Shown piece by piece: positions 1 through 64,000 of a stretch of DNA of 64,000 nucleotides. A program made the position numbers and the translations under genes. A model generated the notes under the pieces. That model worked only from the letters and a program-made list of their open reading frames with translations, did no database searches and was not told where the DNA came from. Each line of letters begins with the position of its first letter. Position 1 is the stretch's first letter. Source of the stretch: Datisca glomerata (taxonomy: Eukaryota; Streptophyta; Magnoliopsida; Cucurbitales; Datiscaceae); NCBI GenBank assembly GCA_003255025.1, contig QANY01005609.1, positions 853,152 through 917,151 on the forward strand, read 5' to 3'.

Positions 1-325
1 AACCAATCTAGTTATGTTTGGTTCACACGCATCAGGCTTCTTCACCCTACTGACACCCCCTTGTTCTTAGCCAAGTTTATAGACTCATCACCACTCAAGG
101 TTTGTGTTTACTAACACTCTCATTGTCCTTGTATTTCTAACTTTTCTTATGAGCCAACACATGATTAAACTGCTTAGTATAATTATATTTTCATTTGAAA
201 GATTTATGTGAAAATAAAAAAATGGAATAATGAAAATAAGAATATAATTATCTTTTCTATAATGAAAAATGGAATATAATTATCTTTTCTATCATTTTTA
301 GTTTCTAAGGTACAAATATATTTTA
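1..325. other. AT-rich non-coding stretch
   Basis: No gene, repeat or RNA recognised. AT content is high, and near 240-300 there is a short local duplication of a phrase containing TATAATTATCTTTTCTAT. Confidence 0.5.
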
Positions 326-378
326 ATGAATAATTTGAAGAAGAAATTTTCTGATTTAGGGATGGTTTTATTTTTCAG

Positions 379-1127
379 ACATAATGAAAGGGTTGTGGCC
401 AAAGAATCCAACAAAGATGAAGATAAACTAATTAGATTCAGACGGAAAGAAGAAAAGAAGACTGAGAAGTTGGGTAAGGATTCAGATGCAACAACAAAAA
501 GATTTTATGCTTCTGACCAAGAAATCAATCAGGTGAGATTCTCTTTTCTTATGTTTATTTCCATTTTTAGTTATTATATTTTCATCTCTAATAATTTAAT
601 CAGTAGAGGTAAATCGATTTCAGCTTCTAAAGGACATGTTCATTTAAAGTCAAACTATTTTGATTATGTTAATTAGATTAAGGTCTGGAAAATTATCTAA
701 ATAATGTGCTAAAATATAAGTGTTGAGTACTTAATTTTTCATTAGTAAGTATAACTAATGAACACAATTTAAAATGTGGATGAAGATAGTTGTTGAAAAA
801 TATTTAATCTTATAATAAAGTTCAGATACCCTATTGTAAACTATCAATATAATATAAGATGAATTTTAATCCTATAAAATATATTTACGATCGTTGTATG
901 TTGAAAGAAGAAAGATGGAAATACTTTCACGCGACAAAAAATGAAAAGAACAGACAGAGGAGGATAGGTAAATCAACCAACAACAATGGTACAACAAGGT
1001 CAAGAATGTGGCAACCCAGTCCACAAAGAATTGCAGAGTCCAAGAGCTTGAAGATGATGAACATTGTGACAATGATTGTAGAGGAGTTATAGGCTTTATG
1101 GGAAGTGAAAAAAGTTGTTTCAGGCAG
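379..1127 (+). pseudogene. Unidentified gene fragment, two exon-like blocks
   Basis: Two blocks look like exons. Block 1 (379-532) starts after a TTTTTCAG acceptor, ends at a CAG/GTGAG donor, and reads as a lysine- and glutamate-rich, charged peptide (for example RRKEEKKTEKLGKD). Block 2 (about 895-1127) is also very basic (KNEKNRQRRIGKSTNNN, then TRSRMWQPSP). It has an in-frame TAG at 1090 and ends at a GCAG/GTATT donor. The spacing of block 2 faintly recalls a NAC-domain DNA-contact segment, but not closely enough to name it. A CACTA family 1 terminus lies on the same strand 0.5 kb downstream, so this may be another exon set carried by that transposon. Seen: ORF blocks and splice-like borders. 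Inferred: that they are exons. Confidence 0.3.
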
Positions 1128-1594
1128 GTATTATTCTTTTTTCTCCTCTCTGCAGTTGGCCATAAATGGTGAAACCCACATTATCCACATTTTTTTAATT
1201 TCTTTTCTTCTTTTTTAATTCAGAACTTCATTGTTAGTGTTGGAAGATTAACTCTTTGTCAACGTTGAAAATGCTCTAAATGGGTTTAAAGGGCAATTAT
1301 CTCTAACTTATCTTTAGGTTAGATTAATATCCCAGAGATTATCTAAATTGATTTTCTTATGTTATCTAAATTGATTTTCTTATGTTATTTTAGTACTTAT
1401 TTTTTAATATGTGTGCACTAATTTCAATTCGATTTTGATTGATTGTTTTTCCACTTTGTTCATATTTTTCTTGATGGTCTTAGTTTTGGAGGTTGAAAAA
1501 TCAAGTGCAGGATTTATTGATTTTCAACCTGGTTTATTTTGTTGCATATTGAAAAAGCTTTCTAAATACTGAAAAATCAAGTGCAATGTTTACT

Positions 1595-2165
1595 GAAAAT
1601 CATATTCTTATAAATGCAGGACAAAGACACTATTTTAAGGACTTCTTGATCTTGAAGAATATATTTTTTTTTTGAGGTTAACCTATATGAGTTGTGGAAC
1701 TCTTTTTATATTTTTTTTGTTGGAACTAGTGTTGATCAAATGAATAATGCAAAACTTTCCCGAATTAATTTATGTTAATGTTGTCAATTATTATATCGGT
1801 GCTCTTTATGCTACTTAAAATTATCAATTTAAAATTTTTTAATATGAATAATTGATTATAGCAATGAATCTTGTGGTATCTCATTTTATAGATACAAAAA
1901 TACCTATTAATGTTAATTCACAAGTATTAAAAATATATGTTGAATGTTTCAACAGGAGTTCAAAAATCCTATTAAATGGCGTTCTATAGGAGTCACAAAA
2001 TCCTATAAAAAGTTAGAGATCACAGGGTTCTTCACAAGGGGCATTGCGCCTTGCAAAAAACATGGACTTTTAATATAAGAGGTTGTCACAGGTGCCACGA
2101 GAATCCTGTGGATTACTTTTCACAGGACTTCCTACCTCTTGTAGAATGTCATATTTTTTGTAGTG
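1595..2165 (+). mobile_element. CACTA family 1, 3' terminal ~570 bp
   Basis: The block ends in CTTGTAGAATGTCAT...TTTTTTGTAGTG, the inverse of the CACTACAA-type terminus of plant CACTA (En/Spm) transposons. The next three bases are ACA. The preceding ~570 bp match, allowing for decay, the minus strand of 47,982-48,580 and in part 26,000-26,334. Shared phrases include GGACTTCT..ATCTTGAAGAATA, TTGTCAATTATTATAT and ATGTTGAAT.. followed by repeated AGGAGTC/ATCCT motifs. No CACTAC start with an ACA target site is visible upstream, so the 5' end lies outside the window or is lost. Confidence 0.75.
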
Positions 2166-4484
2166 ACAGAACCACAACAGTAAAACAAATAGGATTCGAA
2201 CCAATGTAAGTTTTTCTTTTCTAAACCGATATAAATAGGAAATGATTTTCCAGCAGTGTACCCTGATGTAACATTATCCTCGTAGGTTTTCACAATTACA
2301 GACAAGTATAGAAATATGAGAGGTGTGGAAGACTTTTGGGGAAGATGAAAAGAGTAAATATAAAAATATAGTGAACCAATGTGAACTAAGTCCATCTAGA
2401 AGTGAAGCCACTACAACAATCATGATCTTTGATATGAGTAAGTTATAAGGTTCATTTTAAAGTCCTACAAAAGACCTGGAAAAAGGTACCATTTTACCTT
2501 GACCGTTGTTGAAGAAAGGTGTGTAAAAAAAAGAGGCGCGGCATTAAAATTTGGTTGACAAAAATGAAGAGTGCAACTTTGAACTCTTCATTTCTCATCT
2601 TTAATAATAGAGCGTGACTTTCAACTCTTTATTCATCTTTATGAATAGAGAGAGTACATAGTACAAGTCTTAGTGGTTTTACAAAGAGGTAGGGTTTCTT
2701 TATTAGCTTCCCTCTCTCCCCTTCTCTCTCTGTTTCTCTCTCCAACAGAAAGGGTTGGACGTTCATTTTCATGCATAAAGCATAGCAGGGAGCTTTGTTT
2801 CTCATTTTGTTTTTCATGAGAACAGATACTTCTCAGCCTTCTATTTTTTTAAGTTTCTGAATCTGAAACCTAAAGGTCGAATCTTCTCGTGTTTTGTGTC
2901 TCTTTTCTCTTCTCTTTCTCACCTCTCTCTGGTGCATTCTCACTCTCTGGCCCAATCTGTCTCAACAACCATAAGGGATTTTTGTTTGGAAAGGAAATAT
3001 GGAGTTTCAAGATTCCTCCCTCTTTGTCGGTAAGTCAACGCCATCGCCGATTATGTTTCTTTCCTTTAGATTATATTTTTAAGAGGTCATTTTCTTTGCT
3101 GTTGTTGAATATTAGGGTTTGATGTGTTTTGTCATCATTTTATTCTCTCTTTTACTTGATTATGTATATTACATCCGCTATTTTTTTAAGAACTCTTTTA
3201 TTTTCTTCGTTGCTCTGCTGAAAGTTGGGGTTTCATGAGAGGGAGACTTGCTGTCGATTCTTGTGATTTTTTTATGAAAATCATGTATGAGTATTGTCCT
3301 TGTGAGCGAGCAATGACATCTACTATTCCAGATTTTACTTGTGGATTTGTTCTCGATTTCTGAAAGTTAAATTGCTTTCTTTTTTGGTCTGCTGAGGCTC
3401 ACAGAAAATATGATGGGATGGGAACAATTCTTGTAATCACGGTCAATACACATACAAACAAGCAATAATTTTCTATACTTTCCTCTTTTTACTGATCTAA
3501 TCATTCCTTTACTTGTAATGTTATATTTTTGTTAACTAGATTTCTCAAAGAAATGTCCAAATTTAGTGGCCATGTGACATAATTTGTAAATCGTTTCTTG
3601 ATTTTGAATTATTTTCAAGTAGAACTTAGTCATTGTTTCTCTTCTGTGATGTTGGTAGAATCACTACTCTAATAATTGGTAGTTCCTCGATACTGTTCAG
3701 TTGGCTTTGTTAGTGTTTTCAGCCATTTATGGTGAAGCAATGATCACTTTCCAATGTTGGGAAATTTTTTCCCGCCATTGATGCTGAGATTAATTCTGGT
3801 CGTTAAATCTGGCCAGAATGATCCCAGCCGTTAGATGGGTTTATGTGTAAAATTGCTTTGCAACCGGAGGAGCAGGTAGCCCATCCTTATTTCACTTTCC
3901 CTTTCTCTTTTCCTCCTATCTCCTTCGATTACCCCTTACCCATAACCAAAAAACCCCTAAAACTCAGATGAAGCTCAGCCCCTTCTCCTTTCCTCCTCTC
4001 TCATTCGACTTCCCATAAAAAAAATTAAGGCACGTGAACATAAGCTTCCCTCAGCAACTTTGATCCATCTCTATTCTCCAAGCTTTTCTCACAGTTTACA
4101 GTTTTAGCTCGGTAAATTCGCTAATCCTTTAAGTTCAACATCTCGATCTAGATGACGCTCGAGATTTTGGTCGCGATCTTCAAAATGAGTTGGATTTTGT
4201 TCACATGGAGTTGATTAGAAAACCTGGTACAATCTTATGTCTTCAAAACATTTCTAATTCAAAATGCAAACTGTGAAGTTTATATGTTTTGTGTAAATCA
4301 ATGTTGTTGGAGAATCGATTGTGGTGAATTGATTCTAGTTTTATGTGGCTAAAGGTTTGGTCGATGATGGTGGCTTTCTAGGGTTTCGATGTTGGATTTG
4401 AGTTTCATTGGTTTGGAGCACATATTTCATAGGTTTCATTGGAATTGGGTTTTCACTGTTCTAATATCATAACTCGATTAAGGC
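2166..4484. other. Non-coding region, gene-leader-like
   Basis: No recognised gene. 2,690-2,760 and 2,890-2,960 are rich in CTCTCT, as plant 5' leaders often are. At 3,002 a short ORF (MEFQDSSLFV) runs into a GTAAG donor, and 3,840-4,120 looks like a second pyrimidine-rich leader. These may be promoter and leader pieces of captured or dead genes. Nothing here can be tied to a named family. Confidence 0.3.
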
Positions 4485-4559
4485 TTGGAGCTGGTGTTTC
4501 ATTGGTTTCTTTGTTTGCTTAAGTATTTTAAGTATGCTATATTTGCAAGATTTTTCAGA

Positions 4560-4772
4560 TTCTCGATGAGAACCATGAAGCAAACCCAAGGGAATGAATT
4601 ACACATTCTAAATGGATCAATTACAAGGGCTAGATCTCAGAAATTCAAAAAAAACCTAAATTGGAAAATCAAGGAGTTTTGGGCTGATTCTCGAAAATTA
4701 CACGCAAAGATGAGTCTAAATGATAATAAAGGTGTTGTCCATGTCATCAAAGTAAGTTTAGAGGCTAATTAG
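4560..4772 (+). pseudogene. Ty3/gypsy polyprotein C-terminal remnant
   Basis: The peptide around 4,600-4,772 contains LNGSITRARSQKFK, then a helical segment IKEFWADSRKLHAK and a VHVIKVSLEAN end with a TAG stop. The G-x-I-T-R-A-R-x-x-K/R phrase followed by a short helix is typical of the extreme C-terminus of plant gypsy-type Pol polyproteins. An LTR-like sequence follows within about 20 bp, as expected for the 3' end of such an element. No protease, RT or integrase sequence is visible upstream, so this is a truncated tail. Identification is by motif memory only. Confidence 0.5.
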
Positions 4773-4784
4773 CAATTAGATAGA

Positions 4785-5253
4785 AATTAGGTGTCTTTTT
4801 TAATATTTCAAATATAATTTCAATTTTTTAGAGTTTTTTTATATCTTCTAATGATTTAAATTTCTTTGATTATGTGCGGGAACAAACCTCTATATAAAGA
4901 GGGTTTATCTTTTGCAAATGAAAGATTATTGATAGTAAAATTTAGAGAAATTCTCTCTAGTTCTTTTTTAACTATTTGAACTTATCATGTTTTTTATATG
5001 TGGCGTTCACCCCGACTTATCAATCCGTTCATCCATCCTGGGTTGTGGCATCTTCGACATACCCCGACTTATCAATTCATTCTTTCATCCCGGATTTTGG
5101 CATCTTTGAATAGCTTTGGTTCTCTTCAACAAGTTTGAATTGGGTCAGGCTTTTATCCTTCTCGATTTGAAATCGATCATTTGGTTCTTGAACCATCATT
5201 GTTATTAGGCTCCCAAGGCAGGTCACCTACTAGGTTCGTATCAATTATGCGTT
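4785..5253 (+). mobile_element. Gypsy-type 3' LTR remnant
   Basis: It follows directly after the gypsy tail. It contains TATATAAAGAGGG (about 4,890) as a probable TATA region and then AGAGAAATTCTCTCTAGTTC, a phrase often seen in the R/U5 part of plant gypsy LTRs. It also holds two ~60-bp direct repeats of CCCCGACTTATCAAT(C/T)C at about 5,010 and 5,060. The end is placed near GGTTCGTATCAATT, just where a PBS-like TATCA would start. No second LTR copy was found in the window. Confidence 0.45.
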
Positions 5254-6396
5254 TGACTATACTCCATCCTTGCAAGTTAAAACCAAGTTTAAAGGTTGTC
5301 TAGAAAGAACAACTGGCCTCACTTTCTCAAATGTTCTTAATGGGCGTGTATCTTAGTAGCTGACTCATAGGTAAAATCAGTTGTGATTGGTTATAATTTT
5401 GCAGAAAGAGTAATCACTATGTGTAATCTGTATAAAAATTGCATATATTCCCGTTTGGAAACTATGCATGTTATTTTCCTTTTCCCTCGAACCATTTAAC
5501 CTCTGAATACGAGAATTTGGAATAGTTTTTAGTTTAGTGTTCCTAATTAGATATAAGTCCTAATTAGATACTACATTGTGTTTGGAGCACAGACGAATGG
5601 GAGAAGCAAGCTAGCAAGGTCTTGTAGATTGTCTGTTAAATGTTCGTTTAATATGTTGGTTATGAAATCAACTGAGGTTTAGACTCTCTCTACTCTAGCC
5701 TATTTTAACGATTGCTTTTACTAATGGTTGCTTTTAGTTTTTATTCATATGCGATTCGATTGAACCTCAAGATTTATTTTGGAATTTGGCGGTAGGAAAA
5801 TATGGAAACATGTTGTTCTGAATTTATTTGGAAGTACTTTTTTTTAGTAATTAAACTGGTTATTGACAATGATTCTATCTTCTTTTGGATGAACAGTAAG
5901 TCATAGTACTTAATTTAAAATTTCTCATGCTATTCTTCTATTTTATTATTGTTATTTGGACAAAGTTGTATTGATTTTAGAGTATTAATACTGAGTGGGG
6001 AGCATTGTCAAGTTATCTTCCTTTAACCTGCTATCAATCTTGAACTTATATCTGCATATTTTACAACATGATGCGATGATGTTATATATGCATATTAATA
6101 ATATTCCTTCTTGCTGTCTCACGGATTGAGTATATTAACACTTGGTTGAATACTATTGATCCTTTGAGCAAGAACATGACAAAATTAAAATTCAAGGATC
6201 ATGTAGAGAAAATTGAACTAGGTTTTAGTTTATAATTGTATTCATTTAGTTGATTAATGAAACTCTTATACACTTTCATGTTTACTCTATATGGGTCACT
6301 GGTAAGATATGTATCTTTGTTGATTGATGTTATTCGGCAATTCATAAATTTATGCTATAAACTAAACTAGGATTAAATTATTTTTGGTCATTGCAG
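5254..6396. other. Non-coding, no recognised gene
   Basis: AT-rich sequence with no recognisable ORF or repeat. Its last part, ending TTGGTCATTGCAG, acts as a plausible intron 3' end for the exon that follows. Confidence 0.4.
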
Positions 6397-6480
6397 CTAT
6401 GGCTATGTAACTCCAGAAGATGTTCCTGAATTGCTTAATCAACATATTACAAAAGGAGAGATCATAGAAAGGCTTTGGAG
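6397..6480 (+). pseudogene. Exon of a [2Fe-2S] sucrase/ferredoxin-like gene
   Basis: An open 84-bp exon lies between an intron-like TCATTGCAG acceptor and an AG/GTTTGT donor. It encodes YGYVTPEDVPELL..., then HITKGEIIERLWR. The block Y-G-x-V-T-P-x-D-V-P-x-L-L-x-x-H-I-x-K-G-x-I-x-x-x-L-W-R is the C-terminal part of the thioredoxin-like [2Fe-2S] fold in plant sucrase/ferredoxin-like proteins. A related motif occurs in NADP-reducing hydrogenase and NuoE-type ferredoxins. Only this exon is recognisable; the cluster Cys residues would be elsewhere. The open block after a GATTACAG at 6,669 does not match the next expected exon. It stands alone among transposon termini, so it is read as a captured or relic exon. 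Confidence 0.65.
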
Positions 6481-6959
6481 GTTTGTATATTGGTTTTGTA
6501 TTATCTAATCCTTGCTTTATTTGTCACTGCCAGTATGATTATTATCCATATTTTGTACACTCGATGTGTCACTGTTAGCATGCTTAAATTTGCATTATTG
6601 TGCTCTACTTGGATTATGATTCGGGATCTTATTATTTATCTTGTTATTTATCTTTAAGGAGATTACAGATCAGTGATGGAAAATGCATTGCAACACGATC
6701 CTGGGAGTACAAACGATGCAGCTAAAGAAAACATTAAAAAGTACCAGGATTAATGGTCAGTGAAGAAGCGTCTTGACAAATATAGTTTAGAAAAGGAAGT
6801 AATTCTCAATCCATTCATCAGTGACTTAATAGTTAAAGAAGTAGATTGAGTTTATAATAGAAGGGATTTGTGCAGAAAAAAATGCATATGTAGTGATACC
6901 AATGAATGATATGCTTTTTTGTAAAGCTTTGTTATTTCATATATATTTACAATGTGATT
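6481..6959. other. Unassigned open block and non-coding DNA
   Basis: After an ATTACAG at 6,669 an open block reads SVMENALQHDPG, then AAKENIKKYQD, a TAA stop, and VKKRLDKYSLEKE in the same frame. It has exon-like composition but I do not recognise it. The rest is AT-rich and featureless. Confidence 0.25.
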
Positions 6960-7740
6960 AATACGTGAAAATTATCAAGGATATACAAATTTACATAAAG
7001 ATTTACAATAAATATTTTACAATGAGATTAAGGGTTGAAAAATGATCAAGTGTAAAAATGACTAAGGGTGTAAAATGACTAAGTGTATAAAAATAGCAAA
7101 GTGCTTCAAAACACTTGTGTGCAAATGGCTACCTTGTGAAAATGATTAAGTACGTGAAAATAGTTAAATTCCATCCAAACAAGTATGTGAAAATGGAAAA
7201 GTGGAGAATGAAAATATGACATTATAAGATCAAGTCACGAAAATGACTATTTGCATATAAGTGGCTAAGTGTGTAAAAATGACTAAGTTTGTCAGAACAA
7301 CTATATGAAAATGACAAGTATATGAAAATGTGTGAAAATGTCGAAGTGTGTGAATATAGTTAAGTCCATGAAAATTACTAAGTAAATGAAAATTGCTAAG
7401 TGTATGTAGCTAAGTTATAAAAACGCCCACGTGTATGAAAATATGACTAAATGACAAAACAAGTGCATGAAAATGACAAAGGGTGAGAAAATGATGAAAA
7501 TATTGCTAAGTGTATAAAAAAGTTAAGTTGTGAAAATGATCAAGGTTAAGTTGTAAAAATGACGAAGTGTGTGAAAAAGATAAATGCAATGAATAATTTT
7601 ATGAGAGGGAGAGAGATCTAGAATTTACAAGTACATGAATGAAAGGCATAATCGTGTGAAATTATTATGTATGACTAAGTGTGAAAATATAGTTAAGTGC
7701 ATGAGAATAAATAAGTGTATAAAAACAAGTAGGGCCAAAG
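6960..7740 (+). repeat. Degenerate minisatellite, AAAATGACTAAGTGTGTG-like unit
   Basis: About 780 bp are made of loosely repeated units of 15-25 bp around GTGAAAATGACTAAGTGTG. Variants with AAATGATCAAG, AAAATAGTTAAGT and AAATTGCTAAGTG recur dozens of times. There is no coding potential. The unit matches no other part of the window. Confidence 0.8.
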
Positions 7741-8239
7741 AAGAATAAATATGTTGTTAATTTTATCAGGTGGATTTTTTAACTGATAAATTTACTAACT
7801 TCTATTACTTATTAAATCGTAGGAGAAACTGTTTCCCAGTGACTTTGATATGTATTTGGCTGTTATTTATGTTTTTGTTAATTATGTATGATGAGACAAA
7901 TATTTGTTTGTGTAAAAGTCAAGTATAGACATCATTATATATTGATGCCATTTGCCATTTACAGACTTTATTCATTATATGTCTAATTTCAAATGCAGGG
8001 GATGTTGTGTTGCTGAAATCTTTTTATGATGCATGAATGATGTGATTCATAGTAGTTGAGTTACTATATTATTATTTTATTAGGAGTTGCCACTATAGGC
8101 TAGTTAAATATGGATAAGAAAATAGACATAGGTAACACTATTAGTGATTTGGCTTCTCCTAGACAATTACATGAGAAAATAAGATTTTTTTTCCTTTTAT
8201 ATTAATCTGTTCATTTGTTGTATACATGCTAAAAGGAAA
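7741..8239. other. Non-coding, no recognised gene
   Basis: AT-rich sequence with no motif recognised. It contains CATGAATGA/CATGATT phrases but no ORF of note. Confidence 0.4.
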
Positions 8240-8587
8240 GAATCGTGGTTAATTGAGAAGTAGATAAAATTTGATGTTCTTAAAGTCCTAGCTGAAATGT
8301 ATGATCCTGAAATTCTTATAGAGGAAGAGAAACATTACTTGAAGTGTGCTGGTGAGAAGAAAAAAAATGTATTGGTTAGGAGACAAGGTGTTTTTGGTGG
8401 AGTTGTTCTTAATTTGCAACTCCATTGGAAAAAGCACGAAACTGTTAAAGTTATTTGCAAGCCAAGGTAGATTCATTAATATACTGACAAGCTTGCTCGG
8501 TTTAGTAAAGGCATGTGATTGGCATAAAGCCTAATAATGCAATAATTTTCTACCAAGCAAAGAACTATGTGCATCCAGAACTACAAG
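8240..8587 (+). pseudogene. CRM-domain (YhbY-like) RNA-binding protein fragment
   Basis: Translation gives YDPEILIEEEKHYLKC, GEKKKNVLVRRQGVFGG, then VVLNLQLHWKKHETVKVICK. After disruptions it continues YTDKLARFSKG, then IKPNNAIIFYQAKNYVHPE. This is the CRM (chloroplast RNA splicing and ribosome maturation) domain: the E-E-x-x-Y-L-x-x-x-G-x-K-K-K start, the R-R-G-V-F-G-G-V loop (second R changed to Q here), L-H-W-K-K-H-E-x-V-K and the final Y-R-G-K-N-Y (here YQAKNY). It most resembles single-CRM proteins of the Arabidopsis At3g25440 type. Two nonsense codons (TAG near 8,466, TAA near 8,475) and a frameshift near 8,515 inactivate it. A CTACAAG/GTGATT donor ends the exon. In the authentic family this domain binds structured RNA in plastids or mitochondria. 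It stands alone here, between CACTA sequences. Confidence 0.88.
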
Positions 8588-8950
8588 GTGATTTCATTCT
8601 TTATTTGAAAGATCATTTTCTTTTCTTGTATTTTGCACCTTGTATCCATCTACCATTTGTATAAAGGTTCTGTTTATTTGCCCTTGGCTATATGGGAAGT
8701 TCACTGGGGCATACAACTTTTTCCATTTCGCAATATTTGTATGCTTCCCCCATATTAGTAAGTATTAGATTTTACCATGCTGGCCTTGAATTTGATCTGA
8801 CAGTTCATTTAAATATTAGGCCTTGGAAAAATATATATATGAAAAGACATGTAACTAACGTCATTATAGGGTTTTAATGACGACATGCTATTGATAACAT
8901 TTTGGGCAAAACGCTGCTGCTTGATTATGTGGTTTCTAAAATGTTTGTAG
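8588..8950 (+). other. Intron-like spacer between CRM and NAA20 fragments
   Basis: T-rich sequence without a recognisable protein. It starts with a GTGATT donor and ends with ATGTTTGTAG as acceptor. If captured exons were ever co-transcribed, this would serve as the chimeric intron. Confidence 0.3.
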
Positions 8951-9083
8951 TCATGGGTAAAGTTGAAGGGCAAGGTGAGTCTTGGCATGGTCATGTAACT
9001 GTAGTAACTTTTTCTCTAGAATACTGCAGGTGGCAATTAACCAAGAAGTTGATGAATATGCTTGAAGAAATCAATGACAAAAT
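8951..9083 (+). pseudogene. NAA20: NAA20 (NatB catalytic subunit) exon fragment
   Basis: An uninterrupted 133-bp exon encodes MGKVEGQGESWHGHVT, then EYCRWQLTKKLMN and LEEINDKM. This is the core GNAT acetyl-CoA-binding segment of N-alpha-acetyltransferase 20, the catalytic subunit of NatB, which acetylates Met-Asp/Glu/Asn/Gln N-termini at the ribosome. The usual R-R-Q-x-L-A acetyl-CoA loop is altered to C-R-W-Q-L-T, so the pyrophosphate-binding R/Q-x-x-G/A signature is damaged. Borders look like true splice sites (TTTGTAG before, AAAT/GTAAG after). Neither the N-terminal exons nor the following VDLFVR exon is present. This is a captured or relic single exon, not a working gene. Identity is very likely from motif density. 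Confidence 0.9.
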
Positions 9084-9869
9084 GTAAGATGGAGATACGT
9101 AGATTGAATTGAATTATAGTTGGTTGTTTCTTTACATTTAGAAGCTTCATTTTATGCATAAATTTTCCTCATCTATAATGTTAGTTTTATATGAGTCAGT
9201 TCTAGTTTTAATAAATGCCAGAGCATTCTAGCCAATCTTATGAGTATTTTGTATGTTCCTTTGTCAATTGTTGACTAACCTTTCTTCAAAATTTATCACT
9301 ATTTTGTCTGTTGACATGACAATTAATTGCACGTCTTTGAATTTGGACAAGGGATGCCATTGTCCAAATTGTAGTTGATTACAACATGCAGCAGCTTATG
9401 CCGGGGTGGATTCCAAGAAGGTTAAGTAAAGAGTTCTAATTACTTAAATGTTGTCCATGCAAACATCAATTTTGTCTTCTTTACATTCTTTCCAACATGA
9501 GAAGGTCTTGGTGGTAAAAAGGATTTAAGACAACTTCACTATGGAGGAAGAGAAAGACTATTTCGAGCCCCGCTGTATGCATACTCATACTCTATTTATC
9601 TATGACAACTGAAGAGTTTATTACTGCTTCCAATTAGCTGAATTGTATCCTTGTCAAGATAATTAGCTCATCTAATTTAGTAATTTTATTTAATAATAAT
9701 TAGAAGTTAATGGAACAGAGTTTAGAATAATAGACAAGAAAATTTATTTAAAATCATCCAATAATTATATTTTCCTACCAGTATGTAGGTTTGGTGAATA
9801 GCATGCTATTGTGATAAACTGTTTATGGAAAAGCATCCTTCTATGCGTAAAGATCTTCTAATGACTGGT
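9084..9869. other. Non-coding between NAA20 exon and CACTA terminus
   Basis: No recognised gene. A short open phrase near 9,380-9,440 ([17 protein letters not shown]) is exon-like but unassigned. The rest is AT-rich. Confidence 0.3.
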
Positions 9870-10112
9870 ACATCTAATTGCTTTTGGCGGCACCTATGAT
9901 GACGGGGATTCCCCGTCATCTGATTACTTTTGGCGGCACCTCTGATGACGAAAATCCCCGTTATCTAATTCCTTCTCACGGCACCCTATTATGACAGTTT
10001 TTGTTGAAAAAGAGTAAAGATGACAGTCCGATAGATGACAGACGGCCAGCCGTCATTATAGGATTATAATGATGGGTTTTAACTGTCATCTAAGGCCAAA
10101 ATTATAGTAGTG
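9870..10112 (+). mobile_element. CACTA family 2, 3' terminal region
   Basis: It ends AAAATTATAGTAGTG, the inverse of a CACTACTATAA terminus. The block is full of subterminal GATGAC/GTCATC motifs (two copies of GGCGGCACCT.TGATGACG, plus CCCGTCATC, AGATGACAGTC, ACTGTCATC). It aligns along its length with 55,540-55,771, the right end of the outer nested element: both have ATTCCCCGTCATC, AAAGATG(A/G)CAGTC and GGTTATAATGATG(A/G)GTTTTA-like phrases. The three bases after the end are AGT. No CACTAC start with an AGT target site was found to the left. Confidence 0.78.
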
Positions 10113-10117
10113 AGTAC

Positions 10118-10203
10118 GTATTTGGTGAACCCCTCCAAGAATTATTATTTTGTAAGTACTTGGTGAATCCCTCCAAGAATTATTATTCTATACGTATTTG
10201 GTT
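10118..10203 (+). repeat. 38-bp tandem duplication beside the CACTA end
   Basis: TTGGTGAACCCCTCCAAGAA and TTGGTGAATCCCTCCAAGAA occur 38 bp apart, each followed by TTATTATT. A third partial start (TACGTATTTGG) follows. The array begins within a few bases of the CACTA family 2 terminus. Confidence 0.8.
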
Positions 10204-10551
10204 TCGTATTTAGTGAACAAAAAAACTTTTCACCTGCTGGGTTTTGTGTGGCTCAGATTGCTTCAAAAATAATCTAAGGGCCACAATGACCCAGCATCAA
10301 TGCCGGGAATAATTTCTCGACACTATAAAGTTTTCAATTTAAAAAGTTGAAAGATGTCCATTTTGTTGGCCAATGCCTCTGTTTCAAGCCTTGTCATTTG
10401 TAATCTTAGCTTAGCTATACATAAATAATTCTAACAAAAGTTCCAATCCTAATTAGCTGTAGGTTGAAAATAGTACATATTTTTTCCTATTAAGACTAGT
10501 TATTTTCTTGTTGTTTATAGTTTTTCCTCGGCTTTAGTAGTTATTTTCTTA

Positions 10552-11967
10552 TTGGATTGCGTGTTTACTTGGTCTATTCCACTGCCTATTTTTCTTTCTC
10601 AACCAATCTCTGAAAAAATATTAGTGGATGCCAAAGATGTTGACGGGGTTAAGAATGTTGAAATGATATCTATAGAAGAATCTCGGACAACCCAAAATCT
10701 TGGTGATGAACTTCTTCACTTATTCTTGAAGATAAAATGATAGATTGGATGATCTTATCTCTCTCATGAGATTAATCATTTGAACCTAACGAAGGTACTC
10801 TCAACCTTCACTTAGCTTCTTTGAATTCTAAACTTGATATTCCAATATCTATTAGAAAAGGTACTACAACCTGTACTAACCATCATATTTCCAACTTCAT
10901 ATCTTTGCAAAGTCCTAATGATAGTTACATGACCTTCATTGCTCAACTATCAAATGAAAAAATTCTGAACACTCAACAAGATGCTCTAGGAGATCCTTTA
11001 TGGAAGAAGGCTATCCTTGAAGAGATGCAAGCCTTGCAAGAAAATGATACAATGAGATGTTGTTGATCTTCCTAAAGGAAAGCGTACAATAGGATGCAAA
11101 TGGGTCGTTACAGTTAAATACAAAGATGATGGTCTATTGAGAGGTACAAGGCTAGACTTGTTGCTAAAGGAAATATACTCTGGATTTATTGAGGAGACGG
11201 GTATGCAGGGTTGTAAACCAATAGATTCTCTGATTGATCAAAATTATAGACTTGGTATCAAAGCTGAAGGAGTCCCTGATGACTAAAGGAGATACCAGAG
11301 ATTGGTAGGATGGCTGATTTATCTATGTCATACCAGACTTGATATTGCATACGCAGTAGGGATAGTAAGTTAGTATATGCACTCACCAGTGGAATGCCAC
11401 ATGAATGCAGTGCACCGGATTCTAAGATATTTGAAAGAAACTCTAGAGAATGGATTACTATTCTTAAAGAATAATCATTTAAAGGTTAAAGTTTATACAT
11501 ATGTAGGCTGGGCAGGGCCAATCATTGATCGGAGGTCAACTACCTGATATTGCACCTTTGTTGGAGGAAATCTATTCATATTGAGGAGTAAGAAATAAAA
11601 TGTAGTAGCAAGATCAAATGCAGAAGCATAGTTTCGAGTTATGGCACACCGGACATGTGGACTCTTATGGCTTAAAATCATTCTAAAAGAGTTAAAGGTA
11701 ATGATTGAAGAACCTGTGAGACTCTATTGTGATAAGAAAGAAACAATCAATACTGCTTATAATCCAGTTCAGCATGATAGAACGAAACATATAGAGATTG
11801 ATGGGCACTTCATCAAGAAAAAAATGATAGTGGACGAATTTGCAATCATTTTTCCCCAATCGGACAACAACTTGTATACATTACAAAAGGAGTTGCAGGT
11901 TCTATCTTCGAGAGTATTATGGGTAAGTTGGGTAAAGAAAGTATCTTTCAACCCGCTTGAGGGGGAG
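10552..11967 (+). pseudogene. Ty1/copia Pol remnant with deleted RT core
   Basis: Copia Pol pieces appear in order. Upstream linker: LDIPISIRKGTTTCT, then ISNFISLQ. RT N-terminus (10,960-11,150): WKKAILEEMQALQENDT, LPKGKRTIGCKWVVTVKYK. Then the sequence jumps straight to the RT/RNase H linker (11,205-11,420: GCKPIDSLIDQN, RLVGWLIYLCHTRLDIAYAVG). The RNase H tail (11,690-11,820) shows LYCDKKETINTAYNPVQHD and TKHIEIDGHFIKKK. The palm with the YVDD catalytic motif is missing between about 11,150 and 11,205, and several in-frame stops occur (for example TGA at 11,284). It cannot make active reverse transcriptase. An LTR follows immediately. Confidence 0.9.
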
Positions 11968-12181
11968 TGTTGGAAAAGTGCCTAGATTCATTTTGCTTTT
12001 CTTTTGGGAATTTATTGTAGTTATAGGGTTTTTTCTTTCTTTGTATTATTTACTTCCTTATTTTTCTCCTATCTAGGCTATGATTTACTATGTACAGATA
12101 TCGGATGTAAATCTTTGATTAATATACAAAAAATTGAGAATCGTATTCTTTAATTTGAAGTTTAGAGTCATTCTACTTTCA
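11968..12181 (+). mobile_element. 3' LTR of the copia remnant
   Basis: It begins TGTTGGAAAAGTGCC right after a polypurine tract, TTGAGGGGGAG, the usual copia PPT/LTR junction. It contains TTAATATACAAAA near 12,120. The end is placed at TCTACTTTCA (12,181) because it gives the TG...CA borders, but no second copy is available to confirm it. Confidence 0.6.
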
Positions 12182-12779
12182 GGTGTCAATCAAAGACATC
12201 TCATCTTAAGTAGTTTTCAATCTTGTTACTGTTAACAATATATTCTTGGTGATAACTTATTTTCCATTTAGTTTTTGTAGATGTCATATTTCATTGATGT
12301 TAAGTCCATTTTTAATTGGTTGACAAAATTTAAAAAAGAAAAAATATAGAGTCTGTAGAATCCACAAAGTATACATCCAATAGGCATGAATTATTGGAGG
12401 AAAAGAGTGACTATGACGTTCTATTCATTTTCAGGTGAATGCATGGATCCCAAGGTATAGAAGTCCAGCTACGAAACAAAATGTGATGGCAAGACAAAGC
12501 AAGCCAAAATAATATTTCCCAAAAAAGGTTATGGAATGTCTTTCAGATGGTAAAGACTTTCCATGTCAGTTCACCATTTTTGATACTTTTTGTTTCCCAA
12601 AACAATATTTCTTGGCTTAACTAGTATGTAATGATAAATGGGGAAAACTTACTAGAAATGAAGCTAGTTTCTCAGTCAATTATATAACACATAATTATTT
12701 CAAAGTAAAAACTGCCATTTATATATTTGCCTTTTAACCAAAAAAAGTGACATTCACCTCAAAATGACTATAAAAGATC
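12182..12779. other. Non-coding, no recognised gene
   Basis: AT-rich sequence with no recognisable ORF or repeat. Confidence 0.4.
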
Positions 12780-12959
12780 TTATTTATTATAAGGGAAAAG
12801 ACAGCTAAAAAAGACCTGACTTTTATAGGGGACAAAGCTCGCTACAAAAAGTTAGGTCTTTTAGAAGGGTTCCTGAACGCTACAAAAATTTCCAGAATGT
12901 TATAAAAGGTATTTTACAAGGATTTTTACCCCATATAACAAACATTTTCTATTGTAGTG
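12780..12959 (+). mobile_element. CACTA-like terminus, third type
   Basis: It ends AACATTTTCTATTGTAGTG followed by AGT. The preceding 170 bp hold repeated GCTACAAAAA and AGGTCTTTT/AAGACCTGACTTTT motifs in both orientations, as CACTA subterminal regions do. It differs from families 1 and 2. No matching CACTACAATAG start was found. Confidence 0.5.
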
Positions 12960-13923
12960 AGTAGTCATGGATGGTCCAGATAATGAACCTACTATGTTTA
13001 TTTCTATTAAAGACATCAGATTTTTGGGCACTAGATGTTATTCACATATATTTGCAATATTGGTTAGAGTATTTTACGTACTTTTATTGCACAAAACCCG
13101 AAAAGTAGATTTTTTGGGCACTAGATGTTCTGTGCTTTTATTGCACAGAACGATCGTGTTTTATATCAATACACTAATAGAGAGGTTCTAATTTTTGGGG
13201 AAGCTGGCGTGACGAAAAAAATTACAACCCGCCTAAAATTACTCTCACAACTCTCTCTTTCAACCTTTCTCATAGCTCTCTCAGCTTCATCCCTCAATAG
13301 ACTATGCGATGAAGCTCTCTCTTGGTGACGCATAAGGATCTTAAGGCTCAAGAATCAGCTAACTCTTTCATCATTCTCTCAAGAAGCATTCTCTGGTGAA
13401 GCTCTCTCTCTAGTGTATTTTTCATGTAGCGCCTCTTTTTAACCCGCATAGACTCTACGACGAAGCTCACAGACAACTCTCTCAGCAACGAAGCTCACAG
13501 AGCTTTTCTTCACTAGGAGAAGTTCTCTCTCAGATCTTTCTTATATGCCTCTCTTACAACTCTCTTCTTGAAATGTTTGTCATGGATTTCTCATAGCTCT
13601 CTGTTTGAGCTCTCCCATTACTTCCTTTCTTAGCTTTATGAACTCATCGATTCCTTACTTAGTTGGGAATGCTCTCTCGAAGGTCTCTCTCTAAGCTCTT
13701 ATTTTCATTTTGCCAGCGTAACTCCTCCATGTCCTAGCTTCTCTTCATTTTGGGTAAATCCATAATTCTCTGCTATGCTTTAAAATTCCTATGATTGGCT
13801 TTTAAATTTAGTTTATTTTATTGAGATCTGTTATGAATTGAAAAAATGAAGAGAAAATCTGTCTATATTGAAATTATGTATTCTTATGATAGGTTCATTG
13901 ATAAAGTTATCATGTATTGTTAT
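12960..13923. repeat. CTCTC-rich degenerate repetitive block
   Basis: A phrase, TTTTTGGGCACTAGATGTT, occurs twice (13,020 and 13,108), each copy near a CTTTTATTGCACA(A/G)AAC phrase. From 13,240 to 13,720 short units around GAAGCTCTCTC recur in imperfect tandem. No convincing protein. Probably a decayed repeat or leader sequence. Confidence 0.45.
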
Positions 13924-14170
13924 TAGGGGTATAAACGGTTCGGTTCAGTAGGGTTTATGGAGTATTGATGAACCAAACCGCAAATGCGATTTACAGATAT
14001 AGAAACATAATCGAACTGACTAATATATAGAGATCAAACCGAATCGAACCTTAAAAACTGACGAAAATCGATTCAGACCGAATTGAACTGGTTAACTTTC
14101 AAACTCTTTGAAATAAATTGAACAAATGAAAAATTCCCAATTAAAATGAAAATAAAGATATTCAACGCCG
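13924..14170. mobile_element. Solo end of a hAT/MITE-like element
   Basis: It starts TAGGGGTATAAACGGTTCGGTTC and continues with many GAACCAAACCG / CGATTCAGACCG-type phrases, the common GGTTCGGTT-rich end of plant hAT-like non-autonomous elements. The opposite end (...GAACCGTTTATACCCC) was not found before the copia LTR at 14,650, so only one end is supported. Confidence 0.45.
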
Positions 14171-14649
14171 AATCATAAAAAAAAAAAGTAAAATCATCCC
14201 AAATTGAACCTTAGGCTTAAACTTCCCCTCACTTTTAAAATCAAAAACTGAAACTAGATATTTGAACACATAAAAAACCAAACCCTGATATTTGGACAAA
14301 TCAAAGCGTAAAACCTAACAAAAAATAATCAAATCCCTTAAACCAATCCAATACACAGCAGTACAAGACATAGGAAAAAAAATAACCCAAACTACAGCAG
14401 TACAACACAACAAAGAAAGAAAACGACTCTAACCTAACTGGAGGTGGAGGCTGTGTTGTTTCTCTCAATGGAGAATCAGAAGGCGAAGAGGGGAAGAGGA
14501 GAGTGGTTAGGCGCGACGTGGGGAAAAAAATTCAAGCTAGCTTAATTGGAGTTTTGCATGTAAAAAATACCACTTTTCATTATTTTTATGCAGATTCTGA
14601 GTGGCCTTTGACTTCTGTTGTGGTGAAGGATAACGTAGTGTTCTTTGAA
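14171..14649. other. Non-coding between hAT-like end and copia LTR
   Basis: A-rich sequence with AACCC/AACCTAA runs, then a short G-rich patch near 14,440-14,520. No gene recognised. Confidence 0.4.
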
Positions 14650-14894
14650 TCTCTCAACCCTAATTAATACTCATTTACACCATCACTAAATGTGCTTGAA
14701 GATCTAAAAGATAAACAGAGAGAAATCAATTCTATATCAAAAGATTCAACAAGAAGTAAAGAGTTCTACAATGTCTAAAGATATGTTCTGTACAACTATG
14801 AAATATGAATGTTAAAATCGTGAAGTTCTAAAGATCTAAACAAAGTGTTTTATGCATAATTGATTAGATGCATGATAAATGAGAAAAACTTACA
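14650..14894 (+). mobile_element. Truncated 5' LTR of the large copia element
   Basis: These 245 bp match the last ~245 bp of the 3' LTR (20,655-20,899) nearly base for base: CTCTCA.AACCCTAATTAA, CCATCACTAAATGTG, ATTCAACAAGAAGTAAAG, TCTAAACAAAGTGTTTTAT. It ends ACTTACA. Two bases later TGGTTTCAGAG resembles the initiator-Met primer-binding site TGGTATCAGAG. The first ~190 bp of the LTR are absent, so the junction near 14,650 is a deletion or replacement breakpoint. Confidence 0.85.
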
Positions 14895-16164
14895 TCTGGT
14901 TTCAGAGAATTAGAGTTAAGAACTCATGATTTTTCATTAAACTGTTGTTTCTCTTCTTTAATGATTGAAAATTACATAAATGATTCTAAAGTTTTTCCGC
15001 ATGAAAAGATTGTAATCTTCTTGATGATGTGAAAAAATTCTGTTTCAAGACCTGTTTTATTATGGGGTAAGTTTTATATGAAATTAATTGCTAGTTGAAT
15101 TGATGAATATATTGTGTCGGAATCTTGAAAATGAAGATGTTGAAGATAACTGTTTGAACATATTAAGTTCATTCACGTGGCTGTATTTCATTTTTTTTAA
15201 CTGCTTGGACCGGACCGAATACATGATGCCTATTAATGTGTTGGTTATTATCCCACTTTAATGCACACATATTTGTTCCAACACTGAGAAATTTGTTGAG
15301 AAAGTGTGTGAATTGGCTACGTGAATTGCCCAATAAAACTGCATATATAATTTTCTTCATCTTCTGTAATGTGTATGCCGAATTTATTGAGAAATGATGT
15401 ATGCCCTTAATTGACCATATTGCTAAAGTGGGTTTCATGCGCTTCTGTGCTTATATCCATGAACACATAATGAGGGAATTTAGTATGTGTTTATATATGT
15501 AGAGGGCAGCGTTTATTAGTTTTCCATCATGTATTGCTTAGTTTTTTATTATTCCTATGCACTATGTTAGTTATTGTCTATCTATCATCTCTGCCCGTAT
15601 TTTGTCCACTAATATATATGCTTGTCTAATGGATATGATTAATTTATTTGCCACGAATATTTCGTAACGGATAATTTTCTTTTATGGTAATTAATTAAAA
15701 TCATTAAGTAATGTGTATTTTATGTGTTTATGTGAGAATTTATATAATCTGAAATCTCATATTACGTTTAGTTTATTTGTCACCATAGTGGCTAAAGCAT
15801 AGTGATTATAAAATTTTATATTGTATAATTAATATTCAATTATCCATGAATGTTGATGCTTAAAAATGACATAACGTAATATAATATACATTTTATGAGT
15901 AAATTGGGGTTTATTATTATAAGACATTTAAGAGTCACGCCCAAAGGTTGATTAGTTGTTCTTATAATTAATGAACATAATTATTGATAACTAGTATGCT
16001 CTATTAGTTGTATTTCTTATCCAAAGATGGTATATATATCTAAGTGGTGCATATGTGGTTGCCAAATTATTGAAAATTCTTATTAGCATCATTATGTTTT
16101 ATGCATGTATGTCATTGTATTACCTAAAGGAAAACATTGAATGCATTTATTGTTTATCTGAATT
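14895..16164 (+). other. Leader region of the large copia element
   Basis: It starts with the PBS-like TGGTTTCAGAG at 14,897. There is no protein-coding match until the gag start near 16,230. At 1.3 kb it is long for a copia leader, so part may be a later insertion, but I saw no clear borders. Confidence 0.4.
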
Positions 16165-19100
16165 ATGTGTTTGAATCTGTATAATACGGTTAGTTTACAA
16201 TTCAAAGTATTAATGTATGAGCATAATGTTATTCTTGCAGTACATGTTCCCGATTCTCTCTATTCGCATGCTTCATTTGTACCAATATTTAATGGGTTTA
16301 ATTTCCCTGGTTGGTGTGAACAAGTCCAATTTCACTTAGGTGTTTTGGATTTGGATTTGTCATTTCAATTTGACAAACCTGCTGCCATTACTGATGCAAG
16401 TAGCGATGAGGATAAGACATTATATGATACTTGGGAAAAGTCTAATAGACTAAGCCTAATGTTTATGTGAATAAGTGTAGCAAACAACATCAAGTCTACT
16501 CTTCCCAAAATTGAAAATGCTAAGGAATTCATGAACTTTGTGGAAGAGCGTTCTTAGACTGCTGATAAGTCACTAGCTGGGACATTAATGGCTACATCGA
16601 CCACCATAGAATATGATGGAACTCGTAGCATGCATGAGCATGTCATTGAAATGATGAATATTGCAGCAAGATTTAAGTGCTTGGGGATGAATGTGGATGA
16701 GAGTTTCCTTGTACAATTTATCATTAATTCACTTCTTACTCAGTATGGTCCTTTTGAAATGAACTATAACATCATGAAAGATAAATGGAATGTGAATGAA
16801 CTTCACAATATGCTTGTTTGGGAGGAAATGAGACCTAAGAATTAGGAAACTAATTCCATTCATCTCATAAGTAAACAAGAAGCTGGAAAGAAAGTCGGAA
16901 GAAAGCATGGAAAGGACAAGCGTGAACCACCTAAAATTAATGAGTCATCTTCCCAAATCAATAAGAAGGAACACAAGAATGATAAGTGCCATTTTTTTGG
17001 GAAACCTAGACTCTTTCAGAAAGATTGCCTAAAGCGTAAGGCATGGTTAGAAAAGAAAGTTAAGCCTAGTGCTTTCGTATGTTTTGAATCAAATTTAGCT
17101 AAAGTTCCTTATAATACTTGGTGGATCGACTCTAGCTATACCACTCATATTTCAAATACGATGTAGGGATTCCTTACGACCAAAACCACAAATCCAAATG
17201 AAGTGTTCATTTATATGAAAAATCGAGTCAAAGCTCCAGTTGAAGCTATTGGTACTTATCAATTGATTTTAGATACGGGATATCATTTAGATAAATTTCA
17301 AACTTTTTATGTACCTTTTGTTTCTCACAATTTAATTTTTGTCTAAACTTGCTTTAGCTGGATACTCTTTTAAAATTGAAAATGGATGCATTAGTTTTTT
17401 TAAGAAAAATCATTTCATTGGTTCTGGTATTATTTGTAATGATTTATACAAACTGAAACTTGATAATCTTTTTGTTGAGAATCTTCTGACCTTGCATTAT
17501 AAATTTTGAACTGAACATGATTTAGAAAATGAACGTCTGCTTACTTGTGGCATAAACATCTAGGTCACATTTCCAAATAAAGAATGAAATCCTTCCAAAC
17601 TTGAAAATTTTACTGATCTAGGTATTTGTGTGGATTGTATTAAAGGAAAACAGACAAAACACACAAAGATAGGAACTACAAGAAGCACATAGTTTCTTGA
17701 AATAATACACACTGATATATGTGAGCCTTTTGATGTTCCATCTTTTGGTGTAGAAAAGTATTTTATCACCTTTATTGATGATTTTTCACATTATAGTTAT
17801 GTCTACTTGTTGTATGAAAAATCTCAATTAGTTGATGCCTGAGAAGTGTTTATTAATGTGGTTGAAAGATAATTAGACACAAAGGTGAAAATTGTCAGAT
17901 CTAATAGAGGTGGTGAATATTATGGAAAATATAATGAAGGTGGACAATGCTCATGTCTATTTGCTAAATTTCTTGAAAAGCATGGTATGTGTACTCAATA
18001 TACTATGTCGGGTACACCACAACAAAATGGTGTAGCAGAAAGATGTAATCGTACCTTAATGGATATGGTTAGGGGTATGTTAAGTAACTCATCTTTACCC
18101 ATATTATTGTGGATGCATGCATTGAAATCTAGCATTTATTTGTTAAACAGGGTTCCTAGTAAAGTAGTTCTTCAGACTCTTTTTTGAACCGTCGACTGGA
18201 TTAAAAATAATCAGTGGTTATTTAGAAAAATCTAAAGGGTATAGATTTTATTGCTCTAGCTATAGTACAAGAATTGTTAAAACTAGAAATGTCAGGTTCA
18301 TTGAGAACGGTGAAGTCAATGTGAGTCAAGAACCACAACATGTGGTGATTCAAGAAGTTAGGGTACAAGTTCCTTTACCCTTAGCTTCTTCAAAAGTTAT
18401 TGTTCCTCTAATTGTTGAACATTTAAACAATGGGCAAGAACAATAAGTTAATGAATAAACAACCCACAATGGAATATGGTGATCAACCTAGAGTAGATGA
18501 ACCACAAGAAATAACATTAAGGAGGTCTCAAAGATAAAGGAGGTCTGCTATTTCTGATGATTATGTGGTATATCTACAAGAGTCAGGAATCGATGAATAT
18601 CTAGTTTCATTTTCACATGCCATTAAAAGTGTTAATTCTATGAAATGGTTAGATGCCATGAAAGATGAACTTAAATCCATGGAGCAGAATGAAGTTTGGG
18701 ACCTTGTTGAATTGCCTCGAGGTTGTAAAAGGGTCGGGTGTAAATCAGTCTTCAAGACCAAATGTGACTTTAATGACAATATCGAACGACACAAGGCCAT
18801 AGTGGTTGCTAAAGGTTTTACTCAGAAAGATTGTATGACTACAATGAGATGTTTTCGCGTGTCTCCAAGAAAGAATCCTTTAGAAATATCATGGCTTTGG
18901 TAGCTCATTATGACTTGGAGTTACATTAGATGGATATGAAAACTGTCTTTCTAAATGGGAGTTTAGATGAAGAATACATTTTCGCCCGTTTCCTAAGGGT
19001 TTTTCCATTGAAAAAAAGGAACACATGGTGTGTAAGCTGAAGAAATTAATATATGCACTTAAACAAGCTTCCCGTCAGTGCTATCTTAAGTTCAATGATA

Positions 19101-20464
19101 CCATTACTTCTTTTGGATTTAAGGAATACACCATCGACTGGTGTATATATCTGAAGATCAGTGGGCGCAAGTAACTTTGAAAGATATGAGAGAGACAACT
19201 TATGTGATTAGAATAGAAATATTTCGAAAAAGATCACAAGGATGGTTAGAGTTGTTTCAAAAGTCATATATTAATAAAGTTCAAGAGAGATTTAGAATGG
19301 AAAAGTGCTCATCAAGTGTTGTTCTAATTTAGAAAGGAGATAAATTTACACTTATGCAATGTCCAAAGAATGAACTGGAAAGAAAACACATGGATGTGAT
19401 TCGTTATGCATCTATTGTTGGGAGCTTGATGTATGCTCAAGCTTGCACTAGGCCAGACATCAGTTTTGCTGTTGGAATGCTTGGTCGTTATCAATGTAAT
19501 CCAGGATTGGATCACTGGAAAGATGTGAAGAAACTTTTGAGATACTTGCAAGGAACGAAAGATCACATGCTCACTTATAGGAATCTGATCATCTTGAGGT
19601 GATTGGATATTCAGATTCAGGCTTTGCTGGTTGTATTGATACAAGAAAGTCTACGTTTGGCTATCTGTTCCATTTAGTTGGAGGAGCAACCTCATGGAAA
19701 AGTTTGAAGTAGTCTGTCATTGTTGCATCCACTATGGAGGCTGAGTTTGTGGCATGTTTTTAAGCTACAATTCAAGGAAATTGGCTGTGGAACTTTATTT
19801 CAGGACTTGAAATTGTTGACAGTATTGCCAGCCACTGAAAATTTATTGTTATAATGCCGCAGCTATCTTCTTTGTGAAAAATGATAAGTATTCAAAATGT
19901 GCTAAACATATGGTAATGGCAAGTGAAATACTTTGCCTTCAAAGAAGAGGTTTAGAAACAAACAGTGCTAATTGAACATATTAGCACAAACCTTATGATT
20001 GTAGATCCTTTAACAAAAGGATTTCCACCTATGATATTTATTGGTAATGTTGAAAGGATGGGCATTACTAGACATAATTATTGATGTTATGTAATGAATT
20101 TTATGATGTTTATGTATTGATACTTTGAGCTCAATTGTATGTTTTGTTTTTTATATTGTTTATATCATGTGATAAGTACATGAATGAATGAATAATGCTA
20201 ATAGGATTTGTCTTTAACAAGAACAATAATGTTACACCTATATGTAATTCTCACTTATAGATCATGTTAGATGAAGGCTGATGTTGTGGTATGTGGAATG
20301 AAGTATGTCGATTAATAATGTACAACCGTCATAACTCTCATTAGTTTTTACTTAATGATGATATTATGTTATCACCATTGAATTGAGGATTTTAGTTTTA
20401 TACTATGCGCATTATATTCTTCTATTAAATCATGAAAGAATTATCATATGGGCCAAGTGGGAAA
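16165..20464 (+). pseudogene. Large Ty1/copia Gag-Pol, degenerate
   Basis: Domains are in canonical copia order. Gag (16,230-16,850): FNGFNFPGWCEQVQFHLG. Zinc-knuckle remnant (16,985): KCHFFGKPRLFQKDC, second Cys lost. Protease remnant (17,115): WWIDSSYTTHISNT, DSG changed to DSS. Integrase: KHLGHIS, FIDDFSHYSYVYLL, and TPQQNGVAERCNRTL near 18,010. RT (18,565-19,130): MKWLDAMKDELKSMEQNEVW through DQ/SRQCY-like fragments. RNase H (19,360-20,060): SLMYAQACTRPDISFAVG to VDPLTKGFPP. There are many stops and frameshifts. The YVDD-containing segment between about 19,150 and 19,190 is deleted, so the element is dead. It is bounded by the LTRs at 14,650-14,894 and 20,465-20,899. Confidence 0.92.
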
Positions 20465-20899
20465 TGTAAGAATTATTTGACCCTATATAAATATTAATTA
20501 ATTAATATTGTTTAGTAGAAATAATTAAACAAAATCAAATTGGTTGATTATGTGGGAGGTGGTAACTTTGAAGTAAGTAATCACTATCTAATGGAAGAAA
20601 ACCACCACCTTGATGGAATGTGATATAAATATAATTCTCTTAGAAATTGGTCCTCTCACAACCCTAATTAAGACTCATTGACACCATCACTAAATGTGTT
20701 TGATGATCTAAAGAGTAAACAGGGAGAAATCAATTATACATCAAAGGATTCAACAAGAAGTAAAGTGGTTCTACAATGTCTAAAGGTATGTTCTCTATAA
20801 CTATGAAATATGAATGTAAAAATCATGAAGTTCTAAAGATCTAAACAAAGTGTTTTATACATAATTGATTAGTTGCATGATAAACGAGAAAAACTTACA
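20465..20899 (+). mobile_element. 3' LTR of the large copia element
   Basis: It follows the polypurine tract CCAAGTGGGAAA, begins TGTAAGAATTATTTG and ends ACTTACA, about 435 bp. A TATAAATATTAATT box lies near 20,494. Its last 245 bp match the truncated 5' LTR at 14,650-14,894. The two copies differ at a modest number of positions, so the insertion is old but not ancient. Confidence 0.85.
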
Positions 20900-21465
20900 C
20901 ATTTCACAAATCAGGTCAGTTATGGGTGGTTATATATAATAGAAGATATGAAACAAATTAAATTCTCATGTATGTTAATAAAATCAAATCAGAGTCCTTG
21001 CTGCCACATGTTCTTTGTGATGAAGATCAAAGACATGGATAAAATTCCGTATTCATGCATATTGCCACAATGGACGAAGGATGTTAAGAGCCTAGTGCAA
21101 ACAATTATGTTAATGAACTATTAATTTCGAGATACTTACTAGTGAATATAGGAGAATTTTCTACTATGGATAAAAAAACAATGGAGGCTTTCGTTGACGT
21201 AAGACTGGAGCTAGCAAGGACATCTCAAGTATCACTGCACAGTGGAAAAAGGCGTGCAAGAAAATAAACAAGCAAAAAATGATCCATTGCATCATAAGAA
21301 AAGAAAAAGTATAAGGGATTCAGTCGTGGCAAGATCCAAGGGTGATCACTAAATTGTAGCGCGAGCAAAACACCGACTCGGTGTAGCTGGGGAAACTGCA
21401 AGCTACCTAGTTATACTAAACGTACATGTCCAGAAAGAGGTTCAAGAAATCCAGTAAATGAAGAC
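20900..21465 (+). pseudogene. FAR1-related (FRS) C-terminal fragment
   Basis: One frame gives FSCMLIKSNQSPCCHMFFVM, then IKDMDKIPYSCIL and QWTKDVK. This is the SWIM zinc finger of FAR1/FRS proteins (C-x-C-x(n)-C-x-H; the first Cys is lost here) and the following P-x-x-Y-I-L-x-R-W-T-K tail. In another frame at about 21,370-21,440 TRCSWGNCKLPSY and TKRTCPERG resemble the C-terminal zinc-knuckle (C-x-x-C-x-x-x-G-H-x-x-R-x-C-P) of the same family. Stops and a frame change separate the two. FRS genes derive from Mutator-like transposases, so this could be a host FRS gene relic or a MULE. It abuts the copia 3' LTR directly. Confidence 0.7.
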
Positions 21466-21834
21466 GATATGTCAGCTGTTACAACAATTTTTATTGATAA
21501 AAAGGGTGGAGCTATATATAGGGCATACATTAGTAATCATAAAACATTATCTTTATATTTTTGTTTTGTGACCAAAATCCCCTGGCTATGCATATTAACG
21601 TCTCACTTTACATCCATTTTTTTACAAATACACCCTTTAGTGAATTACTAGCAACAGAGAGCCATGTTGAGTGGCTAAAGCTGAGTGGTAGAACACTTCT
21701 GGAAAGTCTATACGTTTTATGGTTGACAACATAGCAATGAGTATTTATGATCTGTTGTATGCATTTTCCTGTTGAAATAGTTTTTGTTTCCTATTTAGCC
21801 TAATTATTATAATGTTCCTACTGATAGAAAGAAA
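21466..21834. other. Non-coding, no recognised gene
   Basis: No protein match. Homology with the second HisRS-carrying CACTA copy stops near 21,835, so a breakpoint lies at this border. Confidence 0.4.
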
Positions 21835-23412
21835 TGGGTGTTTGTGTGTGTGTTTTGTCTTTTTTCAGTGTAGTTTGAACAAATAATATATTTTTTTACC
21901 AAAAAAAAGTTTGAACAAATCATCTATGTTTGCAGGTTGGTTCATTGCTGCTGGTGGATGTTATGAGAACCATATAGGAATGTTCGGCTCAAAGAAGGTC
22001 CCTGCAGTTGGTGTTAGCCTCGGAATTGAGAGAGTTTTTGTTATTATGGAACATAAATGATGCAAGAGATAACTTATGGTACACTTAATTCTCATAGCTA
22101 ATTAGTTTTTGGTTTTGTATGTCTTGGTAGTGTTGTGTTTAGTTTATGAAGTTTTCTTGATGAGTTTTCTATGTCTGAAATCTGATTGGTTGTATATCCT
22201 TAATGACATATGAAATCTGATGTAAAGAGGTAAAGGGAAAAACTTGGTAACTCTATAAATGTTATTTTGTTTCTGGTTCTATATGAAATTTTTTTCATCT
22301 AATTTGTCATCTTCTGGTTATGCATTGCTTCTCTCTTAAACATAACGCAACTACTTCATCTCCTAATGCAACTTTTTCTTCTCTATTTCCATTTTCGAAC
22401 TGTTCTTGATGAGTTTTTGGTTCTGTATGCCTTGGTAGTTTGTATTGTTATGGTTTTGCAGGGTTTTCAACTTAATGTTAATGGGGGTAGAGATGATAAA
22501 TTTGGCTCTATAAATATCGACCAAAGATGAGACAGATAAAGATTTTTCAACTTAAGGTTAATGTGTATTAAGGCAAAGTAAATGCATTTAATTTTCATTT
22601 TAGTATCCATTTATAGCCCAGTAAAAATGCTTCCTGCTCATGGGAGATTTACCTTGGGAATTCATTTTACAGGTAATTGCTCCATCAATGGCTCAGTTTT
22701 CAACAAGTATGCTTTGAAGAGCCAATATGACACAAGCATTTACCTCCAAGTGATATAATATGACTTTTATTGCTTGTATGAGTCTTGGATATAAAGTTGC
22801 AACTATAAATTGTGTAATCTTTTCTAATTTTATTGGAGTTTCTAGATTCGTTGTCCTGAAAAGCGTAATAAATATGACTCTTCCATTGCTTTAGAGCAAC
22901 ACTTCTTTAAGTTTGATTGTAGCCTTTAACATATCTCTTAGTAATTTTTATAACTTGTATCTTCTCAACTCTCAGAGCTATATTCAAAATACAAGATTTG
23001 TAAGAATTGTGCAATTGTTATCCTCTAACCTAAATTTATCTTTCCTAAATGTAGAATTTATTTTTTGTATGGTTTTGTTGTTTGTTTTCAACTTTTTTGG
23101 CGATGTTAGGAACTGTTATCATTAAATATGATTCTATCGGTAATTTTTTACGTTGTTGTCCATATATCACTTGTACCCTGTATTAGCTTTTGTAGCTCTA
23201 TAGATGTTTATTTCACATCTATTCAAAAAGTTGATATGTGATTTGTTCTTTTCTAACTGTGAGTTATTTTTTCATCTCTTACTAGGAATGTGGTCATTTG
23301 CTTTATTACTTGTTCTGCATTTTTGTCAATATTATGGAGAATTGTATTCTACTTGTTTATTCATTGAAAAATATATGGTGCTCTTTACTAAGAATATAAG
23401 TATATGATGTTG
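21835..23412 (+). mobile_element. HisRS-carrying CACTA family 1, copy 1 (truncated)
   Basis: The segment aligns in inverted orientation with 48,606-50,400: intron tail, HisRS exon, then about 1.35 kb of non-coding DNA with the same landmarks. Those include GGTACACTTAATTC, CTTGATGAGTTTTCTATG, TTTTCAACTTAA(T/G)GTTAATG, GCTTCCTGCTCATGGGAGA, TTCTAACTGTGAGTTATTTT-type phrases and AAGTATATGAT at the end. The match begins abruptly near 21,835 and ends abruptly at 23,412, where the tandem array starts. The upstream HisRS exon and RGLG/GLB3 fragments present in copy 2 are missing here. Confidence 0.85.
21936..22060 (+). pseudogene. Histidyl-tRNA synthetase exon (copy 1)
   Basis: After a TTTGCAG acceptor the exon encodes [15 protein letters not shown], then [16 protein letters not shown] and a TGA stop after MEHK. 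This is the class II motif 3 region of cytosolic HisRS, which charges tRNA-His. The G-x-S-x-G-I-E-R loop with its ATP-contacting Arg is intact. One base is missing just after the splice site (GTTGGTTC-ATT), so the frame from the previous exon is broken. The usual G-G-R-Y-D-N is changed to G-G-C-Y-E-N. Both copies in the window share the early stop, so the truncation predates their separation. Not functional. Confidence 0.93.
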
Positions 23413-23440
23413 ATAATACATTACTGTTTATGTTCGATTA

Positions 23441-25190
23441 TGCATGCTTTGAGGTTTAAGAGGCTGAATTTTATCATATTACCATTATTAATTGAATTTG
23501 ACTTTGTTTGAGGCTGAATTTTGTCAAGTGATGCATACTAGAGTCGGTTGGTAGGAAAATTGTTATTTTCGATGTACGAAACACATGTTTGAAAGTTCAA
23601 GTATATTCTTTGAAGGTGGGATGGGTATGGGTAGGGGAGGGGGGCTTTTAGAGGATGAATTATATTTGGTTATGCATGCTTTGAGGTTTAAGAGACTGAA
23701 TTTTATCATTTTATCATTGTTACTTGAAATTGACTTTGTCTGAGGCTGGATTTTGTCAAGTTATTCATACTAGAGTCGGTTAGTAAGAAAACTGTTATTT
23801 TTTATCTTGGTAACACATGTTTTAAAGTTCAATAATATTCTTTGATAGTGGGATGGGTATGGGTAGGGGAGAGGGCTGTTATAGGATGAATTATGTTGGG
23901 TTATAGGCATGCTTTGAGGTTTAAGAGACTGAATTTTATAATTTTACCATAATTAATTGAAATTGACTTTGTTTGAGGCCGAATTGTGTCAAGTTATTCA
24001 TACTATTTTCGGTTGATAGGAAAACTATTATTTTTTATGTTGGTAACATGTGTTTTAAAGTTCAAGAATATTCTTTGAAGGTTGGTGGGCATGGGTAGGG
24101 GAGGGGGGGTGTTAGAAGATGAATTATGTTTGGTTATGCATGTTTTGAGGTTTAAGAGACTGAATTTTATCATTTTACCATTATTAATTAAAATTGACTT
24201 TGTTTGAGGCCGAATTTTATCAAGTTATGCATACTAGTGTCGGTTGATAGAAAAACTTTTATTTTCGATGTTGGTTACACATGTTTTAAAGTTCAAGAAT
24301 ATTCTTTGAAGGTGGGTGGGCATGGGTAGGGGAAGGGGCTGATAGATGATGAATTATGTTTGGTTATGCATGCTTTGAGGTTTAAGAGACTGAATTTTAT
24401 CATTTTACCATTATTAATTGAAATTGACTTTGTTTGAGGCTAAATTTTGTCAAGTTATGCATACTAGTGTCGGTTGGTAGGAAAACTGTTATTTTCGATG
24501 TTGGTAACACATGTTTTAAAGTTTAAGAATATTCTTTGAAGGTGGGTGGGCATGGGTAGGGGAGGGGGCTGTTAAAGGTTTAATTATGTTAGGTTATACA
24601 TGCTTTGAGGTTTAAGAGCCTGAATTTTATCATTTTACCATTTTTAATTGAAATTGACTTTGTTTGAGGCCGAATTTTGTCAAGTTATGCATACTAGAGT
24701 CGGTTGGTAGGAAAACTGTTATTTGCCATGTTGGTAACACATGTTTTAAAGTTCAAGAATATTCTTTGAAGGTGGGGTGAGTATGTGTAGGGGAGGGGGG
24801 CTGTTAGAGGATGAATTATGTTTGGTTATGCATGCTACGAGATTTAAGAGACTGAATTTTATCATTTTACCATTATTAATTGAAATTGACTTTGTTTAAG
24901 GCCGAATTTTGTCAAGTTATGCATACTAGAGTCGATTGGTAGGAAAACTGTTATTTGTGATGTTGGTAACACATGTTTTAAAGATCAAGAATATTCTTTG
25001 AAGGTGGGGTGGGTATGGATATGGGGGCTGTTAGAGGATGAATTATGTTTGGTTATGCATGCTTTGTGGTTTAAGAGACTGAATTTTATCATTTTACCAT
25101 TTTTAATTGTTATTGATTGTGTTTGAGGTTTAATTTTGTCAAGTTATGCATATTAGAGTCGGTTGGTAGGAAAACTGTTATTTTTTATAT
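23441..25190 (+). repeat. 231-bp tandem satellite array, about 7.6 units
   Basis: TGCATGCTTTGAGGTTTAAG recurs at about 23,441, 23,673, 23,906, 24,138, 24,368, 24,598, 24,829 and 25,056, a period of 227-233 bp. Each unit carries GACTGAATTTTATCATTTTA, CAAGTTATGCATACTAG, GTCGGTTGGTAGG, AACACATGTTTTAAAG and a G-rich GGGTAGGGGAGGGGG block. Units differ by point changes and small indels in the G-run. The last unit is cut short and runs straight into a CACTA-type terminus. Confidence 0.95.
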
Positions 25191-25216
25191 TGTAGAATGC
25201 CATATTTCTTGTAGTG
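25191..25216 (+). mobile_element. CACTA family 1-type terminus after the array
   Basis: TTGTAGAATGCCATATTTCTTGTAGTG is the inverse of CACTACAAGAAATATG and is nearly identical to the terminus at 54,119-54,145 and the inverse of the one at 51,850. The next bases are TAT. No partner with a TAT target site is visible. Confidence 0.75.
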
Positions 25217-25999
25217 TATGCCTTTGACATTTAGATGGTTAGATCATTAGACTAGTTTTTGGTTATTGTTGTTTTTTCTTAAGCTTTAGGTATTGAGAAT
25301 ATAAAATGGCTCTGTTTTTTTGTTAAGACTTTGGTGTTTGAGCTGAATTTTACGTGCTAGATGGTTTGTTTATATTGTTCTGAGAATAACATAGACACAT
25401 TGGTAAATGATGTGCTTCTTTTACCTTTGCGGGATTTCTTGAAGATGTATGTAGCAGTAGGAAAAATTGTTGATGGGAAGAAATATTGTTGTAATTATGC
25501 AGCAGAATGGAGGGTGTTGTCTGGGATTGAATTGTTCAAGGTTATATGCTTGATGCAAGTTATTTGATTTGTTATCATAGTGATAACTAGTGTTATTTTC
25601 TCAAAGTATAAAGTGGTGATGTGAGCAATGTGAAATTATTTTAAACTTACTATGTTATTCTTTAAAGTGCAGGACCTATAATCCCTTAAAGATTTTTAAC
25701 ATGACATCAAATTTTGAAGAGTATCATTGAAACTTTGAAGTTATTTTGTAGCGTTGTTAAACTTTTAGATGTTTTTTATTTTTTGAATAGCACGTTGTAT
25801 TAGTAGACTAATTACTAATACTTTTATATGATAATTATGGATGGTACTTATGGATAATATTTTATAAAAATGATATGATATTTGAATGCCTTTTAGTCTT
25901 GTAATGTATTAATTTTTAATGATTAAATAGGTGTGTAAACATATGCATATTAATTGAATTTAAAAAAATAGCATTTATAAAATGTCAGAAAAATCTCTT
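25217..25999. other. Non-coding between two CACTA termini
   Basis: No gene recognised. There is a 68-codon open frame at 25,361-25,567 with no family resemblance. AT-rich. Confidence 0.35.
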
Positions 26000-26334
26000 T
26001 ATAAGAGACATAATTTATAACCAAAAACTATATCAATGAGATTCAAAAAATCTTATGGTGTCTGATTTAATAGGATATAAAAATACATGTGAATATTAAT
26101 TCACGAGAATTATAAACACATGTTGAATAAAAGTAACATGAGTAAAAAAACTCATTAAACAATGTTTTACAGGAGACGAAAAATCTCGTAAAAAATGAGA
26201 TACCACAGGGGTTTTGACAGGAGGCGTCGCATCTCACGAAAAATGCATACTTTTAATATGAGGGGTTGTTGCAAGTGCCACATGATCCCTGTGGGGATAA
26301 CCACCTCTTGTAAAATTTCATTTTTCTTGTAGTG
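26000..26334 (+). mobile_element. CACTA family 1, 3' terminal region (third copy)
   Basis: It matches 1,890-2,165 and the minus strand of 47,982-48,270: GAATATTAATTCAC(G/T)AGAATTA, TGTTGAATAAAAGTAACA, ATTAAACAA(T/C)GTTTTA, then TAATATGAGGGGTTG and CTTGTAAAATTTCAT...CTTGTAGTG. The three bases after it are GTA. It may be the 3' end of the truncated copy 1 element, split off by the tandem array. Confidence 0.75.
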
Positions 26335-28974
26335 GTAGTAGTTGACACGAGACTTAGATCCATTTTCGGATCGTGCTATCTGGTAAAATTCGAGTTACCC
26401 TCTCTTCAATGTAACGTTTTTTTGTTTTTGCATAATTTCAAAGGAAATATTCTGAATAAACTTAGGTTAAAACATTTATAAAGGGCTATTTATGTTTTAT
26501 AAGTTATTTTCGAGAAAAAAAACGTTTACAACAAAAAGATCTGACTTTTTCATAAAATTCACAAAATTTCTGGAATTACTGAATACTATAAAAACGAACT
26601 GATATTTCGGAACACAAATCGTTGGATTTTTAAACTGAAAATTTTTAGGGTATATTCTTAATATATTGAAAATTTTACTGTAGAAAAAGTAGTGTAAAAT
26701 TCGTTATCTGCGATATTTTAATATTTTTGGAAGTTTCTGTTTTGTACAGCAGAGAACAGTTTTTGGATATTCAAGTTTAGGGTTGTTACTGTATTGAGAT
26801 CAACTTAATTTAACCTAAGAATTTTACTGTATCATTTGAAGAGTATCTTTAATAGTTCTGTGAATTTCCAGAATTTTTCGACAAGGTTGGTTAACTGAAA
26901 CATATTTTTGAACATTACTGTTTTACTTGAAAAAAATAGTTTTCTGTGACAAGTTTGTTTTTACGTTTTAAAGATTTAAACAACCTCAGAATTTTATAAA
27001 ATTAAATATGTGAAACTTTCCTATATTAGAGAGGATCCAGTAAGGATCTAATAATTTTTAGCAAACCCGAGGATTTGGTGAGTCGGTTTTTACCAAATCT
27101 GTACTTTAGGGTTAGTTTCCAATTTTTCAGACTATATCGTTCTGAGAAGTATATTGTTATTCCATTTTAGGAGTTTGAATTCTGTAAGTTCTTTACCGGG
27201 AGACCAAGTAAGTGAAATCTTACATATATAACGTGTGTTTTCTTTTATGCCTGAAAATCTTAGAATAAAACTCCGAATGTTCTTCATTGTGTTTATTGTA
27301 GTTTTGTGATGTTATCCATGTGTTGTTGTGCTTTATTCCGTGATGATAATGTATTGTATGATTCTGAAACTTAGAAAATAATGAGTTATAAGATAAGAAA
27401 GACTATTGCATGATCATGTAACGTAAAATATTGTGTATTGTTAGAGTCGCGTACCCACCAACTTTATTTTGTTTGTCTTATCCTTCAGAAAATGTCTTGT
27501 GTTACCTTGTCCTTCGGGAGAGAGTCTGTGAATATATTCGGATTAGTCTTGTGGGAAGGTATTATTGCAACTGTTTCCACCTTCTTGAAGGTGTTGTATG
27601 GTACTTGAAAGAAAAGCCACGTGTAAGGAAAGTTGGCCAGTGATCTATGTAAGAGAAGATTTGAACGATCTGAATGAATGATAAGTTCTGCATGTGAAAT
27701 TCTTTAAGAAATGATGATATGTGTTATGTGATTTCTTTGTATGATGTTATGTCTGTGCAGTTTTACTTACTGAGTATACTTTTATATTCACTCTATTTTA
27801 CTCTAAAAAATTTAGATGAGGAGGATGCTTTCGTATCAGATGAAATCTAAAATCTCTGACACCAGACTAAAGTCAAAAATGTCTTTGGGAAACATTTAAA
27901 TTTTTTATTTTATTTTGTTAAAGTTTCAACTGCTTTTTTATTGTTTTTCATTAGATAATTGATGTCATAGTTTAAAATCATTCAAAATAAAAAGACTTTG
28001 TTAAAGTATTAACTTCACATTGGGTTATGTATAGTTTAAAAAATTTAACCTAACTTTCACAAGCTTTTAGCATGAATTATTAAAGGAAATTTGGATAAAT
28101 TTTTGGGCTGTTACACCAATGAATGAATCAATATAAGATCTGCGTATGCACAAAATGACACCAGGGGACTGGATCTTCGTCATCAAGACACACGAGAAAT
28201 TATAATGATTGGCACTACAATGTGGCTGCCACTCATCAGTCATACACATGGTGGATCTTTACCCACAATTTGCAGCTATACCATTTACATAGTTTTTGTT
28301 TTCCGACCAGTAGAAACATCTTTCGTTATCGTTAAGTAAATGTATTAACAACTTATGTTACATAACACACTTTTTTTATGAGAGAATGACCACTTTTATG
28401 AATTATTATGTACATGAAAGATATATAACGCTCTGGGTTGAGAAAAAAGTGGAAGATTTTAAAAATAGATGTATTAATTAAATAAATAAATTGACATTAA
28501 ACTTTACATACAAATGAAGTTAACTATTTAATCATATTTATATATAACCTAATAATATCTGAGAGTTAGATATTTAGTCTTGTCTTTAATATCAATTCCA
28601 ATTAGTTGGAAAGCAAACGGATTGAAAGATATGGCTCCCAACATTAAATTACACATGCAGGAATTTAAAAAGTCAAGATAAAGCATTCATTATCTGGTAA
28701 TTTATAACATTCGAAGGCAAAAAGACTTTTTGAATGATCTTTAGAGGTCCTGTTACCGTACATGAACTATACCACATAAGGAGTTAAATTATCCTTAGAT
28801 TATCTCTTGTGGGATTCATATGATCATATGATCCAAGGGTAAATTTGATCATTTGTAAGATACAGCCCATGTGACCTAAAATTTTGTGATATTTTATATA
28901 GAAGTGTCAAACCTCAAATCTTAATTGTGTAAGGCAAATTCTCATCCGACTTGTTAATATAATAAAGATAAAGA
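26335..28974. other. Long non-coding stretch, possibly LTR-derived
   Basis: No protein match. 26,340-28,115 has LTR-like traits: it ends GGGCTGTTACA, and TTTTACTTACTGAGTATACTTT and ATGAGGAGGATGCTTTCGTATCAGA near 27,760-27,840 resemble phrases I associate with plant gypsy LTRs. No second copy, PBS or PPT was found. 28,116-28,974 is plain AT-rich DNA. Confidence 0.25.
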
Positions 28975-29122
28975 TTACAGATTATATATGTATATAGATA
29001 TATGTGTGTTTGTGTGTCTAGTTGTGTATAAATGTGTATGTATATATATGTGTGTTTCTATACATATTTGTGTGTTTCTATATATATATATGTATATATA
29101 TTTATATAGATATATATAACAC
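28975..29122 (+). repeat. Compound (TA)n/(TG)n microsatellite
   Basis: About 150 bp of interrupted ATATATGTATATAGATATATGTGTGTTTGTGTG-like sequence (written in part), with two copies of TGTGTGTTTCTATA. Confidence 0.9.
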
Positions 29123-30234
29123 AAGATTCGACAGCTCCTTGTCTCTGTGCTTAAAATTGTAGTCTTAACTATTCTTTTGCTAATGTCTCTATTTAACTTT
29201 TTTCGTAGCAGTTTCAGTCCCTATGATCATCCTCCAACTTATGGCGCATTGAATCGGTTATTGTGCCTGAAAATAAGATCGTGTTTTACTAGTCAACAGA
29301 AAGCGCTCTGCATAAGTCAACCACTCCATCTTGTGACGATCTAACCTTCAACGTTCTATGGGACCCACAATGCTATATGTCTCAGATTGTCTCAGACTAT
29401 ATAAATCTCCCCCTTGGACAGTTGTGGATCAATATATGTTTCATGCATTTTCTACACGCACTTGTCTTTTGGCTTGCGCCTCCTGCTTATGGATTATAAT
29501 GCCTATCATTTCTCAACATGTTTCCCCTATTTCTTACATTTATCTTTCTTAATACCAAGGTGAACCTAAATCTTCGAGAATATCGAAAGGTGCTACTTGT
29601 CCTTATTCGACGATTGACACCAAAGTATCAATCTACCGCCTTATGCTCTAGGATTGGTCTACGGATTTCCATTCTTATGCACTAGTTAAAATGATTTTAA
29701 GGTTGAGTAACTTCTCGTATCAATCTACCGCTTCCTCTCTCTCTCTCTCCTCTTCATCCACGACGCCGTCATTGAACCAACAAACCCACTCCTTCAATAC
29801 GTTATTTTCATTCTCTATTTTGTTAAGCTCTGCAAAACCTTTCTTATATTTATGAACCTCTGCTTCAAGATTGAGTTTATCAATCTTGTGATCTCCTACT
29901 TACTTTGGACCAACTCACAGTCTTTCTTCAATTCCCATGCACTTTGTCGTTGAAAATCTTCGTACAAAAATCTAACTTTAAAATAGAACACTTTCTCGAA
30001 ACGCTCTAGGTTCCGAGTGCGGCATCTTCTTTGTTGCGCTATAAGGTTTAGACTCAGGAAGGAACCCATTGCCGATTTCACCTGGTCTTTGTTCGTCTTC
30101 TTTCATTCTTTTTTTTGGGAAGGAATGCAATCCCAAGTTCACGTTTGCGACAGCTTGTCATACACCAGATTTAAAACAAAGTCGAAGTGATTTCCCAAAT
30201 TCATTTTCTTATTGAAAACTTGGTGACATCTCCT
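29123..30234. other. Non-coding, no recognised gene
   Basis: Two short open frames (29,147-29,344 and 29,358-29,552) have no family resemblance. ATCAATCTACCGC occurs twice (29,627 and 29,719). A CTCTCTCTCTCTC run lies at 29,735. Confidence 0.35.
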
Positions 30235-30600
30235 CAGGATGAAGACGTTTTCATGCTCGCATTCCTTGGAGAAGGAAAAAAAATTAAGTAGATGTAGGAT
30301 TGAGAGTGAATGGAAGAGATAGGGTAATTACAAGGAACAGTGAAGAGAAAAATGAAGAGAAAGAGAGTAAGAGTGCTGAAAAAGAGTTTGAAAACATTGA
30401 AAAGAAAGAGAAGGTGAAAGAAAGAGTTGATTGAAAAGACCGAGAGAGACACATTTATGAGAAACAATCAAACAGAATGAAGAGGAGAAAAAATAAGAGA
30501 AAGAAGAGAAATATGAGGTGAAAAAAAAGGGATAGAAGAGAAGGAAAAGAGTTAGATGAGAAAGATAGTGAAGAGAAAGAGATCAATGTAATGGAGACTC
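30235..30600 (+). repeat. Purine-rich low-complexity tract
   Basis: About 365 bp of strongly purine-biased + strand (GAAGAGAAAGA, GAGAAAGAAGAG and similar), interrupted by few pyrimidines. It reads open on the minus strand only because of its composition. Confidence 0.7.
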
Positions 30601-31343
30601 TATAAAGGGTAGCTTCTCTAATATTCAATCTCATGCACATGTTTGCTAGAGAGTGATCAATGGAAGGATAAGTTTGATGGATTGGATGATATGAATTTAA
30701 CTTATAAAATATAACGCCTCGATTCACATCTCTGGGTGATGCAATGTTATGGGCTCTCCATGTAAGCTTCCACCATTTTCAAGTCTCTGATGTTATCATG
30801 AAAGTAGCACATCCTACCTATTGAGCATACGAGGACATCATATACTGTAAGATTTTCTTTAGCCTAGCCATCCAATCATTAGCTAAGTGGATCAGTTGAG
30901 TGGCCACTAAACTCAGGTAGGTTTAACCTCTTGAATTTTTATATTAGTTGTATGTTGATTGGCGTTGTTTGTTGTCATTTTTATGGTTGTTGTGTTGGGA
31001 GAGTTGTCTACGTCTGTCACAACAGCTAAAGGATTTGCTAAAATATTTGAAGCATGGCTGCTAGTGGGTTAGCAGTTAGGTCGGCCGGCATGTGGTTATT
31101 ATTGTTCCTTGTAGGAGCCATCTCACTAGACTAAGAACACTCGTGACTTATCATCATGTTTAAATCATTAATACATACATATATCATGAACATAGCGACA
31201 CATCATAACGAGACAGGACCATATCAATAATGAAACCATAATTGAAACAATGAACACTTGCGTACTTGACTTGTAAGGTGAGAGAAGAGTAGAGTGAATG
31301 GCTTGCCATACATTTCATTAAGTATAGAGAATCTATAACTTTT
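30601..31343. other. Non-coding, probable internal part of a minus-strand retroelement
   Basis: No protein motif. It lies on the inner side of the minus-strand PBS/LTR junction at 31,344-31,359. A phrase near 30,712 (TAACGCCTCGATTC) echoes the TAACGCCCCAATCC of that LTR end, so a second LTR end might be there. Confidence 0.25.
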
Positions 31344-32560
31344 GTTCTGATACCAAATTGTAACGCCCCAATCCCCAAGCATAAGGCATGCCTATAATTT
31401 CTTAATTTAAAATTCCCATCAAATTGAAACCCTAATTTAAGAAAATTCTCGAATTAAAAATTCTAATTTTGTGCAAATAGAAAAACCTTTTTGATTAACT
31501 AACGGAAGCAATAAGTCGTCATAAATATTGTTAATAAACCACAATAATTTTTGTATTGGACTTTCTAATAAAGGAAACAAGATAAAATCATGAATCATAA
31601 ATAAAATCTAACATCTGATCATAGAAAACATAATAAATAAAAAATTACTGAAATAACTTCAGCTTTATCAAAATCTTTTTCCAAGGTGTTATAATAATTA
31701 TTCATAAATTGAAAATTCCTAAAAATTTGCTACTAGATTGTTGACTATGGTATTCTCGCATTCTTGTTGGTCAACAGCACATGCAACATAACCATCTATG
31801 AGAAAATGAGTATTAAAATACTCAATAAGAAAACATTACACATGTCATGAATGCAAACGAATAACACATGCAATTATAATTTAACATATCCATTTTATGA
31901 CTTAATTATAAAAGAATTTACATAAAGTACTTGAACGTGATTTAGCTTATCATAACTCATGGTTAACATGTATCTTGACTAATACTTGTAACTTGCTTGT
32001 TCACTAATCAACTTGGCATATCCCCCAATTAACAACCAAAACAGAATTTTTTCACACTTGAACCTAAATTGAACATAACTTGTAACGTGAATGTGACATT
32101 AATGGAATGGGTATCTTGAAGCTACTGTCACTTAAGGTTATCTAAACCTTAAGGACGCTACATGAACATGATGATACTTAACCATATAGTTGAAAACATG
32201 ACATTAACAGTGTTCTTACTTGATAAGTGAAGGGAATTTCTAAGTCTACCTGTTATTTGCTTATCATTTTACTTGAGCTAACTTCATGATTCACATTATT
32301 GCATATACATGAAACATGCAACTTGTTCTGAAGACATATATTATAAATATTACATGTAACTTAAACAATCATAATCCATACATCATGTGGTAATTAACTT
32401 GATCACAACATCATGATACTAAAAATTAATAAAACACTTGATCACATGTGCAATATCATAAATAATAAAATCAATTAATATTAAATGTGAATATGTTACT
32501 TATCCTAACATAGGAGCCACATCATCATGTAAGCTCATTTACTTGAAACCCAAAGATTCT
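31344..32560 (-). mobile_element. Minus-strand LTR end with primer-binding site
   Basis: Read on the minus strand, ...GGGGCGTTACA (LTR end) is followed after ATT by TGGTATCAGAAC, the initiator-Met tRNA primer-binding site (31,344-31,355). This marks the 3' border of a 5' LTR. The LTR should extend to the right on the + strand, and I set an approximate limit at 32,560 because no partner copy defines the start. No gag or pol was recognised below 31,344, so the internal part is lost or too decayed. Confidence 0.5.
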
Positions 32561-32639
32561 AGATCATTATACATACAAATAATAAGAATATAATAAATTA
32601 GGAGGGTGATAAGGGTTAGAAAAGGTGAAAATAATTGGT

Positions 32640-32835
32640 CGTGAATCTGGTCAAAATGATTCACACCAGTTCAATTTGCTTCAACTAGACTGAATTAGTT
32701 CTATTTAATTAAATTGGGCCAATTTGGTTTGGTTAGGTTGGACTGGTCAGGTTCAACTGGATCGGCTCAATTCAATTCAATTGAGTCAGTACAGATAGGT
32801 TATAAATTTGGGTCAAGTTGATCGACTAAACCAAA
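32640..32835 (+). repeat. Degenerate TTCAATTGG/GGTTCAACT repeat
   Basis: Short imperfect units such as GGTTCAACTGGATCGG, CAATTCAATTCAATTG and GGGCCAATTTGGTTTGG recur over about 190 bp. Confidence 0.6.
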
Positions 32836-32985
32836 TCACAAAACCCAGTCACTACTCAAACAGAGAAACGGGGGAAAAAGGAAGAATGATAATAGAGAAG
32901 GGGGAAAAGAAAAGCACTATCGATAATTCCATCATAGGTGAAGGTGTACACGATGGAGAGAAAGAGAGATAGGTAGAGAGAAATA

Positions 32986-33008
32986 TTGTGTGTGTGTGTG
33001 TGTGTGTG
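32986..33008 (+). repeat. (GT)n microsatellite
   Basis: About eleven GT units. Confidence 0.95.
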
Positions 33009-34232
33009 ATAACTCTAAGATTTTAGAGTTATCTTAGCATTCCTAAATTTGAATTATTGCTTATCTTAGGGTAATTTAATTATTGTATTGCATAAGTCTT
33101 AGTTATTTGCTTATATTTAGTTCTAGGGTTAGTTTTGTTATTAGACTAGCCTTGTTAGTATTTCCAGATGTTGTTATAGTTGTAGTAAGGCATTGCAAGC
33201 TTGGCGAGTGGTTTGTCGTGTAGTCCAACTGTCGTTAAAAGTAAAAAGGAGATTTCTGTGTGTAAGAAATTGTGATTACATGTGTTCTCAGCGTCTGCTT
33301 TCACGGTCCCCAACTCTTGGAAGCGTGACACATGTCCTAGTGCAAAGGAAAAATCCTAATCTTGAGGTTCATATAAAAAGGAAGTGCATCTATTTTTGGA
33401 GAAGGATTAGACATAGTGAAAAAGGAGTCAACATTGCTTAGTACAAAAGTTACTTTGCGCATAAAGATAAGAGAAAGAAGACAACAGAAAGGAAGGAAGA
33501 AATTCGAGGAAGAAGACAAGACTTGGAATAATTTATTTATTCTTCTTCTTTTCTCTCACTTGTTTACATCATTTCTCTTTGTTTCAGTTTCATTCTATTT
33601 CTTTGTCTAACAGAAAACATGGAAATGGGATCATCCATTTTTATCTTTGAGTTGATTATGAGCTAAACACTTGGTGTCAAGTATGGTAATATGAACTTGG
33701 TATTTCAATTAAGTAAGCTTAAAATTAACTTCTATTAGTGATTGGACATCTCTATTTGAATGCAAAGTTAGATTAAGATCTAAAAGGACTTAATTTACTG
33801 GAATAGACTTAATTGATTCTTGAGTGTTTAAATAAAAAATACAGTAATATGGTTAGACTGGAATTGGTAATCTCACATATGACTAAGCCTAGACATAAGA
33901 TAGTTAACACTGGAATTGGTAATCTCAAAAATGACAATTTATTGTGCTTATGAGTTAAGGTCGTGCTACTGAGATGCTATAGCAACTGGAGCAGGATTAT
34001 TTAGATCAAATGATTGATAAGGGAATTGTCCATACTAGCCCTCTCTCTCATTGAATATTTCACTGATATTAAGTAGTTTCATACTCTGTAATTGTCATTT
34101 TTCTTCACTCTTTTAGTCTTATTAATTTCAGTTATATCAAAAAATTATTGTCGTTACTACCATGCTTGCAAATTAACTCTGTTTTGGTCACTTATATTGC
34201 ATATTCACTTAGTCCCTGTGGAGATCGACTCG
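33009..34232 (+). mobile_element. Possible LTR with TATA-like box
   Basis: LTR-like traits only: a promoter-like CATATAAAAAGGAAG at about 33,368, and an end phrase TTAGTCCCTGTGGAGATCGACTCG near 34,209-34,232, of a kind I know from the 3' ends of some plant gypsy LTRs. A 20-bp phrase, CTGGAATTGGTAATCTCA, occurs twice at about 33,858 and 33,911. No second LTR copy, PBS or coding region was seen, so this call is weak. Confidence 0.3.
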
Positions 34233-34236
34233 TGTG

Positions 34237-34283
<47 letters not shown>
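34233..34283 (+). repeat. (TA)n(GA)n compound microsatellite
   Basis: About 13 TA units are followed directly by about 12 GA units. The open frames across it are an artefact of this composition. Confidence 0.95.
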
Positions 34284-34769
34284 CATAGAGGAAGAAGAAG
34301 TAAAGAAAAATAATAACACAAAGGAATTGATAGAAAAAATCTCTTATTGGAATTCACAAGGCAGCGATGGCAGAGGCACAGAGGAGTTGCTCACTGATTC
34401 GGCTGAGAAAGAGAGGAAGAGGAGTCTGAGTAATAGAAAGAATGATAGTAATGGACTCAAGAGAAGCAGTTTTCTTATATTCGAATGATTTTTAAGGTTG
34501 TACATGTTTTTATTTATACACAAAAGTGATAACTACATAGTAACATTTCCTCATATTCCCTTACAAGCTTTGAGGAGTAGATAGACAGTTTCAAGGAATA
34601 TTCATTTCCAAGATCCCTTTTATAACTGTCTGACCGATCCTACTATTCATATTTCATCATACTCCTTGATTAATTCTTTAGTTCAGATTTTGCCACGTGT
34701 AAGGCAGGATTTTGACTGTTCAATGACCCATCTTACACTCAACGAAATCCATTTGTTGATGTATCATGA
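34284..34769. other. Non-coding, no recognised gene
   Basis: Purine-rich at first, then mixed sequence. No family resemblance. Confidence 0.4.
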
Positions 34770-34995
34770 TGTCCTCTTTTCCTTCCAATGTTACGTCTTC
34801 CCATTTCTGTTCACACGCGTTTCTTAGGAACACGCGACGTAATTTTCCAAGTCACTTCTTGTCAAATCTTTGATGATTGCTTCTTTTCTTTCTTTCATTA
34901 CGCCTCCCCATTTCCTTCTGATGCTACATCTTCTCATTTTTGTTCACACGCATTTCTTGGGAACGCGCGGTGCAATTTCCATGCCACTTTTGGTA
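34770..34995 (+). repeat. ~130-bp tandem duplication, two copies
   Basis: TTCTGTTCACACGCGTTTCTTAGG near 34,803 and TTTTGTTCACACGCATTTCTTGGG near 34,936 lie in matching contexts (ATG(T/C)TAC.TCTTC before, AACACGCG/AACGCGCG and CAA(G/T)... after), 133 bp apart. Not coding as far as I can see. Confidence 0.75.
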
Positions 34996-35213
34996 GACTG
35001 CGCCAACCCCTTTTTGTTATTTTTTCATGACAATTCATTTCATCACACCTTTTCAATGAGACTTTTCACACTCAAACATCTTTTCAATATGCCTCTTGAT
35101 ATTTCTAAAGTGAATTGAAGTCTCACTTTACATCTGCGGCATATTTAAAGGCCTTTGTCTTTCCTCCTTCCTCATTTCTCATTTCCAATAAAGTAAGTTT
35201 CTACATTTCTTCT

Positions 35214-35325
35214 CACTACAACAAATTGAGACATTAATGATGGTGGAAAACCATCATTAAAACCCTGTAATGACAGTGGAACCACTATCATCTTCCGGAT
35301 TGTCATCTTTCAAACCAACATCAAA
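35214..35325 (+). mobile_element. CACTA family 2-like 5' terminus
   Basis: CACTACAACAAATTGAGAC opens a block rich in TGACA/TGTCA and ATGATGG motifs (AATGACAGTGG, ATTGTCATC, CCATCATTA), as in the family 2 ends at 9,870 and 45,445. No matching right end with the same target site was found, so it is a solo end. Confidence 0.5.
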
Positions 35326-36137
35326 AGATATTTTTACCAAAAATCAAAGATATTTTTAAGAAAAATCATCATCTAAATTATAAGTTTAGATAACACATAT
35401 AGATCATTTGGACAGAAAGAGTAAGGGGCACAAAACTAGTCAATGAGAACTCATGGGTAAGCTTGAAAAAAAAATCATCCACACAAATTAATCAAAATAT
35501 CAAGAAGGTAATAATTAATACCCTCATTCCAAGCTTACATGTTCGACTAATTTCATATATCTATACAATTTATAGAAGTGTAGAAGTTGTAAAAATATTT
35601 TTAGACATTATTACCCTTAACTACCTGTAAAGTTTTCTACACTATTCTTAAAATATATACAAAATCACATGAAGGATTTTCAACTAATTTGTTTAAACTA
35701 TTATCTTTAGAGACATTTCTCCGCATTATTACTGTCTAAAACCTAAAAAGTCAATGCAATCTATTAATCTCAAATTAGCAAAATATTTCTTTAGTTAATT
35801 ATTTTACGTAACATGGATTACAATAGTCTCTTAAAACTTAATGAAAGAAAACTATATATCAAGCATATTGAGTGAATCTTTTTTCTTATAAGAAATTCGT
35901 TTTACTTCATTTGACTCGAAATACTTTTCTATAGCGTATATATAATTTTATACCTTCATATGGACATAATTTGTGAATGAGTTAAAATATCATAAGTCAA
36001 AACATACGCGTCGTACGCGATCCTTGACTAGTTTCATAAAAAAATGTACAATAGGCATTATCATGTCTCACTTCCAATGGAATAAGGTTATTGTTTGATT
36101 GTTTCCACTTTTGGTGCGAGATTGTACAATCGTTGTG
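35326..36137. other. Upstream region of the ALMT pseudogene
   Basis: AT-rich, with no repeat recognised. It would have been the promoter region of the ALMT gene. Confidence 0.4.
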
Positions 36138-36147
36138 TATATATAAG
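36138..36147 (+). promoter_or_regulatory. TATA box of the ALMT pseudogene
   Basis: TATATATAAG lies about 100 bp before the ALMT start codon. The leader between them (GGGGAAAAAGAAAGTGAAG...) is purine-rich. Position and sequence fit a plant core promoter. Activity is not known. Confidence 0.5.
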
Positions 36148-36244
36148 CCTCACATATAAGGCACAACACAACAAGGGGAAAAAGAAAGTGAAGAAGAAGA
36201 AGGGAAATTTGAAGGACCGAATTAATATATCTTTTTAATTAGCA

Positions 36245-37673
36245 ATGGAGTCCATTGTGATTTCAATTCCTAAAGAAGAAATTGTTGTTCTTCGTTCAAA
36301 AGATGAGACGAAAAAGCTTGAAATTTCTTTGCTTCCGATTGTCAAAGTTCTGAGACAAAAAATTAGAAATTTGAAGGACATGAAAGAAGTAATTCATAGT
36401 GTGAAGGTTGGAATTGATTTGGTTTTGGTTTATATCCTCTATCTACTCGATCCTCTTTATGACCAAGTGGGTGATAATGCTATGTGGGCTATTATGCCCA
36501 TCGTGATTATCTTTGATTCTTTCGCAGGTAATTATTTATGTTGTATAAGCATAAGTTAATTAGTTAATCAGTTATTAAGTTTCATTTTCTTAATTAATTA
36601 TTTCAAGTTGAAAATATAATTGTGTAATATATGAATGCAGGAGCTACACTAAGCAAAGGCATAAATAGAGGAATAGGAACTATTTAGGAGGTGGATTGGG
36701 GTGTTTGGCTGCAGCTTTTGCTCAACAACTTGGTGTGATTAGCAAGGCTATTGTGGTTGGCTCTTCTGTATTTATCTTTGGTAATTATTTTCCTTTTTTG
36801 TTTACAAGTTCACGACACTAGAGTTGCTATAAATATTTATGCTAAAACAATCATTCCTTTTATCCGCAATATTGCACCATCTTATCATTAAATATACGTA
36901 ATTCAACTTGTTCATAAATAAATAGAACAAAATTCTCAGGTGCGGCCGCAACATACACTCGGTTGATACAAAAATTTTAGAAAATATATGACTATGGAGT
37001 GATGATATTTATATTGACATTCAATCTGGTAGTTGTATTTGGATACGAGCGGAAAAAGTTCTCAAGTTAGCATGCGAACGTCTCTCGACTATCGGTATGG
37101 GTTTTGCAGTCTGTATTTTCATAAGCTTTCTCATCTTCCCCAAATAGGCTAGTGATGAACTTCACGACTCAATCGCCCTTAAAATTCACGACCTGGCAAT
37201 TGGTGTTCAAGGTAAGTAGTTGATATGGGAAAATGCTAAAAACTTTTAACCATTTATTTCCTAAAAGATAATTAATTTAACTATTTTTTCGAAAACTAGT
37301 AGACAGATAGTAGATTGCAACTTTGCCTGCGTGAAGTTTTGCCTGCGTGAAGTCGAAAATGCTCATATTTAATCCTAGTATGACTGTAAAAGTACATTAA
37401 AAATTCTGGTTTTTTTCCTTAATTAAATTAAAATAGAACGTTTTTTTAATTAGCAATTTCGTAATTGTTTTTTTTTTCACAGAATGATTGGAGGAGTATT
37501 TCTCATTGGGGAATGAAAAGGAAAATAATATCTCTTCCACCGTTAATAGATGCAAATCAGTATTAAATTCTAAGTCAAAGGATGAATCATTTGTATGTTA
37601 TTTAATTTCTTCTTATTATACTTTATACACATTTATAAATTTCATTTTTCTCTTTGAAAAGTGAAATTGAAGA

Positions 37674-37718
<45 letters not shown>

Positions 37719-38367
37719 GAAACTTACAAAGTATTTTAGGCAAATTTTGCGAAGTGGAACCATGGCAAGGAAAATTTGGGCTAATTACCCATGAAAGAAT
37801 TATCTTCAAATTGGAGAGCTTCTGAGAGAGCAAGCTTTCACTAAAAGCTTGTCTTCTATCTCATAGACTATCCCTTTGTACAGTACTAATTTGTTCATAA
37901 TTTTCCACTATGAGTTGCATCCTCTTTACTATCAGTTTGTACAGTACTAATCTAGCTAAAACCATGTAAGATTACAATATATTTTTAAGGCAAGTACTTT
38001 AAATTTCATTATCATTTCGTTTGGTGTTGAAATTTTAAACATAGCCCTCAACAAATGAGAGAGAGGAAATCAAAGAGCCATGTGAAGCAATTGGGTCAGC
38101 CACTGCATGGACGTTAAGAGAGCTTGGAGAAAGCATCATGAAAATGAAGAAATTTCAGATTTGGGAACTGATACTACCAAAGTTGAAGACAATTAGACAA
38201 GAGGTGAGCTTGGTCATGTCTTCTTCCAAGCTTGGACTTTTAGAGAATAATGAAAGAGTTGTCATGGCAACCTTCCTCTTTTTTTAATGGAGATAATGGA
38301 AAAGGCTGAAGATTTGGCAAAAGAAGTTGAAGAACTTGGAGTGATTGCTGGTTTTCATTCCCAATAA
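36245..38367 (+). pseudogene. Aluminium-activated malate transporter (ALMT) pseudogene
   Basis: Start and stop codons and six exon blocks with intact-looking splice sites remain: 36,245-36,527, 36,641-36,780, 36,940-37,211, 37,483-37,592, 37,740-about 37,868, and about 38,046-38,367. ALMT hallmarks are visible: VIHSVKVGIDLVLVYILYLL (TM1), LYDQVGDNAMWAIMPIVIIF (TM2), GATLSKGINRGIGT, AAATYTRLIQ, YDYGVMIFILTFNLV, the F-P-K/I-W site, LEEYFS, ANFAKW, and a C-terminal helical EKAEDLAKEVEELG. ALMTs are vacuolar or plasma-membrane anion channels that export malate. Lesions: a 1-bp deletion in exon 2 giving TAG, TAG twice in exon 3 (one replacing the Trp of F-P-x-W), TGA at the start of exon 4, a frameshift and a Trp-to-TGA stop in exon 5, and a frameshift in exon 6. 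A copia element begins 24 bp past the stop codon. Several lesions make loss of function certain. Confidence 0.95.
37678..37719 (+). repeat. (ATT)n microsatellite in ALMT intron 4
   Basis: About fourteen ATT units lie inside the fourth intron of the ALMT pseudogene. Confidence 0.95.
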
Positions 38368-38514
38368 AATTATTTTAGATTTATTAGATTTGTTAAGCCA
38401 CATTCTCAGCCACCTTAGGTTCCACATGTGCAGTCCTTCAACTCTAATGACACATCAGCACATATCACCAACAAAGGAGTTAGTTAGGCATCCTCGCATA
38501 TTATTGGTTGTTAG

Positions 38515-39354
38515 CCTGAACTTCTTCAATGGTGACTAGCTCAGCTTGAGAGGTAACGTTTGCCACAGCTGAGTCATATTCAGGACCCAAACCAATGAGA
38601 ATATGAAGCATCAGGTCTTGTTCACCATCTGGATTACCAACTGCGAGAAGGTTATCTGCTATGATTCTCATTTTGTCAAAATAGTGTGAGATTGTCATCG
38701 AGTACTTTGGGGTATTGTTCAAAGCATTTTTCAATTGTAGGAGTCTGGCTTTGGAGCGACTGGCAAATGCCCTTTTAAGGGCATTCCATAGGATTTTTAT
38801 GCTATTATATTGTAGCATTGATCCGAGAACTCTTTCACTCATTGAAGAGTGAAGCCAGCTTAGTAGGAGTTGGTCACTTCTTATCCAGTCCAGAAATTCT
38901 GGGTTGATTGCTCCATCAGGTTGAGTCTATGGAGGAGGGTTCTAAGTTCCAAATACAAATTCACTCAGTCCGTGTCCAATGATTGTAGTTACTACATGTG
39001 ATTTCCATAGGACGAGATTGTCGCGGTCAAGCTTAATCGACAGAGTAACATTCAGAGTGTTCTTGAAAGGATTCAAGCTATCCAGGGTTCTGTTTAGAAC
39101 TCCTAATGACTCACGACTATTTTTTGTGCTGGCTGCATTGATGGTTTGCATAGCAACTTGGGCAGTAATGGGTTCCATTTTCGTCGTCAGAGGTGAGGGA
39201 GACGAATCTGCTCTGATACCAAGTTGAGAACATAAATATTGGATAACAAAAATCAGTGTTAGGTCTCCCTCACTATTGAGAAGCCAGCAAATATATATCC
39301 ACCAAAAGCAAGTTTGTTACAAACAAATGATTACAAAAGATTACATATATGGAG

Positions 39355-39389
<35 letters not shown>
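38515..39389 (-). pseudogene. Inverted segment: copia gag start, PBS and LTR 3' half
   Basis: Minus-strand reading, in order from the right: LTR 3' half with a (CT)n run, AACAAACTTGCTTTTGGTGG and TTATCCAATATT; then TGGTATCAGAGCAGATTCG (PBS). Next come MEPITAQVAMQTIN, IKLDRDNLVLWKSHV, MLQYNSIKILWNALKRAF, LKNALNNTPKYSM and LVTIEEVQ. These are UBN2/retrotran_gag-type copia Gag motifs. The right end joins a + strand continuation of the same protein (LLMSHESRIERKN). The left end joins the LTR. Undoing the inversion makes both junctions match the intact 3' LTR and a continuous Gag, so it is a single inversion, not two insertions. Confidence 0.9.
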
Positions 39390-40961
39390 CCTTACTCATG
39401 AGTCATGAAAGTCGTATTGAGAGAAAAAACACACGACGACTTAATCAGCTTCGTGTCACTGCCAATCTTGCTCAACATGGTGGAACCAAGAGGGAAGGTC
39501 AGTCTAACTCACAGTGGTGGTCTAACATGAACTATAACAACTACACCAGGTCTAACAATAGCTTCAGTCAGTACAGAGGGTCGAAGAGGCATTCGAGGTG
39601 GTAGGTCCAACAATACTACTGTCCTTTACCAAGTCTGCACAAAACCAGGGCACACTGCCACTACTTGCTGGTACAGGTTTGATAAAACCTTTCAGGGTAT
39701 ATCTAAAAACTTTAGTCCCACCTCACCTCAGAGTCCTACTTTTTGAACGCCTAACTTAAACACTAGTGCCTTTGTTGCTGCTCCAGAGTCAGTATCAGAT
39801 TCTTCTGGCATGCAGACAGTGGAGTTCTTAATCATATCATTGTAGATATTGGGAACCTAAGTGTTGTAAGTGATTATCAAGGTCAGGAAAAGCTAACTTT
39901 GGGGAATGGTAAGGCTCCGTCAATCAGTCATGTTGGTTCTACTCTCCTTAGCTACACTCCATATCCCTTTAAACTTCTTCAATTACTTAGAGTAACTGCA
40001 ATCACTAAAAATATTATTAGCATTTCTAAACAAACACAAGATAACCCTGTCTACGTGCTTTTTTATTCCACCTTTTGTTTTGTAAAGAATCTAGAAACAT
40101 GGATTACTCTTCTCCACGGGAAGCTTAAGGATGGTCTATATGAGCTCTTCCTGCCAAGTAAAGGACATGTTGTTGCTGTCTCCTATAATGTCTTTCTCAC
40201 ACCACATGGTCACTCTCCTTCATCAACCTCAAAAGTGCAGTCTAAGTCTAGTGTCAATAATGGATTACCTTTTTTAAGTCTTTAGTCCAAGTGTACTAGT
40301 TGTGTTGTCTCAGTGTTACAGTCTAATGAGTCTATTGTCTATAAGCATGCTCCAAACTATCATGTACTTACCACATCTAATATAAAAGTTTTCCCATATG
40401 TTTCCTTTCTTACCCTTGTGAATCTTGTTAATACTCAAACTTGCCATAATCAACTTGGACACCCCTCATCCAGAATCACTCTTGCCACTTTAAAAATGGT
40501 CAACTTAATCGTAATCCTCAACAACTAGAATTTTGTGACTTCTGCATAAAAGGGATTAGCCATGTTCAAACCTACCCCACTACCCCAACAAGAACTACCC
40601 AGCCTCTTCAACGCATTCACAGATATCTCTGGGTTCCAGCTTCAACTACTTCTAACTCTTGGTATAAATACTATATTCACTTCCTAGATGATTTCACTAG
40701 GTTCAGTTGGGTCTACCCCTTGAAACTCAAGTTAGAAGTCTTACCTACCTTCATGTACTTCAAAAAAATGATTGAAAAATAACTTGGACTGCCCATTAAA
40801 GTATTTCAAGATAAGGTTCTTGCCAAGCAACTCATGATTCAATATGTCCCCTCTACAGAACAGGTGGCTGACATTTTTACAAAGCCACTTTCAGGGCCTC
40901 GCTTTCTTTTCTTAAAGGACAAGCTCAATGTGGTTGCCACCCCTTTGAGCTTGAGGGGGGA
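39390..40961 (+). pseudogene. Copia Gag/protease/integrase remnant, RT deleted
   Basis: Gag continues: SHESRIERKNTRRLNQLRV, and a zinc-knuckle remnant VCTKPGHTATTCWYRF (first Cys lost by a shift). An LTR-element pre-integrase part follows: LETWITLLHGKLKDGLYELF, CHNQLGHPSSRITLATLK (H-x3-4-H of the HHCC finger), and the integrase core start YYIHFLDDFTRFSWVYPLK. After the deletion only the RNase H end remains (EQVADIFTKPLSGPRF). Several stop codons and frameshifts are present. No coding capacity for its own transposition. Confidence 0.88.
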
Positions 40962-41239
40962 CTTTAAACCACATTCTCAGCCACATCAGGTTTCACATGT
41001 GCAGTCATTCAACCCTAATGCCACATCAGCACATATCACCAACAGAAGAGTTAATTAGGCATCCTCACTTGTTATTTGCTGTTAGCCTTTCTCTCTCTCG
41101 CGCTCCATATAGTAATTTTTTGTAATCATTTGTCTGTAACAAACTTGCTTTTGGTGGCTATTTATTTACTAGGTTCTCAATAGTGAGTAAGAGCTCACAT
41201 TGATTTTTGTTATCCAATATTTCTCTTCTCAACTAGATT

Positions 41240-43799
41240 TTATTATATATTAAATAAATAGCATATATAATGTGTTGTACATAATCATTTGCCATTTTTT
41301 GTTGGCTTGCGTAGGTACATATTATAATGTATATTCAGAACGAATTGGAGATTAGGGCTTCAATAGAATGATATAGTATTCTAAAATTTATTGGATTCTT
41401 ATACTTACAAATCATTAACAACTAACACTCTAATCATTCAATTAAATGCCGCTCCTCACACGAGGATAGAAAGATAAGTAAAACAATGAAACTTTTGTGA
41501 AGGAAAACTATGATGTTAAAATTACTTTTTAATTAGTCTAAAATCATGTCTCGATGTGACGTCATTTTATAAAAATTACTCAAAACCTTCAAGAATTTAG
41601 TTGGCAAAGCATCTTAATGAATGATAAAACAAGATTGACCAAGTGTTGTATTATTGCTAGTAATTCATGTATGAATTTGAGCAGTCATTTTAATGGGTAA
41701 TAATTTTAAAACTAATAACACAATAACATATGAATGATTAATACGTTATTTAGTCAGTCAAAATGTGATTTATAAATTAGTCTGTATAAAATTAGTAAAT
41801 TGATTTTTTTTTGAATTTTTATAAGGCAAGCAACGGCTTTTAACCCAGTTGTTTATAGCGAAGTTTACTTACAACAAAAATAATTGTGCCCGATGTATTG
41901 CTTGAAACAAAAAGAGCTACATGTGAATAAATCTATAAACAATAAGGGTGTATTTAGTACAAGGTTAAGTTTACAAAAATGCCTGGAAAGTGAGGGAGAA
42001 AATGAGAATACCATGTTTGGTTTAAAAATTATGAAATGTATTAACATGGTGAGAATGTGAAGATACCCTCCATTGAGGGCATCTTGATACCCCTTTTAAT
42101 TGAGGGGTTTCTCATTCCTTGCATTTTCAACAATTATTTTTCTCATATTTCCTAAATTACTCTCCTTACAAATAATGAAAAATATTTTATTTTAAAAAAT
42201 AAATAAATTAACAATTGTATTGTAGCTTTTTATAAATTAAATAAATCATAAAGGAAATTTTTTTTTAATAAATCATACATAAATATAATTTAGTTCAAGG
42301 ATAAAATTGGAAATTGACTATTATACTTATAACATTTACTTTCACATTTCATCAAAATAAACAAATTAATTTAACATTCTCACCATTAAATCATAACATT
42401 CTCAATGTTAACAAACAAAGTAATCTTAATTTACCGGATATATACATTCCCACAATCATATCTAGCAATCTTATTCCAAAAATCATTTATTCACAATCAT
42501 ATTTGTTCTCTTCCGATTTTTCTAATTTGAGTCTTTTTATTCTTTTTTATTCTAAATTTTTAAGTACTTTCCATTAAGCCAAACTTCTAGCTTTCTGATG
42601 AACCCAAACTTTGTTAAAAAGTTTTTAATAAAAAATTATTTCTATTTTTATCTACTTGAAATGTTATAATGGTGGCGTCTATTTATTTTTAAATTGACAC
42701 TATTTTAAATAATTCAAAGGGTTACAATGACTATTCGAATGATCACAAATCAGTCTATATATATAGTGACCCTATTTGTATTTTAATGATGAAATCTTCA
42801 TCTTTCTCCCTCTTATGGATTGGAGTGCAACTTCCATAAGAATGAAAACTTTTTTTATCTTGTGAGACAATTGCTGATCAACTTGTACACCGTGGATGGA
42901 GTTGGGAGACAATTGCTTATCACCTTGTGCACAGTGAATGGAGCAAAATTATCTTAAGGACACAATATTCGCACTAGGCTCGAATTAGTTTCTATTTTTT
43001 ATTGTTGAAGATTTTGAGGATGATTCTATAATTACTCATTTTATAACTACAAAGGTGCAAGGTACGCGTGCGTTTTGCTACTGTTGTATTGGGTTATGTA
43101 TATAAAAAGTTGATTTTGAAGTACTTGTTTATGCACGATTTCAAATTGCAACAGATTTTACTTTGTAATCTGGTTTTCTTTAATTATATGTTTCCTACGA
43201 AAAAAAACTATTACGGTACTCCCTCATCCCTTCCGTCTATGTACATTTTCTTGCACTGTTTTGGCATATCCCTTGGATTTCTGAAGTACAATTATGATAA
43301 TCCTTGAGAAGGGAAGAAATGGTGAAATTGGTTTATTGTGAAGGTCCTACATGTTCTAAGATGGTAAAATCAATATTCTACGTGGATTAAAATAATTCCA
43401 CCAGTTGGCAATTTTTTGTAGTGTTTGGTATGTATTTGTTTCACTTTGTATTTGTCATGAAAGTCTGGACTGATTCGCTGCTCTTTTAAACAACATTACA
43501 TGCTTTATGATTTTGCATATGATAATTAGTGCATCCAGTTTCATGTTATGTACTGCTTATTATGTTTACATATGACATTAACGGTCTTGATGCATGAGAG
43601 TAGTTTTGATTATTTATCTAAAGTTTGCACTTCTAATTGGCGTCTCTTTGGAAATTGTAAATAGTGAATCATCACATCATGAATGACGTGTTTGGATATA
43701 CATGTGGAACTCAAAGACATGCTTGGGTGGCGCTTACATAGCACGATAAAACTGAAGTTGGATAAATAGTAAATATATTTGTAAGGGATGTCGCCTAAG
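41240..43799. other. AT-rich non-coding DNA
   Basis: No gene or named repeat recognised in about 2.5 kb. An internal pair at 42,890 and 42,907 (GGAGTTGGGAGACAATTGCT / GAGACAATTGCTGATCAACT-like) repeats a short phrase: GAGACAATTGCT(G/T)ATCA.CTTGT.CAC. Confidence 0.4.
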
Positions 43800-44138
43800 T
43801 ATAAAGGCGGCACCCATGGACTTATAAAGGTAGTGAGCTCATCGTTGAGATTATACGTTAAGTGTTGTGTCTTGCCTTCGAGCTTAGTGAAAAAGGCTCG
43901 AAGGCTCTTCCAGGAAGAGTCTTCCTTACTTGGGAATAATTTAGGGGTTGTGGTCTGGTAGGATTAGAACAAGGTTATGCTGTACCATGAGAGCAAAATC
44001 TCCTTGAAGGGTATGACCTCTTTAGGCAGCTAGGATTTGCTCCCTTCTAATGGAGAAGGATCAAAAGGCGTGATGATCCTTGTCAGGAAAACCCTATTGT
44101 GCCACCTTCGAGGAGCCCGAGGGCGAGTACACCATTGC
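43800..44138. other. GC-richer block, retroelement-like but unassigned
   Basis: Base composition rises sharply from the AT-rich neighbours. Phrases such as GCCTTCGAGC, GGCTCGAAGGC and CCTTCGAGGAGCCCGAGG look like LTR or other repeat sequence, but no diagnostic border was seen. Confidence 0.3.
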
Positions 44139-44440
44139 ACATGATGGGTGGTGTTCCACCGCCGGGGTGGTTGTCGGTGGCATGTGGTGTTACGCCGCTG
44201 AGGTGGTCACCAGCAACACGTGGTGTTCCGTAGCTAAAGTGCTCATCGATGATGGGTGGTGTTCGACCGGCGGCAAGTGGTGCTCCACTAGGGTTGCCCG
44301 ACGACGGGATGAGCAATAGACCCATTGTCAAAGGGTGCTCGACGGTGGGTTGAATAAAGTCACTCACCGACAGGGTAGCCCGATGGCGGGTGGCGTGGTT
44401 CACCCAACAGTGGGTGCGTGATGCCTTCGTCGTTAAGGGA
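44139..44440 (+). repeat. GC-rich 36-bp minisatellite
   Basis: GGTGGTGTTCCACC, TGTGGTGTTACGCC, CGTGGTGTTCCGTA and GGTGGTGTTCGACC follow one another at about 36-bp spacing, with CGCCG/GCGG cores. More diverged copies (GATGGCGGGTGGCGTGGTT, AAAGGCGGGTGGCGTG) continue to about 44,460. Because the period is a multiple of three, it reads open on both strands with a WCS...-type periodicity. I see no evidence that it codes. Confidence 0.75.
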
Positions 44441-44576
44441 ACACAAAGGCGGGTGGCGTGTTTGAGACCCCTTCGAGTTCAGCGTTATGCACAGTTCAAG
44501 CATCCCATTTGTGACTGTTGGTTATGCGACTGCTCGGTGCCATGAAGGCATGGCTAGTCGAGGGCGTAAATTATTG

Positions 44577-44678
44577 TCACGTTTTATGAATATGACGTCA
44601 TTTTAAAAGCATAATCACGTTTTAGGCGTGGTCACATTTTAGGCGTGATAACGTTTTTAGCGTGACCGTCACGTGATT
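44577..44678 (+). repeat. Short inverted CACG-rich repeats
   Basis: TCACGTTTTA, ATCACGTTTTAGGCGTGG, TCACATTTTAGGCGTGA, AACGTTTTTAGCGTGA and CGTCACGTGA follow each other at 20-25 bp. Each unit is a small imperfect palindrome (CACG...CGTG). Confidence 0.75.
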
Positions 44679-45145
44679 TCTGTGTCGTTACTAAAGACGT
44701 ATTTGTGGTCTCCGCTTGACCCCATCTATGTAAAAGGTCCTCAATATCATTATGGGTATCATCAATTCTCACATCTCCCAAGGCCAAACACCAAAGAATA
44801 TTCCACACTTGGAGTTCTCACCAGTCTTAGAGTAGTAAAGACATTGTCATCGTTGGGCGGTAGCCCTAAGGTGTTGGTCATTCACCCTTTCGGTCACACA
44901 TCTCCCACGTTCTTAGGCTTACTTCTCATAGACTAGGTCACTCAAATTACACAGCACCCGTAAAACCCCTAAATAGAAATGAAAAAATATATCCCGAGTA
45001 AAAATAAAATCTTGAGATTTTGAGTTTGCTTGATTTAATTGAATGGATGTACTATTTGAGAGTAATTGCAAACGAAAAGGTATTAGTACTATTTCTTTTC
45101 ATATATATATGCATTTCATTGCACATGTTAGTAAACACTTTATAG
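44679..45145. other. Non-coding, no recognised gene
   Basis: Mixed then AT-rich sequence. No motif recognised. Confidence 0.4.
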
Positions 45146-45444
45146 TTTTTTTAAAAGGAATTATATTACCGGGAACTAATCCTAGATACATAAATCTTCT
45201 ACAATGAGGAGAGTGACACCCACCTAAACAGAAGAGAAAAAGTTAGCTACAATTTGGATGAGAATGAAGATCTGTTTTGATCGGATGGATGATATTCCCA
45301 CACTCTGTATTTTTCATTTTAGACAAATTTAACGCAGCAATAGTCTTGGATGAATCCGTCTCTAACACATTGATCGAAACATCGTTTCCCCATACTAGCT
45401 AAGACCTTCCATAATAGCCAAAACCTCAGCCTGGAACACATCAT
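45146..45444 (-). pseudogene. LINE 3' end: RNase H tail and poly(A)
   Basis: On the minus strand the sequence reads FQAEVLAIMEGL, then VLETDSSKTIAALNL and GNII in shifted frames. These are RNase H motifs (A-E-x-x-A-I-x-x-G-L, then E-x-D-S). It ends TAATATAATTCCTTTTAAAAAAA, the typical 3' end and short poly(A) of plant LINEs. It is the continuation of the LINE at 55,772-61,003, separated by the nested CACTA elements. Confidence 0.85.
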
Positions 45445-45844
45445 CACTACTATAAAAATGGGCTACAATGACACCAATAAAAAAAATTTATGACAATTTT
45501 GTTAAACATGTCATAGAAAAAATGTTCTTGGAGTGGGAATTTTTTTTGAGTTAACATGACAATGTTTAAATAAACTGTCATTAAGTGTTTATCTATTATG
45601 ATAGTAATTCTTTTAACTGTCATAAAAAGATTTTGCCTTTTTCAGATGACAGACATGTCAATTTTTTATATATACTCAAAGTTGATGTTAATTACAAAAA
45701 TACCATGTTAATAATACAATACCAATATTTCTCTCATTATCTCATCCTCTCTCAAACACGAGCCTCTCTTTTTCCCCCTCTCTAATTCTCAAACTATCTC
45801 TTATCTCCCAAACCATGTCTCTCATCTCCATATCTCTCAGCTCA

Positions 45845-45845
<1 letters not shown>

Positions 45846-45917
<72 letters not shown>
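45846..45917 (+). repeat. (CA)n microsatellite
   Basis: About 35 uninterrupted CA units, flanked by CTCTCT-rich DNA in the outer CACTA element. Confidence 0.98.
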
Positions 45918-45919
<2 letters not shown>

Positions 45920-47981
45920 TCTCTATCTCTCCCTCTCTCTCTCGCATTTTGGAATCTCTAAGTGCAGTCATGATCAGGGATAAGCTTTCAATTAGTTCCA
46001 TCCTCGTCTTCGTCTCGATGCGATTTGCAATCAGTTAGAATCTTGTTCGATTTTGTTAAAATTTATTTATGGTTTTCTCTAAGTTCGTAGGTTATGTTTG
46101 ATTTGAGGTAACTATTTAGCTTTGTTCGATATAGCTAAGCTTTTCATTTTGGGCTCTAAGCCTGCGATTCTATGTGTTGGTCAGTCACCGTCGTGGGTTT
46201 CACGGTCTCTCATTGTCTGTCAGATTCTGTGTTGAGCTCTTCACCATCTGGACAGGATAATAAAACTTATTTCATTGTCACGTAAGTTAAGCTCATTAAT
46301 GGTGAGTATCTCATTTCTCAATTTGCCTCCTTATTTCCCTATGATGGTTGTGTTTGTAATTTTAGGAACTTCTAAATCAGCAAACTATGGATTACATGAG
46401 CTTCAAGCTTGTGATTTTCAGTGAGAGTGGAACTGGTATGACTTTGTTTTCCTTTGTTTCACCTAGTGCTTGGTTAATCGAAAAAAATGGGGAAGGAAAA
46501 TAATCGAGCTTTCTGTTTCACCTAGAGTATTTTAAAGGAAGATTCTATCCCCTCTACTTTAGTACCTTTCCCCACGGAAGCAAATTATCCGAATTGCACA
46601 ATACATTATTGTTTAATTCTAAACACAGCCGGGCCTTTCAGAAGGAGCCCTAGCTGTAAAGAATATGCTCAATAATAGGCAATATCTTTTTAGCATTTCC
46701 CCTTAACTCTATAGATGCCCTTTTCTACTTTGAAATTTGACTAATTTCTTCAAAATTGGAGAAAATTCTTAGCTTATGATGGAAATTGTGGAGTATGAGA
46801 CTATTAGGTGCTTATATTCTATGGGTAATGCTTGATGCATGGGCTTCATATAAGATACTTTATTCTCAAATCTAAAGTCAATATTTCAGGAAGGACCTAC
46901 AGTTTCAGAGGTAATAATGTTGGGTACATATTTGTTGTTCACTCTCTCTGCAGATTCATATCATACACTATTTAACCTGATATTTTTTTACCGCATAAAA
47001 TTTTCATGTTTAGAATCTCTACTCTTAAACTTCTGGACTACATCATTCTCAGGGAAGTGTAGTACCGTTGTTGTTCAATCTTACAAAAGTTATCATCGAA
47101 TTGACACATTTGTTTAAGTTAGTTTTAGTTGTAGTTATGTGTCATGTCAGCTAGTGCATCTTTTTTTCTTATTTATACATTTTGTGTGAACCAGTACCAG
47201 GTGATGTGTAACAGTGTTACAACAATAACAATGCTATTGCTGTATGTTTGGGTGTATTGTGTAAGATCTTGGCTCTTTTAAGTTGGTTTATTGGTTTTAA
47301 GCTAATTGAATTTACTGATACTGCCTTGACATGGTATTCCGCATTACTCTAGGGGATTTTAGATAATTGAGACGAATTTTAGGTGAACTGCTAGATCTTT
47401 GTGAGATGTCTTTTCTAGGGGGATTTTAGATAATTGAGACGAATTTTAGGACCTTTAGGTAAACAGACATTCAAATCAATTAGAAGTTCAATTTAGCTAT
47501 TTTTCAAGGACACGATTCACCATATAAAATTTTTGCAATCAGTAGGCAATTATGAACACTCACCATTGTTACTACTAAAAGATCGGTTAGGATTGACTTC
47601 CTTATGTTTATTGAAGGTCCTTGATTGGTTTGAGGACTTGAGAACTTATGGTTTGAGAGCTTGAGAATTTGATTAAGGAAGAAAAGAGCTATGGATAAAT
47701 TCAATTAGTCTTTTTGAAATTCCCTTTGTTTGGGATGACATCATAAGAATTCTAGACCTAGTGCATCATAAGGTGAACAAAACCTTGATTGAAGTTGCAC
47801 CTGCCTGACATTTATTTAGACTACACACTGAATAAGTTTTAATGCTCTTACTCTTCTTTAGATGTGCAATTCAAGACTTTGACGTAAAGTTGCACCTTTG
47901 TGATTGAAGTTGCAACTGCATGGCACTTATCTGTTGTCTTGTCTCTTTTTTTGACAAACTTTGCTCATATGTTTGAAATCT
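45918..47981 (+). other. Outer CACTA cargo, leader- and intron-like DNA
   Basis: CTCTCT-rich sequence is followed by T-rich, gene-leader-like DNA. Possible small exons: 46,366-46,435 after ATTTTAG, and GAAGGACCTACAGTTTCAGAG at 46,891 between TATTTCAG and GTAAT. Another TTCTCAG acceptor lies at about 47,053. ATTTTAGATAATTGAGACGAATTTTAGG occurs twice (about 47,355 and 47,420). The host gene is not recognised. Probably captured non-coding and short exon sequence. Confidence 0.3.
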
Positions 47982-49193
47982 CACTACAAAAAATATATCA
48001 TTCTACAAGAGACATAGATCCCCATGAAACGTAATCCACAATGATCATGCGCCGCTTGTGACAACCCCTCATATTAGAAGTTCACGTTTTTCGCTAGGCG
48101 TAACGCCTCCTGTGAAGACCCCCGTGGTATCTTGCTTTTTACAGGATTTTTCGACTTCTTTAAAACGTTGTTTAATGAGGTTCTATGACTCCTGTTACTT
48201 TTATTCAACAGGATTTTTTAATTCTAGTGAATTAATATTCATAAGTACTTTCTATCATATAAAGTGAGATACGATAAAGTTCAAAATATTCATGTTAAAC
48301 ACTTTCAAAAGGATAATTTTAAATAGCATAAAGAACATCAATATAATAATGGACAACATTAAGATTTAATCATTTCAACAAAGTTTTACATTATTTATTT
48401 GATCTTCTTACAAATAAATTTAACTTAAAAACTAACTAACTTATCATTATACTATATAAACAACTGTTGTTCCAATAAATGAAAAATATAAAAATATTTG
48501 CACAAAATCATGTAAGTTAACCTAAAAAATATAATTTTATTCTTCAAATTCGAGAAGTCCTTACAACAGTTCCTAAGAGTTGCAGATACCTACAAACGAG
48601 CAATCATCAATATCATATACTTATATGCTTAGTAAAGAGTACCATATACTTTTCAATGAATAAACAAGTAGAATATAGTTCTCCATAATATTGAGAAAGT
48701 ACAGAACAAGTAATAAAGCAAATGACCACATTCTTAGTAAAAGATGAAAAAATAACTCACAATTAAAAAGGAACAAAACACAGATCGACTTTTTGAATAG
48801 ACGTGAAATAAACATCTATAGAGCTACTAAAACTAATACAAGATACAAGTGATATCTGGACAACAACGTAAAATATTACTGATAGAATCATATCTTTAAT
48901 GATAACAGTTCTTAATATCCCAAAAAGTTGAAAAAAGTACCATAACTATACAAAAATAAATTCTGCATTTAGGAAAGGTAAATTTAGGTTAGAGGATAAT
49001 AATTGCACTATTCTTACAAATCTTGTATTTTGAACATAGTTCTGACAATTGAGAAGATACAAGTTATAAAAACTAGTAAGAGATCTATTAAAGGCTACAA
49101 TCAAAACTTAAAGAAGTGTGGCTCTAAAGCAATGGAAGAGTCATCTTTATTACGCCTTTCAGGACAATGAATCTAGAAATTCCAATTAAATTA

Positions 49194-49415
49194 CTATCAA
49201 CATATCATACGATTCCTGACGGAGCATGCTTTTTTTTATACTTAACACTAAATGAGTACGCCAAATTTTTAAGGCAAACAAAGTTAAGGAGGAATTTTCC
49301 ATATCATCTCAAACTTTAGTCAAATTCATCCAAACATAGTGCCTCGTTAGCACAATCCTTTACTACCACATTTTTCATTAACAAAAGCTAATTTTAAGTA
49401 TAATTAAACTTACAT
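49194..49415 (-). mobile_element. ~220-bp insertion unique to HisRS copy 2
   Basis: Aligning copy 2 with copy 1 (22,810-22,850) shows an extra ~220 bp here. Copy 1 reads CTTTTCTAATTTTATTGGAG across the site. In copy 2 TAAT borders both sides of the insertion. No terminal inverted repeats were seen, so the type is unknown (short SINE/MITE-like or capture). Confidence 0.65.
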
Positions 49416-50183
49416 ATTAGAAAAGATTACACAATTTATAAATGCCACTTTATGTCCAAGACTCATAAAAGCAACAAAAGTCATATTATATCACCTGGAG
49501 GTGAATGTTTGTGTCATATTGGCTCTTTAAAGCATAATCGTTGAAAATTGAGGCCATTGATGGAACGGTTTCTGTAAAATGAATCCTTAAGGTAAATCTC
49601 CCATGAGCAGGAAGCATTTTTACCGGGCAATAATTGGATACTAAAATGAAAAGTAAACTCATTTACTTTTCCCTAATGCACATTAACCTTAAGTTGAAAA
49701 ACCTTTACTCGTCTCGTCTTTGGTCGAGCTTTTCTAAGCCAAAATTTATCATCTCTACCTCCATTAACCTTAAGTTGAAAAACTTGCAAAACCATAACAA
49801 TACTAACTACCAAGGCATATAGAACCAAAAACTCAGCAAGAACAGTTTAGAAATGAAAACAAAGAAGAAAAAGTTGCATTAGGCGATGAAGCAGTTGTGT
49901 TATGCTTAAGAGAGAAGCAATACATAACCAAAAGATGACAAATTAGAAAAAAAAAATTCCATACAGAACCATAAACGAAATAACAAATATAGAGTTACCA
50001 AGTCTTTTCCTATTACCTCTTTGCCTCAGATTTCATATGGGTTAAAGATATACAACCAATCATATTTCAGACATAGAAAACTCATCAAGAAAACTTTAGA
50101 ATTAAACATAACACTACCAAGGCATACAGAACCCAGAACTAATTAGCTATGTGAATTAAGTGTACCATCAGTTATCCCTTCCA

Positions 50184-51378
50184 TCATTTATGTTCTATAA
50201 TAACAAAAACTCTCTCAATTCCAAGGCTAACACCAACTACAGGGACCTGCTTTGAGTCGAACATTCCTATAAAAGGTTATCATAGCGTCCACCAGCTACA
50301 GTTGAACCAACCTGCAAATATAGATTATTTGTTCAAACTTTTTTTTGATAAGAAAATATATATTATTTGTTCAAACTACACTGAAAAAAGACAAAATACA
50401 CACACAAACACGTATTTCCGTTTATATGTCAATGCAACAGCAAGATCTTACTCAGTTCTCAAATACAGATAATAGATTCTCAATTTCTCATTGTACTTAT
50501 ACTTTATGGATGGTTTTACACTGATTAGTTACCAATTTCTCACTATATTAATACTCGGTTTTCAATGATTACTATCAATATTATTAGTAATCTTACAATT
50601 ACATCTTTTAACAATAATTTTTTTACTGATTAATACATTAACAAACATCTAATAATATTGGCCTATCACAAAGTTAAAGACTAAAGAATTTACAACTACA
50701 AACAAAAGGAGCATAAAGTATAATACAGTATAAACACGCCCATCCAGTACCAGTATCTCATCTAAGTTCCTAGATATCATTCAATTAAAAAAGAAACACT
50801 TGTGATCGGTTGAAGTTTATTCATATAAGGCTTTTAGCGAAGCATTAACAGAACCATTGCATCAAATAACTCATAAGCTATTATGACAAGACATCAAACT
50901 ACATTCTTTCTCATTCTCAAAGTTAAATCCATTTTCAATTCCTGTAACCACGCCTGCTCTAAAAATGTTGGCGGTTATCCCATAGAAACCTTAATCCCCT
51001 CCAACAATTGTTAAACGGAAACCTCAAGATATACATCTCTGGAAATGGTTACCAAGTCAAAATTACAGTTCTTCAAATTTCTTTTTTTCCCCTTAATTCT
51101 GTAGTGAAGCTCAAGAACCGTCAATGGACATTACTACGAGTATACAACAGTAAAAGACGCCTAAATAAAGTTCATTAAATAAATAGAAATCTACCTGAGT
51201 GCCTCCTTTGAAAACAGCTTCATAAATCACCCCAGTATAATAATCAAGACCTCTTGCAAGGCTCAAGTCAAACACACTTTGTCAATGCACTTTGACTTTT
51301 CGAGAGCGTTAAACATAATCTCCAGGTCACTCAATGCATCAGCAGATCCCTTATTTTCCAAAAACTTGCTGCCCTCTT
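50184..51378 (-). pseudogene. Histidyl-tRNA synthetase two-exon fragment (copy 2)
   Basis: Exon a (about 51,378-51,195) encodes GSKFLENKGSADALSDLEIM, LEKSKCIDKV, then FDLSLARGLDYYTGVIYEAV and FKGGTQ. Exon b (50,311-50,184) encodes VGSTVAGGRYDNL, then [15 protein letters not shown] and a TGA stop. These contain the histidine-specific LARGLDYYTG motif and class II motif 3 (G-x-x-x-G-x-x-R). The intron between them (GTAGAT...TTTGCAG, about 880 bp) is retained. Lesions: a 1-bp loss between CIDKV and FDLSL, and a 2-bp gain after YDNL. The stop just after motif 3 is shared with copy 1. The catalytic N-terminal half (motifs 1 and 2) and the anticodon-binding domain are absent. Confidence 0.94.
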
Positions 51379-51399
51379 GTTAAGCAACTATGGAATCCA

Positions 51400-51623
51400 T
51401 TGTCGCTTTTTTCCTGTGGACTGTACCTTCCAGGTGGGAAATATAAGACACGATCAAAATATTTCAAGGTCATGAGGGAGTGAAGAATACAAAATGAGAA
51501 AATTGACACAAGTGGAAAATATAAGACACGGTCAGGAACCTGTCCATCAACATGATAGCGCCAGTTGCTTTCCTCAACGACATCAATGGCCGTATCAATT
51601 ATTGGGGCAAATGATGTTGGACC
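51400..51623 (-). pseudogene. RGLG/copine-type vWA domain fragment
   Basis: The reading frame gives GPTSFAPIIDTAIDVVEES, then RYHVDGQV and, after a divergent stretch, GRYSPQEKS. Plant RGLG ubiquitin ligases and BON-type copines have G-P-T-S-F-A-P-x-I-x-x-A-I-x-I-V-E, Q-Y-H-V-L-V-I-I-A-D-G-Q-V and a later L-S-P-Q-E in their copine/vWA domain. Here the L-V-I-I-A strand between H-V and D-G-Q-V is deleted, and a phrase RVLYFP occurs twice around an internal ~90-bp duplication. It lies immediately upstream of the HisRS exon on the same strand, with no spacer that looks like an intergenic region, so two captured genes are fused here. Non-functional. Confidence 0.65.
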
Positions 51624-51849
51624 TATGTAACAAAGAGAAGATATTACCACAAATGATGTTTATTGGGTCAAAGAAATAGTGTCGGCCTGCGTAAGCATGA
51701 GTAAATAGAAAATCTTTTGAGAATGTCTGCAGCAAAGTCGAATTAATGTTTTCCAATAACAATATAACTACATATCCAAAGAAAACACTTTGAAAGAATC
51801 ATTCTTATACTAATTTAATGTTTATACGTAAAGAGAGAGAATAAAAATT

Positions 51850-51880
51850 CACTACAAGAAATATGATATTCTACAAGTAT
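51850..51880 (+). mobile_element. Internal CACTA family 1 terminus
   Basis: CACTACAAGAAATATGATATT followed by CTACAAG is as good a terminus as the outer two and lies inside the inner element, in the same orientation as its 47,982 end. It is preceded by ATT, which does not match the TCT after 54,145. Confidence 0.8.
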
Positions 51881-53308
51881 AATATGAAAAAAAATTATCG
51901 TGTGTTTCCCTTTCCCACTCCTCAAAATACACCATTTTAGTAGCAAATTAACTCCTTCCTCTCTCTCTCTTTGACAACGACAGTCCAACTCCTATAAAGA
52001 ATATTGTTATCACTCTCAAACATGATTGCTCTCTCTCTCACACTCTCTTTTCCTCTAACCTCTCTCTCATTCACACTCTCTTTTTCTCTAACCTTTCTTT
52101 CGATCCCACCCTTCTATGTCAACCCAATGACTCAACAGCCAAAATTCACAAAAGATAAATAATGATGGCAACAAAACCTAACCCTAAACTAACTAGTCAC
52201 CATATAAAGAAGCAGTAATAGACCCACAACATCAGGACCTACAAAGAAAAAGAAATGATGAGGAAAAGAAAAAAAGATAAAAGAAGGAAGAGATATTTAC
52301 TCGAAATCAAACCATTGTCCTTAGCACCAGAAATTAGAACAAAGATAATTGTTCGTATAGAAACAAGTTAAGAACGGAAACAAATCGCTCAAAATCATGT
52401 GCTTTTCAAATAGACATTGAGGGAGATTGAATATTATTGGGTATCAATTCATATCATAATATATTAAAATACAAGAAAAAATTAGTTTTACACATCAACA
52501 GGCAAAACAACACTTCGGAAAATCCATTAGGCCACAGGGGATCTAGAGAATGTATTCCCCACAACCCAAATCAATCTTCGTTCTTCAAGGCATAAAACCA
52601 CCTCAACTTAATTTAGATACGTATTTCTGATTATGGAAGTACCTAATTTCTAAAGTCGAAAATGAAGAATAAGATCTCCAACAATCATGGTACATGGAGA
52701 CAACGCAAACTCTGTTTTCTCTCTGCAGTGTAACACACTCAGCAAATAAATGACTTAGAATATAATTGCATCTATTACTCCTAAAAATGGGGAAAACCTC
52801 ATTATTCGACTGCAAATTATTAATTTGTAGGCATGGAAAGGATGGAAAAAAATGATACAGACAATTAAAGAGTTCCAATAAAAATAATTCTAAGAAGTAC
52901 ACACTTGCAAGTTCCTAATACTAGGTGCTGTCATCTCCACAGTTTACCAAACATAAAGAGTTGCATATTCAGAATACGCATAAAGTACCAAGAAAATCCA
53001 GCTTATAAAATGATAGCCAAACTAGAAACTGGAGCACAAGTCATCATGCAATAAGAATAGAAAACGCTGGATTTCCCACATAACAGAAAAAATTTCTCCA
53101 AAAATTATAATCAATACCGCAAAAAAAAAAAGAATTTCTAGAAACTTAGGTGGTGTGTTTGTGAGTGTTTGTGTGTGTGAGAGAGAGAGGGGGGGGCCTT
53201 ACCTGAGAAGCTTGAGCCTAGGGTATGCTTATGGCTAGTTAGAGACGAAGAGATTCGAGGCATATGTCAAATGATCTAAAAGAGAGTCCAATCCAGAAGG
53301 AAGCGAAC
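51881..53308 (-). other. Spacer in inner CACTA, intron-like
   Basis: AT-rich DNA with CTCTCT patches at 51,960 and 52,030. It separates GLB3 exon 1 from the RGLG piece. It begins (minus strand) with the GLB3 donor GTTCGCTT. No further GLB3 exon or other protein was recognised. Confidence 0.35.
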
Positions 53309-53445
53309 CTATTATAGAAGTTGGTAGAGAGATTAACGAAGGTCTGGAGCCCCAGCTTCTCAAATAGGGTAGCATCTTCAATGGTGAATGCATCTTCCCG
53401 CTTCACTCCGCTCCATTGAGAGGCTTTCTATTGCAGACTCTGCAT
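53309..53445 (-). pseudogene. GLB3: Class 3 truncated (2-on-2) hemoglobin exon 1
   Basis: The minus-strand ATG at 53,445 opens MQSLQ, a TAG stop in place of the usual Gln codon, then [24 protein letters not shown] and [14 protein letters not shown], before a donor-like AG/GTTCG. This is the N-terminal exon of plant class 3 truncated hemoglobin: M-Q-S-L-Q-x-K-A-S-x-W-S-G-V, then D-A-F-x-I-D/E and [17 protein letters not shown]. The heme-binding helices lie in later exons, which are missing. The nonsense codon at residue 6 is the only obvious lesion in the exon. About 200 bp of leader-like DNA precede it in the element. Confidence 0.9.
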
Positions 53446-54145
53446 CTCTCCTTCTGCGTTTGTGGTGACTTGAACTCTAAAAATTCAGAAAGAATTTGAG
53501 AGTGTAAAAATCTCACAGATCCACCATCGTCGTCAAGCAACAACCAAAGCTTGACAGCTTGAGAACCATTGCCACTCATCCATATCTCCTTAGACGAATC
53601 AGACACAGAGATAATTTTTACAAAATCAGATGAGAGAGAGACCTTATCTGAGAAGCTTGAGGCTAGGATGTAAATTCTTCCTCATCTTGTACAAAACGTG
53701 CATGCCAACTCTCTTCTACATGAATTCAGTGAACTTATTATACATTATCTTTCTATCTGTCTCTGTTCTATGATGACTATTCAATTACGAGTCAAGGCAA
53801 GGGTCAGCTTGATACTGAGAGAGACGAGGGGAGGGTCAGACTGAGAGAGACGGAGGCTAGGGTTTGCTTTCCCTCTTGGCTTCCCTTTGTCTAAAAGTTA
53901 GAAATAACCAAATGAGAGAGACTATACGAATTTTACTCGCGTTGAGCGTGAATAGAATTTTCATGCCCACGTTTTTTTATCAAGTCTCACTCCTCTAAAT
54001 TCTCACTTACGCCTTCTTCTCTTTTTGCTTTTTAACAAGAATTTTTTTACGTGATTCATAAAAAATCTTATTGTTTGTAGTTTTCTACATGAGGAGACAA
54101 AAAACCCTGTACTTAAAACTTGTAGAATGCATATTTGTTGTAGTG
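53446..54145 (-). other. GLB3-side flank and subterminal region of inner CACTA
   Basis: The first ~200 bp read open upstream of the GLB3 ATG (MSGNGSQAVKLWLLLDDDGG) without a stop before it, but I recognise no protein. 53,160-53,240 and 53,620-53,670 share a GAGAGAGA..CTTA(C/T)CTGAGAAGCTTGAG(C/G)CTAGG phrase, a ~470-bp spaced direct duplication. The last 140 bp form the subterminal region. Confidence 0.4.
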
Positions 54146-54148
54146 TCT

Positions 54149-55539
54149 TAAGTCAAAATTTGCCCATTTTTCAGCTTCCTGCCAATGATTTTTTTCTAAT
54201 GCACTGGTTGAATGTAATATCTCCACTATGACCATTTATTTATTTGAAAAAGTTCACCTCATAAACTGAAGTAAGTTGATTTGGTCACCAATTAATGGAT
54301 ATACTTTGAAGCTTTGTGATTATCAAGTAAGCTTCAAATTGGAGTTAAATGATTCACTTCAATATTTCTTTATTATCCTCTTACTTTTTCCAGGGGCACT
54401 TAGCTTGTGCTCATAAAAGAAAAGTTCACCTCATAAAAGAATAGTCATTGTTTGATTAAGTTTGCATCTGTTTTCCATAGTTGATGTGAAGAAAATGGAT
54501 GTCAGTCACATGAAAGAGGCTACATCTGGGCACATGCATTGAAACATTAGAGTTTTGTCCCAGCCAAAGGTAAACTGCCCATTAATAGTGTTTGATAAAT
54601 TACTTGATCTAAAAGTTCCCATTGTACTTCAATTTCTACTCTTTTCATGCATGATAATGTATTTTTTCAATTGTTCGATTCCAATCTTCTTTACTTTGTA
54701 TATATTTTAAATCTTCACGATTCACGATTGTTTGATGTTATTCCAGGATTCATCATTTGGCTTCGTTCCTCATCTCTTATTCCCTTTTCATTAAGCTGAG
54801 TATAGTTACAATCCTTCTTCACAGCACTGAAGGCATTTTCACTTAAAAAGATGCCCTATGGAACTTATGTAATGTCAGAGCAAGTGGATTTTTTTTGTTC
54901 TACTTTGTAAAAGATTTACCTACCAACTTGATTGTTTGAATTGTGTCTTTATAATGTTTAATGCAATTCAATTCTACTCTTACACAGCACATGGTGTGAT
55001 TCATTTCTCTACAGGAAGGAAGTAGCTAGTTTCCAAGTATTACTAATATTGGCAACTTATTAAGGAATATGTAGAGTATTTAATAGGTGCCACCTATACT
55101 GACTACACTAAAGAATATAGAGTACATCTACTTGTTGATCTAAAGCATATATACTACTTGAATTGTTAAGCTTAATCATCTTTCCCATGCAAGTGTTCTA
55201 AATGCTAAAAAGACATGCGAATAATTGTAGGTGTATGTAATTTGTATTTAAATTCTACATATTTATATGTATCATTGTGGAAGGCTTTGGATTACTTTCT
55301 CTGCCTTCCTTTTCTAGTTACAGTTCTTAACGTTTGGACTTCCTATTTTTATAGGGTCTCATGTGTTGAGGAACTTTCTAGAATTAAATTTTAACCCAAT
55401 CTTTCATATAAATTTTCAGTCTAGACCAAAACAGAAAAGACAAAAAAGCGTCATTGAAAAATGTCATGGGAAGGTAATTTAATAAAAACGGTCATCGAAA
55501 GGCTTTTTTGCCTTTCCATGACAGTTTTTTAAAAAATTT
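54149..55539. other. Outer CACTA cargo, right part
   Basis: No recognised gene. An open phrase at about 54,484 (VDVKKMDVSHMKEATSGHMH) follows a CATAG and may be an exon remnant. Otherwise AT-rich. CGTCATTG/GTCATCG motifs typical of the family 2 subterminal region start at 55,450. Confidence 0.3.
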
Positions 55540-55771
55540 GACGGCAACTATATGCTTTTTGCAGCGACTAAGCTGACAGGGACTCCCCGTCATCTAACTA
55601 CTTTTCGTGGTACCTACGATGACGTGGATTCCCCGTCATTGTCCCCCTTATAATGACGGATTTTTGTAAATGACTAAAGATGGCAGTCCGGTAGATAACG
55701 GTCGGTCAGCCATTAATATAAGGTTATAATGATGAGTTTTACATGTCATCTAACCCCCTTTTCTAATAGTG

Positions 55772-57000
55772 CATAGACAACGACAAAAAATAATGCTCCC
55801 GCTAACAAAACCAATCCCATGCAATCCCGAACAATAATTCCAACGCCCGTAACTCTCAACGAACATGAAGCATCAACATTCATTTTCAGAGCTGCTTCCT
55901 CTGGTCTTGACCATTTAGCAGCTGGAGCATCCAAAGCACTTCAATTTCTAAGACACCGTGAGTAAGAATTGGGCCATTCTTGAAGGAAAATCTCAGCCTT
56001 ACTTATTATCTCTTCTTCCACCATGTCGATGCCCCTATGGATCCACGAATTTCTAGAAAACTATATGAACCAACAAATACATCCAGCCAGAGCTATATAT
56101 TGCTTATGGACATTGAAAAAATTCACCTCAAACGCATGTAAAGGGTCCACATAGTCTTTAAACTCAAAACTCCCCTCATCCCCCCATCCCCTCGTCCCCC
56201 CGTTTAGTGTACTAGCATCTCTTCTCCACACCCCCTTTTATACGGGGGCACCAAAATAAGGAATACACAATGGTTTCCAACCTCCAAGAAAAAGGAAAGA
56301 ATCTCCTACTACTAATCCATCTCTTTGCCAAATTAAAGAAAAAAGGCAGAATGTTTTTTTATGCCTCCCAAAGGAAAACCTTTACTTTCGGAGGAATGTG
56401 GAGGTTCCACATTTTATTCCACAACTGTAAAAGGCCCTTAGAGTTGCACCAAAACCACTCTTCCTTTTTAAGAGCCACCCTATAGCCACTTTTGATAGTA
56501 AATTCTCCATTAGCATCAAAATCTCATATCAATTTGTCTCTATGATTCAACCCATAAAGCGTGATAGATGTAATCTGCCTTGCGTCCTCCTCATCAAACA
56601 AGTTCTCTAGATGGGGTTTTATCCATCTATTACCTTCAATTAGCTTTACCACTTTTTGATTAGGATCAATCGACATTTTCATATAAGTTTAAAGGAATGG
56701 GGTTCGGGTATCCAAGCATAAAAAGCTATTTTAATATTAACTCCATTCCTCACACACCACCTAATCATTCCTTCAAAATATCCGTTCCCATAATATGCTC
56801 ATCTATACCACAAAAACATCACCTTTACATTTGGCTTCAAGAAAAGAGTCATAAAAATATTTCCCTTTAAATACCTTGTTCATCAAAGTGGAGCGGTTTT
56901 GGATAATTTGCCAGCCTTTCTTAGCCAGTAATGCTTGATTAAAACAGCCTATATCTCTAATCACATCCCTCCTTCTGATTTAGGTTTACACAAAGTCTTC
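55772..57000 (-). pseudogene. LINE RNase H and zf-RVT region
   Basis: Minus strand, from the right: LYGLNHRDKLI, then W(N)KMWNLHIPPKVKVFLWEA (the zf-RVT motif W-x-x-L-W-x-x-x-I-P-P-K-V-K-x-F-L-W) near 56,390, and KMNVDASCSLRVTGVGIIVRDCMG (given here in part: NVDASCSL, GVGIIVRD) near 55,850, the start of RNase H. Many stops. The RNase H domain continues at 45,444 on the other side of the CACTA nest. Confidence 0.85.
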
Positions 57001-58560
57001 CAGGAAAACTAATACATTTTTCGCCTTCTCATTGTAGCCCCACCAAAACTTTTCCATTGTCCTCTCGAGATCCTTACAAACACTCTTCGGTATTCGGAAA
57101 TAGTTCAAACCATCAACCAATAAGGCTTTCCAACATGCTTTTTGAAGGATCTCTTTCCCACCCAATGAAAATTGTTTTGCCTCCATCTTATTGAAAGCTT
57201 ATGGATTTTATCTTCTAGGTATCCAAACAGAGCTTTCTCTGATTGACCTATAAAGGACGGGAAGCCCAAATAGGAATAAATACTAATGGTACAAGAAATG
57301 TCCAGAATACCAGTGACCATTGATTTCACCTTCTGAGTTTGTATTTGGGGAAAAAGTTACTGTCGATTTAAAGAAGTTGATGCACTGCCCTGATGCTTTT
57401 GAATAAGCATTTAAAATTTGTTTGAAAGTACTACACACCCTCTTTATACCATTGAAAAATAAAAGATAGTTGTCAACAAAAAGTAAATGAGAAACAATCG
57501 GCCCCCTCCTGCCAATTCGTGGGCATCGAATCAAACCCGAATCAACAACCTTGCCTAGCATAGCCGATAACCCCTCTACACACAGAACATAAAGATATTG
57601 GGATAACGGGTCACCCTGTCGGATTCTCATATTGGGTACAAAAGAAGGAGATGGTTTTCCATTTATGAGTATTGCCATTGAAGTTGAAGTTACACACCTC
57701 ACAATATTTTCAATAATTTTTTCATGAAAAGCAAAAGCTCACACTATCCTCTGCTAATAATCACATTTGATTCGATCATATGCCTTACTCATGTCTAACT
57801 TAACTGTCACCAAACTCTTTTATCCTTTTCTACAAATCGACATCGAATGGGAGACCTCAAACCCCGCCAGAACATTATCCATAACTAAGCAATTTTTTAT
57901 AAAAGCACTTTGATTTTCACATATAATCTTCGGGAGGAGCATTTTAATCTACGGGCAATCATTTTTTAGATAATTTTGTATAATATGTTGCATAAGTTAA
58001 TCAGACTAAAATCAAATAAGCTTATAGGATCAGAAATTTTAGGAATCAGAATGTCATTGATATTAGATAAAGCTACATCCTTATTTAGACATGACAAGCA
58101 GAAATTCATTACCTCCCTTCCAACAATATCCCATTGTTTTTTATAAAAAGCTACTGGAAAACCATCTGCACCAAGACTCTTATGTTGGCATTTCTTTGAT
58201 TGCCCACTCCACATCCTCAGCTTTGTAATCTTAGATCAGCTTTGCATTCATCACTTCCTCACCTTATGATCAATACACCTCATCACCCAGTCCATCTCCT
58301 CAATACCGGGCTTCTAGAAGAAAACATGTTTTCAAAGTAGTTAGCTGCTAGAGAGCCTAGCTCCTCATGCTTCTCTACCCAATTTCCATCCTCCCCTAGA
58401 AGTTTCCTAATTTGATTTTTCCTCTTTGTCATTGAAGCTTTGGCATGGAATAACTTCGTATTTGCATCCCCGTATTTAAGCCAATCCATTTTTTGCTCTT
58501 TAAGACAACAATGCATATTCCTGGTAAAGGGCCCCATCCAATTTCTCACGGCATGATTTA
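57001..58560 (-). pseudogene. LINE reverse transcriptase domain
   Basis: Minus strand, from the right: MDWLKYGDANTKLFHAKAS (the W-x-x-x-G-D-x-N-T-x-F-F-H block), SLGADGFPVAFYKKQWDIVG (palm start), RQGDPLSQYLYVLCVEGLSA (motif 5-like), LFVDNYLLFFNG in place of the catalytic F-A-D-D, then YLGFPSFIGQSEKALF and the KL..RW thumb segment. Frames change several times, and the catalytic Asp-Asp pair is degraded to Asp-Asn, so the enzyme is dead. Confidence 0.92.
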
Positions 58561-59646
58561 AAGTGCTCCAGGTCTCTCTGTATATCAGGTTTTGGTAAAG
58601 CTTCTCTAGCCTATTCTGGCAATCTGTAATTTTTTTTTTAAAAAAATGCCTAACTTTCCTCTACTCCAAGTTGATAGAGCCCAGGAACATCTATTCAGGT
58701 CCTTCTTAATCCAAAACAAATCCATTGAAACATTGAAACGCCAAGTTTCATTGATTATATTTTTGCACTCTTCATCCCCATTCCAGAAGTCCTCAAACCT
58801 AAATCCACTCCTTCCTTACTTTTTAAAAAGGCTTTTGTCATGGAGGGATATAAGTAGGGAACTATGATCTGGGTAGAGCTTAACAACCCATGTGAGGAAA
58901 AAGCATGCCAATTCAATCCAAAACAAACTCTTCCCCCTCCCTTTTGTTTATCTAAGTATGGATAAGACCCCTAAATGGAAACCGAATTAGTTTGCAATCC
59001 TCTAAAAACTTACAAAAATCTTCAATGGTCGAGTTTTGTCTTACTGAGTCGCCCAATTCATCTACATGAGAATAGATCTCATTAAAATCTCCAACTACAA
59101 ACCATGGTAGAATCCACCCTTCTGCAGATGCCTTAAAAAAGACCAAGAATGATTTCGCTAAGAACAATCAGGATTATCATAGAAGCACGTTAACCTCTAG
59201 ACTGAGCCTTTTGAGTTGATGATCTCCCCATCAATATGCCTTTGTGAGAATAATTTCAGCTTGAGATTAAAGTCCTCCCTCCACAGAATACCAAGACCTC
59301 CTCTTAGGCTTGTTCTTGATACCTTGAAACCATTAAGAAACCCAACTTTCCTCTTAACTCCCTTAAAGGCTTGCACATCCAATTTTGTCTCCAAAAGCAT
59401 CATGACAGTGCAATCTTTATGGGAGATTAATCTCCTCAGAGCCGGATAGCCCGTGCGTTCCCAAGCCCACTGGCATTCCAACATAAGAGAGTCATTGCGA
59501 GCAGTGAGTCTAAGACTCGAAACACGTTGCTGAAATTTTAGATTTGGAGCCATTATTTCACCATAACTTCCTTTCTTAACAGAACCAGAGGTAGAAGATG
59601 ATGATCTACGCTTCATCTTCCCCTTCGATTGTGCCTCTTGCAACAC
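58561..59646 (-). pseudogene. LINE endonuclease domain
   Basis: Minus strand: LECQWAWERTGYPALRRLI, LLETKLD (the M-x-E-T-K/E catalytic Glu motif), GLGILWREDFNLK, then WFVVGDFNEIYSHVDELGD (the G-D-F-N catalytic motif of APE-type LINE endonuclease). A frame change lies near 59,180. Upstream 59,580-59,646 encodes a basic linker (GKMKRRSSSSTSGS). Confidence 0.9.
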
Positions 59647-61003
59647 AGATCTTCTACCATGGTTAACTTTGCTCCACTTCTTTATAGTGAAAATAATTTG
59701 TTTCCCATTATCTACACCTTCTTCATTAAGCTGGGATACCCAACCGATTTTGGGCCCCTAGGATCATTCCCCATGAGTATTAGCCTATATATTTAACAAT
59801 GAGCTGTGAATTGTTATGACTCCTTAAGCCTTCTGGGCCCGTATCTATTCTAGGTCCTTTCTCTTTCTCTAGATATTTAATTGTACCCTCGTCCACACTA
59901 GATCCTTCCCCTTTATCCTTTACATCCATCAACGCCTTACACCTACCTATAGGGCCCACACATGTCCTCCTTGTATGGGCTTGTGTTGCATGTAACTAAC
60001 AGGGGGAATGGAGTGCCAACTGGGCACTAGGACTGACATTGAAATGACACATTTCACCTACTATGTCGATCATCATAGGTTCTCTTCCATTTCTGGTTGG
60101 CAGGTTCCTCTTACTCGAGACTTCCATCTCCGCGTGCATAGCAAAGCTTCCCTCACTCATTGGAGTTGATGATGAGGTGGCCTAACTACTTTCCTTTTCC
60201 TTCCTCTTCGTGGATTTTGGTCTATCCAAGGTTCTCATCCATGGTCTGTATTGGTTTCCGTTGCACACTCTCCCTGAATCCCCGTCATAGGCACATCACA
60301 TTCTTTGCTCAAGTGGGAGAGTTTTCCACAGACATAACAAACATCAGCTAGCTCAACCCAAATCGCCTCTGGATTTTGTGGTACCTTGAGTTTTAGGCCT
60401 CGCGGTAAGGAGAGTCAATATTCGAACCCTAACACGTAAGCACCTTCCCCAACATGCACCATCAGGACCTTCATCTATATCTATAAACTTACCAATACAG
60501 TCTCTTATTCTTTTGCTCATTTCCTTTTTCATACATAGAATAAGGAGGTTGAATATCTACACCCGAAAGCTCACTAGAAGGACCACTTGAGATGGTTGAA
60601 TATATCCGTTAACCTCCCCCAGCAAGATCAGAGCTTTTTCAAAACTCCATGCTGGCTCATTTCACTTAACTTAGTCTATCCACAGGATGACTAAAAAGGG
60701 CTAGGAACATAATTTGGCCAATCTCCTTTATACTTACTTTCATTGTTGTGTTCCATATCTTTGAAATTGCATTGAAGAAAACATTTCTATTCATTATTTT
60801 CTGCGTCAAAATCTTGATCATTAGGCACATGGAAGGGTCAACCGCGGAAATGGATTCCGACCGCAAAGTCTGAAGGTTAACGATTTGTACTGTCCAGATG
60901 GCATGTATCCAAATCTCTTTTTTATCTTTTTATATTTAATATCAGTCGTCCAAATCTCTTTGAACGGCTGGGATCTAACTTCACCTCTGCAGTTGGTCAC
61001 CAA
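59647..61003 (-). pseudogene. LINE ORF1 (DUF4283/zinc knuckle) remnant
   Basis: Minus strand: DPSMCLMIKILTQKIMNRNV and VFFNAISKIWNTTMKVSIKE resemble the start of plant LINE ORF1 (DUF4283: L-x-G-K-x-L-x-x-x-x-x-N-x-x-x-F-x-x-x-M-x-x-I-W). Near 60,290-60,355 WVELADVCYVCGKLSHLSKE gives a full C-x2-C-x4-H-x4-C knuckle. Frames are broken in between. The region up to 61,003 (basic, PSGQYKSLTFRLCGRN) may be ORF1 N-terminus or leader. ORF1 protein binds LINE RNA in the ribonucleoprotein. Confidence 0.8.
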
Positions 61004-61799
61004 CTAAGAAGCTCATATTGGGCTACTTGTCTTGGTGACCGGTACTGTTAATGAGAGGTTATTATGGATGGCGGCCACGATGTGGCAGTCAGTCACAGAT
61101 TGACATTCAGCGTGTTAGACTCACGTCCAAATTATATTGGTGTGGGTCCCACAACCATAATGTGTTACTAAAATAATATGTAAACAAATAATTTTTTTAA
61201 CTGTAAGTCTCACGCTGATGATAAAAGTAAATTTTTTTTGTTCCCCAAAACGTTTCTCTAACTTAATTGGATGAATTCATTTAATTATTTTGGTTCTAAT
61301 CAATTATTTTGGCTATCTGTTTTATTCAATTATATTAATTTTATTTTAACTAGTACTTAATTATTTTAAAAATTGATATAATTTTATATATAATCGATAT
61401 TATTTCCAGCCAAAGATGCCAAGTGGAATTTCAATCTCATTTTTTCTTTTTCTCGCCCGAGTACTTGTTGCCGCAGAGCTTGCATTAGACATTTGATCTA
61501 TATAATTTGGTGGCAAACTGCCAACAGGGGTCTCTTGGGTTTCTACTCAGTTGATTTGGCTGTCTTATTAGTTGCTGTCTTGAATTGGTTGGGAGACACA
61601 AAGGGGCTGTTCCAAAAAAAAGAGATGTGACAAACATGCAGAGCCTTGATTCTGCCAGCCGTGGGTGTGGAAAGAGGTGTCCTTTAGGTACATGCCAACT
61701 GTTTGACAAAAGGCGCTTTCAAGATCAGTGAATTGGTGCTCCAGTATGGAATTTGGTCAAACCAGCGGTGAAAGGGTTTTTGAAAAAGTGTAATTGAGT
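61004..61799. other. Non-coding, no recognised gene
   Basis: AT-rich centre (61,180-61,420). No repeat border or protein was recognised. It may hold the LINE 5' end. Confidence 0.4.
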
Positions 61800-62945
61800 T
61801 TCAGCTAGATTGGGACTAAAAGAGCTGTTAGCTAAGCCTTCGATCTTCTTTGCTTCTCCTTCTCTGTATAGGATCGATAAGTCATATCCGTTTTCCTATT
61901 CTATCTTTTCTTCTCGGCTGGTTCTCTAAAAAGATTTCCAAGGGACCTTAGCATTCGTAGTTCTTATCTAATCCACTGGAGAGAGAGAGATTAGTTGAAT
62001 AAGCATAAGAATAAGAGTCAGGGGTCCCGGGAGAGCATGGTTTAGCCATAGACGCAGGATTAGAATACCGCTATTTGCGGAGTCCTCTTTCCCAGCTTTC
62101 AGTCTTATTCCCATTCACGGAACACTTTCGATATCGGCTTTATTCTCCGATTGCAGCTTACTATTTTAATGAGTTATTAAACATTCTCTCGACAGGTTTG
62201 AGAGCGCAGGGAGAGACCAAAGGTTTGGAACCCTGAGCCTAAGGCGTGCTCGGAGTGCTAAGGAAGTAGAGAACTTCGTCTTCAATGTCTAACAGTATTT
62301 CAGAGTGGCTCATATACCGGAAGCGGATAAAGTGAGCATTACTTCCATCTATCTTGTAGGTGATGTTAAACTATGGTGGAGAAGCAGAGTTGAGGATTCT
62401 TCAGGCCAACCTAACATCGATTGGCCAGAGATGAAATGATGTCAGAATTTGCACCTATTTGTATCTATTTAGTGATCAGTCCGCTAGTTTCTTTTATCCC
62501 ATCCAGTGGGCCGGGGCCCTCCCCCAACCACTCAAAAATCGCAAAACCCAGCGCAAGCTCCGCCCAGACCTGCTTATAAGAACGCTGCGCCTCCGGCCAA
62601 TTATGATCCTCAGTAGCAAGAAGGTGCTCCCAAGCGACCTTGGGGACCCAATAGAGCTCACTACCCGCCATTACCCCTATCCATTCCTACCCTATTCTCC
62701 ATCCTTCTGGCCTGGAAAGCCATTTCTCTGCCCAGAGAGAAACCACTCCCCTGGCCTCCTGGTCTCGACTATTCAAAATTCTGTCTATTTCACCGATACG
62801 CGGGCCATACCATCGAAGAGTGTCATACTTTGCGTGATGTCATCTATGACATGAATAATGAAAATCGTCTCAATTGGAACGAAGTTAAGGCATACCTGAA
62901 AGCCGCCAATGTCACTGAAGCAACTAAGGGATCTAATAATTCATG
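61800..62945 (+). pseudogene. Gypsy Gag-like remnant in a GC-richer block
   Basis: One frame around 62,240-62,440 gives KEVENFVFN, an in-frame TAA-like break, YFRVAHIPEADKVSI, YLVGDVKLWWRSRVED and IDWPEMK. This is the retrotrans_gag block (E-x-F-L-x-x-x-E-x-Y-F, then Y-L-x-G-D-A-x-x-W-W). At 62,760-62,945 FCLFHRYAGHTIEECHTLRD then VIYDMN matches the F-C-x-x-H-x-x-x-G-H-x-T-E-E-C knuckle-like part of gypsy Gag. The composition, and 61,800-62,160 in particular (TCTTCTTTGCTTCTCCTTCTC, AGGGGTCCCGGGAGAGCATG), look like plant mitochondrial intergenic DNA, so a mitochondrial-to-nuclear transfer is possible. Several stops. No LTR seen. Confidence 0.6.
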
Positions 62946-63429
62946 CTGACAAAAACTCTAATAGAAGGTTCCTTCAATTCAGCTAATCCTTTAAACTAAG
63001 ATATAACGATACTACATTCAACCAAGAAGAGTTAATACATGCATGCATGTTGATGAAGTTTGAACAACATATAAATTAAAAAATTCTAAACATTATTATA
63101 ATCATATAGGCTTCCACTTGAGTACTAATTTCCAATCTCATATCCATTAAGATCCTAAAACTAATTAGAGTACATGACAATCAGTACTCATAAAAATGTT
63201 AGTTGATACAAATTTAAACATAGATAACTCAATTAAAAGGATTAATTATCTTGATATATTACATAATATGACCATCGCTTGGCGTTGAGTTCATAAAGTT
63301 AAAAGGTGTGGACATAATATTGCTTTACTAACATATAAAAAAATTAAAAAAAATTAAAATTTACTTACTAGATGATTCTTCTTTTGGTTTATTTTTCTTA
63401 CGCTTCTCCAAGTTACTTTTTAGTCTTGC
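62946..63429. other. AT-rich non-coding DNA
   Basis: No motif recognised. Confidence 0.4.
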
Positions 63430-64000
63430 ATTAGAGACTCATTTTGGTCTCATATATGGAGGATCCATTATTGTCTTTAGACCATATCCTAATTGTATGT
63501 CATTTGTCAAATAATTGTCGTTACTTCTACCATCAACGGTGTCCATCGCAGTGCACTTATTCATTTCTTTTGTAAGAAGTTGCAAGCCTTCAGCAAACTT
63601 ATCTTTCACAATCTTACCACCTTCATCTGTTTCTACTGTAATTGTCACAAGTCTACAAGAAGCATACATCATTTCATTATGTCGTAATGCTTTAACAATT
63701 TTTTTATCTGTGTGTGAAACGGAGGAAGGACTTGACTTTACGACACATTGTTTCATCATTTTTGTCCACCTTCACAAGATATACTATGGGGTACTCTAAC
63801 AACATTTTTTCAATCAAAAATCTTAATGCATGACGACATAAGATTCTAAAAGATCCAAACTTGTGACATGAACAAGTAATTGTCTCAAAAAAGGAGTGGT
63901 AAAGAACATCTAAACTCATTCTTTCTTATGTACTCCAACATGAAAATATTCGATAGAATCTGTGATACATTTTCTATTAATAAAGAACAGTATTGATGAC
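63430..64000 (-). pseudogene. FAR1-related (FRS)/MULE-derived fragment, runs off the window
   Basis: Minus strand: FFETITCSCHKFGSFRILCR with HALRFLIEKMLLEYP is the complete SWIM zinc finger (C-x-C-x(n)-C-x-H) of FAR1/FRS proteins. After a frame change IVKALRHNEMMYASCRL and KDKFAEGLQLLTKEMNK match the helical C-terminal part (L-R-x-x-x-M-x-x-x-x-x-L...). The stop at 63,439 is plausible as a natural end. The N-terminal FAR1 DNA-binding and MULE transposase domains would lie beyond 64,000. At least one frame break near 63,720 suggests a pseudogene. Confidence 0.72.

Follow-up and report, generated by a model that had tools for sequence, protein, structure and literature searches.

Tgm-Express1, a soybean CACTA element of 5.7 kb in the wp allele, carries five gene fragments (PMC1947982). 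Of the Pack-TYPE elements of maize, Pack-CACTAs contained the largest number of distinct loci, and Gisby and Catoni (2022) published a fusion model in which two neighbours are mobilized as a single unit together with the intervening DNA, with internal terminal inverted repeats (TIRs) that are deleted or mutated according to the legend of their Fig. 3A (PMC8903248). The Tpn1 family of Ipomoea nil has 28-bp CACTA-superfamily ends, mostly 3-bp duplications and non-autonomous members whose interior is replaced by host genic DNA, and a chimeric transcript has been reported (PMC5105172).

In this study, we analyzed a window of 64,000 nt (the whole stretch of DNA examined) from Datisca glomerata contig QANY01005609.1, and its own genome (678 Mb) was searched for relatives and parents of a CACTA-type element at window positions 47982-54145. 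We propose, with a probability of about 0.62, that this element is a non-autonomous Pack-CACTA that arose by fusion. It resembles Tgm-Express1 as a CACTA element of similar size that contains several unrelated host gene fragments with their exon/intron structure kept. Tgm-Express1 lies inside an expressed gene and its chimeric transcripts have been demonstrated (PMC1947982), whereas the Datisca element, known from DNA alone, has three decayed fragments, two identified source families and an internal terminus. The original prediction called the combination of three unrelated genes striking; with five fragments in Tgm-Express1 it is less rare than that word implied (PMC1947982). The element shares CACTACAA termini, captured genic DNA and neighbours' outer ends flanking host DNA with Pack-CACTA and Pack-TYPE elements, and it differs from the model of Gisby and Catoni in that one internal terminus is near-perfect (PMC8903248). 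The likeness to Tpn1, from another host, is one of description. A literature search for CACTA together with HisRS and hemoglobin gave nothing relevant among the papers listed.

Ends, flanks and classification

The element has inverted ends of 28 and 27 bp. End alignment and a consensus scan place the left outer TIR at 47982-48009 (plus strand) and the right outer TIR at 54119-54145 (minus strand), and comparison of the ends gives TCT on either side, at 47979-47981 and 54146-54148. The borders read TCT followed by CACTACAAAAAATATATCATTCTACAAG on the left and CTTGTAGAATGCATATTTGTTGTAGTG followed by TCT on the right. When the outer ends are aligned, 25 of 30 columns match with a score of 18, against a maximum of 9 among 20,000 random window pairs. 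Both score 24 against a 25-position consensus that we wrote from the window's own ends, and none of 20 shuffles (one strand each) reached 20. The TIRs begin with CACTA and are flanked by a 3-bp target-site duplication (TCT/TCT), as in the CACTA (En/Spm) superfamily, and this confirms the inverted termini and duplication first read from the sequence.

The host gene DNA inside, introns included, comes from genomic parents on contigs C652, C722 and C281, and same-ended relatives are present elsewhere in the genome. A six-frame Pfam scan (X at stops) found no family, in agreement with the earlier statement that the element lacks a transposase; the scan also missed known short pieces, and it therefore excludes only a long transposase domain. 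No autonomous partner was seen in the pieces scanned. A CACTA transposase acting in trans would have moved the element. Of the 104 open frames listed, 20 were scanned with Pfam and gave nothing above the cut-off, PDB searches with two of these frames gave nothing below E 0.2, and Rfam at gathering thresholds and a pattern search of viral contigs no matches.

PDB matches and DNA parents bear out the prediction of minus-strand HisRS, RGLG-type vWA and class 3 truncated globin pieces. The genome search for other copies and for the three parent genes found relatives as well as a parent for each piece, and the HisRS and globin pieces, which also occur in further elements with CACTA ends, support the Pack-CACTA interpretation. 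The matches listed from this genome contain no other copy of the composite in full.

The HisRS piece and family A

The left end and left interior (47982-49212, plus strand) belong to an element family designated A, found at least in part at >30 other places among the matches listed, mostly at 84-90% identity; the stretches on C701 and C402 are 76-77% identical. A core at 48603-50427 (plus strand) is common to a second copy in the window (90% over 1586 aligned bases). The captured HisRS genomic segment (50188-51381, minus strand) is decayed and consists of two exon pieces that still have the intron between them, as predicted. Both pieces, at 51196-51381 and, for the next exon, at 50187-50313 (minus strand), are frameshifted, and the end of the latter is probably a secondary deletion joint. 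Joined by us, they match the cytoplasmic histidine-tRNA ligase 5w6m, which we take to be the human protein, with E 1.5e-25. The parent is C652:502453-496085, whose intron today has an insertion that the captured segment lacks.

Among the places fetched, HisRS was found in 15 family A places, that is, this element and 14 others including the window copy, with the parent excluded. A scan for facing ends in 27 loci, some of them overlapping, identified 12 with two ends. The 3-bp flanks are identical in 8 of these 12 (C514 and C484 may be one locus counted twice), differ by one mismatch in 2 and do not match in 2.

The globin piece and family B

The right part derives from another family, designated B. 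Its first block (51873-52397, plus strand) is followed by a stretch of 734 bp (52398-53131) that measures 103-107 bp in three family B copies, and by a second block with the right end (53132-54145, plus strand). Positions 52652-52964 resemble family A elements on C1199 and C1004, and the 52398-53131 stretch records at least one more exchange. Over about 340 bp, the right end has 91-93% identity to two family B copies, compared with 77-81% over 123-135 bp for four family A right ends.

The captured globin (GLB3-type) segment at 53261-53472 (minus strand) comprises 25 bp upstream of the ATG, exon 1 and the start of intron 1, and its parent is C281:356972-357181. Positions 53427-53305 match the 2-on-2 hemoglobin 4c0n, presumably from Arabidopsis, with E 1.5e-11. 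The piece had been read as a genuine first exon with its ATG. It is a true first exon (53306-53445, minus strand, ATG at 53445), but codon 6 is TAG instead of the parental GAG and the frame reads MQSLQ-stop; the same stop is present in the family B copy L038. By our count among the matches listed, the whole exon is covered at at least 36 other places. The capture borders agree within 3 bases in this element and three family B copies (C281:356972 to 357180-357183), pointing to a single capture.

In two family B copies, on C19 and C834, no left end above chance level was found in the 2.7 kb upstream. As copies of the family run on leftward past 51873 without a terminus, the idea of 51850-54145 as a complete family B element and nothing more was rejected.

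The RGLG piece and the internal terminus

About 467 bp of RGLG DNA (51383-51849, minus strand) lie between the two family parts, with the intron kept, a 15-bp coding deletion and a frameshift. The parent is C722:10713-11205, and the blastn match reaches 51845. The piece matches RGLG5, RGLG2 and RGLG1 in the PDB (8xt5, 8hmg and 6k88; E 9e-6 to 2e-5). A second RGLG piece is not significant alone in the PDB search, its one match (E 0.66) being to another protein, and it is assigned by its DNA match to the parent. A repeat at 51431/51509 was considered as a duplication and rejected, as the parent alignment shows an intron and small gaps.

The RGLG DNA ends at TT, directly abutted by CACTACAAG, a near-perfect internal CACTA terminus (51850-51877, plus strand, left-end orientation) that matches the own-end consensus at 25 of 25 positions; the C722 parent runs on at this point. 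The terminus joins the family B interior at an ACAAG microhomology (51873), and a genome search allowing up to 3 mismatches gave this junction a single time. The family B copies compared do not bear out the internal terminus as the natural left end of that family.

RGLG DNA also occurs beside HisRS in a family A element on C711, where 9 kb of sequence revealed no right end, and RGLG may therefore have been captured before the fusion. The HisRS-RGLG joints of the two elements differ.

The three parents also bear on a segmental duplication, the outcome against which the original prediction was to be checked; here neighbouring genes would have been copied together, and the CACTA ends would be close to them by coincidence. 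The parents lie on three contigs (C652, C722 and C281), that of RGLG about 10.7 kb from the start of its contig, and a duplication of neighbours therefore finds no support at the contig level. HisRS and globin pieces recur at other sites that have CACTA ends, and RGLG in a further element of family A; no point in favour of such a duplication was found, and its probability is negligible.

Second copy in the window and other composite layouts

The second HisRS-bearing family A copy (21824-23417, minus strand) has the reverse element orientation. A left-type family A end lies beyond it (26053-26334, minus strand), and a same-type terminus at 25188-25216 (minus strand) adjoins the copy inside the outer left-type end at 26334. 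This copy and C492 have in common an internal terminus of the same orientation and the same ATA flank, with different outer flanks. On C1, two left-end stretches stand in tandem, the second without a terminus. The K2P distance is 0.108 between the core of the element and that of the second copy and 0.255 between the left end of the element at 47982 and the end at 26334, and parts of these elements thus have different histories.

A 230-bp tandem array is located at 23428-25184. Chenopodium CACTA elements similarly combine captured gene fragments with tandem arrays; as far as the part of that report used here goes, their captured fragments are outside coding sequence and the elements have transposase-type domains (PMC8978399), unlike the present element, in which the Pfam scan, insensitive to short pieces, revealed no such domain.

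Origin of the composite

The element is a mosaic of family A on the left, family B on the right and RGLG DNA between them. The three gene pieces said to share one element are present; the element that holds them seems to be two fused gene-carrying families and not a single element that gathered three genes. In the fusion account, which is the reading graded above, a family B derivative would have inserted into RGLG-derived DNA near a family A left end, and a CACTA transposase from elsewhere would have paired the left end of A with the right end of B and moved everything between them to the present site. The pieces would since have decayed as neutral DNA, and no protein function is proposed. 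As in the published model, each half is an element family of its own elsewhere (A, and B without a found left end), and host DNA (RGLG) lies between the A-derived HisRS and the internal terminus. Of the inner ends, which the model has deleted or mutated, one is kept at all 25 scored positions here and the other is absent. No place combining HisRS or RGLG with family B is among the matches listed, so the mobility of the composite is argued by the TCT/TCT flanks by themselves, a match expected by chance about 1 time in 46 (our arithmetic from base composition).

A possible though not probable origin is a repair mosaic, in which family A excised and gap repair switched templates to RGLG DNA and family B, leaving microhomology joints. 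The short ACAAG at 51873 and a TGTT at the HisRS 3' border are such joints, and the unlike HisRS-RGLG joints on C711, the 734 bp in place of 103-107 bp and the existence of family A derivatives with internal deletions would also fit. The clean border of TT with a 25/25 terminus is instead a mark of transposase insertion, unexpected from repair, and the right end is B-like up to the matching TCT flank. This account is partly compatible with fusion, and their odds overlap.

Nested insertion by itself is unlikely. A B-type element would have entered an A-type element already carrying HisRS and RGLG, and the right end of A would have been deleted later. RGLG adjoins HisRS in the C711 element too and the internal terminus borders RGLG DNA, but TCT/TCT would have to be a coincidence, against the identical flanks in 8 of 12 two-ended relatives.

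More tentatively, and with rather low probability, the locus may be a frozen intermediate of gene stacking, with one right end and two left ends (47982 and 51850); stacking by end-sharing, and not single captures, would then be the main route by which the family brings several genes together, with a strand bias. HisRS, RGLG, globin and a C701 helicase piece are all oriented against the left end. With one right end for both left ends, two mobile units would overlap at the locus, and the RGLG DNA between the left ends would be captured whenever the longer unit moves.

Decay and coding potential

All captured pieces are decayed. The kept introns indicate that genomic DNA was captured, and a retrocopy origin was rejected. 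An expressed chimeric gene, acting as a fusion protein or through small RNA against the parents, is very unlikely. All pieces lie on one strand, the HisRS and RGLG exons have retained their donor and acceptor dinucleotides (CAG/GTAGAT, TTGCAG/GT and ATAG/GT), and Tgm-Express1 yields chimeric transcripts (PMC1947982). The codon 6 stop nevertheless excludes a chimeric protein from the globin ATG, and it recurs in L038; the HisRS and RGLG frames are broken, and the captured globin has just 25 bp upstream of the ATG and therefore little parental promoter.

Implications

Two processes can account for the way in which DNA transposons gather pieces of several genes, namely the fusion of neighbours and template switching in repair. 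Multi-gene CACTA elements are already known, and our analysis suggests that this element is an unusually readable case of a process proposed before. The two source families, a parent for each piece, the joints and the preserved inner terminus are all legible in a single genome, which makes the order of events testable in related species; this order would be capture and spread of HisRS, capture and spread of globin, fusion and decay. Through the two families, parts of a tRNA synthetase gene and of a globin gene have reached many sites, and such pieces can mislead gene annotation.

Structure of the element and its captured gene fragments

The window, whose genes mark it as plant DNA, lies on contig C548 of the 678-Mb assembly. 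The CACTA-type element occupies positions 47982-54145 and is flanked by TCT on either side. Its ends are of the type CACTACAA...ATTCTACAAG. Six ends of this type are present in the window, scoring 23-25 of 25 positions against a consensus derived from those same ends, and shuffled sequences reached at most 19 (n = 20).

The original prediction that the minus strand carries pieces of three unrelated host genes was borne out by protein-level PDB matches to truncated globin, cytosolic HisRS, and RGLG, and by DNA-level parents of all three in the same genome. HisRS pieces are located at 50188-51135 (parent C652:502453-501547, K2P 0.069) and 51130-51381 (C652:496353-496085, 0.041), the RGLG piece at 51383-51845 (C722:10713-11205, 0.066), and the globin piece at 53261-53472 (C281:356972-357181, 0.12); the proposed comparison with the parents thus gives divergences of 0.041-0.12. 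In the parents, both HisRS exons and exon 1 of globin have stop-free reading frames. A GAG codon of the globin parent is TAG in the element. Among copies of the globin-exon-bearing family (family B), L038 has the same stop, L037 has a tyrosine codon at this position, and no globin ATG of the expected form was found by our script in L036. A chimeric protein read from the globin ATG is excluded, and no protein function is supported for the gene pieces, because the globin frame closes after five residues and the HisRS and RGLG frames are broken. A 36-bp direct repeat (83%; 53187-53222 and 53632-53667) lies on both sides of the globin piece, also in family B copies, and may be either a footprint left by the capture or a repeat of the subterminal region.

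Parts of two families, with a proposed fusion around an inner terminus

The left end of the element belongs to a HisRS-bearing family (family A) and was found at more than 30 other places among the matches listed (at least 73 matches, with 40 of 1953 candidates scored). A search with 51650-54145 gave at least 107 family B matches (40 of 594 candidates scored). Three blocks recur (51873-52397, 53132-53667, and 53788-54145), co-occurring in part of the places, and the whole globin exon is covered at no fewer than 36 other places by our own count among the matches listed. The element's right end is nearer to family B than to family A; a right end is visible in two of the three family B copies examined (L036, L037, and L038), and the sequence read for the third was cut short. 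The interval 52398-53131 spans 734 bp in the element versus 103-107 bp in these copies, and family A elements on C1199 and C1004 carry sequence similar to part of it.

RGLG DNA extends to approximately 51849 and a CACTA terminus begins at the next base; from there on the parental RGLG sequence is unrelated. This inner terminus meets the family B interior at ACAAG, and the sequence to the left of that point differs in family B copies. The terminus/family B junction occurs once genome-wide at up to three mismatches, and the sole further match differs at family B-specific bases. In the simplest account, a family B element that had been shortened but kept its left terminus intact would have inserted into RGLG-derived DNA next to a left end of family A; the two outer ends would then have moved as a unit, generating the TCT/TCT flanks. 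Template switching during gap repair can explain several joints of the mosaic, but the clean border of RGLG against the terminus is not easily explained in this way.

Composite layouts in this genome, judged from sequence arrangement, are not unique to 47982-54145, because a second HisRS-bearing family A copy (copy 2, 21824-23417) and an element on C492 have an inner terminus in common, both with an ATA flank, and left ends occur in tandem on C1. At the latter locus (C1:640500-649600), two left-end stretches of family A directly follow one another in tandem and the second lacks its terminus, another sign of fused elements.

HisRS capture and probable later rearrangement

A tree of 16 HisRS stretches (15 transposon-borne, including the element, and the parent), covering only about 230 bp, is nearly star-shaped with modest branch supports. 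It fits a single capture followed by quick spread, given this shape and the short parent branch (0.028). The core of the element differs from copy 2 by K2P 0.108, equivalent to about 4-8 million years if each site gains 0.7-1.3e-8 substitutions a year. The parental HisRS intron (C652:496353-501547) contains a 5.2-kb insertion with terminal direct repeats of about 139 bp (93.5% alike) and an AGTAAT duplication. The insertion is absent from the element and from the C711 element, and since both read through the matching point, HisRS was captured from an allele without it; the capture probably preceded the insertion.

The HisRS border near 50193 looks like a deletion joint (TGTT microhomology) rather than the original capture border, because the elements on C514 and C484 retain HisRS further, to C652:502794, plus approximately 970 bp missing from the element. 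The C514 and C484 HisRS stretches are identical, with AAA flanks in both, and may represent one locus assembled twice, not two insertions. In the C711 element, HisRS to C652:494200 is followed by 180 bp of RGLG and a 35-bp HisRS scrap. About 222 bp at 49195-49416 of our element, with TAAT at each boundary, are absent from copy 2 at 22825. An element on C701 (447379-452400) carries HisRS and, on the same strand, a helicase C-terminal domain from a further host gene (Pfam Helicase_C, E 2.5e-11); much of this helicase stretch is common to a related HisRS-bearing element on C402 (92%).

Other features of the window

In the copy 2 region (21824-26334), a 230-bp tandem array of 7.6 copies (23428-25184) lies between the core and an inner CACTA terminus at 25216, beyond which is an outer left-type end at 26334; outer end, inner terminus, and core follow the same order on C492. 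For a further left-type CACTA end at 1629-2165 (K2P 0.235 to the element's left end), no partner end was found within the window, so the element to which it belongs may extend past the window. Retrotransposon remains are located at 14650-20899, where a 246-bp direct repeat (14650 and 20654) encloses a Copia-type reverse transcriptase piece (18538), at 38501-40285 (Copia-type gag piece, 38504), and at 57283-57738 (separate reverse transcriptase piece, 57286).

Relation to known CACTA elements

Our literature search, mostly at title level, found no description of this element or of a retained inner end of its kind. Tgm-Express1, also of the CACTA type, holds five fragments of host genes and produces chimeric transcripts (PMC1947982), the Tpn1 family has captured genic regions (PMC5105172), and among the Pack-TYPE elements of maize, Pack-CACTAs are reported to hold the largest number of distinct loci (PMC8903248). 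The fusion model, as presented in the last of these, has internal ends deleted or mutated, whereas one inner end is kept here; this is the sole departure of our element from that published scheme. Multi-gene capture by CACTA elements is already known, and the Datisca glomerata element is a newly described, well-resolved case.
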